Shown piece after piece: positions 1 to 64,000 of a stretch of DNA of 64,000 nucleotides. The notes under the pieces are model-generated. The model was not told the DNA's origin, did no database searches, and was given only the letters and a program-made list of their open reading frames with translations. The position numbers and the translations under genes were made by a program. Source of the stretch: Lutraria lutraria (Eukaryota; Mollusca; Bivalvia; Venerida; Mactridae); assembly GCA_964023205.1 (NCBI GenBank), contig OZ026839.1, positions 17,080,386 to 17,144,385 on the forward strand, read 5' to 3'. Every line of letters begins with the position of its first letter. Position 1 is the first letter of the stretch.

Positions 1-28
1 ATAGGTCAACTGAAAAATAAATATCTGT

Positions 29-3000
29 TTACATAACTGGCCAGTTAGCAACACTATCTTGGACTTGTACCACTGACATGTCTTCCTTCAACACAGGTTG
101 TTCTTGCAGAGTAACCTCCCTTCTTATTTCTTCCCCCTCAGGTAAATGAAATGTTATAATATGATTTGTCTCCCCTTCTTTGGTAGAATTTGTTTCTATG
201 GATGTCTGAATAGTGCCATTTTCTACCCCCTCAATCAAAGCCTGAGATTCTATAGTATCTGTACCGGTATCTGCAGTCTCTGATATAGCATTAAGTGCAG
301 TATAGATTAACTGAGCAGCTGTCACATCATTATGAGGTAAAGGTTCACATGGTGTTATCCTTGAGAAATCTTCCACTACAACATTTTCACCAGTTTCGTT
401 CATTCTGATCTGTAACTGCCTGACATGGTCCCCATCAAGGACGAATGTTGATGAAGGTACAGCATGAGTCACTCCAGACTGTAATATGTGTTGAACAGTG
501 GAACTTGGAATATCAGGAGCCTGTAAGACTTGTATGACACTATCTTGTGATGGTATGTTATCATATTGACCATCAGCCCTTGATAGAACAAAACCATCTT
601 TACCAGGAACATTCTTCATCACAAACAGTTGATTATTATCTGCCTTCACTGCCTCAGTCTTAATAAGTCCATTTTTGTGATCGTTTAAATGGTTTTTATA
701 TTGTTGTTCATTAACAGTACGGTATAAACACATGTCACAACAAAAAATACCATCCATTCCTGGATGTTTATTCTTTACATGAACTTTAAGAGATATTGCT
801 TGAATACATGAATATGGACAATGAGGACATTTGTATGGTTTGTGGCCTGTATGTCGCATCTTGTGTCTACGTAGAGAATTATGATCACTACAGCTGTATG
901 AACATACATCACACCTAGAAATTCAAATCTCACATTAGTGACAAGCCAATTTCATAAAACATCAGATAAGTGTATGAATATAGAGTTGCCTTGTAAATAA
1001 ACAAGAGCATATATTTTTCCTACGGGTTAAACGCCATTTTTCAACATTTTCTTGCAGTTATTAAAGGCAGCCATTTCACATTACCTTTTTTCTTACACTC
1101 TTTCAGTGATCGGGAAAGAAATTTTCTTAATGGGACAATGGAAAATCAATGTGACATTTTCGAGATCAATGCGGCATTTTCAAAATCCAATGTGACATTT
1201 AATGAGATAACAAAATAATACTTTGAGAGGCATTGTTATTGGCAGACGATAACTGAGAAGTTTTCATAATTATTTACAGGTGTCCATCTTTTACCTTGAG
1301 TCCTTAGGCAAAAATTTCGAGAGTCCAACTGAAATTCTCAATTGACATGATGAAATTTGACAAGTTTTAAATTCAGTAAGGCTTAGTCATATAAGCAAAT
1401 ATACTCAGCAGACTTTCAGTTCAGGAAAGTCTGATTTCTGCACAGGTGCCCAGTGCCCCCCAAGACTGCATTTCAACTCTGGGACATTGAAATCATGATA
1501 ACAACCAAAATCTAATCTCAATACAACATTATCCAAACCACATTAGCTTCATTTCCAAGTTTGTCTACTGGTTTCAAAAAAAACTGCAACTCATTCATTT
1601 TTCAAGCAATTCTCACTACTAGGCTGTCAAAATAACCACCATATGTGTAGCTATTAATCTATATACAGTTATGGCCATGACACGTGTTTTAAATGAGTAT
1701 AACTAAGTCTAAACACGATAAAAACGTTAGTTGACTGAGAGCGACATTTGCATGTTCAAATTATCCATATTACAAGACTACCTATAACAAGAGGGCCAAG
1801 ATGGCCCTATATCATTCACATGACAATCACTGTTCACTCATTAAAACTTTGGTTTGAACCGGTGACCTAGTTTTTGACCCCAGATGACCCATGTTATAAC
1901 TTGTCCTACATATAAATAAGACAAACATTCTGACAAAATTTGGTGAAGATCCAATCAAAATTTGACATCTACAGTGTTAATAAGTTTTTCCAAAGATTTG
2001 ACCTTCGTGACCTAGTTTTTTACCCTAGTTTTTACTTGTTCTTAATATCATTAAGACGAACAATCTGACAAGGTTTGGCCAAGATCCAATTAAAACCATG
2101 CAATTTAGAGCTTTTACAAGATTTTTACATAAGATTTGACCTGGTGACATAGTTTTTGACCCCATATAACCTATATTCAACCTAGACCCACATATCATTG
2201 AGGCAAACATTTTGACAAGGTTTGGTGAAGATCAAAATATAACTGAAATCTACAGTGGAGACTGATCCTAAAAGCTCACTCTGTCACTTTGTGACATGTG
2301 AGCTAAAAACATTGTAGAAATCATTATCTTAGAATACTTGAATCTATACAAAATAATCCCAAAGAAGTCAGTTTACAAAGCATTTCATTTAATTCGCTGG
2401 GAATCGCTCAGTTCATCTGTTTCTCTTCGATTTCTGTGACCCAGAAGTATGCCCACAGTCAATTTGTCACGTGCGAGTATCACTTCCGGTCAACAGAAAT
2501 CAAACATAAAGCGTCAGATGGCGCATATTGTCTATCGGAATGTGACACGGGGCATCAGGTGCAAAAGACGATGTGACATTTTGAATTTTAATATGACTAC
2601 CGCGCATGCCTTTCCCGATCACTGTGTTTTTCTAACCAGTACAAACTTACCCTTCCATTAGGAGCTGGCAACTTCTCCAAATATGGAGGAAAATGAACAG
2701 TTTTGTCAATTTGCATTAGAAGGGTATGACTTTATGCGACTGAAATTTGAGCCAAATCTCTTGGTTACAAGTCCAGCACAATAACCACTGGAGCATGGTA
2801 GACACGGGAGTAACCAGCAGTATAATAAACAACAATATATAGCTCATACAGTATACATGATATATTATGTCTACATTTATTTTAACAATCAATTACATTT
2901 AACAGTTTTCTCTCATCCAGATATGTTTTCATACCCTATTGTCTGTACACTTCTATTCAGAAACTACATTATGCCTAATTTTTAAGTTTTAAACATTTCA

Positions 3001-6000
3001 TAATCAAATATGGCTGACTAGTATGAAAGTTTTGTCATAGCACATTCTTCACAATAAAACATATGAAATTGGTATTAATAATTTCAAGCTTAAATTCACC
3101 CAATTCTGTAAGAAAATATCAAATTGCTAAAATAAAGAAAAAACATTTTTATTTGACAAATTATTTATGAGAAAACTTCATACAGTTGTTTAGCATTTTT
3201 ACTTACTTGAATGGTTTTTCTCCAGTATGCGTCCGAAGATGAAGCAACAACATAGCCTTACGTGCACATGTATAATTACAAAATTCGCATTTAAATGGTT
3301 TGTTATCACCATGTACAGCCTGTTTATGCATCTTCATACATTTTACATTTGCAAACTTTCTTCCACATATATCACATGTCTTAGGTGTGTGCCTGAAAAA
3401 ACAAGGGTACAGTCAGTATAACATGCAATACATCTTAACATATCCCCTGCTATCACCTATCATTAGAATGTTAGCTGATGTTTATACAGCAGCATCTGTC
3501 TAGATTTTTCAATGCTGCTAATTTTGTCTAGATGAGGGAGTCAGCTGTAAAAGTGGAGTATGTAATCATTCTGGTGTTAAACTAACATCACTGTACCATG
3601 ACATCATGCCATAACATAATAACATTTAACCAAAAACATTACAGAATTACGTATAAAACTAGAGAGGCAGACATACCAGCTATATTTCATCGTATATTCA
3701 TGTATAGGTTGGTTTACTGAATGTATATATTAGAAAAATAGCCGATCATGTTAGAATGTTTTTTCATTAATATTGGTCGTGATGACTTTACAATGTGATT
3801 TGTGTTACAGCATGCATTATAGTTGAAAAATGGAATCTCACGCTAGGTTATCCCCTAAGCTACCCATGTACCAACTTTCATTGAAATCCATCAACCCTAA
3901 CTGAAGTTATCATTCGGAAAGTAAATTTCTATTTTTAGTAACAGTGACCTAGATATTTAACCTTTTGACCCCATGTGCAATGAATCCCACACTAGGTTAT
4001 CCTAGTTGTATACGTAATTACAGTGATCTTACCATCTATTAGCAAGCTCTGGAGAATCAGAGTCATTCACTGATGTATGACTGTGTTCATGGTTCTTCAT
4101 CTGTGAGAACTGCTTGAATGTTTTACCACAAACAGGGCATTCATAAGGTCGATCTGTACTATGTACTTCCATATGTATCTGAAAAATAAAACATATCAAA
4201 CTGACTATACAAATGAGAGTACAGAACCTATTGAACAGACCACCAGGCTGGAAAGACTGATGTTTATACAAATATTATAAATGTTGTGTTAGAAAGGCAA
4301 AGAATTGGGATTCAGCATGAGAGTAGGACAATTTTACCTTTAACTTAAGTACAACCATCATTAAGTCTGAAATAGATAAACAAGATCAACATTCACATTT
4401 TTAGACAACAGTTTAAGTTTGTTACCTTAAGTCTGGATGGAGCATCAGTTTTAAAGTTACTACACACGTCACATGACAACAGACAACCAATATCTTCTCG
4501 ATGAATTTTCCACATGTGATATCTAGCTTGTTTCCAAACAGGAAATGTCTCTTCACATGATAAACATCTGAAGACAATAAATTAAAGGGCTGATTTTAAC
4601 AAACAAAACATAGTAGGAGCATGTCTTACACATGTCAAAATAGTGGATTAAATCACAATAGAAACCTACATTTTGTAATTCAAACAACAAATTCAGTGTT
4701 GCGCTGAGCCCTTGATTTATTCTTCTCATAATTCATTATTAAGAAAATTACAGCATGAACTGTACTATGCGGTACAAAATTTATCTAATTCCACCAACGA
4801 TGACAGAATTTATGATGTTTACACAATTAATTAGATTAACTAACAAAGAAAAAATCTACTCATCAGACAGGAAAAATGACGGGGAAATTAATCAACTTTC
4901 AGTGAGTTTTTTGCCAAAATCACTTAGAAACGTTTTCGCCGATAGATGCTCATTTATCGAACTACCACTCTATAGTAAAGCACGCCAATAACCTTGATGC
5001 GTTGTTAACATAAAATATTTCACTTGTGATTTGATGGTAAAATTGTGAACGTATTTCTTCTTGCGAAATACGAGAAACCTATAGTTGTACCTTTATTTTC
5101 ATTAACAATTTTTGAATATTTATGATAAACAGTTAATGTACATACAAAAATTGTAAATTCACAAATGGACAGAGCTTTATCTCAGGAACCCAACAGAATC
5201 CCCAGCTAAGAATCACAGGGATTCCTCCTGATTTTTTGGGATTCTCGGAATATCGGGACCCCGTTAGTGTCGAACCCTGCAAATAGTATTTTCTGCAGTG
5301 ATCAAATGAATAAAATTTATTCATTTCAGATAAAGACAGATATTATAATCCAGGAGTTTGTATTTATTCAATAAATACAAACTCCTGGATTATAATATCT
5401 GTCTTTATCTGAAACTGAAATTATTGAGCATAGTGCCATATCTTTTAATACATGATTTATACACAAGACCAGAACAACAGTTGTGTTGTAAACTAAAAGA
5501 AATATACATACATAATTAAGTTCAACAAAATCTACCTATATTGATGATCAGATGGTCCAGCTCCTTCAATATGACATTTTAAATGTGCTTCCATTGTTTC
5601 TGTATCCTTAAATCTTGCAGCACAACCTGCCAGATAAACATCATGATATTCTCACATGGTAATACAGTAAAACTGTGGTTATTCGAAAGTCATTGGGTCC
5701 TGAAAAATCTTTTGGATAATCCATGGTTTTGAATAATCCATTTCAGCATGATGTATTGGTTGGGAAACAATAAATTCCTTACTGTCCGTATATTGCAACA
5801 GAGTTAACTCATGTATGCAAACATGACCTTATGTGAGTGAAAGTAATACAAAAAAAAATATATAACAAACAGTTTTTATTATTCATCCTTGTTTTATAAA
5901 CGTATACCGGTATGAGTTAACGAATGACAATTTTTGTTAAGTGAATAACCGCACATAAACAGATTTATAATGCAGAACACAATCCGACTCATTAATACTT

Positions 6001-9000
6001 TATTCTCTTCTTCACTTACTAACGACTAAACATCGCTGTCGTCACTTTTCAAAACAAAGAATTGTTAGGAAGATGTCATGCTTTTATGTTTGTTTCATTC
6101 TTTTCACTTAATCATCATTTTCTAGTTAGTTATGTTTAATTGTGTTCAAATCAGTTTTCAAAATAAGAATGACGCTGAAATGCAAACCATTTTATACAGA
6201 TCACCATGTGCGTATATATTAACTTATTATATTACTGGTCTGAGATCACAGTGAAATAATTATGGCAATTAGTATAAAATCGTAACGAACAATATGATCA
6301 ATTTTACAATTAACCCATCATTGATCTAAACAATTAAACTGTTGACTCGCTTCGTATATGAAGTAATGTTGCTCATTGTTTGTCACACGCCAGTTGATTC
6401 TCAATCAACCATTGTTATATGAACTGACGATTTGAATAATAGCTGTGAAAATACGCACATTCGTGGCTTTAGGGACCAAATAATGTATTCGGATTACACC
6501 AGGTATTCGTAAAATCCTATTCGTATAACCGGGGTTCGTTGTAGTTGAAATATATAGAGACGTAATCGGGACCGTAGATCTTATTCGAATAATACCGGGT
6601 ATTCGGATAATTGGTGGTCAAACAATCAAGGTTTTACTGTACATGATTCTGCTTACTAGGACATACATATTCAAGTCTTTTATCTAATTATCATTCATCT
6701 CTGACATCGAATCAAAGTAAGATTGATCATTTTTGGTACAATTTGCTCTGATAACTCATAAAACAAGAGCACTGCATGTAGTGACAATGCTCGTCTGTTC
6801 ACCTATCTATGAAGTTCCATGTTGCTACCTCTTATAGTTTCTGAGTTATGAACTACATTAAAGTTTTAGCACAGACTCAGATGACGCAGTGATCACAATA
6901 GATAAAGTTTTTCTTTGAAAACAGACAAACTAATAGAGGAAAGAATAATAAGTCAAGTTTATTTTAAAGGGGCATGCCCTGGAACTGAAGCGTCTCAAAT
7001 AACGATCAAATTGGTATTATTTTAATGCCTAAATCAATTAATGTAAACCCTATAAAATATTTACAAAACATCCCGCTAGTTTACTCAAAATACTCATTTC
7101 AAGATTTACAAAACCTGCCGATTTCGGCCTCAGAAATTATTCGTCATTTTCACAACTCGACCCTTTCGGTCTCTGTCAAAACCGAAAATATCGCGGAAAA
7201 AATGTCAACAAACTGAAATGGTAAGTATTTCTCATGTTATGTTCACTTGAAAGGCAGTGCACATGCTCAGTTAAACTCCCAGACGTATCGGAAATATCGT
7301 TGTCGTCAATAAAAGGCTGTAAGCCTTTTATTAAAAGCGACATATAAATACCGACGCGCGCGTTATAGGGTCATTTTTTGTGGACATTCTTCTTTGACTT
7401 TTCGGTAATAATTGGTTTTACAAGTGACAAACGCAATTTTGGTGTACGAAAAAAAAGACACAGCAGTTTCTGGGCATGCCCCTTTAAGGAGTATATGTCA
7501 AACATGATTTTATGCACACAATGTGTGTCACACATGATCAGTAATCATTTTTAGAAAATTTCAAGATAGCAAGAAAATAAATTTACATTTTACCAAATAA
7601 AATCAGATTCATGATTTTTAATATGAAGTACCAAATTTAAAGAAGGTACATAAGTTCCAAAGAAGGTACATAATTCAACAATTCAATACTGCATTTATAG
7701 TGTTGAAAATTTCTCAGTTGATGGTATACTGTAGACAAAATGTTGTGTAAATATGGAATAAATCGGTTTGTACAGTGATCATAGTTTTTCGAAAAAGCTT
7801 AACACAATCTTTCTGGGGCAACTTGTTGTAATATTATGTTAAAAGAACAATTCTAATGTCATGATAGAATCCAGTTACCTTTAATGGAGCACCTGACATT
7901 TAATTCCAACCTGTCTCCTCTTTTAATTGGTTCTTTTTTCTTTGTCCTTCCCAGATAATAATCAGACCTTAAAGCATGGGGTGGCTTTCGTTTCCTTTGA
8001 CTGCGAGTGGGATAAGACAACATCTGCTCAGTCCAATCTTCATCAGATTCTGACAACACAATGTCATCATCTTCCTCTTCTTCCACTCTAGCAACAGACT
8101 TTTCAGATTTTTTTTTCCTTCCAACTTTCTTCTTTGGTTCCATCTGTGTCCCAGTATCCACCTTACCAGATGTCTGGAAATCTGTAACCTCATGTATATT
8201 GGTCATGTGATCTTTACATTCCTGATAGATGAACAAAAAAAACCATCAAAACATTGGATAAAATGAGAAAGTCTAACAAGTTAATTTGGATTTTATGGTT
8301 CTCAATTAAAGCAATATAAGATATAACATTGTTGTCAATAAAAGGTTGGCAGCCTTTTATTCAGATCGACATACAGATTGACATACAAATTATAGTCATT
8401 TTTGAATGCATATTCTTCTTTGACTTTTCTGTAATAATTGGTTCTACATGTCATAAACACATTTTTGGTGTATGATAACCAAGACACAGAAGTTCCAGGG
8501 CATGCCCCTTTAACAAAATCATGCTGAAATTCCCAATCCCAATGGTATTGGTCATGCTCCAAATATACTAAAGAAATCCTGTAAATGTAGCCCCACATCT
8601 GTATTACTTAATCTTAATGAGAAAACTACAGCAGTATACATACAGTACCTGTATAGAACTAAAACATTCACTACAACTACCACAGAGATATAACTCCTTG
8701 GTGACCACATCTTCTGGTTGATCGGGGTTCATTTCTTGAAGTTCTGCAGCTTAACAGTAAAAGTATAATGTTTACACAGTAAGACCTTGAACAAAACAGG
8801 TGAAGAACATGATATATGAATATAAAGTTCAGGAATGTTGACTGATTATAAGTTGCTATTATACCCATAATATGATTAAGTTAACAAACAAAACTTCTAA
8901 TTCATCAAATAAGAGGGCTAAGATGGCCCTATATCGCTCACATAACAATCATTGTTTACTCATTAAAACATTATTTTAAGCCTGTGACCTAGTTTTTGAC

Positions 9001-12000
9001 CCCAGATGACCCATGACCCAGAACTTGTCCTACATATAGACAAAACAAACATTCTGACAAGGTTTGGCGAAGATCCAATCAAAACTGTGACATCTACAGT
9101 GTAAACAAACTTTTCCTAAGATTTGACCTGGTAACCTAGTTATTGACCCCAGATGACCCATATTTGTAATTGACGGTGATATTATTAAAACAAACAATTT
9201 GACAAAGTTTGGTGAAGATCCAATTATAACTGTGAAATCTACAGTGTTAACATGGTTTTTCATAAGATTTTACCTAGCGACCTTGTTTTTGACCCCAGAT
9301 GACCCATGTTCGAACTCGTAAAAGGTATTTTAAAGACAAACATTCTGACAAGGTTTCATGATGATCCAATCAAAACAGTGACTTCTATAGTGTTCACAAG
9401 GTTTTCAAGCAATTTGCCCTAGTGACCCTAGTTTTTGACCGCAGACGACCCATTATCAAACTTGGCCTACATATCATTAAAATTAACATTCTGACAAAGT
9501 TTCATGAAGATCCAATTAAAACAGTGATTTCTAGAGTGTTCACAAGATTTTCCCTTATTTGGCCCTGGTGACCTAGTTTTTGACACCAAATGGCCCATTA
9601 TTGAACTCATCTGAGATTTTGTCGATATTAACATTTTGACCCAGTCTTGCGAAAATTGAGCAAAAAATGTGGCCCCTAGTGTGTTCACAAAGTAAAAGTT
9701 TGACGACGCATGACACCTGACGAAGACCGATCACAAAAGCTCACCCTTAGCACAAGTGCTCATGTGAACTAAAACAAGAGGGGCAAGATGGCCCTATATC
9801 GCTCACATGACAATCACTGTTCACTCATTAAAACATTGTTTTGAACGGGTGACCTAGTTTTTGACCCCAGACGACCTATGTTCGAATTTGTCTTACATAT
9901 CATTAAGACAAACAGTCTGACTAGGTTTGGTGGAGATACGATCAAAATTTGACATCTACAGTGTTAATAAGGTTTTCCTAAGATTTGACCTTGTGACCTG
10001 GTTTTTGACCCTAGGTGACCCATATTTGAACTTGTCCTTAATATCATTAAGACAAACAATCTGACAAGGTTTGGCCAAGATCCAATCAAAACCATGACAT
10101 TTAGAGCTTTTACAAAATTTTTACCTAAGATTTGACCTTGTGACCCAGTTTTTGAATCAGGCTGACCAATGTTCATCCTTGACCCACATATCATTGAGGC
10201 AAACATTTTGACAAGGTTTAGTGAAGATCCAATTAAAACTTTGACATCTACAGTGTTAACAAAGTTTTCCTAAGATTTGACCTGGTGACCTAGTTATTGA
10301 CCCCAGATGACCCATATTTATACTTGACCGTTATATCATTAAAACAAACGATTTGACAAAGTTTGGTGAAGATCCAATAATAACTGTGAAATCTACAGTG
10401 TTAACATGGTTTTTCATAAGATTTGATCTAGCGACCTAGTTTTTGATCCAAGATGACCCATGTTCAAACTCGTCCAAGATATTATGAAGACAAACATTCT
10501 GACAAGGTTTCATGATCATCCAATCAAAACAGTGACTTCTAGAGTGTTCACAAGGTTTTCCAGCAATTTGCCCTAGTGACCTTATTTTACTACAGAAATG
10601 ACCCATTATCAAACTTGACCTACATATTATTAAAATAAACATTCTGTCAAAGTTTCATGAAGATCCGATCAAAACAGTGATTTCTAAAGTGTTCACAAGG
10701 TTTTCCCTTATTTGGCCCTTGTGACCTAGTTTTTGACCCCAAGTGGCCCAATATCGAACTCGTCCGAGATTTTGTTGATATTAATATTCTGACCCAGTTT
10801 TGCTAAAATTGAGCTAAAAATGTGGCCCCTAGTGTGGTCAAAACATAAAGCTTCACGACGCACGACGCACACCCCACGACACCGGACGGAGAGTGATCCT
10901 AATAGCTCACTTTGTCACTTTGTGACATGTGAGCTAAAAACTACAGTACTGAAGAGCTTACACACAGTTTCATAGTAAGACATTAAGTATTGATATGTAT
11001 TCTAACAATTTTTGGTCAAATTTTGTTGTCAACTTTAAGCAATGCTGTGTAATAAAATATATCTTATATTTCTAACAGGAAACACTGAAATACCAACCAT
11101 TTTGTTCCACATGCATAATCTGTTTCTCTCCAGTAGAAGACAATGAATTAACTTCTGTTTCTGTCATGATTATTGAATTTTCATAATTGTTAGTACCAGT
11201 TTCATTTTGTTCATTAGCACCCCCACCAACATTAGCATCATGAACTAGCACTTGAACAGCACCATTCTTATCAAATTTCATATTTTCTGAATCTTGAATA
11301 ATAAATTGACCATCAGCATTCTGTTTGATAAACTGAAAATTACTAATATTTTGTTCAGCATCCATAGGAATTGATTCTTGAGCTATATCTGACTGTGTTG
11401 ACAAAGCAACATTTTCACCATTGTTTGATAAAGTTATTATTACACCCTCAGACAGTGCCTCAGTTCCCGAGTAAGGCACTTCTAGAGTTGGATTGGAAGT
11501 ACTATATAGTGTATGACTGGACTCGATAATGTTAGGTGTTGAATATAGATTGTCATTGAAATGATTTACTCCAGTTGATATTTCTGTTGGAATCATTTGC
11601 TGGACCTCATGTTGAACACCAATACCTGCAGCACTCCTAATCTGACCATGAAGATGTTGTTCAGTGTGTGAAATGCTTGTTTGATCTGAATGAGAATTAT
11701 AACACAGAGCATTAATCATGAACACACTTTTCACTTTAACAAATAAATAAATTTCATCCTAAATCTTTCTTGCCCGAAATGTTATCTATGCCTATAACCT
11801 AATGTAATATTTCAGGATTTTTTACTACGAAAATGACACAAATATATGTAGTCTCTGTCTTCAGAAAATATCCAAAAAATCTATTTCTCTTATTGTCATT
11901 AGCATTATGAATATTCCCCAAATTTGCCTCTTTCTAGCATTTTCACTCTTTCACCAGCATTCATTGTCTTCCCTTTTTCCTAAAAAAACCCTGATAGTTG

Positions 12001-12203
12001 AACAAATAGTAAAAAATAATGTTCATTTATTTCAGGAGCATAATTATAATTTCCTTTTTACCTGATAATGTCTGTTTCTTCACATGAACATTTTTCACAT
12101 GATGTGCTATTTCACTGACATTACTAGCAGTAAAATCACAAAATTTACATTTGTATTGAGTTATCACTTCCATAAATTGATCTATGTCATCATCATCAGT
12201 CAT
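29..12203 (-). CDS. multi-C2H2 zinc-finger protein, nine coding exons (about 872 aa)
   Basis: Exons in coding order, minus strand: 12203-12062, 11685-11098, 8743-8649, 8221-7879, 5626-5536, 4567-4426, 4178-4033, 3392-3207, 914-29. Lengths sum to 2619 nt, all phases match, and each join is flanked by AG/GT; the weakest donor follows 11098 (GTTGGT). Start ATG 12201-12203 opens MTDDDDIDQF with A at -3; stop TAA at 29-31. Eleven C2H2 fingers are visible: one near residues 19-40, then ten between about 260 and 657. One has the CxxxxC form (CSIKGC), and several are split by introns. An acidic, Asn/Gln-rich region (exon 11685-11098) and a basic AT-hook-like stretch (GRKKKSEKS; exon 8221-7879) lie between. 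The C-terminal ~215 residues have no fingers and are acidic. This suggests a nuclear DNA-binding regulator. The layout recalls ZNF335-type proteins, but I cannot assign an orthologue. Confidence 0.9.
1789..2308. mobile_element. pearl-like non-autonomous element, copy A (about 3 internal monomers)
   Basis: It opens with a GAGGGCCAAGATGGCCCTAT block followed by CTCACATGACAATCAC. It ends with CTCACTCTGTCACTTTG and TGACATGTGAGC, which is roughly the inverse of GCTCACATG at the start. The middle is tandem ~145-bp units, each containing TGACCTAGTTTTTGACCCC. The same architecture recurs at 8911-9774 and 9775-10937. It lies in the last intron of the zinc-finger gene. Confidence 0.75.
5324..5414. repeat. 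perfect palindrome, 45-bp arms, 1-bp spacer
   Basis: Positions 5324-5368 and 5370-5414 are exact reverse complements, checked base by base, around a single C at 5369. The outer flanks do not pair. It lies in the zinc-finger intron between exons 5536 and 4567. Confidence 0.95.
5665..6639. mobile_element. pogo/Tc1-mariner-like MITE with TA target duplication
   Basis: The ends are CAGTAAAAC and its inverse GTTTTACTG, each flanked by TA (5663-5664 and 6640-6641). Inside both ends lie related TTATTCGAA-type motifs in opposite orientation. No transposase frame is seen, so it is a ~975-bp non-autonomous element. Confidence 0.65.
6766..6920. repeat. possible dispersed-repeat fragment (CAAGAGCACTGCATGTAGTG)
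   Basis: The opening CAAGAGC block and following TCTGTTCACCTATC resemble the ends of repeats common in bivalve introns. There is only one copy in the window, so the call rests on recognition, not on internal comparison. Confidence 0.3.
6968..7483. mobile_element. piggyBac-like MITE with TTAA target duplication
   Basis: TTAA flanks both ends (6964-6967 and 7484-7487). The ends are AGGGGCATGCCC and its inverse, and the inverted similarity extends more loosely to about 28 bp. The element is 516 bp and has no transposase. A related right half ends at 8509, also next to TTAA. Confidence 0.7.
8328..8509. mobile_element. truncated second copy of the TTAA-flanked MITE
   Basis: It matches the right ~190 bp of the element ending at 7483: GTCAATAAAAGG near the start, TTCTTCTTTGACTTTTC in the middle, and GGGCATGCCCCT at the end followed by TTAA (8510-8513). 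The left half is missing. Confidence 0.7.
8911..9774. mobile_element. pearl-like non-autonomous element, copy B (about 5 internal monomers)
   Basis: Same opening block (AAGAGGGCTAAGATGGCCC), ~145-bp internal units and closing block (CATGTGAACTAAAA) as copy A, with more internal units. It ends exactly where copy C begins. Open frames on the minus strand here are by-products of the repeat. Confidence 0.75.
9775..10937. mobile_element. pearl-like non-autonomous element, copy C (about 7 internal monomers)
   Basis: It begins CAAGAGGGGCAAGATGGCCC directly after copy B and ends TGACATGTGAGCTAAAAA. It has about seven ~145-bp units. With copy B it forms a head-to-tail pair in the zinc-finger intron between exons 11098 and 8743. 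Confidence 0.75.
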
Positions 12204-12837
12204 CTTGATTTGATTGTACTTGTGGTTTTAAAAGACTGAAAAATACAAATATATGCATTAAATTTTATACATGAATAGTCAAAAAAAGGGATTTCAGTCA
12301 CAATGGTTTTGATTAATGTCACTGAATGATTGACAAGCTATATGACAAAATATACATACATTTGAAAATTGAAGTTAATTATAATAACATGATCATTATT
12401 TTGATTGACTTTTGGTATGCAGATGATTTGAACAGTTTCATTACAAGTCTGATGAATAAGACTATTCTATAATATAATTTTGAAAATACTTTTCTTATGA
12501 TGCCACCCAGAGCATTCTAAATAATAATCTAAAGCATCAGGTGAAAACAGTAAATAAGCCATACAGATCAGGCAAACAGAATGAGTAAAACAATGGACCA
12601 TTTTGAGAAAAAAAAAAAAAATGTGTATTAAATGATGGTTACTCTGGGGCTGTTGCTGAATACCAGCTAGCCTTACTTAGCCAGCTTTCGGGTAGGCTGA
12701 TCTCATAAATGATTGGAAAGGCCTATCTCTCAGACTGAAACTGAAAGGGTCTCTGAATATGTATCACAAATTTGTATCCTGGCAGTAAACAGGCCTGGTC
12801 CACACAAGGAAAATAGGTAATCAAATGTTATTGGGTT

Positions 12838-13196
12838 ATAGATCTATGATATACCGACTTTAAATAAACTTTGTATTGTATAGGTTCTCAGATCTATGAT
12901 ATATACCGACTTTAAATAAACTTTGTATTGTATAGGTTCTCAGATCTATGATATACCGACTTTAAATAAACTTTGTATTGTATAGGTTCTCAGATCTATG
13001 ATATACCGACTTTAAATAAACTTTGTATTGTATAGGTTCTCAGATCTATGATATACCGACTTTAAATAAACTTTGTATTGTATAGGTTCTCCGATCTATG
13101 ATATACCAACTTTAAACAAACTTTGTATTGTATAGGTTCTCAGATCTATGATATACCGACTTTAAATAAACTTTGTATTGTATAGGTTCTCAGACC
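12838..13196. repeat. 50-bp tandem repeat, about 7 units
   Basis: Unit of 50 bp with landmarks AGATCTATGATATACCGAC and TTGTATTGTATAGGTTCT. The units are nearly identical apart from a 2-bp insertion near 12901 and a few substitutions. It lies in the 5' UTR intron of the zinc-finger gene. Confidence 0.95.
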
Positions 13197-14407
13197 TGTT
13201 TGTATTTTTGCATGTGTAGTGACTCGCGTACAATAACTGGTTCCTAATTGTTTTATGTCCTAATCTTCTCTAAAGTAACTTCCAATTTTATGGTAAAACA
13301 GTCCATAAATCTGGAGATTAAGTCACTTTATGTATGAATTTTATAGATCGACCCTAGGTAAAATGTATCTGGTCCGAATAAAAATTGGGTCGATTAGAAA
13401 AGGGTACGAATGTTGGGTGACTTCATCACTGTTCATATAGATCATAAAGACATATCATGAGAATCAACATCATTATTTGAAATAATAACAGAAAAATAAT
13501 TTAAGATTTGGTTTATAAGAAACCATCGTATCTACGGACGCATAATACCGAGTCAGTAAAAAAATACCCGAGCACGGGCCTCATTTATTCTCGTTGACAT
13601 TTTAAATCATTTACGAAATGAAAAGGTATCCGAATCAATGAGACTATCAGAACTATTAATATTATAGACAATAGAATTAAGGGGGATAAATAAACGTTAC
13701 ATGCCTAAATAAATGAATATATGCCTTATTAACTTTGCAGCTCGACTTTCTAACAACGACCTCTACCGGAAGACTAAAACTGGTTCTCGTTGACTTGACT
13801 TCATGAACCGGGAACCAGTTAACGGAAGACAGTCTGGTCGGTGGCGAACATTAAATTGACCGATCTCTACCCAGAGTTGTCGTTCCTGTTACGCTCACAC
13901 TAACTGTACTGGTGATGGATAAACGCACCGGGTTAGGGCGATACTGTGGAGTACCGATATCATGAAGATTCTTTGGGATTAAGTCATTCAAACATAGAAA
14001 ATAAAGATTTTTTGAAGCACCTTCTACACAGTCGTTCACAAATATTTTTCTCAGAAAAGTCGGCTCTTGCGTTCATTTAATATTTTAAGGATACTCTCGT
14101 TTTTTTGCATCGGTAATCATTCCAGGTACAGTGAAACCTTATGGTATATGTAGCCATATTTAAATTGAGACAGTAGGACGAAACTATTGTCTAAAAGTTG
14201 GTCTTTCAAGCGAAATATGGACATTTAAATACCGATCTCACATGATTTCGCTATTTCTATCACGGTTGTCGATAATGATCTAAGAAACTACGAAGAATTC
14301 ATAAAAAATGAGATGTACATGTGAAAAGCTAATGTTCGAAGATCAGCATCGGTCATATATTCACCTGCTAGGGGTAATATTAAAAAAATGGTGAACGATT
14401 TTCTTAC

Positions 14408-14560
14408 CTTTGTATTGGTTTTCACCTTAAAAGGCGTACTGCTCATGCGTTTTGGCACCTTCTACTCGCACTGAACGATTGGACTCGGTGATATCACTGC
14501 TTCATAATGACGCCTTGTGACCTTCAGAGGTTTCTTCTTGTACATTGTTATTTAGATCAT
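14408..14560 (-). other. probable 5' non-coding first exon and promoter side of the zinc-finger gene
   Basis: On the minus strand a strong donor (CAAAG|GTAAGA) ends an exon at 14408. It would join the acceptor at 12236-12238, upstream of the start codon, giving a ~2.2-kb 5' UTR intron. The upstream end of this exon cannot be seen from sequence; 14560 is a guess. No TATA box is obvious. Confidence 0.35.
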
Positions 14561-14573
14561 TCGAGGAAAGAAA

Positions 14574-14678
14574 CATGGCGGGCGACTGCATTGTATTTAT
14601 TGATTGTGGGCACTCGATTAGTACAGATTTTGAACATTTGACTGTTGGCATTTGTAAAAGAGATGTGTACAAATAAAA
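14574..14678 (+). other. short open frame divergent from the zinc-finger promoter
   Basis: An ATG in a good context (AAAC ATG G) opens a frame of about 33 codons beginning MAGDCIVFIDCGHS, closed by TAA inside AATAAA. It points away from the zinc-finger gene and starts within about 170 bp of that gene's presumed first exon. It may be a short divergent transcript, a first coding exon, or chance. I do not recognise the peptide. Confidence 0.2.
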
Positions 14679-14987
14679 TACAATATTCGGTTCACGTCAG
14701 TGATTTTTTTCTTCGTTCCATTTCCGTTCTAAATTTAGCTACACCGTTATCTGGTACCACATGTATACACAGTGTATAGTAATAGGTCTTTGGTATTATA
14801 CCCTGACCCTATAAAATGAGCTAATCGGGCTGGTGAATATCCCAGCTAATTTATAAATACACTGATTAATATACCACACCGCTGTATTCCTCCTTCCTTT
14901 TTATTCAAAGTAATTAATGGCGACACCCACAGACTCTTAATTATTTAGACTAACACAGCTAGCCTTTGCTTCGCCCTAGCTCTAGGA

Positions 14988-15103
<116 letters not shown>

Positions 15104-15104
15104 C

Positions 15105-15600
15105 TTTCGCGGACATGCTGATTTGGAAAATCGATAAAAAATTTACATTAAACAAAGAAGGGGGTTTTCACTATAATCGTCATAACTTTTATTCTATTTA
15201 AAATACGAAATTTGTACTCATCACAAAAGTTTAATTAATCTTTTATCTTTCTTATGGTGTATTTTTTATTATTTTGAATTAATTCTTTCTTCGACCCTTT
15301 TGCGTTTGAAAAAGACACCTATCGATTCCCTCTATATTCAATGTAAAAAGCGTAAAATTGGTAGATTTTTCAATGAAAATTTGATGTTTTCAGCATCATA
15401 ACTTTTTTGGGGAAATGTGATAAAATTTGTACTCATTGCATTCGTTTTGAAAATTTAATTTCTTTCACCATGTAAAATATGAAAACAATCAAATAATATC
15501 TTCTTCGACCCTTTTGATGATTTTTAAAACTACCCCTTAGATTTTCTTAAGTTCAATTCGTCAATCGTTCGGCAAATCTCGGACATTTACGTACGTTTAC
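15105..15600. repeat. diverged tandem duplication, about 235-bp period
   Basis: Two successive segments share CATAACTTTT, AAATTTGTACTCAT and TTCTTCGACCCTTTTG in the same order, separated by AT-rich, drifted sequence. No coding frame is seen. Confidence 0.55.
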
Positions 15601-16552
15601 GGAAACAACGATCATTTGGCGAAGATCATATCTGCTGATTAGGTATCTATGTATATACAGCCACAGCATGATGTATTATACAGGGTAATAAACATTGGAC
15701 GCGTTGAATAAAGTTTTAGGATAATTGAGGTTGAAGACTAAAACATATTACAACATGGATGAAAATATTAGAATATGTGAAATATTTTACTTTACTTCCG
15801 TATAAAAGCAAAATCGATATTTATAACCAAATTTGTTGATATTATAAAAAAATAACATAAATAAAAAAAATTGTTTTCACTATTGTTAAAGCCCCATTAG
15901 CTTTTTGTATGTTAAAATTGAAGTAGGTCTTATTCTACCTAGACAGATGTGAAACTGACTTTTACTTGCAATAAAAACGTTCCAATTTTTTATCACAAAG
16001 TATATATAGAAATACAGCACAGTATTTTTTAATCATGTTGCAAAAAATAAGAAAAGGCATCTGACAACTATTTTATGAGATGTGCCTAATGGAAGGCATA
16101 ATGTAAATATTTTTACAGATCAAGTATAATATATAATTTCTTATATTTTACGATTGTTCTAATGTTTTCATCTATTGTTCTAATTGACCTTAACTAGACG
16201 ATGACATTTCATTAAATGAAATTTATTATTAATTCATTTTTGATAATATAATTATATGCTAAATATATCATTTTGGCATACGTCCACATGTCACTTATAA
16301 AAACATGTCATAAAATAATATAGATTACCTACTTTGTATATCTATTTTTTCAATGATGTGTAAACAAAGGACGGATAATAAAATCATATTTTTGAGATCC
16401 CTTTATATGGTTGCTAACTTTACCTGATTATTGATTTTTTATACGCATCTCACATTGACTCACAAACAATTGGGCACGTCGAGTTATATTTGTTAGATAT
16501 CATTTCAATCAAATTGCAGAAATTGATTGTACTGTTTATATATATACACCAG
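15601..16552. other. AT-rich intergenic sequence, nothing recognised
   Basis: No open frame of note, no repeat structure and no RNA-gene signature could be found here. Confidence 0.6.
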
Positions 16553-16760
16553 GGCCCGTATTCACAAACCAACTAAGATAAAAAATTATCTAAGAATCCC
16601 GAAATTATCTTAGTTTTCACCAAGTTTTGCTAACATTGTAAGATTTGTCTTAACTTTTGTCTAAGAGTGAAAAAAATCTTAGAAAAATTCTTAAATCGAC
16701 GATTTTTATCTTAAAAGTTTAGTCAAGGTACGAGGTGTCTTAACTTAGATAAAAACAAAA
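16553..16760. mobile_element. fragment of the GGGCCCGTATTCAC repeat family
   Basis: It opens GGGCCCGTATTCACAAACC and continues with repeated TCTTAG/CTAAGA motifs. The same type of end occurs at 21628 and, inverted, at 22823. The other end of this copy was not found. Confidence 0.45.
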
Positions 16761-17850
16761 CGAAAATGGATGCTTCGTCGAACTCATTATTTTTCTATAT
16801 CTATGAAGATTCCAAATTCTAGTCGATTAATTTCTTGGATTATGAACTTTTAAACACTTTTCTGTCGTTAAACAATTTATGGTGACATTAGTAAAGACAG
16901 ATATCAGTGATTAATGTGATTTTGATGTGATAAACATTTAGACAGATAAACATTGCTTTACATGAACACTTTTGGGTGTAAATATATTCAGCCACTGTTT
17001 TGCTGTATTAATGTTCGATATGAACATGAAATCCAAGGACAACTGTATAATCTTAAATCGTTATTACCTTGTATAAATTTTGTTGTGAATGTCCATATTG
17101 TGATGTTTGTTCCAGCTGAAAGCACATGCATGCAAGTACTTCTTTGTGAATTTAGTATAGCATCAATTATAACTTAATTATTCTTTTGTGCAGTGTGTTG
17201 ACTAGAGTATAATACAGGTATAAGCTATTTTAAAACTACCAGTAAACATGCAATTGTATCAGGCCTTGGCAATATGAATTCAGTGAAGTAAATGATATCA
17301 GTAAACTTTAAAATAAAATGCATTTGTATGAATTTGAAATAAATGCTGTCAATGTTTTTGTTAATTAACCATTAATGTTCACTTATGGATGAAACATAAT
17401 ACAGCCATGTTTCAGTAGTGAGAATAAATGTATTGTAAGCTAATGTGTTTATATGCAGAATAGAATCAAATTACTATTTGACTGTGCATACAATAACAAA
17501 ATTATTACTAGGATTCTTGAATTTAGTCTTTTCATAATATTCGCATTTGCAAAATTAATTTTACTGATGAAACAAATTAATGTCAATATCATACGTTTCT
17601 GTCCATTTTAACGACGTACATAATAGTTGGGATCTAAAAGTTATACAGTGAAATATCGATTTTTGGATCAATTAAGATAACATATTTTATCTGTTACGCG
17701 TGACTGACTTTATTACTTTATGACCCCTAATAAAGTCAGCATAACGCAAGCAAGGAGGGTAACAATAGGTAGACTGTATATAAACCCCTGAATTGTAGTT
17801 GTTTCCCTTGAAAATTGATCAGATACTCGATAAGACCATGTCCGCCAAAG
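16761..17850. other. AT-rich intergenic sequence, nothing recognised
   Basis: The only open frame of length (16953-17177, plus) has no recognisable domain, no splice signals and composition like its surroundings. I treat it as chance. Confidence 0.55.
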
Positions 17851-17852
17851 TT

Positions 17853-17854
<2 letters not shown>

Positions 17855-17899
<45 letters not shown>

Positions 17900-17902
17900 C
17901 AC
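17855..17902. repeat. (CA)n microsatellite with one AA interruption
   Basis: CA run broken once (CACAAACACA). It lies next to the tRNA-like relic. Confidence 0.97.
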
Positions 17903-17935
17903 GGTACCAAATGTAATAGCAGGAGGAAATTATGT

Positions 17936-18006
17936 ACCCGATTCGGGGCTTGACCCCGCGATCTCCTGCTTGCAAGTCAGATGCTCTACCAATGACACTT
18001 TAATGA
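17936..18006 (-). pseudogene. tRNA-like relic (TGC anticodon, Ala-like)
   Basis: On the minus strand it reads TTGGTAGAGCATC (A-box-like D arm), an anticodon loop CTTGCAA giving TGC, and a T-arm region GCGGGGTCAAGCCCCG. The T loop is one base short of the usual TTCAA form and the anticodon stem has an A-G mismatch. The acceptor arms do not pair convincingly. It is a decayed tRNA or the head of a tRNA-derived SINE, not a working gene. Confidence 0.5.
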
Positions 18007-18547
18007 GCAAATTTAAAACTAGAAAGACACATGTATATATAATGATTGTGGATCGGGATACAGACAAATACAAAGTAATTTAAAAATCAACTTCATTATA
18101 AAATAACACTAAAGAACGCACATGAAAAAGTATCTGATGAAGTGGATAATCAAATCACAAAACTGAACACACATGGACACATCATCAAGCATAGCAAACA
18201 TGTACCAAACACAAGAAACCAAACTCAACTAGAATTAAGTGATAAACAGAAATATACTGTACCTGCCTGAGGACAACCAGCTATTATATGATGACTTTAA
18301 AACATGATGTGCATCTGCATGACTCTCCATTCCATGAAGCCACGATCGATGCTTTTAAAATGGTTAAAATTTGAAGTTTGTCTATTAAAATTTTCAGACA
18401 GAATGCTCTACAGCACACTGGCGCAGCATACCGGAATGACATTTTACCATATCTCGTTGATTTTAACATTCGAGAAACCTGCACAATATTAGAATAACGA
18501 AAATTGTACTTTGTCTTTTAAAAAAAACTCAAGGTGATATTTTCAAA

Positions 18548-18735
18548 CCAAGGACTTATATACATACAAGTCCTTGTATGTATATAAGTCATTGTATGTA
18601 TATATATAAGTCCTTGTATGTATATAAGTCCTTGTATGTACATGTATATAATTATAAGTCCTTGTATGTATATAAGTCCTTGTATGTACATGTATATAAT
18701 TATAAGTCCTTGTATGTATATAAGTCCTTGTTCAA
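18548..18735. repeat. 18-bp tandem repeat (AAGTCCTTGTATGTATAT) starting in a palindrome
   Basis: Units read AAGTCCTTGTATGTATAT, some with a TACATGTATATAATTAT insert. The left edge is palindromic: GGACTTATATACATACAAG meets its inverse around 18570. Confidence 0.85.
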
Positions 18736-18889
18736 ACTAAGCATTATGACTCTTCATAACAACTGTTCACATATATATGGCATATAGTATAGTTATCGTA
18801 AACAAAAGCAGAGCCATTTAATACCTGCAGTTTTTCCATTTTCTTATTGTTTCATACAGAGCAAAAATGCTAGACCACGGGGAGGGTTA

Positions 18890-19205
18890 AATTTAAGTTG
18901 CTTGAAATAAATGTGTGGAAAATGGTAAGTTTGTTGAGTTTAGTTAGTTTGTGACATAGTCTCTTAAGAATGTTTAACTGACGTGCTGCCTTTTGGCAAA
19001 TTTTATTGACATGGAAATCAACCTGATTCAGCTTACAATCAATGTAAATTCCAAGCAGTTTAACAGTACAGTGTCCGACAGTAAACTTTTGCTGTGCTAG
19101 TATTGAATATAACTGAAACCAGTCTCTAAGTACATGTTTTGGTAAGGCTTGGAGTGATGTGATAGCGTATTGAAATAAGTGTTCAATATCTTCAGAAAAT
19201 TATAG
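18890..19205 (-). pseudogene. non-LTR reverse-transcriptase relic
   Basis: The minus strand keeps an open stretch containing VKLLGIYIDCKLNQVDFHVN followed by ICQKAARQLNILKRL. This matches the C-terminal part of the reverse-transcriptase domain of Jockey/CR1-type LINEs (KLLGxxID, then a basic helix with KA..QLN.L.RL). Upstream codons (DIEHLFQYAI...WFQ) fit the preceding segment more loosely. No start, endonuclease or 3' tail was found. Confidence 0.65.
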
Positions 19206-19434
19206 TGATGAAAAGTATTTCAATTGATAAATATGAAATAAAAGAGCTTGATCTCGGCCTAAAATTGATTATAAACGTTGAGTTATTTGACTTTTTGGGC
19301 CGAATTGACAATAAAAAAGTGGGAACGATTACAACTATAAATGTATATACATGTAATATTAATTAATGGACTTGAATCACTATAATTTTTTTATACCAAA
19401 CACCAACAAATATTTATTTGCTTTTATGTGCAGT

Positions 19435-20915
19435 CTCTATGTGCAGGTACGAGGCGGCTGTGTGCAGGTATGAGGGGCTGTGCAGTCTCTGCAGGTACAA
19501 TGTACGAGGCGACTGTGCAGTCTCTGTGTGCATGTATGAGGCGGATGTGTGCAGTCTCTCTGTGCAGGTATGAGGCGGCTGTGCAGTCTCTGTGTGCAGG
19601 TACGAGGCGGCTTTGTGCAGGTATGAGGTGGCTGTGTAGTCTCTGTATGCAGGTATGAGGCTGATGTGTGCAGTCTCTGTGTGCAGGTACGAGGCGACTG
19701 TGCAGTCTCTGTGTGCATGTATGAGGCGGATGTGTGCAGTCTCTCTGTGCAGGTATGAGGCGGCTGTGCAGTCTCTGTGTGCAGGTACGAGGCGGCTTTG
19801 TGCAGGTATGAGGTGGCTGTGTAGTCTCTGTATGCAGGTATGAGGCGGATGTGTGCAGTCTCTGTGTGCAGGTACGAGGCGGCTGTGCAGTCTCTGTGAG
19901 CAGGTATAAGGCGGCTGTGTGCAGGTATGAGGAGGCTGTGTGCAGGTACGAGGCGGCTGTGTGCAGGTATGAGCAGGCGGCTGTGCAGTCTCTGTGTGCA
20001 TGTATGAGGCGGCTGTGCAGTCTCTGTGTGCATGTATGAGGCGGCTGTGCAGTCTCTGTGTGCAGGTACGAGGCGGCTTTGTGCAGGTATGAGGTAGCTG
20101 TGCAGTCTCTGCAGGTATGAGGCAGTCTCTGTGTGCAGGTAAGAGGCGGCTGTGCAGTCTCTGTGTGCAGGTACGAGGCGGCTGTGCAGTCTCTGTGTGC
20201 AGGTATGTGTTCAGGTACGAGGCGGCTTTTTGCAGGTACGAAGCGGCTGTGTAGTCTATGTGTGCAGGTATGAGGCGGCTGTGTGCAGTCTCTGTGTGCA
20301 GGTACGAGGCGGCTTTGTGCAGGTACGATGCGGCTGTGTGAAGTCTCTATGTAGGTACGAGACGGCTGTGCAGTCTCTGTGTGCAGGTACGAGGCGGCTG
20401 TGCAGTCTCTGTGTGCAGGTACGATGCGGCTGTGCAGTCTCTTTGTGCAGGTACGTAGCGACTGTGCAGTATTTGCAGGCGGGTGTGCAGTCTCTGTGTA
20501 CAGGTACGAGGTGTCTGTGTGCAGTCTCTGTGTGCAGGTACGAGGTGTCTGTGTGCAGTCTCTGTGCAGGTACGAGACGGCTGTGCAGTATCTGCAGGTA
20601 CGAGGCGGCTGTGCAGTCTCTGCAGGTACGAGGCGGCTGTGTGCAGGTACGAGGCGGCTGTGTGCAGATACGAGGCGGCTGTGCAGTCTCTGCAGGTACG
20701 TGTGCAGTCGCTGCGGCTGTGTGCAGGTACGAGTGTGCAGTCTCTGCAGGTACGAGGCGGCTGTGCAGTCTCTGTGTGCAGGTATGAGGCGGCTGTGTGC
20801 TGGTATGAGGCGGCTGTGTGCAGGTATGAGGCGGCTGCTCAGTCTCTATGTGCAGGTATGAGGCGGCTGTGTGCAGGTATGAGGCGGCTGTGTGCTGGTA
20901 TGAGGCGGCTGTGTG
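19435..20915. repeat. 21/32-bp modular minisatellite, about 1.5 kb
   Basis: Two modules alternate: GCAGGTACGAGGCGGCTGTG (about 21 bp) and GCAGTCTCTGTGT (11-13 bp). Larger blocks are copied too; the block at 19504 recurs 185 bp on at 19689. Long open frames occur on both strands because the modules lack stops. These are not genes. Confidence 0.95.
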
Positions 20916-20999
20916 ATTTACGTCCGGATTTACGACCTCTATATGATTTTGCTTAGCGTTACAGAAATTTGAAAACATCGCAAGTCGACTGCCGCCCGT

Positions 21000-21627
21000 A
21001 GGCATACAAAAATGTACTGTAACAGTCTTGGTTCGTTTTTATGACCCTTTCTTCTAGTTCAACATGTATTGTATGTATATTAATGTACTAATTAACCGAT
21101 CACAGATCAAGATTTGAAGACTTACAGTGTTCAATTCTTATAGTTTGGTGATAATTGTAGAACACTGGATTCAATTCCCAGGTTCTACTGTTACTAATTA
21201 AATTAACTAATAACTAAATATATAAGGACACAGTTTTTGTGTTTACTGATGCTTTTACTTTCTATTGTCACAATATTTACGTAGAACTGAAACAAGTTTT
21301 ATGGATTATAATTTATAATAAACAAGGTGAACAATAAATAAGATGAATCAAATACTCAACATTCCTAACCTAACCTAACCTAACTTAGATTAATTTTACA
21401 TAAAGACCATGAATTTAGAAGGAAAGAAATATAATAATTATAAGTCTATGAATTTAGAACCCTGGCCAAAATATACTATACGACTATACCCCCAGCATAG
21501 CTATTCAAAAAATGTCTTCTAACGTTTGTAAGAAGACATTTTTCAATAACTCAACTTTCACGTGGACAAGAACTGTTTGTATATAAGTCCTTGACGTGGA
21601 CATTACCCTTTATCGTCGTATAAGTCA
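21000..21627. other. intergenic, with a (CCTAA)4 run and a tRNA 3'-half-like hairpin
   Basis: Near 21364 there are about four CCTAA units. Near 21150-21188 GTAGAAC pairs with GTTCTAC around an arm-like stem containing GATTCAATTCCC, resembling a tRNA T arm plus acceptor. Neither supports a gene call. Confidence 0.4.
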
Positions 21628-22823
21628 GGGGCCGTATTTATAAAGCTTCTTAACTTAAGATTTTCTTAAATTTTGACTTAAATACCTGAAATCTGTACAT
21701 TTTGATCTTAAATTTGAGAAATATCTTAAGTGTTATTTATAAATGATCTTAGCTATATTTTTAACTTAAATAACGACTTAGTTTAAGATAGCTAAAAAGG
21801 TATCTTAAATGTTTTAAGAAATTTCTTAAATCATACACATCTTGTTAATCGAAACACCAACATGACTGAAACAAATACTATTAGCTAAAGTTACAGAGGG
21901 AACTAGATTCTATATTGCACTTTATTGATAAGTCATATTATACTTGTTATTTATCACCAATGTTTCCAAGAAATCAATCCTGTTAGGACTGATTCTACTG
22001 CAGTTATTCATATCCAAGTTTCAAATTCCAATATTTACCTATGAATTCTAATTATGATTCTCCTTTAATTTTATAAATACCATACGTACTTCCATCTTAT
22101 TTATTACATTCGTTAATTTTTAAAACAAGTACTTTGACTTACATTAGGGCTTATAGATAACTGGCGCACCCTATAGGGATCCTTTCAAGGCAAAGAATAT
22201 CCATGGTTAGATGTTAACATACACTTTCTCAATATTCCCATCTATATACATGTAATTATGTACAGTCTCGCATACCAAATTTCATCAACATATTTTGACC
22301 TTTCTGTAACCAAAGCAACCATAATTTGACCAAAGGGAAAATCAATCAGAGATTTTCTAGGTAAATAAAAAATTCCGGGTGCATGGCCCCGGAACCTCCC
22401 TAGAGTGCCCCGACTTAAATTTGTTTCTGGCTACGCCACTGTGTATACGACTCATTGGTGTAATTATAACACTGTCATTATCAGGGACATCATTACTCAG
22501 TAATATGGTAGGAGACTTGTGAAATTTAACACATATGTTGCATGATAAAGAGAATATAACGTGCTGAATTTATTATTGATATATTTATCTTATATTCTTA
22601 CAGATGTGCGGGCTCGAGCGTGATAGAAATCATTTCGGTTCTATTTTTAGAAAGGAAACCCTCGGAGTTCCGTAGCAACGACATCAACATCTTTTAGATT
22701 AAGAATTTTCTTTACTAAAATATTTCATAAGTGCGTTCATAAATATCACTTATTTAAGATAAGATATTTTTCCTAGCTTAGCTAATTTTGACCGAGTTTA
22801 AGAAAATTATAAATACGGGCCCA
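21628..22823. mobile_element. element with inverted GGGCC(C)GTATTTATAA ends
   Basis: The left end GGGGCCGTATTTATAAAG and right end TTATAAATACGGGCCC are inverted copies about 1.2 kb apart, each followed inward by TTAAG-rich motifs. The interior carries no transposase and appears to contain another inserted repeat ending near GGCTACGCCACTG. No target duplication is clear. Confidence 0.55.
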
Positions 22824-22904
22824 GATACAAATGGACTTGTTGTAATAATAATTAAATTATAGATGTTGAAAAGTAACTAAAACTTAATTCTGCCACAATA
22901 CGCT

Positions 22905-25900
22905 CAGAATGACACGGACGCTGAACGGTCAAATCACCATCTCCGCCCAGCCTCTACACGGCGGCTGCACGGTCAAATCACCATCTCCGCCCAGCCTCTA
23001 CACGGAGGCCGCACGGTCAAATCACCATCTCCACCCAGCCTCTAAACGGCGGCTGCACGGTCAAATCACCATCTCCTCCCAGCCTCTACACGGCGGCTGA
23101 ACGGTCAAATCACCATCTCCGCCCAGCCTCTACACGGCGGCTGAACGGTCAAATCACCATCTCCGCCCAGCCTCTACACGGCGGCTGAACGGTCAAATCA
23201 CCATCTCCGCCCAGCCTCTACACGGCGGGTGCACGGTCAAATCACCATCTCCGCCCAGCCTCTACACGGCGGCTGCACGGTCAAATCACCATCTCCGCCC
23301 AGCCTCTACACGGCGGCTGCACGGTCAAATCACCATCTCCTCCCAGCCTCTACACGGAGGCCGCACGGTCAAATCTCCATCTCCGCCCAGCCTCTACACG
23401 GCGGCTGAACGGTCAAATCACCATCTCCGCCCAGCCTCAACACGGCGGCTGCACGGTCAAATCACCATCTCCTCCCAGCCTCTACACGGCGGCTGAACGG
23501 TCAAATCACCATCTCCGCCCAGCCTCTACACGGCGGCCGCACGGTCAAATCACCATCTCCTCCCAGCCTCTACACGGCGGCCGCACGGTCAAATCACCAT
23601 CTCCGCCCAGCCTCTACACGGCGGCTGAACGGTCAAATCACCATCTCCGCCCAGCCTCTACACGGCGGCTGCACGGTCAAATCACCATCTCCTCCCAGCC
23701 TCTACACGGCGGCTGCACGGTCAAATCACCATCTCCGCCCAGCCTCTACACGGCGGGTGCACGGTCAAATCACCATCTCCGCCCAGCCTCTACACGGCGG
23801 CTGCACGGTCAAATCACCATCTCCTCCCAGCCTCTACACGGCGGCTGCACGGTCAAATCACCATCTCCTCCCAGCCTCACGGCGTCTGCACGGTCAAATC
23901 ACCATCTCCGCCCAGCCTCTACACGGCGGCTGCACGGTCAAATCACCATCTCCTCCCAGCCTCTACACGGCGGCTGCACGGTCAAATCACCATCTCCTCC
24001 CAGCCTCACGGCGGCTGCACGGTCAAATCACCATCTCCGCCCAGCCTCTACACGGAGGCCGCACGGTCAAATCTCCATCTCCGCCCAGCCTCTACACGGC
24101 GGCTGAACGGTCAAATCACCATCTCCGCCCAGCCTCTACACGGCGGCTGCACGGTCAAATCACCATCTCCTCCCAGCCTCTACACGGCGGCTGAACGGTC
24201 AAATCACCATCTCCGCCCAGCCTCTACACGGCGGCCGCACGGTCAAATCACCATCTCCTCCCAGCCTCTACACGGCGGCCGCACGGTCAAATCACCATCT
24301 CCGCCCAGCCTCTACACGGCGGCTGAACGGTCAAATCACCATCTCCGCCCAGCCTCTACACGGCGGCTGCACGGTCAAATCACCATCTCCTCCCAGCCTC
24401 TACACGGCGGCTGAACGGTCAAATCACCATCTCCGCCCAGCCTCTACACGGCGGGTGCACGGTCAAATCACCATCTCCGCCCAGCCTCTACACGGCGGCT
24501 GCACGGTCAAATCACCATCTCCTCCCAGCCTCTACACGGCGGCTGCACGGTCAAATCACCATCTCCTCCCAGCCTCACGGCGTCTGCACGGTCAAATCAC
24601 CATCTCCGCCCAGCCTCTACACGGCGGCTGCACGGTCAAATCACCATCTCCTCCCAGCCTCTACACGGCGGCTGCACGGTCAAATCACCATCTCCTCCCA
24701 GCCTCACGGCGTCTGCACGGTCAAATCACCATCTCCGCCCAGCCTCTACACGGCGGCTGCACGGTCAAATCACCATCTCCTCCCAGCCTCTACACGGCGG
24801 CTGCACGGTCAAATCACCATCTCCTCCCAGCCTCACGGCGGCTGCACGGTCAAATCACCATCTCCTCCCAGCCTCACGGCGTCTGCACGGTCAAATCACC
24901 ATCTCCTCCCAGCCTCTACACGGCGGCTGCACGGTCAAATCACCATCTCCTCCCAGCCTCACGGCGTCTGCACGGTCAAATCACCATCTCCTCCCAGCCT
25001 CTACACGGTGGCTGCACGGTCAAATCACCATCTCCTCCCAGCCTCTACACGGAGGCCGCACGGTCAAATCACCATCTCCTCCCAGCCTCTACACGGCGGC
25101 TGCACGGTCAAATCACCATCTCCTCCCAGCCTCACGGCGGCTGCACGGTCAAATCACCATCTCCGCCCAGCCTCTATACGGCGGCTGCACGGTCAAACCA
25201 CCATCTCCTCCCAGCCTCTACACGGCGGGTGCACGGTCAAATCACCATCTCCTCCCAGCCTCTACACGGCGGGTGCACGGTCAAATCACCATCTCCTCCC
25301 AGCCTCTACACGGCGGCTGCACGGTCAAATCACCACCTCCGCCCAGCCTCTACACGGCGGCTGCACGGTCAAATCACCATCTCCTCCCAGCCTCTACACG
25401 GCGGCTGCACGGTCAAATCACCATCTCCTCCAAGCCTCTACACGGAGGCCGCACGGTCAAATCACCATCTCCTCCCAGCCTTTACACGGCGGCTGCACGG
25501 TCAAATCACCATCTCCTCCCAGCCTCTACACGGAGGCCGCACGGTCAAATCACCATCTCCGCCCAGCCTCTACACGGCGGCTGCACGGTCAAATCACCAT
25601 CTCCTCCCAGCCTCTACACGGCGGCTGCACGGTCAAATCACCATCTCCGCCCAGCCTCTACACGGCGGCTGCACGGTCAAATCACCATCTCCTCCCAGCC
25701 TCTACACGGCGGCTGAACGGTCAAATCACCATCTCCGCCCAGCCTCTACACGGCGGCTGCACGGTCAAATCACCATCTCCTCCCAGCCTCACGGCGGCTG
25801 CACGGTCAAATCACCATCTCCTCCCAGCCTCACGGCGGCTGCACGGTCAAATCACCATCTCCTCCCAGCCTCTACACGGCGGCTGCACGGTCAAATCACC

Positions 25901-26775
25901 ATCTCCTCCCAGCCTCTACACGGCGGCTGCACGGTCAAATCACCATCTCCTCCCAGCCTCTACACGGCGGCTGCACGGTCAAATCACCATCTCCGCCCAG
26001 CCTCTACACGGAGGCCGCACGGTCAAATCACCATCTCCTCCCAGCCTCTACACGGCGGCTGCACGGTCAAATCACCATCTCCTCCCAGCCTCTACACGGC
26101 GGCTGCACGGTCAAATCACCATCTCCTCCCAGCCTCTACACGGCGGCTGCACGGTTAAATCACCATCTCCGCCCAGCCTCTACACGGCGGCTGAACGGTC
26201 AAATCACCATCTCCTCCCAGCCTCTACACGGCGGCTGCACGGTCAAATCACCATCTCCGCCCAGCCTCTACACGGCGGCTGCACGGTCAAAACACCATCT
26301 CCTCCCAGCCTCTACACGGCGGCTGCACGGTCAAATCACCATCTCCTCCCAGCCTCTACACGGCGGCTGCACGGTCAAATCACCATCTCCGCCCAGCCTC
26401 TACACGGCGGCTGCACGGTCAAATCATCATCTCCTCCCAGCCTCTACACGGCGGCTGCACGGTCAAATCACCATCTCCGCCCAGCCTCTACACGGCGGCT
26501 GCACGGTCAAATCACCATCTCCTCCCAGCCTCTACACGGAGGCCGCACGGTCAAATCACCATCTCCTCCCTGCCTCACGGCGTCTGCACGGTCAAATCAC
26601 CATCTCCGCCCAGCCTCTACACGGCGGCTGCACGGTCAAATCACCATCTCCGCCCAGCCTCTACACGGCGGCTGCACGGTCAAATCACCATCTCCTCCCA
26701 GCCTCTACACGGCGGCTGCACGGTCAAATCACCATCTCCTCCCAGCCTCACGGCGTCTGCACGCTAACACGGAGG
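22905..26775. repeat. 44-bp satellite array, about 88 units, with 41-bp variants
   Basis: The 44-bp unit contains CACGGTCAAATCACCATCTC and CCCAGCCTCTACACGGCGG. Shorter 41-bp units lack 3 bp (CCTCACGGCG). A higher-order copy is visible: the rare GCGGGTGCAC variant at 23753 recurs at 24451, 698 bp later, equal to 14 units of 44 plus 2 of 41, with the following units in the same order. Open frames of more than 500 codons arise only because no forward frame of the commonest unit holds a stop. Confidence 0.97.
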
Positions 26776-26796
26776 CCGCACGGGCATACGATTACC

Positions 26797-26955
26797 GTAC
26801 AATTAATATCCGTACCTCTAGAATTAAAATCTCTCGGTATAGAATCAAGACAAATTACTCAGTATACTGTATTCAATTTAACACTTACAAATAAAAAAAA
26901 AAGAACCCAGTTCTACGAGAGATTTTAATTCTAGAAGTACAGATATTAACTGCGC
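26797..26955. repeat. imperfect inverted repeat, ~42-bp arms
   Basis: The left arm holds TCTAGAATTAAAATCTCTCG (near 26818) and the right arm its inverse CGAGAGATTTTAATTCTAGA (near 26916), with a ~70-bp loop. It begins within ~30 bp of the end of the 44-bp array. Confidence 0.85.
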
Positions 26956-27078
26956 GGAATGGGAGATACGAACTCCGTCGACACAACGCAGGCCAAATGT
27001 GTATTTGGCATGTGTTCTGGGATAATAATTTCAAATTAACTCATTGTATCCTGTATCTATGTATATATAGTGTATATA

Positions 27079-28196
27079 CACTAGGCCAAACTTATAACTG
27101 TGCAGTTGAAATAATGATACCATTTCTTTATTTGTAAATGAAATTACACCAAAATTTAGAAATATATGCTTGTACATGATGTCCATAAAATCCAATATCG
27201 ATTTTTTTAAAAACGCGATAATTCCGTGCGCTACTGCGACTAATAAGAAAAGAACAAAAGTGCACGTGGAAAACGTGCAGGCGGAAATTGAAAAAAGTAA
27301 AAATGATACATGTGTAGTTCAGACATATGTTGACCTGAAAAACATAAAATGGGTAAATTAGAAATCACCGACAGAGGTATAGCCGTCGGACTTATTCAGG
27401 CGGGTGTGCAAAACTAGAGGTATGTCTACATTTTTCATAATTCCTTGCAAACGGTTAATCTGAAGTTACTGATTTTTGCACATTATCTGTATAAATAATT
27501 GTTTGTTAATGTATTATAGAGAAAATTTTATTTTGGCAAATATTTTATCCGACATATGCTCATTTATTCGTCTATCTTTCACGGAGATTTTCGACAATAA
27601 ATTTTCTGCATTACTTTGAAATGGACTTCATTGCGTTAAGGATAGATTAATTAATATTTATTAAAATAATTATTGTCTCAATATCTTGAGTATTTGTCTT
27701 GCCATACCTCTGTTAATACCACTCTCGTTACCCTGTTTTTGCCTTATTTGTATGCATTCAAACTAACGCAGTGTAATAAATCCGCAATAAGTTTGTCGAT
27801 ATTTAATCGATATTTAACACTTCAGGTTGCTAGAAGAATGGACATTCTTAGGAGCAACATTCGACAACATTTCTTTTACAATTATGTCTTGTCAATGAGG
27901 ACAAGACGTCAAGCTGTAATACGGGCTAATGGGGGTCATACCCGATACTCACTGTGTAGTGCACTAATAAGTATTCAGCGTGAAAAAAATGAAGAAAAAC
28001 TGTGATTTTTGTTTTGTATTTGATGTTTTTATTTTTTATGTAATTCATGATAATGAAATTCGAGGTCAATGAATTGAAATGCACATTGTTCGTACATCTT
28101 TCTTCTATCATTCCTGAAAAGTTCAAGGATCTTGCTTTAATAATTCCGGAGATATTGAAATTTATAGAACTGCACAGTTATAAGTTTGGCCTAGTG
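27079..28196. mobile_element. Tc1/mariner deletion derivative, 29-bp perfect TIRs, TA duplication
   Basis: Bases 27079-27107 (CACTAGGCCAAACTTATAAC and onward) are exactly inverted at 28168-28196, and both ends are flanked by TA. Near 27833-27952 a plus-strand frame keeps RRQAVIRANGGHTRY, the C-terminal signature typical of Tc1/mariner transposases. The DNA-binding and DDE core are not recognisable, so it is internally deleted and non-autonomous. Confidence 0.8.
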
Positions 28197-28204
28197 TATA
28201 AGTA

Positions 28205-29740
28205 CAGAGCTAACCTTAGCCATATGGTATAATGATATCGATATTATCATTGTTATTAGATACTGTGATGAAGACAATTCCTACTGATATCGTCTATCAT
28301 AATTTATAAGAAATAATTTTATTTGTAGGTTTGCGTAATATGATAAGGTAGTATTGCAAAACACGTGGTAAGTTCAAAGATGTACGCCACGTGATAAAAC
28401 ATGATAACTAGACAATCACTATGTGTTAATTAATTAGTCAAAGAAAGATCTTATCTTCGGTCTGGCTAAGAAAAGAATGGAACACAATATCAAATTATTA
28501 TATATATATATTGTCCAATATACAAACACATTTGGATAACTCTGGTATTTTTAGGTTTGATTTTTTCAAAATATCGTGAAACAGAAGCTAAAATTTTACT
28601 AATACCTTAAACGAACTTACATACATCAACTATTCATAAATTACACATCAATTAATTATCCTATCCACACCCAAATTTATAAGCAATATTCTGTTGAAAT
28701 CATAAATAGTCTACATATGATCAAACATTAATTTTCAATGGGCCCTGTTCTATTCCTAGTTAAAGTTCCCATACTTCTCAAAGATACCTTGATAAATTAG
28801 CGGCAGTAATAGTTGGCATTTCTCACAACGTTTTATAGTAATTAATATTTCAGCACAAATATTGATCAATTATTGAAATATCGAGCAAAATGTATAATGC
28901 GTATATATAGCTCTGTGATACATACATATATTTGTGACATTACATGTATACATGCCGAAACATTGGGTGGTGTCTGGTTATAGGCTCATAAAAAATAGTG
29001 TAGGAATGTCGGCATAATTTTATTCATTTTTGGCACTTGAAAAGTGTATGGAAAGGTAAAAAAATGATAAAGTGTATATATGTACCGTTCTGCGGGTCTA
29101 ATAAAACATTACTCGGGTAGATCGGGTAATGAGAAACAAACAATTGTTTACACATAATTATATGTTACATTGGAATGGTCACATTTAGCTTTGACAGCGG
29201 ATTAAAAATGTACCCAGTGACCCTTCTGATACAGGGAACGCTTGTATTGTTTGTATAAGGTGCATTGTAAAAACAAACTGTTTACATTTCTAACAGACCC
29301 ACGCTATCAAATAAAACCTAAAATTGACCAGATATCAGCGTTACTTCCAGTTGGCGATTTTTGTTACGCAACGTTTGCTATCAGCGCTTTCTTTCACACG
29401 GCTTCGATAAGGGCATGCTATTGAATTGTTAGCTTTACGATGTTGATAGGAAATCGGATCTGGCAAATAAACAATTAAATTTGTCGCTTTTTTACTAAAT
29501 CGAGAACCCGAGGGATAAAACAAAATTAATCAGCCTACCCGCTTGTCATAAAGATGGTGATAAAATTTAATTGTTTCCATATCTCGGATTGGAGGAAGTA
29601 ATTATTGGCCTTCATTGACAGTGACGCGATAATTTTACTTTTATCAGCGCCATTTTAGCATTTGCCATACAAACCAATAAAAATATGTGTTGGCCTGATT
29701 AGATCGTAATAGCAATTATCATGCACATACTAATATATAT
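28205..29740. other. AT-rich intergenic sequence upstream of the transporter
   Basis: Nothing recognised. The short open frames here have no domains or splice context. The transporter promoter must lie towards the right end but has no clear core motif. Confidence 0.5.
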
Positions 29741-29888
29741 TGTATGTGTAGTCAGCGGGTAGTCGTCTTGAAGATACAAACCATCAGCACACGTGACTGT
29801 CCAGTCAATATTGACGAGCAGAAAGCGGACGAGGCAACACTGCATGTTTCTAATATAATAGAAGTAGGTAACGGAACATATTTCGGTA

Positions 29889-32800
29889 ATGACAGAATCG
29901 AAAGTGGTACAAATGTTAAAGTCGGAAGCGGCTGAGGCGGCGGATTCAACGGATGGATTAATAAAAAGAAAAGGTAAAATACTAATATCTTTATCAATTT
30001 CTGACATGTTATAGTGTACACTATTTAAAGATTTATACTCTATAGTTATTTTCTGATTTACTCTGTACAGTCATCATGATAATGTTTACCTGAACGTTTA
30101 ATGTACGTAACATGACTTATAAATCTGATTTTATTTCATGTAAGGATAAATTCTATAATGCTTAGTATATCAATCATTCGAAAGTCGTTTGAATGATAAC
30201 GTTATTAAACACGAATTCTTATTGATTAAACATAATTTCTCTAGCTGTTTTCTGACATTTTTCATCTGGACACTATTTTAAAAATGGACATTTTTTGTTG
30301 AAATTCACCTGAATTATTACTAGTTGATTGTAAGAGGGTTCCGCGATCAGGAGCTTTTTTGAAAGAAATACTGTAAAGCAGCCCTGCAGATAAGCATCTT
30401 TGATATAGTCTTTGTTACAAAATAAAAGCCCATACTACTTTGGAAAAGTAATGCTATTTCATATATGAATAAAACACGGCTCTATGCTAGCGACACTATA
30501 ATTAAACGAAATAGGTAGATTTTACAAACTTGTATCTCTACTGGTCTGAAACACTCTAGCTGTTGTTCTCAACAATGGTTAACGGCCACATCGTGTTCTT
30601 GATGTATTAAGAACCTAGGTATGTTTGTTTTACAACAATGGAGTCCAACGGAAACTGGATATACCTTGTTTTGATTTTGGTTTATATAATAAATGATATC
30701 TATAAGACTTACGTCAGATTATATTAAACATCTGTACTCCTACATAAATTAAAAGTTACGTATACAGGAAGGAAGTAAATCGTTATACTTGTAATCATAA
30801 TACTTTCATTGATAAAGTAACGAATTGTACCCGAAAGTTTTGCATGAAGCACGTATTTTTTCCTTCACAATATACACTTGTATTATATAAACTGTACTAT
30901 CTTGTTCTATTTAGGATCTGAGGACAGTAATGAAACATGTAACAGTCGGGAGACCTGGGACAACAAGGCACAATATATTCTTGCCGTCGTCGGATTTGCC
31001 GTCGGTTTGGGAAACGTTTGGAGGTTTCCTTATCTGGCCCAGAAAAATGGCGGAGGTAGATAAATTAAGTGATGTTTTTATTTCTGTAGATTACGACTCG
31101 CTGGCCTCCCTTTATTCATTCATACTGGACGTTATTCAACGGAACACATACACCTCATTATATTATATATTGTCAAACGTGTACAAAAAACGATCTAGAA
31201 GACGAGTTTCATTTTGTATGCCAATGTCCTTTCTATGCTAACTTACGTAAGAAATATATAAAACCATATTTTTATAATAAACCATCCATGTCTAAAATTT
31301 TAGAATTATTAAATTTTCAAAATAAACAATTCCTAGTTAAAGTATCTTTATTTATAAAAAGTAGCCATACGAATGAAAAAATCATTGACGAATAACATTT
31401 AACAACTCTGTTCATCTTCAATGACAATAATTTGACCTTTTTTCTTTTGTAGTTGTACAATAATTCTGGTACAACGTGACTAATTGTATATTGTAAATTT
31501 ATGTTTGTATTTTATATGCATATGATCAAGGACTTATGTATGTAAGTCCTTGATATGATGTACTTATGTACAAAATCCAATACATTTCTGTTCTGTTCTG
31601 TACATTGTTTGTATATTCCACATAAATGCCTACATCATTGTAAGATAAGATGGCTTGATATTCATTTATTTTACATCACTTAGTAAATTTGAAATGTATA
31701 GTTGTATGCACTGAAATTGTCAGATAATGGACCGCTCTCGACGGTGCAAAGCTGTCGATCAATAATGTTTTCGAAATTTGATCTTTATTTTGTATTTATA
31801 TTGTATTTTATTTGACAATAAAGTATTTTATACGATGTTAATCCTTTATTTTGCAGGTGCTTTCCTCATCCCGTACACCATCATGTTAGCAATAGAAGGT
31901 ATCCCAATATTCTATCTGGAACTTGCTATTGGACAAAGGTTGAGGAAAGGCGCGGTCGGGGCCTGGAATGAAATCTCTCCGTATCTCGGTGGTATAGGTA
32001 TAGCCAGTGCTGTGATTTCATTCTGGGTCGGTTTTTACTATAACACAATTATAGCCTGGTGTTTATATTACATGGTTCAGAGTTTTATGTCTCCTTTACC
32101 TTGGTCAGAATGTCCAACAACGGTGAACATTGTCGACAATACAACAGTTGTAGTAGAAGAATGTCGGGTGAGTGAATACTACTAGTAGCAATATGTACTA
32201 CATAGCTCAAATCTCAAATATACTCTTGAAATACATCTCTATCAAATACAAATTTAGCTCATGTATGCCGACAGAATAATGTACAATTCTAAGTTTAGTT
32301 TTATCACAACTAAATTAGAACTTTGTAATAAATAGGCAAAACATGTACGAATTCCAGCCGTCTAATGTTCGTGGTGTAGATTAGTACATTCAACTCTTTC
32401 TGATTCCACGTTTGTTCTATTCTTCATATAAAGGGTAATATTATGTAAAATATTTTCTTCATTTTAGTTAAGTGGACCGACTACCTATTTCTGGTACCGT
32501 GAAACACTTAATATATCCCCGGATGTAAATGAAGGTGGTGAGATGAACTGGTGGATTGTGGTCTCCTTGGTAACGGCGTGGCTGATCGTGTTTCTATGTG
32601 TATGCAAAGGAATAGCATCCACGGGCAAAGTAATGACTTGTTTTAACTTTTATATCAATCTTTCTTTACGGCTTAGTCACACTGAACAATAATACGTTAA
32701 ATAGATAATGATTTATTGCATAATTGACATATACATTCAAATATTACATACAAACATGCAGAAAGCATTGAAATGAATTATTCTGCGCATTTTAATAGCC

Positions 32801-35800
32801 GATCGTATAATGTACGAGGTGACAAGACTATACCGCCTTATGTTGATAAGTACATGTAATCTAACATGTTAACAATGGATGTATATGTTTTCAGGTAGTG
32901 TATTTTACTGCCACCTTTCCGTATTTGGTCCTGATCATCTTCTTTTTCCGTGGTGTTACTTTAGACGGATTCCAGCATGGTCTTCATCGTTTCTTTGTAC
33001 CAGATGTAAGTAAACATAACTCTGGCAAAACAATAAGCCTATTTTTCTGAGTTACTTCCCTTGGGTTATTTACTAAAATTAAACAGGTTCCCGTTGCACT
33101 CTGTCTGTACAAAACCTTTGGTGCTCTGCAACACAGAACGGGAACCAGTCTAAAATGAAGGCAATACTCATAATCATCCTAGTTTTATGGTGATTTATAT
33201 CTGAGTGGAAATTATACTATAAAAAGTACGAACATTTGAAAACATACTTTATTTGTTTTGCTGTCCAGAAGATTCTGATATTCTTTTCGTTACATTGACT
33301 CATAGAAGTCCTATTAAATAGTATAATAATCATATCATAAAGAGCACACCCAATTAGCCAAAACAATACTCATTGATCTTCGGACCTGGGTTGGTGAGTT
33401 CGAACACTGGCTTGATACTTGTGCTCTGTGATTAATTGGTTGGAGACATTATCTCTTAAGTCCATTTTTCCTGCTGTGTTGATACGAGTGATGAATGTAA
33501 GGAACAAGGTCAATACTGGTACAATATTCTGAAGAAATTCATTAAAGCTAACTGTCCACTAATATATATCAGAGGGACGGTTTAGTTTAAACTTATTTAA
33601 TTTACATCGATTGTAAAACAAGTTCTTACGATTTGTATTAACTTAACTCTCGATGACTGCTTCCTGAATTCTGACCTGTACTTGCGCCGAAAGAAGGGAT
33701 TGTGAAGGTTCCGGTCAAATTCCTCCACAGACGGGATTTGAATGGTAACACTCTGGACTACTTGGGCCCCGCCTTTCAAATTTATCTTTCGGAAGGAGTA
33801 GGATTCTCCTGTATCTAACTAGTATCTCCCATCTCTCTGGGGCGGCTCTAATATCACCATACTATATACAAATGTATAACAGAAAAACTCATTGGTGTAA
33901 ATAGGTTTAAGCCGGAAATACATTTTTATTTTGACATTGCAATGTATATTAGTAGGCATGTACATGTATGTTTCATCTATCTATATGCGATATTTCAGTT
34001 TTCACGACTAGTAGACCCACAAGTGTGGTTAGATGCTGCCACTCAGATATTTTTCAGTCTTGGTCTAGCGTTTGGAAGTCTTATAGCTTTTTCCTCTTAT
34101 ATGCCACTACGGAACAGTTGTTACCGTGACGCTGTGTTTGTATCAGTGGTAAACTGTGGTACCTCTGTGTTTGCTGGAGCCGTCGTGTTCTCTATATTAG
34201 GTAGTGTATAAGTTTGTCTTCATATCGAACACTTACATTCTGTTCTCTTATACAATTGTTACAGTTTTCAAGACTAGCAGATCCACAAGTATGGCTTGAG
34301 GCGGCGACACAAATATTTTTCAGCCTCAGTTTGGCCTTTGGTGGTCTTATAGCTTTCGCATCTTACATGCCTGTCAGAAACAACTGCTATAAAGACGCTA
34401 TCTGTGTTTCTATAGTGAACAGTGGGACTTCCGTTTTCGCTGGAATCGTTATATTCTCAATTCTTGGTAATTCTAACAATAAAAATAGAAGTGATCCGAG
34501 CATGTTGTTAACCACTATATTATGACTATCCCCTCACCTACTTCCGACTACTTGAGACCACTTCCTGTTCATTTATATGATTTCTTGTATAAACCGTTAT
34601 GATGCCGTTTGAACTCACACCTTTTTCCTTATCGGTCATAATTATGGTTACAGACACTAATATGCATGTGTAATTACAAGCACAAACCTTGCATTATCAA
34701 GATTGGCGACTGCTAATTGTATACTGAATTTAGCTTTTTGTAAAACGTTGTTTGTACAGGTGATGTTTTATGCAATGTATGCATTTCTCAGATAGAATTA
34801 GAATTCGATTTAGCATTTGCTTGCCAAATATCTTACTAGCATGGAAATATTTATGTTTTAATGTGACATTTCATTTTTTGACAAATTGTAGGTTTTAAAG
34901 CCACGCAGAGTTTTAATGCTTGTATGGAAACCAGACACTATGAGCTTCTACGACTGTTTAATACTACAGACTTGATTATTCCAACCGAGGGAACCACAAC
35001 AAACTTCACAATGTACGATAGCAATACCCAAACATGGTATCAGGAAACTGGTGTCATGCCAACACTACAAGAATGTGATTTACAACATGAGATAGAAAAG
35101 GTTGTTATTATTACTGAGTATGTAGGGCCATATTAAATAATGTCACGGCAGGTCATGTTAAATGATGTCACGTCAGGCCATATTAAATAATGTCACGTCA
35201 GGTCATATTAAATAATGTCACGTCCGGTCATGTTAAATGATGTCACGTCAGGCCATATTAAATAATGTCACGTCAGGTCATATTGAATAATGTCACGTTA
35301 GGTCATGTTAAATAATGTCACGTCAGGTCATGTTAAATGATGTTACGTCAGGCCATATTAAATAATGTCACGTCAGGTCATATTAAATAATGTCACGTTA
35401 GGTCATGTTAAATAATGTCACGTCAGGTCATGTTAAATGATGTTACGTCAGGCCATATTAAATAATGTCACGTCAGATCATATTAAATAATGTCACGTCA
35501 TGTTAAATGATGTCACGTCAGGTCATATTAAATGATGTCACGTCAGGTCATGTTAAATGATGTCACGTCAGGTCATATTAAATGATGTCACGTCAGGTCA
35601 TATTAAATGATGTCACATCAGGTCATATTAAATGATGTCACGTCAGGTCATGTTTAATAATATCACGTTGGGTCATGTTTAATAATATCACGTTGGGTCA
35701 TGTTAAATCATATTACGATGGGTCATGTTAAATCATATCACGATGGGTCATGTTTGATAATATCACGATGGGTCATGTTTAATAATATTAAATCATATCA

Positions 35801-38800
35801 CGATGGGTCGTGTTTAATAATATCACGATGGGTCATGTTTAATAATATTAAATCATATCACGATGGGTCATGTTTAATAATATCACGATGGGTCATGTTT
35901 AATAATATTAAATCATATCACGATGGGTCATGTTTAATAATATCACGATTGGTCATGTTTAATAACATCACGATGGGTCATGTTTGATAATATTAAATCA
36001 TATCACGATGGGTCATGTTAAATAATATCACGATGGATCATGTTAAATAATGTCACGATGAATCATGTTAAATAATATCACGATGGATCATGTTAAATCA
36101 TATCACGTTGGGTCATATTAAATCATATCACGTTGGGTCATATTAAATCATATCATATATTAGTTCATATTAAATCGAACATGTTTATATCCGACAGAAC
36201 CCAAATATGCGTCGTAAACACTCTCTTTATTTTATTATAAATAAACATTATGCCTTAAATTCAACACAACAGTAAACTGTACTATACATTTATTATAATG
36301 TAATTCAACATTTGAATAATTTACGGATAATTTCATTCATGTCTCTGTGGGAAAGAACTACATATTGCAATCATTTACAAACACACATTCAGGTATGATC
36401 CACAACTTGTAAACCATATTCATCCATTTAAACAAGTTTGTTTATTCTAATCTTTTCTACAACCTTAACAGAAATTATGATACCGTATGCATTTTAACTA
36501 TGAAATCATACATATTGAATTAAAAAAATACTAGTGGAGACGTATTTAAGAGCACTTATGTATTTATATGATGTCATCTACAACAAATCAATGAACTATG
36601 AGCTACTTAAGAAATGTGAAAGACAGATCGCACCTTAGTCGTGGGATAATTTTGCTTTATATTCAAAACTCTGAATGAATGATCGCACCTTTTAATAGAC
36701 ATAATAACGTTTTTTTCTATTTCCACAAATGTTTAGTTTCAGTATTTTCCCCAAACTTATTCTTCTTTCATCCTGATGTTGATATTGTAGGGGTGATTCG
36801 GGGTGATATTTCAGGGGGTGATTCGGGGTGATATTGTAGGGGGATTTGGAATGGTATTGTAGGGGGTGATTCGTGGTGATATTGTTGGGGTATTCGGGGT
36901 GATATTGTAGGGTGGTAATTCGGGGTGATATTGACGGGCCGTGTTTTAGCTTGATATAAAAGGGTGATATTGTATGTGCGAGGTCTAGTGTGATATTGTA
37001 GGGGCGTGATTTAGGGTGATACTGAGTGCGTGATTTCTTTCTTTTCAGATAAATATTACATAAGGAACTTATTCCCCTAGTTTATTCATTTTTATTTTTT
37101 TCCAGTCAGGATCTGGGACTGGTCTCGTGTTTATAGCTTTCACAGAAGCCATCAATCAGTTTCCCGTGGCTCAACTATGGTCTGTGCTGTTTTTTCTCAT
37201 GTTATTGACCCTAGGATTGGACAGTATGTTTGGCATGGTTGAAAGTGCTGTAACTTCACTCGTAGACATGAACATGATTCCGAAAGTCAAGAAATGGCAC
37301 TACTTTAGTAAGTATTCATACTCTGTTTTCGGCGTACAACTAGCATAATACTATGACTTTTAAAATACATCCACTTGTGAATAAAAATTCTCAAAAAGAA
37401 GTTCAGCCTTTGTGCTCTGTTGGCATGTACAGAAAGTTGATATATTAGTAACCTTAATTTTGTACTTCAAAAACTGACCTTTGTTCATATAATGGTTTTT
37501 ATTTATAGCTCAGACTGCAACGCGTATTTGACTGTATAAGTATAATGTTAACTTCATAGTATAAAAGAAATATCTTTGATCGTAGTGTATGGTTAGTACA
37601 GACCTTTGATCAGTAGGTTCGAACCTTCGTCGCGGTGCATGTTCAATCTGACACTTTGGTTGAAAACATTATGCTATGACTATACGTTTTCTACCACTGA
37701 TAGTTCACATTGGAACTGGTTGTTAGTTAACAGAGAACAATAATATCTGGTCAGGAATACAGGAACCACTTGATATATTGGCTTTAATGTTAAAACTGTG
37801 TATAGGAACGTAGGGTCATTTATGTTTTATGTTTGTATTGTCAACTAACTCTCTGTTCTATGACTAACATAGCCAAACTCCTACTATAACTGCCGGAGTA
37901 TTTACCCACTATGTTTGTATTTAGTGAAGTTGTTTAAATGACCGTGTTAATGTACCATGTCTGTTCTACAGGACTGAAATTAATAACGTATACATATTCA
38001 TTTATGTTTTAATATCCATATATTATATACGTTATGTTTACTTTACATAAAACTTACAGTTTTGTTCTGCTTTTTTCAGGTATAATTTGTGGAGTGTCCT
38101 GCATTTTGTCACTATGTTTCGCCAATCAAGCAGGTCCCTATGTGTTTGTCTTATTTGATGAATACAGCGGTAACATACCGTTACTGATTGTAGCACTGTC
38201 ACAGGTCCTCGCTGTGTCTTACGTTTATGGTTTGAAAAGGTAACTTACGACAACCAGTTTCAGTTATTCACAAAATCGGCAAATACAACTATAAGATGAA
38301 ATCAACAAACACACATTTATATAAATAGATCTACATACATATACAAAGAATAATGCAACTGTACCATTGAATAATTACAACACATTATGATAATACATGT
38401 ACAAAAAAAATACATGTCATAATACTAAGTTTCAGGTCGGGTCAGTGTACTACAAACCACAGGGGTTTGTCACGAAAACAAAATCCTAAAAAAAATTCCA
38501 TGTAACCCATATATATATAGCTATATATACATATGGGTTACATTGAAAACAAAATTAGGATTTTTTTTCGTGACAAACCCCTTTGCTACAAACACAAGAA
38601 AGAAATGTAAATGGTCAGAATATTGTTGAGGTCATGATAAACATACAACACATAAACTACATATAGACAACACATAAACTACATATAGACAATAATCATA
38701 TTACTAAATGTTTTATATTTACTGTCATCTAGAAATGATGGTCATCATGTGAATTACGACAGCAGACATTAATTAAAACATTGTATTCTGAAACCAGTAA

Positions 38801-41800
38801 ACCTCTGATGAAAACCAACTACATGACGTTCTCATTGTTTCCTTCCCTTTGATGACATTAGTTCACTGGTTTGACCGTAACAATGTTCATTTCGAATATG
38901 GAACATTATGCTACATGTATATTGTATATACACATTAAAGAGTATATACTGCTTACTCTATTTGGTTTACTTCATTATGAAGTAAGAATGTAGCATAGTT
39001 TCTTAACTTTCTCAGACATTATATTAAGAGGCATACATTGTATGACATGATAATTATATTGATATTTGTTATAACAGTGTCCTAATATATTTGAGTGCTC
39101 AATGTCCAAGCGTCCAGGTATTGTGAATTTGAAATACTCAGGAGTCAAGGGTTAATATCAACAGTTATCACATTGATCCTTTAATTACACACCTCTTTAA
39201 TATCGACACTTAATTGATAAAAGTAAAACGCAGTCTAGAATTTATGTTACGAGTAAACGCTTTGTGAATTTATACCTCAGTGATTTAAAATAAGTGCATT
39301 GTAATCAAACACATAGATATTCTTAAATGATAACGTTTCAAGGATTGTTTGACGTGTAATTTGTAATACGTTTGCACTTACAGTTGTCAATTATGTATTC
39401 AATAAAACTCCGTCCTGTTCGTCAATTAACTCCTTTATGAAGGTTATCCCGTGTCGATGCTTTAATGTAAAAACGATTTCAATCACGCACGTTTTTCTTT
39501 TTACCCAACACGCCTACGACTGTCGCAAACTTGCAAGCTTGGGTTATAAATGTTTTACTCGTTATTTTTTCGACAGGATATTGCCGATAAATTTAAATGT
39601 TGAAGGCATTAGACTCGTTTTCACACATTTTATAGGAGACGTACTCATTATTCTTTATATTACAGAAAACAATGTTAAATATTTGTAATTATATGACATT
39701 TTGAAGTAATACGTTATTCAGTACAATTCTAGTATGTACAAGATACCCAAGTCTTGTGGGACATGCTTTTATTACAATAATCTGGGGTGAAACTTTCGTC
39801 AGAAAGAAGTGCTCACTGAGACCTTTAAAAGTAAAAGAATCTTAAATAAACATATCTTCTCGCTTTGATACTTTATTTGTGATTGATTAAAATAGAAAAA
39901 AAATGCAACAAAAATGGAAGAATTAGTACAAGTCGTCGCGAAATATTAATTACGCTTGTGTGTTAACATTAATTTCATCGTCGGTAGGAGGTAATATAAT
40001 AATGTGTGTAACTTATGTGTTAAGTAATTTAGTACATGTATATACATGTACTATATACACATATCAAACTCTGGGTTAACGATGAGATGTGAATAAAGTT
40101 TTCCATGTCGGCATTCTTAAGAAAACGTTATTAATATAGGAGAATTGAATCTCTGAATCCAAGTGAACTATTAAAAAATCCACATTTCGTCTGAATTAAG
40201 ATAAACTGTTCAATCTGTTGTCCATTGATTCTTTCTGTTTTAATACAGGGGTCTTTAGAGTATCTCACTGTTTTAGTAAAAACAATTTTATATTAGTATT
40301 TCCTTCTATTTACCAGATTTAGCGATGATATAGAGTTGATGACTGGTCAGAGACCTAACTGGTACTGGCTTGCTTGTTGGAAGTACATCTCTCCCTTTGC
40401 TATGTTTATTATACTGGTTGCCAGCCTCGCAAAGATGTCAAATGGTACCACCTACCAAGCATGGAACCCAGAACTCGTAAGTAGCCTGTTCAGTAGACTT
40501 CATCAGTCTAGTTAGTAATTCTAGTATAAGATAGAGCAAGACTTCATCAGTCTAGTTAGTAATTCTAGTATAAGATAGAACAAGACTTCATTAGTCTAGT
40601 TAGTAATACTAGTATAAGATAGAGCAAGACTTCATCAGTCTAGTTAGTAATTCTAGTATCCGATAGAGCAAGACTTCATTAGTCTAGTTAGTAATTCTAG
40701 TATCTGATAGAACAAGACTTCATTAGTCTAGTTAGTAATTCTAGTATCCGATAGAGCAAGACTTCATTAGTCTAGTTAGTAATTCTAGTATCCGATAGAG
40801 CAAGACTTCATTGGTCTAGTTAGTAATTCTAGTATCCGATAGAGCAAGACTTCATCAGTCTAGTTAGTAATTCTAGTATCCGATAGAGCAAGACTTTAAC
40901 TAATAATTGACCGTATAAGTCGAATTTCTAACTGGTTTTAATATCATGTCATGTTTTGTGTGATTTTAATGCGCTTGATGGAATCCATTTTGTTTATCTG
41001 AACCATTACATGATGAAATTTAAAGATTTTATTAAACAACAACTGAATAACAACAACAAAAAACTTGATAATTATATGACTATATATTTACTTATATCTG
41101 CTGTCACAATGTTTTTAGTACAAGCTAACTCCAATAAATAAATAAAATGTCAGACAGGACGGTCGCTGTTTCTATCAACAACTAAAAACAGCAGCTGGCT
41201 ATGAAGCGCTGGTTCACATATTTGATTAAATTATTCGGTAAACACGTGTGTCGATGTTGTATAACGTTAACACGTTGAAATATCAACAGTGGCGCTGTCA
41301 TGTTCCTATGTGTCATCAATACAGCTGTACATCTATGTATATCCTGATGGTGGCCAACTTGTTCATATATATAAATCCAATTTTATGTTAAGTTAGAGCG
41401 CTTATATTCACTGATAAAACGGTTCTGTTCATGGTTTTCTTCACCCTGATGTCATTTAAATTAAAACTCATATGAAAATGCGAAGACTCCGATGATTTGA
41501 ATGTTCTTAAATCTATACGCATATACATAACGTGAAGCATTATTTGTACAATGTATACTAGTAGTTAATGTTTGCAGGGTGAAAATATGATCACAGATTG
41601 GCCAGGATGGTGTAGATTTATTGCTGCATTTCTTATATTGACACCAACATTATGGATACCAGGGGTGGCTATAGCCAAGTATTTCAGGTACATTACTTAT
41701 GCTCATTAGAATTTTAGATAGAACGTGTTTTAATTTCTTTGATCATTAATAACTTAATATTGGTTAGATTTATTTTTCTTTTAATATAAGCACTAAATGG

Positions 41801-42292
41801 CGAGGTAATACACTGCACAGTTTTTCAGAAATTTGTTTGACCAAACTTTAGATGTTACTATATGTGATAAAAAACCTACATTTCGACTCCTAGTAATTTA
41901 CGTGCCAATTCTTGAGGAATTGATTAAACATTACACTCGGAATTGGTAGGTACAATACATTATGCAGGTTTGACCGTTCCAATCTAAAGAAGGTAATTTC
42001 ATAATCAATGTATAAAACGACTCTAAATAAATTTATTTTAATTTTCAGATTGTACAATTGGACGCAATCAGAACCAGCATTTTTCCCGCGTGAAAAACTT
42101 CAAGCAGAGTTGGCTTTAACTAAATGTGATAGCCTTAGATGCGAATCAACATGGAAGACAAAATGGGAGGCGAAGCTTTTCTACTGGATGCCATTTTGTG
42201 GCACGAGAAACGAAATGGATGCCGTTGAAGACGATATGACAGATTCCAAAACGTCAGACGATACAAAATCTGGGAATGAATCACCTTGTTGA
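29889..42292 (+). CDS. SLC6 (B0AT-like) Na+/Cl- coupled amino-acid transporter, about 698 aa
   Basis: Coding exons: 29889-29973, 30915-31055, 31857-32167, 32468-32629, 32895-33005, then either 33999-34200 or 34265-34466, 34892-35100, 37106-37307, 38080-38239, 40317-40476, 41578-41687, 42049-42292 (TGA). Using one copy of the sixth exon gives 2097 nt with all phases matching. The start is the first in-frame ATG after a TAG. TM1 carries [20 protein letters not shown], the SLC6 signature. [20 protein letters not shown], then a YYNTIIAW...PLPWSEC stretch in TM3, and DLITP-free TM8 DSMFGMVE follow. The order and spacing fit twelve membrane segments. The closest known group by eye is SLC6A18/19/20 (neutral amino-acid carriers of the plasma membrane). 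The tail is acidic and ends ESPC. The donor at 35101 is weak (GTTGTT). Confidence 0.93.
31077..31605 (+). pseudogene. 3' end of a non-LTR retrotransposon, in an SLC6 intron
   Basis: A frame near 31140-31396 keeps [20 protein letters not shown] followed by [14 protein letters not shown], a Cys/His motif seen after the reverse-transcriptase domain in molluscan LINEs, and ends at a stop (TAA). The downstream 3' UTR-like sequence ends in a TTCTGTTCTGTTCTG tail near 31588-31602. It is 5'-truncated, as LINE insertions often are. Confidence 0.7.
33350..33480. mobile_element. tRNA-derived SINE-like fragment
   Basis: Contains GAGTTCGAACACTGGC, a B-box-like motif, after a possible A-box region, then GTGCTCTGTGATT and TTGGTTGGAGACATTATC. 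The piece at 37590-37690 has a similar order of motifs. Confidence 0.35.
33597..33779 (-). other. unrecognised 60-codon open frame in SLC6 intron 5
   Basis: A minus-strand frame beginning [11 protein letters not shown]. It has no recognised domain, and its GC content is somewhat above its flanks. Possibly a relic of a dispersed repeat. Confidence 0.15.
33999..34200 (+). CDS. alternative exon 6a of the SLC6 gene (TM6-TM7)
   Basis: A 202-nt exon, phase 0 in and phase 1 out, after TATTTCAG and before GTAGTG. It encodes 67 residues, including [16 protein letters not shown] (unwound TM6, part of the central substrate site) and TM7. At the LeuT Ser256-equivalent position it has Gly, as monoamine and GABA carriers do. 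No stops or broken splice sites are seen. Confidence 0.9.
34265..34466 (+). CDS. alternative exon 6b of the SLC6 gene (TM6-TM7)
   Basis: Also 202 nt with the same phases as 6a, after TTGTTACAG and before GTAATT. It encodes [16 protein letters not shown] and differs from 6a at 14 of 67 residues by my count. The LeuT Ser256-equivalent position is Ser, as in amino-acid carriers. Only 64 bp separate it from 6a. Splicing both together would shift the frame. Confidence 0.9.
35127..36175. repeat. 25-bp tandem array, about 42 units, in an SLC6 intron
   Basis: The left half has units with TGTCACGTCAGGTCAT and TTAAATAA. From about 35640 the unit drifts to TATCACGATGGGTCATG, sometimes with an extra TATTAAATCA piece. 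It lies in the 2-kb intron after exon 34892-35100. Confidence 0.95.
36783..37035. repeat. short G-rich minisatellite (GGGGTGATATTGTAGG)
   Basis: About ten irregular copies of GGTGATATTGTAGGG alternate with GTGATTCGGG. They lie just upstream of SLC6 exon 37106-37307. Confidence 0.85.
37590..37690. mobile_element. tRNA-derived SINE-like fragment
   Basis: TGGTTAGTACAGACC resembles a tRNA A box, and GTAGGTTCGAACCTT about 20 bp later a B box. The tail GACACTTTGGTTGAAAACATT parallels that at 33435-33455. Confidence 0.4.
38458..38585. mobile_element. hAT-like MITE, 128 bp, with 8-bp target duplication
   Basis: The two halves are near-inverted copies of about 60 bp: CACAGGGGTTTGTCACGAAA at the left and CAAAGGGGTTTGTCACGAAA read inward from the right. 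CTACAAAC flanks both sides (38450-38457 and 38586-38593). The 8-bp duplication and CA-GGGG-type ends fit the hAT superfamily. Confidence 0.75.
40490..40895. repeat. 44-bp tandem repeat, about 9 units, beside an SLC6 donor
   Basis: The unit holds GACTTCATTAGTCTAGTTAG and TAATTCTAGTATCCGATAGA. It begins within about 20 bp of the donor at 40477. It is unrelated to the 44-bp array at 22905. Confidence 0.93.
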
Positions 42293-44030
42293 TCACATTT
42301 TGAACTCCTGAAATTTTGATCTCAACATGACGGGGTCATTACAATGTCATTCGTCCGTCCGTTGAGGTCATTACGGCGCGTTGTTTTAATATTTATTCAC
42401 ACTCATGATTTTTATATCTAATGCTTTTTGTATTTTATGAAGACCGTATTTTTTTCTTAAACATAGTACATTGTAAAGTTGCTGGGCGACTTTTTTATTC
42501 ATCGCAATATTTAACTTTGTATAATTTTACCATCAGCATTTTAACTTATATGTTATCATAAACAAAAATAACAGGTGGTCTTGTTAAAGGAGGCGTTTTG
42601 TCATTACTTGAGATTTTGTTACTTGTTTTGTGTACTTTTACTATACTAGAACTATAAATTAACTTAGTTTTGAGGATTATAATTATGACAGTAGTTAACA
42701 AGCAGTAATAAATGTCTGCCTTAGTATGTTTTATTTCATTTCAATTTCATGAACTCATACTCTTAGTTCTGTTAATGGTGCCCTAGAGTCTCGCTGTAAT
42801 TTGTAATTAACAAATCTCTTGTCAGATCGCTAATTAGTACAAACTAATTACTTTTTGTGTTTGCATTTTTCGTGTCTAAAATCTTACCGTGATTATATTT
42901 CGTTACAGTAATACTACGTCTGTTTATCAGGTTTTTCAAATACAATTAGTGCAGTGATTTATGGACACACTTGGCATATCAATGATTCAACGTAACACGA
43001 ATTAAACAAAATTGTATGTTAATAAAGGTTCGAATCGATCCATTTAAGTTTTACTTATAATGAGCAATACTATAATCAGTGATAGCGTGGAGTATATATG
43101 TTAATGTCAGATGAGTGTTTGACCGCGGTAAATATTCTTCTTACTACAATAAAGACCAGTGTTATTATCAGCCGCCGCACTTAACAACAACTGAATTATG
43201 ACATCTAGATTAATACATACACTCATGATATCTTTTACTGAGTGGATACTGAATTATTCTCGTAAAAATATATATTAATTTTATTGTTTCCTGATTTTCA
43301 TGCAGGTTCGTATACATAGATAAATGCCGTATTTATACTATTGGCGTAAGTTTCATATTCAATTTTAAATTATGTTTATTTTTAATGATATAAATTTAAT
43401 TTATTGTCTGTCTTTAACACTTATAAAAACTACAGCCTTAAAACAATTCATGGAAAGGAAGCGGATTGTGGAAAATGCTCCAAAATCCATTAAAACGTAT
43501 TGACTTTAATGATCAATTATTTGTTTGAGATTTCGATATAATTCTAGCTGAGGGAATTGATTATTAGCCATTAAATGATCTATTGATTTCTTGTAAATGC
43601 AAGTTCTCTACTAGTATTTTATGATCTGTCTTGACATTATTTTCCATTTCTATTCGGTCAGAACTTTATAGCATCTAACAATAATAGAAGTTTTATGTCT
43701 TATTGAATGTTTACATAATGGGTAGACATAAACCCGTGTTGTAAATACCGAGACCTAGCCTTTTTCATCTAGTTTTCATTGTATATTTTTATACTTTTAT
43801 TTTATGTCATTGTAACACATGTTTTAACACGGAGACGTAATAAAATTCTTGTACATAATTATCTTAAAATGTGTTCTGTGTTTGTTTGTAAAGCCAAGTG
43901 TACTAAACATTATAAAAAGATTCTGTGAACTTGCATAATTTATAACAGACATGTACATGCATATCATCAAGTAACAAGTACATGTGGTACACGTTAATGA
44001 TGAATAACACAGTGCTCACTGCTTTCAACT
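42293..44030 (+). other. SLC6 3' UTR and AT-rich intergenic sequence
   Basis: An AATAAA at 42707-42712 is a likely polyadenylation signal, and another lies near 43837. Nothing else is recognised. Confidence 0.5.
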
Positions 44031-44039
44031 GACGTCACC

Positions 44040-44578
44040 AGCCGAGTGCCCATCAGTCAACAGGTGTTTCGCTAACTCGAAACACCCTCGTGATGGCGGG
44101 GCACCAGTGTTGATCAAGCACTGGTCTTCTATGATGGCTTCCATTACAAGTCATTAAAACAAAGCCTTCTCTGCTGCCTTGCTTAGAACACGACCAGGGC
44201 ACTTCCTTTCCCTTTCCTTGATGCCCAGGGCTCAAAGTGCCTTTGATACTATTTCGGCAGGAATTCTTCAGCATCAAACTCGAAAGGAAATATCCCCTCT
44301 GATTTACAAGAGTACCATCCTCTTCGAAGTATTAGACCAAAGGACAATATCAGGGCCACGTCTTGTCTCGACCACCGGGAAAACCAACTTCTTCTTGAGG
44401 TCCATCCTCATTCCCCAGTGTCTAGCCTCGTGAAGTAGGCATAAAATCTGACTGCCTATGTCTGTCTGTCCTTTCTTCGCAAAGTTTATGGACCCTTGGC
44501 ATCCTACATTGGGATGACGCTCCTTTCTTCTTTCCGCCTATGTGGCAAGGACTTGGTCGTGCCGCCATCTGTATCTGC

Positions 44579-44636
<58 letters not shown>

Positions 44637-45170
44637 AGCAAGCTGACAGTACCTCAGTCAGTGTCCCATTATGACTGTATAGTGGACGGCTTGGATCTTC
44701 ACTCAGCTTCTATCTCTCAAGGTTTGTTGGAGATGGCAGGATATCATAGGCGGATCTTAAGAGGAAGAAAAGTTGAAGGGGCTCATACAGCCAGAGTTCT
44801 TGTCAGTTTAACTTTCTCTCTGGAAGGTTCCTCCTTGCTGCCCTTGTTGATCTCCGTGTGTTTTCTGGTCTTCTAAATTCCTGTCCTTTTCTCCCGACAT
44901 TGGTAGCTCCCATCATCACCTGGTGCTGCAGGCTACTTTCAGCTTGTCTACTGCCATGGAGACTGACCATTTTCTCCCGGTGCGTACCTGTATGCCAGCT
45001 TTGCTAACCTTCTTATCTGCTTAGTCTCCCAGATTGGACAACAGCCTAGCTTTTTTCACCTTGTATTGTTCTGCTAGTGAGGTGATTGACATCTACAGTT
45101 TTGTTGACTTGTCGTATAGGCCTATGGAGCTGAATGACGGTGACAGGCTTAACCACTAATGATAGTCTTT
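44040..45170 (-). pseudogene. decayed non-LTR retrotransposon, reverse-transcriptase C-terminal region
   Basis: Minus-strand fragments in order from the right: AYDILPSPTNL with PLYSHNGTLTEVLSACSTS (44630-44765), then after a (GA)n tract HEARHWGMRMDLKKKLVFP and RRGPDIVLWSNTSKRMVLL (44305-44435), then ALWALGIKERERKCPGRVLS and KAAEKAL (44160-44245). This order is known from the C-terminal region of LINE-type open frames in marine invertebrates. Several stops and frameshifts break it. GC content is higher than its surroundings. Confidence 0.7.
44581..44632. repeat. (GA)n microsatellite inside the retroelement relic
   Basis: An uninterrupted run of about 25 GA units. Confidence 0.97.
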
Positions 45171-45414
45171 TAGAAATCGCTACAATATCAGAGTGATAAA
45201 GTGGGGTTTTGTAGACCAGTTTGTAATTGAGAAAGTGTTCATGAAGTTATAATGGTTGTAAACACGTGCATACACGTGGTAAATGCATGATTAATATCAT
45301 CATGTTCCATATTTGGATGTTCAAAATATTGTAAACTTGATACGTATACGTTATAATCATGTTTTGCATGAATACATTACGGTTAACTAAACAATGAGAA
45401 AACTAGGATCGAAC

Positions 45415-45478
45415 AGTGAGAAGCCACCGTGAGAAGCCACCGTGAGAAGCCACAGTGAGAAGCCACCGTGAGAAGCCA
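45415..45478. repeat. 13-bp tandem repeat (GTGAGAAGCCACC), 5 units
   Basis: Five near-perfect copies, one with CACAG in place of CACCG. Confidence 0.95.
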
Positions 45479-45577
45479 TCATTTAGAGGTCCATGGTTTC
45501 GGTATTTTCAGAAGCATTACTTTTCTCTTCTAAATCTTCAGACGTCATTGTTATTTTATGGTATACGTATATTTACA

Positions 45578-46420
45578 ATGACACTTCTAACATACAAGAA
45601 GATGGTGCAAAACGGAAAGTCGAATTTCATAGATAATTTTCCAAGTATATAATATTGATAAATCAATCATCACAAATGTAGTCATGTCACAGAATCATTG
45701 TCAAAGACTTGATAAATTTATTACAACTGACGTGGATTTAGGCTGTCGTAAATAAAATATTAGCAATAAATTTGTTCTGATTGATGACAATGAATTATCG
45801 AGAACATTTTTATATTTTCTTTTGTATAATTTAAGCGTTTCTAATTCTTAACTGGCAAAACCACACACTTGATTTAAGGGGTTTTGTTTAATGTATCGAT
45901 CAAATCATTTGTTACGTATGATTTACCTTTTAGTTAGATCGTGTGGTTTTAATTGGAAAAAAGGTTTGTGAGTATACATGTATATCGCATATAAGGTATA
46001 GACAAAGGGAATGTAGGAGTAAAAATGCAATTATCATTATTAAAATAACAACATATAAGTTATTTGACTATAACCTCAGAATACATAACGTTGAAACTCA
46101 TTGCTTCCAAGATTCTAGAGAGAGAAATTGGTACTAAGTTACTGGTTTCAAAAATAGGATTTGTACATACCTGAGAAGTACACAATGTCATGTTTTATAG
46201 GAAATAATGACAACCAACCTATAAACTGAATACATTATTAAAGTGTATGTTTCTAATAAATTTTAACGAAAATTACGTCTCCATGGGTTTCAGACATACA
46301 ACAGTGGTTAATGTATAACAATATGTCACAATGATAACATTTGTCATCTGAATTTCACTTGTGAAAATATACCTTAATTTGCCACTAAATTGTTTTCGTG
46401 TTCGTGTTAGTTTTTTTATT
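45578..46420. repeat. segment duplicated (diverged) at 63001-63365
   Basis: It shares with the right-hand copy, in order: GATAATTTTCCA, AAATCAATCATCACAAATGT, TTTTCTTTTGTATAATTT, ATCGATCAAA, ATTGGAAAAAAG-type motifs and CACTAAATTGTTTTC. It also begins with GACACTTCTAACATAC (45580-45595), identical to the first bases of the second 54-bp array block (54454-54469). Confidence 0.75.
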
Positions 46421-47510
46421 GTCAAATCTTCCTATTGAACCGTGTGAAGGTTCCTGTAAGTCGTGTTTAATGCCACCATAAATTACTAGTATGTCATTTC
46501 TGCCGACATAAAGAAAGTTTTGATGGGTTAAGTATAAAACGTCAGAAGTGTAAACATGTCTACATAATATGTATTCGTTTTATCTAAACCCATGGGAATG
46601 ATGTTCAACTCCAATAGTTGTGTCTGTCAACATGTAAAAGAAATGAAGAAAAGTGTCCATTTAACTACATGACTGTACTTACCTAAACAGGACACTAGCT
46701 GGAGATCCTCGTGGTTAACAACCACTCTGTTAATGAAACATTTGTTGATATGATCTACAATGTATATGATAGTCTAAATAACTCTGTACATGTATAAATC
46801 TCATATATTTGTATTTATTTTCTAACTGACGTTGTATTTATTCATGAGTTTTACTGTATGTCATAACACATAATGTGCACATTTGTCTTCACTTAAAGCA
46901 TCAACCTGTATATTAATACATGTATCTAAACAGATACTCAAAGTTTGAATGTTAATTCTACATAATCAACCTCGTCATAAGTCCGTAGAGACGATAAGTC
47001 AGACCCATCCATTTCCAAACATTTCACTAATCGCTACACGAATACAAAAAAACCCAAAAAAATCCAGGACTAGAGAGGAGACTGATGTTATCATTGTTTC
47101 AATGATTAAAGTTCAAAACATTCAGTACGGAATAATAAAAAATGGATAATTTAGGATGTATCCAATTTTATAATGATTTCAATGGTAAAATTAATATTGA
47201 AACAAAAGGAAAAATGATTTATAGAGCGGAAAAATAAATTAGTAACAAGTATAATGTAGTTAATGGTATAATTTACTGTGGATATAGTTGTTCCATTGTT
47301 TTCTCTATCCACACCATTTCTCGCTTTGTTCTGCTTACTTGTGACTAGTGACATGTTTCAGTGGTCCCATTGTTCGACCTTTGAAACCACTCGCTTAACA
47401 TTTACTTCAATTTCATGTTTTATTAAACAATGGCAATTGGGTAAAACATATTACGATATTAAGCCATTAACTGAAATATTATAAATCTCATATGGTTTGA
47501 TATCGGACGT
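46421..47510 (+). other. upstream region of the TRIM gene
   Basis: AT-rich and without recognised elements. A pyrimidine-rich CCGGCTCTCCCAG ends exactly at the preferred start codon and could be a 3' splice site of an upstream non-coding exon. Confidence 0.35.
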
Positions 47511-47579
47511 TTGTATTGGACATGCATATTCTGGAAATGGTTTATTAAAGTGCTTACAATGTTGTCCCGGCTCTCCCAG

Positions 47580-49580
47580 ATGGAGACAGATTCCGAGATA
47601 GGAGAGACATTCAAACTGACACAATCTCGTACAACTCCAAGGAAAGCTACATTGAACGCATTTTCGGACGAACTATTAAATTGCCAACTCTGTCACAGCC
47701 GTTTTAGAAATCCAAAGAGTCTGTCGTGTTTACATTCATTCTGCGAAACGTGTTTGAATGTATACATAGCAAAGCTTCCGGGAGAGAAGAACCGCTTCTA
47801 TCCGTGTCCAGTCTGTAAAGAGTTACACCCTGTACCGAAAAGTGAGGAGTTCGCCCCGGAGATGTCTGGTATGCCTCTGATGTCAAGACGATCTTCCATC
47901 GAAGAATTGACAAACCGTTCGGAGCGTAATATGGCTTTGACAATACGTGCCGACCGTCGCTGCGACCCGTGCCATGAAAATGACGAGATGGTACAGGCTT
48001 TATACTGGTGCCCGACTTGTCGAGAATCTTTGTGCGATACGTGTACAAAAAGCCACCGTGGAATGAAAATAACAAAAAGTCATCCTCTGATGGACGTCGA
48101 TGACGTACGAGAGCGACAAGTGCATATGATTCGCGCACACGATATTTGCCCAGATCACAGAGGTAAACTACTTGATCTCTACTGCCAAGATCACCAATGC
48201 CCCGTCTGCAACACTTGTGTAGCTGTCTCACATCGCCGCTGTGATACGATCCTAGCAATTGACAGGGTGGCGAAAAATATTCGTTCTAAGAAAACCAACA
48301 AGTCACTTCAACGGCGATTGCGACACTGTATAAATATAGTGGATGTTGTATTATCTTCGAAGGAACAGTCGAAATCTAGGCTTATAGCAAGAAAGGGAAG
48401 CGTATTAGATGAAGTGTCCAAGCTCAAGATGTCCATTATTCAGCTTCTGGACGAACTTGAAGATAAAATGAAAGACGAGCTTGATGCTGTCAGTCGAGAC
48501 TATGAAGACATCCTACAAGGTAAGATTGATCGAAGTAAAGGTTTACGAGACTCTATCCAGAGTGCCTTGACTTCAGTTCAAACCACACTGGATTCAGGCA
48601 CTGATTATCAGCAAGTTTTGGCTACTCAATCGCTCAGAGAAGAAGTTGATAAGTATGAACACATGGCTGATGATGAAAGAATTGATTACAAAGATGTAGA
48701 TTTGATGTTCACACCGGATGAGAATCTCGTACGATTGGCAAAACTGGTTGACCGAATTGGGTACGTAGAAGTGTCCGAAAAACGAGAAATGTCGAAACCA
48801 TTCCGAAATTGCTCAGCACAGAAAAATGGCATTATAAATGGAAAAATCAAAGGGGATAGAAATGGTTGCATCTTTAATTCGATCGATATATCTGAAACAG
48901 GAGAAATAATCTTGTCAGATTTCAACAACTGCTCAGTGAAATTGTTTGACCAATTCGGCATGTTTCGGTCATCATCGAAGCTCAATTCGCCACCTCGTGG
49001 TGTTGCCATGCTTCCTGAAATGATGGCTGCCGTCGCACTTCCGGAAGAATGCGTGATCAAGTTGATGTCGGTGGAAGGAAAATTTCTCGCCAGTGTCCGT
49101 GAGTTGCACACGTCTTTTAAAGCATACAGAATAAGTAATTACTTTGGGAAACTATTGGGAATATGTTACTCCAAAGCCTGTAGAAGTTTATGTATTGTAG
49201 AAAAGAATGGACGTGTGGAAAAGACGATCACACGGAAACGTGATTACAAGGGGCTTGGAGGCGTCGCGTTTGACAATGTGAAAAACTACATGTACATGTC
49301 TGATCGTAACGCAATTACCTGCTACAATGGAAACGGCAAACAAGTGTATCGTAATACATACAATTGGCCAGATCTTCGAGGTATGGCACTGGACAGCCAA
49401 GGTAACCTTTACGTTTGCTCCCACGACTCGGGGCAGGTACTGCAAATTGCACCAGACGGAACTTTCATCAAATCTATGCTAGTTCCAATCTCACCACAGG
49501 ATGTTGCTATAGAACCAATGGGTAATAAGATGGTTGTTGTGGGTCTAGGAGAAATCATTCATGTATATAATCTTGTGTAA
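47580..49580 (+). CDS. TRIM-family protein: RING, two B-boxes, coiled coil, NHL-like (666 aa)
   Basis: Single uninterrupted frame. I prefer ATG 47580 (METDSEIG); an upstream in-frame ATG at 47511 would add 23 hydrophobic, atypical residues. The RING is C3HC4 with C35, C38, C50, H52, C55, C58, C76 and C79. B-box 1 starts near residue 128 (CDPCHENDEM...CPTCRESLCDTC). B-box 2 lies at about 187-225 (CPDHRGKLLDLYC...CNTC). A long charged helical stretch to about 380 fits a coiled coil. The C-terminal ~240 residues show repeated GVAxx / SGEIILSD / DSQGNLYVC motifs, as in NHL beta-propellers (TRIM2/3/56/71 style). Likely a cytoplasmic E3 ubiquitin ligase; its substrate is unknown. TRIM genes are strongly expanded in bivalves, and a tandem paralogue may lie beyond the window's right end. 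Confidence 0.92.
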   Translation: METDSEIGETFKLTQSRTTPRKATLNAFSDELLNCQLCHSRFRNPKSLSCLHSFCETCLNVYIAKLPGEKNRFYPCPVCKELHPVPKSEEFAPEMSGMPLMSRRSSIEELTNRSERNMALTIRADRRCDPCHENDEMVQALYWCPTCRESLCDTCTKSHRGMKITKSHPLMDVDDVRERQVHMIRAHDICPDHRGKLLDLYCQDHQCPVCNTCVAVSHRRCDTILAIDRVAKNIRSKKTNKSLQRRLRHCINIVDVVLSSKEQSKSRLIARKGSVLDEVSKLKMSIIQLLDELEDKMKDELDAVSRDYEDILQGKIDRSKGLRDSIQSALTSVQTTLDSGTDYQQVLATQSLREEVDKYEHMADDERIDYKDVDLMFTPDENLVRLAKLVDRIGYVEVSEKREMSKPFRNCSAQKNGIINGKIKGDRNGCIFNSIDISETGEIILSDFNNCSVKLFDQFGMFRSSSKLNSPPRGVAMLPEMMAAVALPEECVIKLMSVEGKFLASVRELHTSFKAYRISNYFGKLLGICYSKACRSLCIVEKNGRVEKTITRKRDYKGLGGVAFDNVKNYMYMSDRNAITCYNGNGKQVYRNTYNWPDLRGMALDSQGNLYVCSHDSGQVLQIAPDGTFIKSMLVPISPQDVAIEPMGNKMVVVGLGEIIHVYNLV

Positions 49581-49681
49581 GAAAAGAAATAACCTGACAA
49601 ATAACAGGTCTACAAGATTAAGGAGTGGGACAACTTATATTATATTTATGAAAGTCTCGGTGCCGTTATATGACAGTCTTA

Positions 49682-50835
49682 AGGGCCTGGCACACTACAG
49701 CGTATTAGGCCAACGATTGCGGAACGTGTTAGGTTTGTCTAATACGCTAGCGAACGCTGGCGAACGTCCGAAACATCAAAGAGAAGCCACCTTTCAGACG
49801 CACACATAGCGTTTGTCGAACGCGTTTAACGAATACATAACATTTGAGTAACGACCAAGAAACGTTTTCATAACTTACCCCTAGCGAATACAGAATTTCA
49901 AGTATTTTTGACAGCCAGTGCTAGGCGTGTGCATAAGTTCTTGGCGAGTGAAAAACGCGTGTGTAACCTGTCCAAACGTATTGGTAGCGAATTAGAGTAA
50001 TATTCATATATTTCAAACTCCCGCCGCCTCCCGATCCAAGGCTTGGCGTGTCCAGACTGTCCTCTTCATTCTTCTACCCCATAGTTCGATGTACAACAAA
50101 CTGCACATGGTTTAAAATATTTTGCTGGTATTGCAAAGCAACAAAGTGTACGCGTTCAGTATCAGCCATATTAGTCATGTACACTTGTGAATTAGTATTT
50201 GTTTATGTCGAGTTTTACGCCTGAGTCATATGAGGCGGACCTAAGCATCGTTCCTAGGAAGAACCAGTACTAGATTCCCATCCTAAACGTGAATTACTGA
50301 ATCTTATCATACATGAAATACAGTTTAATGAGGAATGCCCTTATTTTCGTTCTTTATGTCTTGATACGATGTAAGAACGTTTGTCAAGCGTTAAATATAC
50401 GTTATTCGTGCGTCACTGTAGCGTTGGGAAACGTTAAGTCCATCTTATACGCTTCAAGAACGCTCTACACACGTTAGAAATAAGTTCAACGAACGTTACG
50501 CCTACGTTTAAAACACGTTGTGCGAACGCTAGTGAATGTACCGGCGTGTTACCATTGCGTACTTAACGTTTGAAAGCGTATGACGAACGTTCGAATAACG
50601 AATGAATACCGATTGTCTAACGTATACATAACGGATAAATATACGTTCGGCACTCGTTCAAAATTTTGTGCATGCACAAATTTCTTTTAGGCCCTCGACG
50701 CTCGACAACGTATACCAACGTGTGTGAGCGTGCTTTTAACTTACATAAAACGAATCTCTAGCGGGTACGACGACCATCAGCGTATTCTTACACGTCGACA
50801 TACGTTGGCCAATGCGTTGTAGTGTGACAGCACCT
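49682..50835. mobile_element. PIF/Harbinger-like non-autonomous element, TTA duplication
   Basis: The left end AGGGCCTGGCACACTACAGC and right end, read inverted, AGGTGCTGTCACACTACAAC match over about 34 bp. TTA flanks both (49679-49681 and 50836-50838). The interior is unusual: dense AACGTT, ACGTTCG and CGAACG motifs on both strands with no transposase. It sits about 100 bp after the TRIM stop codon. Confidence 0.7.
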
Positions 50836-50839
50836 TTAG

Positions 50840-51335
50840 ATGCAGTATAGTCATTGATCTTGATTGATCTTGCTCTATTGGCGATGCTTTAAAATACACT
50901 TGATATTATGTTTGGGAAATATAATTATAATCCATGATTCTTTTTCCTTGTTGTGTTGAAGTGTACTACATACTAGTATAAAGAAAGTATATATATTCCA
51001 ATTATACATTTACAATTTATTTCATACTAGGAATTAAACTCATTTAACTATTCGCCTTTTCAAATATGATTAACTGAGAGGTTTTACTCTATATCCAAAT
51101 TAACACGATATAGTGTGTCTATTTATTTTATCATTACCTTACCTTACACAAAAACTATGTAATAATATATTCTATCGTTGTGTACGTATTAATGTGAAAT
51201 TGTAACTTCGGCATTTTTACAAGAGCGTGCACAAGAATATATCTTTTAAATCGATAACATTGTTTGGTATGCAATATTCTCGTGAGTTATTTTATCAATT
51301 CATCATAATATCAAACTTAAAAAATACACACAGCA
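50840..51335. other. AT-rich spacer, nothing recognised
   Basis: No open frame, repeat or RNA signature is seen between the Harbinger-like element and the 34-bp array. Confidence 0.6.
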
Positions 51336-51339
51336 TTGT

Positions 51340-52262
51340 ACAAGATGCATACTGTCCTACATGGTACAATACGACCATGTAGGAGAGTATAATCTTGTAC
51401 AATGCGACCATGTAGGACAGTATGTATCTTGTACAATGCGGCCATGTAGGACAGTATGTATCTTGTACAATGCCACCATGTAGGACAGTATTTCTTGTAC
51501 AATGCGACCATGTAGGACATTATGTATCTTGTACAATGCGACCATGTAGGACATTATGTATCTTGTACAATGCGACCATGTAGGACAGTATTTCTTGTAC
51601 AATGCGACCATGTAGGACATTATGTATCTTGTACATTGCGGCCATGTAGGACATAATGTATCTTGTACAATGCGACCGTGTAGGACATTATGTATCTTGT
51701 ACAATGCGACCATGTAGGACATTATGTATCTTGTACAATGCGACCATGTAGGACATTATGTATCTTGTACAATGCGACCATGTAGGACAGTATGTATCTT
51801 GTACAATGCGACCATGTAGGACATCATGTATCTTGTACAATGCGATCATGTAGGACAGTATGTATCTTGTACAATGCGACCATGTAGGACAGTATTTCTT
51901 GTACAATGCGACCATGTAGGACATTATGTATCTTGTACAATGCGACCATGTAGGACATTATGTATCTTGTACAATGCGACCATGTAGGACAGTATTTCTT
52001 GTACAATGCGACCATGTAGGACATTATGTATCTTGTACAATGCGACCATGTAGGACATTATGTATCTTGTACAATGCGACCATGTAGGACATTATGTATC
52101 TTGTACAATGCGACCATGTAGGACAGTATGTATCTTGTACAATGCGACCATGTAGGACATTATGTATCTTGTACAATACGATCATGTAGGACATTATGTA
52201 TCTTGTACAATGCGACCATGTAGGACATTATGTATATTGTACAATGCGACCATGTAGGATAG
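51340..52262. repeat. 34-bp satellite, about 27 units
   Basis: The unit contains GTATCTTGTACAATGCGACC and ATGTAGGACATT; a 30-bp version lacks GTAT (AGTATTTCTTG). Variation is at few sites (ATT/AGT, CGACC/CGGCC). It passes into the 54-bp array with no spacer at about 52262. Confidence 0.97.
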
Positions 52263-53884
52263 TATGTAGCAGAAAACTTATGTAGCAGATATAAAATACT
52301 CATACTTCTATAATACTACAGAAGGATAAACTTATGTAACAGATATAAAACACTGATACTTCTATAATACTAAAGAAGGATAAACTTATGTTCCAGATAT
52401 AAAACACTCATACTTCTAACATACTACAGAAGGATAAACTTATGTACCAGATATAAAACACTGATACTTCTAACATACTACATAGGGATAAACTTATGTT
52501 CCAGATATAAAACACTCATACTTCTATAATACTACAGAAGGATAAACTTATGTAGCAGATATAAAACACTCATACTTCTAACATACTACAGAAGGATAAA
52601 CTTATGTAGCAGATATAAAACACTCATACTTCTAACATACTACAGAAGGATAAAACTTATGTAGCAGATATAAAACACTCATACTTCTAACATACTACAG
52701 AAGGATAAACTTATGTAGCAGATATAAAACACTCATACTTCTAACATACTACATAGGGATAAACTTATGTAGCAGATATAAAACACTCATACTTCTAACA
52801 TACTACAGAAGGATAAACTTATGTAGCAGATATAAAACACTCATACTTCTAACATACTACAGAAGGATAAACTTATGTAGCAGATATAAAACACTCATAC
52901 TTCTAACATACTACAGAAGGATAAACTTATGTAGCAGATATAAAACACTCATACTTCTAACAAACTACATAGGGATAAACTTATGTAGCAGATATAAAAC
53001 ACTGATACTTCTAACATACTACATAGGGATAAACTTATGTACCAGATATAAAACACTGATACTTCTAACATACTACAGAAGGATAAACTTATGTAGCAGA
53101 TATAAAACACTGATACTTCTAACATACTACATAGGGATAAACTTATGTACCAGATATAAAACACTCATACTTCTAACATACTACATAGGGATAAACTTAT
53201 GTTCCAGATATAAAACACTCATACTTCTAACATACTACAGAAGGATAAACTTATGTACCAGATATAAAACACTCATACTTCTAACATACTACAGAAGGAT
53301 AAACTTATGTAGCAGATATAAAACACTCATACTTCTAACATACTACATAGGGATAAACTTATGTAGCAGATATAAAACACTCATACTTCTAACATACTAC
53401 AGAAGGATAAACTTATGTTCCAGATATAAAACACTCATACTTCTATAATACTACAGAAGGATAAACTTATGTAGCAGATATAAAACACTCATACTTCTAA
53501 CATACTACAGAAGGATAAACTTATGTAGCAGATATAAAACACTCATACTTCTAACATACTACATAGGGATAAACTTATGTTCCAGATATAAAACACTCAT
53601 ACTTCTAACATACTACAGAAGGATAAACTTATGTACCAGATATAAAACACTCATACTTCTAACATACTACAGAAGGATAAACTTATGTAGCAGATATAAA
53701 ACACTCATACTTCTAACATACTACATAGGGATAAACTTATGTACCAGATATAAAACACTCATACTTCTAACATACTACAGAAGGATAAACTTATGTTCCA
53801 GATATAAAACACTCATACTTCTAACATACTACAGAAGGATAAACTTATGTCGCAGATATAAAACACTCATACTTCTATAACATA
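52262..53884. repeat. 54-bp satellite, first block, about 30 units
   Basis: The unit carries GCAGATATAAAACACTCATA, CTTCTAACATACTAC and GGATAAACTTATGT. Variable sites: TATGT followed by AGC/TTC/ACC; CTC/CTG before ATAC; TAACA/TATAA; and ACAGAAGG/ACATAGGG. It ends at unique sequence. Confidence 0.97.
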
Positions 53885-54450
53885 GTGACTCTCATACCTA
53901 TATTGTTTCTATAATTATCATTAATTGAATAATTAATTAGAGACGTGAATTTGTATGTTCCAGTCTGTATTTTAAATAATGACAAAAGTACGTTTAACAT
54001 GTATGTATTGGCAGTAGAACAAGTCTCTGTAAACAACTTAAGTCAGCATACCACAGATGTCGTCCATATACTAATTGGTATTTTGGGATGTTTGCATTAT
54101 ACTGTAACTTTGTTAAAAGTTTATATTAACTATTATAAATTGATCGACGAAAAATGATAACTTTTGCAACTTTTGGAAGTCTGATTTAAAACAAGACATT
54201 CCAAATTAGTATTGCATCAGATGATTAACCTATAATTTCATTGGTCATGAAACTTGTGGTTCCGAAACTTCATTGGATAATGATGATAACGCCCACGGCT
54301 GTCAATAACATGTTTTGATACCATATACCTAATTGTCTTATGTGAGAGAGAGAAGAAAATAATGAGAGAGAAAATAAGAACATTTTAATTTTTGATTAAA
54401 CCTATAACTATACGATCACGGATTGTTTTTCTTTATGTCAATAATCACTA
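53885..54450. other. unique island inside the 54-bp satellite
   Basis: About 570 bp of AT-rich, non-satellite sequence separates the two array blocks. A 70-codon plus-strand frame (53945-54157) has no recognised domain. A short GAGAGAGA patch lies near 54344. Confidence 0.7.
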
Positions 54451-54453
54451 TGT

Positions 54454-57400
54454 GACACTTCTAACATACTACAGAAGGATAAACTTATGTACCAGATATA
54501 AAACACTCATACTTCTAACATACTACAGAAGGATAAACTTATGTAGCAGATATAAAACACTGATACTTCTAACATACTACATAGGGATAAACTTATGTTC
54601 CAGATATAAAACACTCATACTTCTATAATACTACAGAAGGATAAACTTATGTAGCAGATATAAAACACTCATACTTCTAACATACTACAGAAGGATAAAC
54701 TTATGTAGCAGATATAAAACACTGATACTTCTAACATACTACATAGGGATAAACTTATGTTCCAGATATAAAACACTCATACTTCTATAATACTACAGAA
54801 GGATAAACATATGTAGCAGATATAAAACACTGATACTTCTAACATACTACAAAGGGATAAACTTATGTTCCAGATATAAAACACTCATACTTCTAACATT
54901 CTACAGAAGGATAAACTTATGTAGCAGATATAAAACACTCATACTTCTAACATACTACATAGGGATAAACTTATGTAGCAGATATAAAACACTCATACTT
55001 CTAACATACTACAGAAGGATAAACTTATGTAGCAGATATAAAACACTCATACTTCTAACATACTACAGAAGGATAAACTTATGTTCCAGATATAAAACAC
55101 TCATACTTCTAACATACTACAGAAGGATAAACTTATGTTCCAGATATAAAACACTCATACTTCTAACATACTACAGAAGGATAAACTTATGTAGCAGATA
55201 TAAAACACTCATACTTCTAACATACTACAGAAGGATAAACTTATGTAGCAGATATAAAACACTCATACTTCTAACATACTACATAGGGATAAACTTATGT
55301 TCCAGATATAAAACACTCATACTTCTAACATTCTACAGAAGGATAAACTTATGTAGCAGATATAAAACACTCATACTTCTAACATACTACATAGGGATAA
55401 ACTTATGTAGCAGATATAAAACACTCATACTTCTAACATACTACAGAAGGATAAGCTTATGTAGCAGATATAAAACACTCATACTTCTAACATACTACAG
55501 AAGGATAAACTTATGTTCCAGATATAAAACACTCATACTTCTAACATACTACAGAAGGATAAACTTATGTAGCAGATATAAAACACTCATACTTCTAACA
55601 TACTACAGAAGGATAAACTTATGTACCAGATATAAAACACTCATACTTCTAACATACTACAGAAGGATAAACTTATGTAGCAGATATAAAACACTGATAC
55701 TTCTAACATACTACATAGGGATAAACTTATGTTCCAGATATAAAACACTCATACTTCTATAATACTACAGAAGGATAAACTTATGTAGCAGATATAAAAC
55801 ACTCATACTTCTAACATACTACAGAAGGATAAACTTATGTAGCAGATATAAAACACTGATACTTCTAACATACTACATAGGGATAAACTTATGTTCCAGA
55901 TATAAAACACTCATACTTCTATAATACTACAGAAGGATAAACTTATGTAGCAGATATAAAACACTGATACTTCTAACATACTACATAGGGATAAACTTAT
56001 GTTCCAGATATAAAACACTCATACTTCTAACATTCTACAGAAGGATAAACTTATGTAGCAGATATAAAACACTCATACTTCTAACATACTACATAGGGAT
56101 AAACTTATGTAGCAGATATAAAACACTCATACTTCTAACATACTACATAGGGATAAACTTATGTAGCAGATATAAAACACTCATACTTCTAACATACTAC
56201 ATAGGGATAAACTTATGTAGCAGATATAAAACACTCATACTTCTAACATACTACAGAAGGATAAACTTATGTAGCAGATATAAAACACTCATACTTCTAA
56301 CATACTACATAGGGATAAACTTATGTAGCAGATATAAAACACTCATACTTCTAACATACTACATAGGGATAAACTTATGTAGCAGATATAAAACACTCAT
56401 ACTTCTAACATACTACAGAAGGATAAACTTATGTAGCAGATATAAAACACTCATACTTCTAACATACTACAGAAGGATAAACTTATGTAGCAGATATAAA
56501 ACACTCATACTTCTAACATACTACATAGGGATAAACTTATGTAGCAGATATAAAACACTCATACTTCTAACATACTACATAGGGATAAACTTATGTAGCA
56601 GATATAAAACACTCATACTTCTAACATACTACAGAAGGATAAACTTATGTAGCAGATATAAAACACTCATACTTCTAACATACTACAGAAGGATAAACTT
56701 ATGTAGCAGATATAAAACACTCATACTTCTAACATACTACAGAAGGATAAACTTATGTAGCAGATATAAAACACTCATACTTCTAACATACTACATAGGG
56801 ATAAACTTATGTAGCAGATATAAAACACTCATACTTCTAACATACTACAGAAGGATAAACTTATGTAGCAGATATAAAACACTCATACTTCTATCATACT
56901 ACAGAAGGATAAACTTATGTAGCAGATATAAAACACTCATACTTCTAACATACTACAGAAGGATAAACTTATGTAGCAGATATAAAACACTCATACTTCT
57001 AACATACTACAGAAGGATAAACTTATGTAGCAGATATAAAACACTCATAGTTCTATAATACTACAGAAGGATAAACTTATGTTCCAGATATAAAATACTC
57101 ATACTTCTAACATACTACATAGGGATAAACTTATGTAGCAGATATAAAACACTCATACTTCTAACATACTACAGAAGGATAAACTTATGTAGCAGATATA
57201 AAACACTCATACTTCTAACATACTACAGAAGGATAAACTTATGTAGCAGATATAAAACACTCATACTTCTAACATACTACATAGGGATAAACTTATGTAG
57301 CAGATATAAAACACTCATACTTCTAACATACTACAGAAGGATAAACTTATGTAGCAGATATAAAACACTCATACTTCTAACATACTACAGAAGGATAAAC

Positions 57401-60400
57401 TTATGTAGCAGATATAAAACACTCATACTTCTAACAAACTACAGAAGGATAAACTTATGTAGCAGATATAAAACACTCATACTTCTAACATACTACATAG
57501 GGATAAATTTATGTAGCAGATATAAAACACTCATACTTCTAACATACTACAGAAGGATAAACTTATGTAGCAGATATAAAACACTCATACTTCTAACATA
57601 CTACAGAAGGATAAACTTATGTAGCAGATATAAAACACTCATAGTTCTATAATACTACAGAAGGATAAACTTATGTTCCAGATATAAAACACTGATACTT
57701 CTAACATACTACATAGGGATAAACTTATGTAGCAGATATAAAACACTCATACTTCTAACATACTACAGAAGGATAAACTTATGTAGCAGATATAAAACAC
57801 TCATACTTCTAACATACTACATAGGGATAAACTTATGTTCCAGATATAAAACACTCATACTTCTAACATACTACATAGGGATAAACTTATGTAGCAGATA
57901 TAAAACACTCATACTTCTAACATACTACAGAAGGATAAACTTATGTAGCAGATATAAAACACTCATACTTCTAACATACTACATAGGGATAAACTTATGT
58001 AGCAGATATAAAACACTCATACTTCTAACATACTACAGAAGGATAAACTTATGTAGCAGATATAAAACACTCATACTTCTAACATACTACAGAAGGATAA
58101 ACTTATGTAGCAGATATAAAACACTCATACTTCTAACATACTACGGAAGGATAAACTTATGTAGCAGATATAAAACACTCATACTTCTAACATACTACAG
58201 AAGGATAAACTTATGTAGCAGATATAAAACACTCATACTTCTAACATACTACATAGGGATAAACTTATGTAGCAGATATAAAACACTCATACTTCTAACA
58301 TACTACAGAAGGATAAACTTATGTAGCAGATATAAAACACTCATACTTCTAACATACTACATAGGGATAAACTTATGTACCAGATATAAAACACTCATAC
58401 TTCTAACATTCTACAGAAGGATAAACTTATGTAGCAGATATAAAACACTCATACTTCTAACATACTACAGAAGGATAAACTTATGTACCAGATATAAAAC
58501 ACTCATACTTCTAACATACTACATAGGGATAAACTTATGTACCAGATATAAAACACTCATACTTCTAACATACTACATAGGGATAAACTTATGTAGCAGA
58601 TATAAAACACTCATACTTCTAACATACTACAGAAGGATAAACTTATGTACCAGATATAAAACACTCATACTTCTAACATTCTACAGAAGGATAAACTTAT
58701 GTAGCAGATATAAAACACTCATACTTCTAACATACTACATAGGGATAAACTTATGTACCAGATATAAAACACTCATACTTCTAACATACTACAGAAGGAT
58801 AAACTTATGTAGCAGATATAAAACACTCATACTTCTAACATACTACAGAAGGATAAACTTATGTAGCAGATATAAAACACTCATACTTCTAACATACTAC
58901 ATAGGGATAAACTTATGTACCAGATATAAAACACTCATACTTCTAACATACTACAGAAGGATAAACTTATGTACCAGATATAAAACACTCATACTTCTAA
59001 CATACTACATGGGGATAAACTTATGTAGCAGATATAAAACACTCATACTTCTAACATACTACATAGGGATAAACTTATGTAGCAGATATAAAACACTCAT
59101 ACTTCTAACATTCTACATAGGGATAAACTTATGTAGCAGATATAAAACACTCATACTTCTAACATACTACATAGGGATAAACTTATGTAGCAGATATAAA
59201 ACACTCATACTTCTAACATACTACATAGGGATAAACTTATGTAGCAGATATAAAACACTCATACTTCTAACATACTACATAGGGATAAACTTATGTAGCA
59301 GATATAAAACACTCATACTTCTAACATACTACATAGGGATAAACTTATGTAGCAGATATAAAACACTCATATTTCTAACATACTACAGAAGGATAAACTT
59401 ATGTAGCAGATATAAAACACTCATACTTCTAACATACTACATAGGGATAAACTTATGTAGCAGATATAAAACACTCATACTTCTAACATACTACATAGGG
59501 ATAAACTTATGTAGCAGATATAAAACACTCATACTTCTAACATACTACAGAAGGATAAACTTATGTACCAGATATAAAACACTCATACTTCTAACATTCT
59601 ACAGAAGGATAAACTTATGTAGCAGATATAAAACACTCATACTTCTAACATACTACAGAAGGATAAACTTATGTACCAGATATAAAACACTCATACTTCT
59701 AACATACTACAGAAGGATAAACTTATGTAGCAGATATAAAACACTCATACTTCTAACATACTACAGAAGGATAAACTTATGTAGCAGATATAAAACACTC
59801 ATACTTCTAACATACTACATAGGGATAAACTTATGTAGCAGATATAAAACACTCATACTTCTAACATACTACATAGGGATAAACTTATGTAGCAGATATA
59901 AAACACTCATACTTCTAACATACTACATAGGGATAAACTTATGTAGCAGATATAAAACACTCATACTTCTAACATACTACATAGGGATAAACTTATGTAG
60001 CAGATATAAAACACTCATACTTCTAACATACTACATAGGGATAAACTTATGTAGCAGATATAAAACACTCATACTTCTAACATACTACAGAAGGATAAAC
60101 TTATGTAGCAGATATAAAACACTCATACTTCTAACATACTACAGAAGGATAAACTTATGTAGCAGATATAAAACACTCATACTTCTAACATACTACATAG
60201 GGATAAACTTATGTTCCAGATATAAAACACTCATACTTCTAACATACTACAGAAGGATAAACTTATGTAGCAGATATAAAACACTCATAGTTCTAACATA
60301 CTACATAGGGATAAACTTATGTTCCAGATATAAAACACTCATACTTCTAACATTCTACAGAAGGATAAACTTATGTAGGAGATATAAAACACTCATACTT

Positions 60401-63000
60401 CTAACATACTACATAGGGATAAACTTATGTTCCAGATATAAAACACTCATACTTCTAACATTCTACAGAAGGATAAACTTATGTAGCAGATATAAAACAC
60501 TCATACTTCTAACATACTACATAGGGATAAACTTATGTTCCAGATATAAAACACTCATACTTCTAACATTCTACAGAAGGATAAACTTATGTAGCAGATA
60601 TAAAACACTCATAGTTCTAACATACTACATAGGGATAAACTTATGTAGCAGATATAAAACACTCATACTTCTAACATTCTACATAGGGATAAACTTATGT
60701 AGCAGATATAAAACACTCATACTTCTAACATACTACATAGGGATAAACTTATGTAGCAGATATAAAACACTCATACTTCTAACATACTACATAGGGATAA
60801 ACTTATGTAGCAGATATAAAACACTCATACTTCTAACATACTACAGAAGGATAAACTTATGTAGCAGATATAAAACACTCATACTTCTAACATACTACAT
60901 AGGGATAAACTTATGTAGCAGATATAAAACACTCATACTTCTAACATACTACAGAAGGATAAACTTATGTAGCAGATATAAAACACTCATACTTCTAACA
61001 TACTACAGAAGGATAAACTTATGTAGCAGATATAAAACACTCATACTTCTAACATACTACAGAAGGATAAACTTATGTAGCAGATATAAAACACTCATAC
61101 TTCTAACATACTACATAGGGATAAACTTATGTACCAGATATAAAACACTCATACTTCTAACATACTACAGAAGGATAAACTTATGTAGCAGATATAAAAC
61201 ACTCATACTTCTAACATACTACATAGGGATAAACTTATGTAGCAGATATAAAACACTCATACTTCTAACATACTACAGAAGGATAAACTTATGTAGCAGA
61301 TATAAAACACTCATACTTCTAACATACTACAGAAGGATAAACTTATGTAGCAGATATAAAACACTCATACTTCTAACATACTACATAGGGATAAACTTAT
61401 GTTCCAGATATAAAACACTCATACTTCTAACATACTACAGAAGGATAAACTTATGTAGCAGATATAAAACACTCATAGTTCTAACATACTACATAGGGAT
61501 AAACTTATGTTCCAGATATAAAACACTCATACTTCTAACATTCTACAGAAGGATAAACTTATGTAGGAGATATAAAACACTCATACTTCTAACATACTAC
61601 ATAGGGATAAACTTATGTTCCAGATATAAAACACTCATACTTCTAACATTCTACAGAAGGATAAACTTATGTAGCAGATATAAAACACTCATACTTCTAA
61701 CATACTACATAGGGATAAACTTATGTTCCAGATATAAAACACTCATACTTCTAACATTCTACAGAAGGATAAACTTATGTAGCAGATATAAAACACTCAT
61801 ACTTCTAACATACTACATAGGGATAAACTTATGTAGCAGATATAAAACACTCATACTTCTAACATACTACATAGGGATAAACTTATGTAGCAGATATAAA
61901 ACACTCATACTTCTAACATACTACATAGGGATAAACTTATGTAGCAGATATAAAACACTCATACTTCTAACATACTACATAGGGATAAACTTATGTAGCA
62001 GATATAAAACACTCATACGTCTAACATACTACAGAAGGATAAACTTATGTAGCAGATATAAAACACTCATACTTCTAACATACTACATAGGGATAAACTT
62101 ATGTAGCAGATATAAAACACTCATACTTCTAACATACTACAGAAGGATAAACTTATGTAGCAGATATAAAACACTCATACTTCTAACATACTACAGAAGG
62201 ATAAACTTATGTAGCAGATATAAAACACTCATACTTCTAACATACTACAGAAGGATAAACTTATGTAGCAGATATAAAACACTCATACTTCTAACATACT
62301 ACATAGGGATAAACTTATGTACCAGATATAAAACACTCATACTTCTAACATACTACAGAAGGATAAACTTATGTAGCAGATATAAAACACTCATACTTCT
62401 AACATACTACAGAAGGATAAACTTATGTAGCAGATATAAAACACTCATACTTCTAACATACTACATAAGGATAAATTTATGTAGCAGATATAAAACACTC
62501 ATACTTCTAACAAACTACATAGGGATAAACTTATGTACCAGATATAAAACACTCATACTTCTAACATACTACAGAAGGATAAACTTATGTAGCAGATATA
62601 AAACACTCATAGTTCTATAATACTACAGAAGGATAAACTTATGTAGCAGATATAAAACACTCATACTTCTAACATACTACATAGGGATAAACTTATGTAG
62701 CAGATATAAAACACTCATACTTCTAACATACTACAGAAGGATAAACTTATGTAGCAGATATAAAACACTCATACTTCTAACATTCTACAGAAGGATAAAC
62801 TTATGTTCCAGATATAAAACACTCATACTTCTAACATACTACATAGGGATAAACTTATGTAGCAGATATAAAACACTCATACTTCTAACATACTACAGAA
62901 GGATAAACTTATGTACCAGATATAAAACACTCATACTTCTAACATACTACATAGGGATAAACTTATGTAGCAGATATAAAACACTCATACTTCTAATATT
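54454..63000. repeat. 54-bp satellite, main block, about 158 units with higher-order repeats
   Basis: Same unit as the first block. Marked variants recur at multiples of 54: TTCTATAATA at 54621 and 55755, and at 54783 and 55917 (both 1134 = 21 units); TAGTTCTATAATA at 57048 and 57642 (594 = 11 units); the private TGTAGGAGA at 60375 and 61563 (1188 = 22 units). Because 54 is divisible by three, one frame stays open for 1203 codons; I do not regard it as a gene. Confidence 0.97.
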
Positions 63001-63365
63001 CTAATACTTCATTGATAATTTTCCATGTTATATCTTTAAATCAATCATCACAAATGTACTCACCTCGCTACAACATTGTGATAAGAATTGATAAAAAGAC
63101 GAAACAACAATAAATTACTGATATTATTTTCTTTTGTATAATTTGAGCGTATCTAATGAATTCTTTATTGGAAAAAAGACATGCGTGATTACAGTGTATT
63201 GTTGAACCTATCGATCAAACATTCTATTACGTGTGGTTTAATGTAAATGTAGATTGTGTGACTTTAACTGGAAAAAAGTTTGTATGTATGCACTAGTAGA
63301 TATATATGAAAATAAACTTTAGTTTGCGACTAAATTGTTTTCATGTTCACGTTCGTTTTTTAGCT
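63001..63365. repeat. right-hand copy of the segment at 45578-46420
   Basis: It begins at the end of the satellite and matches the region upstream of the TRIM gene in order and orientation, with one large gap (about 375 bp missing) and many substitutions. Confidence 0.75.
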
Positions 63366-63893
63366 CAACTGAGTGAAGCTCAGGCTGGGCTGTTATTATG
63401 TTATTTAATGTGTCCGTCGTACGTTGTCCGTCCGTCCTTCCACAATTCTTCAAACGACATCTCTTCTGAAACGACTGAGTCAAATTTGTAAAAAGACACC
63501 AAAGGAATTATCTTTATATATCTAAAGATAAGTATTGCTGCATATATTACTTTGCTAAAATACAGTATCTGGGGTCACCATTAGCCCCCCCCCCCCAGGA
63601 GGGGGGGGGGGGGCACAGTTTTACACAGATTCATACAGGAGCTTAGATATTTGGCATGGAGAAACGTCTTAATAGGAAAATATTTCGGTCTTTTATCTGA
63701 AGCACATAGTTTGGAGCTTAGATATTTTGCATGTGGCGACATGTAACAAAATTGCTTTTAAGATAATATCCTTTGAGGTATACTTTTCAATATCTTTATT
63801 TACTGCGGAACAAATGCAATCAGATTCGTAAGTGATGTCGCATTACTCTTTCTCAGGTGAGCATCCCAGGGCTACTTAGCCCTCTTGTTTTAT
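63361..63893. mobile_element. dispersed bivalve-type repeat with AGCTCA(A/C)CTGAG ends
   Basis: It starts AGCTCAACTGAGTGAAGCTC and ends CTCAGGTGAGCATCCCAGGG then CCCTCTTGTTT, so the ends are roughly inverted (AGCTCAACTGAG against GCTCACCTGAG). Short GTCCGTCGTACGTTGTCCGT runs follow the left end. Repeats of this kind are frequent in bivalve genomes. Confidence 0.5.
63585..63613. repeat. C12-AGGA-G13 homopolymer hairpin
   Basis: Twelve C, then AGGA, then thirteen G: a self-complementary GC hairpin inside the dispersed repeat at 63361. Confidence 0.95.
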
Positions 63894-64000
63894 TGTCAAG
63901 GCTATGTGATGGATTCTTTTTCAGTTCCTCATATGGCTCTGTCGATGACATTTTTTTCAACCAAATTATCTTCAATAAGAATTTATGTAATGAATTGTTA

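Follow-up and report, generated by a model that had tools for sequence, protein, structure and literature searches.

Tandem, probably mutually exclusive TM6-TM7 exons in a B0AT/SIT1-like SLC6 transporter gene of the clam Lutraria lutraria

Results

The window analysed here, a 64-kb stretch (64,000 nucleotides) of Lutraria lutraria DNA, holds on its forward strand a gene for a B0AT/SIT1-like SLC6 transporter (positions 29889-42292). Its 12 coding exons, with an alternative exon 6, are bounded by GT-AG sites and keep a continuous frame. Exons 1-4 lie at 29889-29973, 30915-31055, 31857-32167 and 32468-32629, followed by exon 5 (32895-33005), which ends in phase 0 and is the upstream partner of two versions of exon 6, termed 6a (33999-34200) and 6b (34265-34466) and separated by a 64-nt gap (34201-34264). 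Exon 7 (34892-35100) enters in phase 1 and can join 6a or 6b, and exons 8-12 follow at 37106-37307, 38080-38239, 40317-40476, 41578-41687 and 42049-42292. The gene model around the exon pair was assembled by eye from the DNA sequence. Tandem repeats lie inside the introns at 35125-36155 and 40495-40896 (25-bp and 44-bp units), the former starting about 25 bp past exon 7; the donor of that exon, GTTGTT, has the poorest score among the twelve in the gene.

Elsewhere in the window, a 701-residue open frame on the forward strand (47475-49577) encodes RING and B-box zinc fingers by Pfam and belongs to a TRIM-like gene; towards the end of the frame there is weak similarity to SMP-30, which stays under the family cutoff. 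C2H2 zinc-finger coding stretches were matched by Pfam on the reverse strand at 32-922 and 4032-4274; these perhaps form one gene with 7862-8245, which itself has no Pfam match. Four satellite arrays, at 22912-26763 (44-bp unit x 88), 51364-52268 (34-bp unit x 27), 52274-53877 (54-bp unit x 30) and 54457-63003 (54-bp-based, 108 bp x 79), together make up about 23% of the window. Rfam searches at gathering thresholds yielded no family in the 64 kb.

Each of the two exons is 202 nt long, enters in phase 0 and leaves in phase 1; the coordinates, lengths, phases and 64-bp gap given in the original prediction proved exact when rechecked on the sequence. The acceptors read ATTTCAG|TTT (6a) and GTTACAG|TTT (6b), the donors TTAG|GTAGTG (6a) and CTTG|GTAATT (6b). 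Conceptual splicing confirmed that either exon fits the flanking exons 5 and 7 with an open frame, giving a predicted protein of 698 aa in both cases. Inclusion of 6a and 6b together shifts the frame and runs into a stop roughly 12 codons from the start of 6b, the frame break that had been anticipated, and skipping of both shifts the frame to a stop in exon 7. The pair thus consists of adjoining homologous internal exons of equal length and matching frame without in-frame stops, and the frame shift on joint inclusion is a further property by which mutually exclusive clusters are recognised.

The solved structures nearest to the gene product are human B0AT1 (588.9 bits, E 1.6e-175) and XTRP3/SIT1 (571 bits), followed by GAT1 at no more than 422 bits. 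By comparison with solved structures, the product is of the B0AT/SIT1 type (SLC6A15-20) rather than a GlyT, GAT or monoamine carrier, with neutral amino-acid transport as its putative function. Pfam PF00209 (SNF) matches exon 6b alone with 95 bits (cutoff 27), and a relative in Mactra antiquata, P0001, with 694.5 bits over two stretches; the B0AT1 match and the Pfam family both support the predicted SLC6 identity. Close relatives of the gene product occur in Mercenaria, Ruditapes, Mya, Pecten, Mytilus, Ostrea and Solemya, and these bivalve proteins are probably orthologues. A structure predicted for the Mercenaria relative, with a mean pLDDT of 76.8, matches human SIT1 and B0AT1 best by fold. 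Exon 6 corresponds to residues 271-337 of this model, in which TM6a spans 277-291, a break 292-296 and TM6b 297-302, with TM7 from 311, supporting the claim that the exons encode TM6-TM7 with the unwound part of TM6.

The 6a and 6b peptides share 53/67 residues and the exons 144/202 nucleotides; the six-frame translation of the window holds no other ungapped match to the 6a peptide better than 14/67. Among the 58 nucleotide differences, 38 fall at third positions, and the codon differences comprise 31 synonymous and 14 nonsynonymous changes (pN 0.131; pS 0.78, which is saturated). Neutral drift was simulated by giving one copy 57 random substitutions, about the observed number of changes, in 5000 runs. 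The mean outcome was 32 identical residues, 53/67 was reached in 0/5000 runs and a stop was gained in 83% of them. Both 6a and 6b are clearly real exons and, to judge from their sequences, both are held by purifying selection.

Mactra antiquata P0001 (759 aa) holds both copies of exon 6. Like pairs between the two species agree at 58/62 (6a-6a) and 64/67 residues (6b-6b), cross pairs at 50/67 and 52/62, and the two copies inside one gene at 53/67 here and 49/62 in Mactra antiquata; in an exon tree (FastTree) the two like-with-like pairs have support of 0.98 and 0.95. Since each copy matches its own counterpart in Mactra, the duplication is placed before the split from the Mactra antiquata lineage, and conversion has not erased the difference between the copies. 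The exon tree does not place the duplication relative to other bivalves. The gene architecture and the Mactra counterparts confirm the proposed tandem TM6-TM7 pair, and its presence in an independent Mactra antiquata genome record contradicts an assembly error, which had been named as grounds for rejecting it. Judged by this single protein, the closest bivalve is Mactra antiquata (Mactridae), with 529/631 residues identical outside exon 6; identity is 35/37 in exon 5, 52/54 in exon 10, 44/48 in exon 2, 45/70 in exon 7 and 55/81 in exon 12. The conservation of 6b matches that of other membrane-core exons and exceeds that of exons 7 and 12, and is not exceptional.

The duplication had been proposed as something to seek in other bivalve SLC6 genes, and among the 13 bivalve proteins listed it was found in Mactra antiquata and was absent from the 12 others. 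A strict 6b-type motif matched P0001 as its only hit in a scan of 344 proteins. A 6b-centred search was also run on fragment-sized proteins, of which the best 120 of 406 matches were considered; nine bivalve-like exon ORFs, hand-picked from 17 ORFs obtained in this search, were all of the Gly type described below (9/9), and none of the matches listed was identified as a transcript of either isoform. These protein records suggest that 6b is missing outside Mactridae. P0014 of a sturgeon carries the region twice, 115 residues apart and near-identical over the stretch compared, and was discounted as a probable artefact of modelling.

LeuT numbers were obtained by adding 234 to the exon position, residues 237-300 of chain 2a65 lying on residues 2-65 of the LeuT stretch used for this site mapping, so that the Ser of the stretch falls at 256; the alignment itself shows 3mpn, where chain numbers are lower by 4. 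At the LeuT-256 position 6a has Gly and 6b has Ser, as originally predicted; in LeuT, Ser256 is among the ligands of the substrate amine. The corresponding residue of the Mercenaria model, 292, opens the TM6 break. On this alignment it is the only one of the 14 differing positions that maps to a known substrate contact, and the remaining 13 residue changes between 6a and 6b are mostly conservative. The ion-site residues are equal in the two exons, namely Ser, Asn and Ser at exon positions 20, 52 and 56 (LeuT 254, 286 and 290); in TM6-TM7, LeuT 254 and 286 belong to the Na1 site and 290 is the chloride position. A role at the chloride site is given to Glu290 in a passage of PMC8310414.

GlyT1 has Gly and GlyT2 has Ser at the LeuT-256 site. 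Vandenberg in 2007 reportedly found that a Gly at this GlyT site admits sarcosine. Ser308 of the transporter KAAT1 presumably also aligns with LeuT 256. In the portions of the literature consulted, Ser481 of GlyT2 is described as part of the glycine site, its mutation raising Km (PMC6166138), and S481G as lowering inhibitor potency, for ALX1393 more than for ORG25543 (PMC8691691); Ser308 of KAAT1, in the non-helical part of TM6, is assigned the main role in selectivity, with similar results accounting for the difference between GlyT1 and GlyT2 (PMC8310414).

Among the matches listed, Gly occupies the LeuT-256 position in 12/12 named non-Mactra bivalve and 4/4 gastropod proteins. It does so too in 95/95 further rows of P0016-P0120, by name mostly arthropod with some unnamed, a count that leaves out ten rows set aside or counted elsewhere. 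Ser is present in 79/83 rows of P0142-P0224, by name mostly vertebrate, the four Gly rows being from Actinia, Owenia, Lineus and Nematostella. Named cnidarians have six Ser and four Gly (n=10) and cephalopods one Gly and three Ser (n=4), and all motif matches among the 344 proteins amount to 219 Gly, 126 Ser and 3 Ala, the taxon groups in these counts overlapping. Human B0AT1 aligns with Ser at this position, as in 6b. Exon 6a looks to have kept an ancestral protostome Gly, and the Ser of 6b looks derived and converged on the vertebrate B0AT state. Because Gly is the residue that B0AT-like proteins of protostomes usually have, it gives no pointer to monoamine or GABA substrates, and the part of the original prediction that took it as a mark of monoamine and GABA carriers has to be dropped.

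Octopus bimaculoides has Gly in P0013 and Ser in P0131 and P0161; P0013 and P0161 are only about half identical and must therefore come from two genes. The same Gly/Ser split may thus have arisen by gene duplication in octopus. The octopus isoforms P0131, P0160 and P0161 were considered as a parallel to the exon pair and rejected, as their X1 and X2 forms differ by loss of an exon-5 segment in another gene. The X2 isoforms P0160 and P0161 are without the exon-5-equivalent segment (approximately TM5), which should disable the transporter and may reflect either regulated skipping or faulty prediction.

The original prediction had suggested that the 64-bp gap may be too short to splice. Matches to yTnAy were found in the gap at +22, +35 and +50 from the 6a donor, all of them predicted sites. 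The +35 match, a branch-point-like CTTAC whose A lies 29 nt from the 6b acceptor, is the likeliest candidate branch point by sequence and distance; the +50 match sits 14 nt from that acceptor. In human work a donor-to-branch-point distance below 50 nt is used as the criterion for steric interference, one of several mechanisms published for exclusive splicing, according to part of Hatje et al. 2017 (PMC5740500), and the branch points of human OGDH exons 4a/4b are reported at 25-41 nt in an excerpt of PMC7969005. That the gap is too short for splicing is plausible by this human criterion, which may differ in molluscs. Given the frame break and the short predicted donor-to-branch-point distance, mutually exclusive splicing of 6a and 6b is likely, and is the best reading of the pair.

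When the gene's twelve donors are scored with a crude metazoan matrix, that of 6a ranks second from the bottom (-0.18) and that of 6b fourth from the bottom (1.45). Incompatibility between U2 and U12 splice sites was ruled out as a cause of exclusion: the four sites are ordinary GT-AG sites, and neither donor resembles the U12 consensus. RNA folding over 34180-34285 detected no structure beyond chance (z +0.42). Of inverted repeats able to dock intron 5 to the gap, one candidate pair was detected (33482-33501 and 34232-34251, 75% complementary, with 730 nt between the arms); it was not counted, because chance alone would give about 0.2 perfect cores of 9 bp.

Discussion

We consider it likely that exon 6 was duplicated before the split from Mactra antiquata and that the two copies persist as mutually exclusive exons, giving two predicted isoforms. 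Tandem duplication of exon 6 in a clam gene for a B0AT/SIT1-like Na+/Cl- amino-acid transporter would have left a 64-nt intron in which the 6a donor lies too close to the branch point of 6b for the two exons to be joined, and the spliceosome would splice exon 5 to one or the other of them. The frame shift would serve as a backstop, presumably via nonsense-mediated decay. Each choice would install a different TM6-TM7 in which the ion ligands are kept and one substrate contact is changed from Gly to Ser. The outcome would be two carriers differing in amino-acid preference or affinity, by tissue or salinity, and this is the least certain step of the proposal. One gene can thus probably make two transporters with different preferences; we infer different substrate ranges for the 6a and 6b isoforms, and a changed affinity or kinetics would fit equally. 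A more specific version, tentative and on the whole doubtful, is that splicing toggles the central substrate site between a GlyT1-like form, which has Gly and would admit N-methylated or imino osmolytes, and a form with Ser, as in GlyT2 and human B0AT1, for primary amino acids. If this were true, exon duplication would play here the part that a pair of genes may play in octopus, and the choice might depend on osmotic state or tissue.

The competing explanation that we take most seriously, with a chance somewhat short of even, retains exclusive exons and supposes that the switch alters expression, trafficking or kinetics, the Gly/Ser change being neutral for substrate range. Such neutrality would sit well with the presence of both residues within B0AT-like proteins and with the conservative nature of most of the other 13 differences, and less well with the fact that the same site separates GlyT1 from GlyT2, where GlyT2 mutants change Km and inhibitor potency (PMC6166138, PMC8691691), or with the control of selectivity by Ser308 in the non-helical TM6 of KAAT1 (PMC8310414), as far as the cited passages go.

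Other alternatives concern the exons themselves. The early stop on joint inclusion would be usable for regulated decay if one of the two acted as a poison or regulatory exon and reduced expression when included, but either exon alone gives a full-length predicted protein and both peptides are conserved in Mactra, which a poison exon would not need, and we regard this reading as improbable. Tandem exon duplicates often decay; that one exon-6 copy is such a decaying duplicate is nevertheless very hard to reconcile with intact frames, third-position bias, a pN of 0.13 against a pS of 0.78 and counterparts of both copies in Mactra. Hardly any credence is due to an assembly or haplotype artefact: the window is rich in tandem arrays, where assemblies err, which is no direct evidence, and the exons differ at 58/202 nt, far above allelic divergence, and recur as a pair in the independent Mactra record. 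The Mactra antiquata gene model itself raises one further possibility, since P0001 ends 6a early and splices to 6b in frame, and both exons might accordingly enter one in-frame message via an internal 6a donor, with an extra TM6-TM7 hairpin; the Pfam match to P0001 in two stretches agrees with such a joined product. If this predicted model were correct, the exons would not be exclusive. However, the extra hairpin would sit in the core of the LeuT fold, P0001 lacks the end of 6a, the kind of cut that predictors make to preserve a frame, and the arrangement is absent in the 12 other bivalve proteins listed. We judge a fused message highly unlikely and, because it would place two TM6-TM7 hairpins in a LeuT fold, read P0001 as a gene-prediction artefact.

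SLC6 carriers, which are major drug targets, control the levels of neurotransmitters and of nutrient amino acids, and the residues that set their substrate choice are still argued from mutants. Bivalves, moreover, use free amino acids as osmolytes. Under mutually exclusive use of 6a and 6b, the clam gene would offer a natural isogenic swap of TM6-TM7, with ion ligands kept, in an animal with amino-acid osmolytes. A cDNA pair differing in 14 residues would be a direct probe of the role of LeuT-256 in substrate choice, and the same exon pair bears on whether bivalves control amino-acid uptake by splicing.

The original prediction knew of no description of such a pair in bivalves, and we found no report of mutually exclusive exons in SLC6 among the matches listed from open-access full text. 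Exclusive tandem exons as such are already known, including in other solute carriers, and it is the SLC6 case for which no precedent was found among the open-access matches listed. They recur in ion-transport genes, as part of PMC9741552 describes, and the solute carriers SLC12A1 (NKCC2), SLC39A14 and SLC25A3 have them (PMC9741552, PMC5740500, in the sections consulted); none of these is an SLC6 gene, and the term SLC6 is absent from the main text of PMC5740500. Within SLC6, the clam gene resembles the B0AT1/B0AT2/B0AT3/SIT1 carriers in sequence match, with a likeness in fold shown for the Mercenaria relative. It differs from the B0AT/SIT1-type bivalve proteins, of which 12 of the 13 listed have a single exon-6 copy, in having two, as Mactra antiquata does. 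GlyT1 and GlyT2 (SLC6A9 and SLC6A5) are told apart by Gly or Ser at one TM6 position, as are 6a and 6b, but are two genes, whereas 6a and 6b are two exons in one gene. OGDH exons 4a/4b, in an enzyme gene studied in vertebrates, have mapped branch points at a short distance from the donor, like the distance that is predicted for the clam pair. The closest functional parallel is NALCN, an ion channel where our gene encodes a secondary transporter: as set out in part of PMC3557258, its tandem exclusive exons 15a/15b, present in flatworms, molluscs, annelids, echinoderms and hemichordates, swap the selectivity filter between EEEE and EKEE, so that there too, in molluscs among other invertebrates, a selectivity residue is exchanged by the choice between neighbouring exons.
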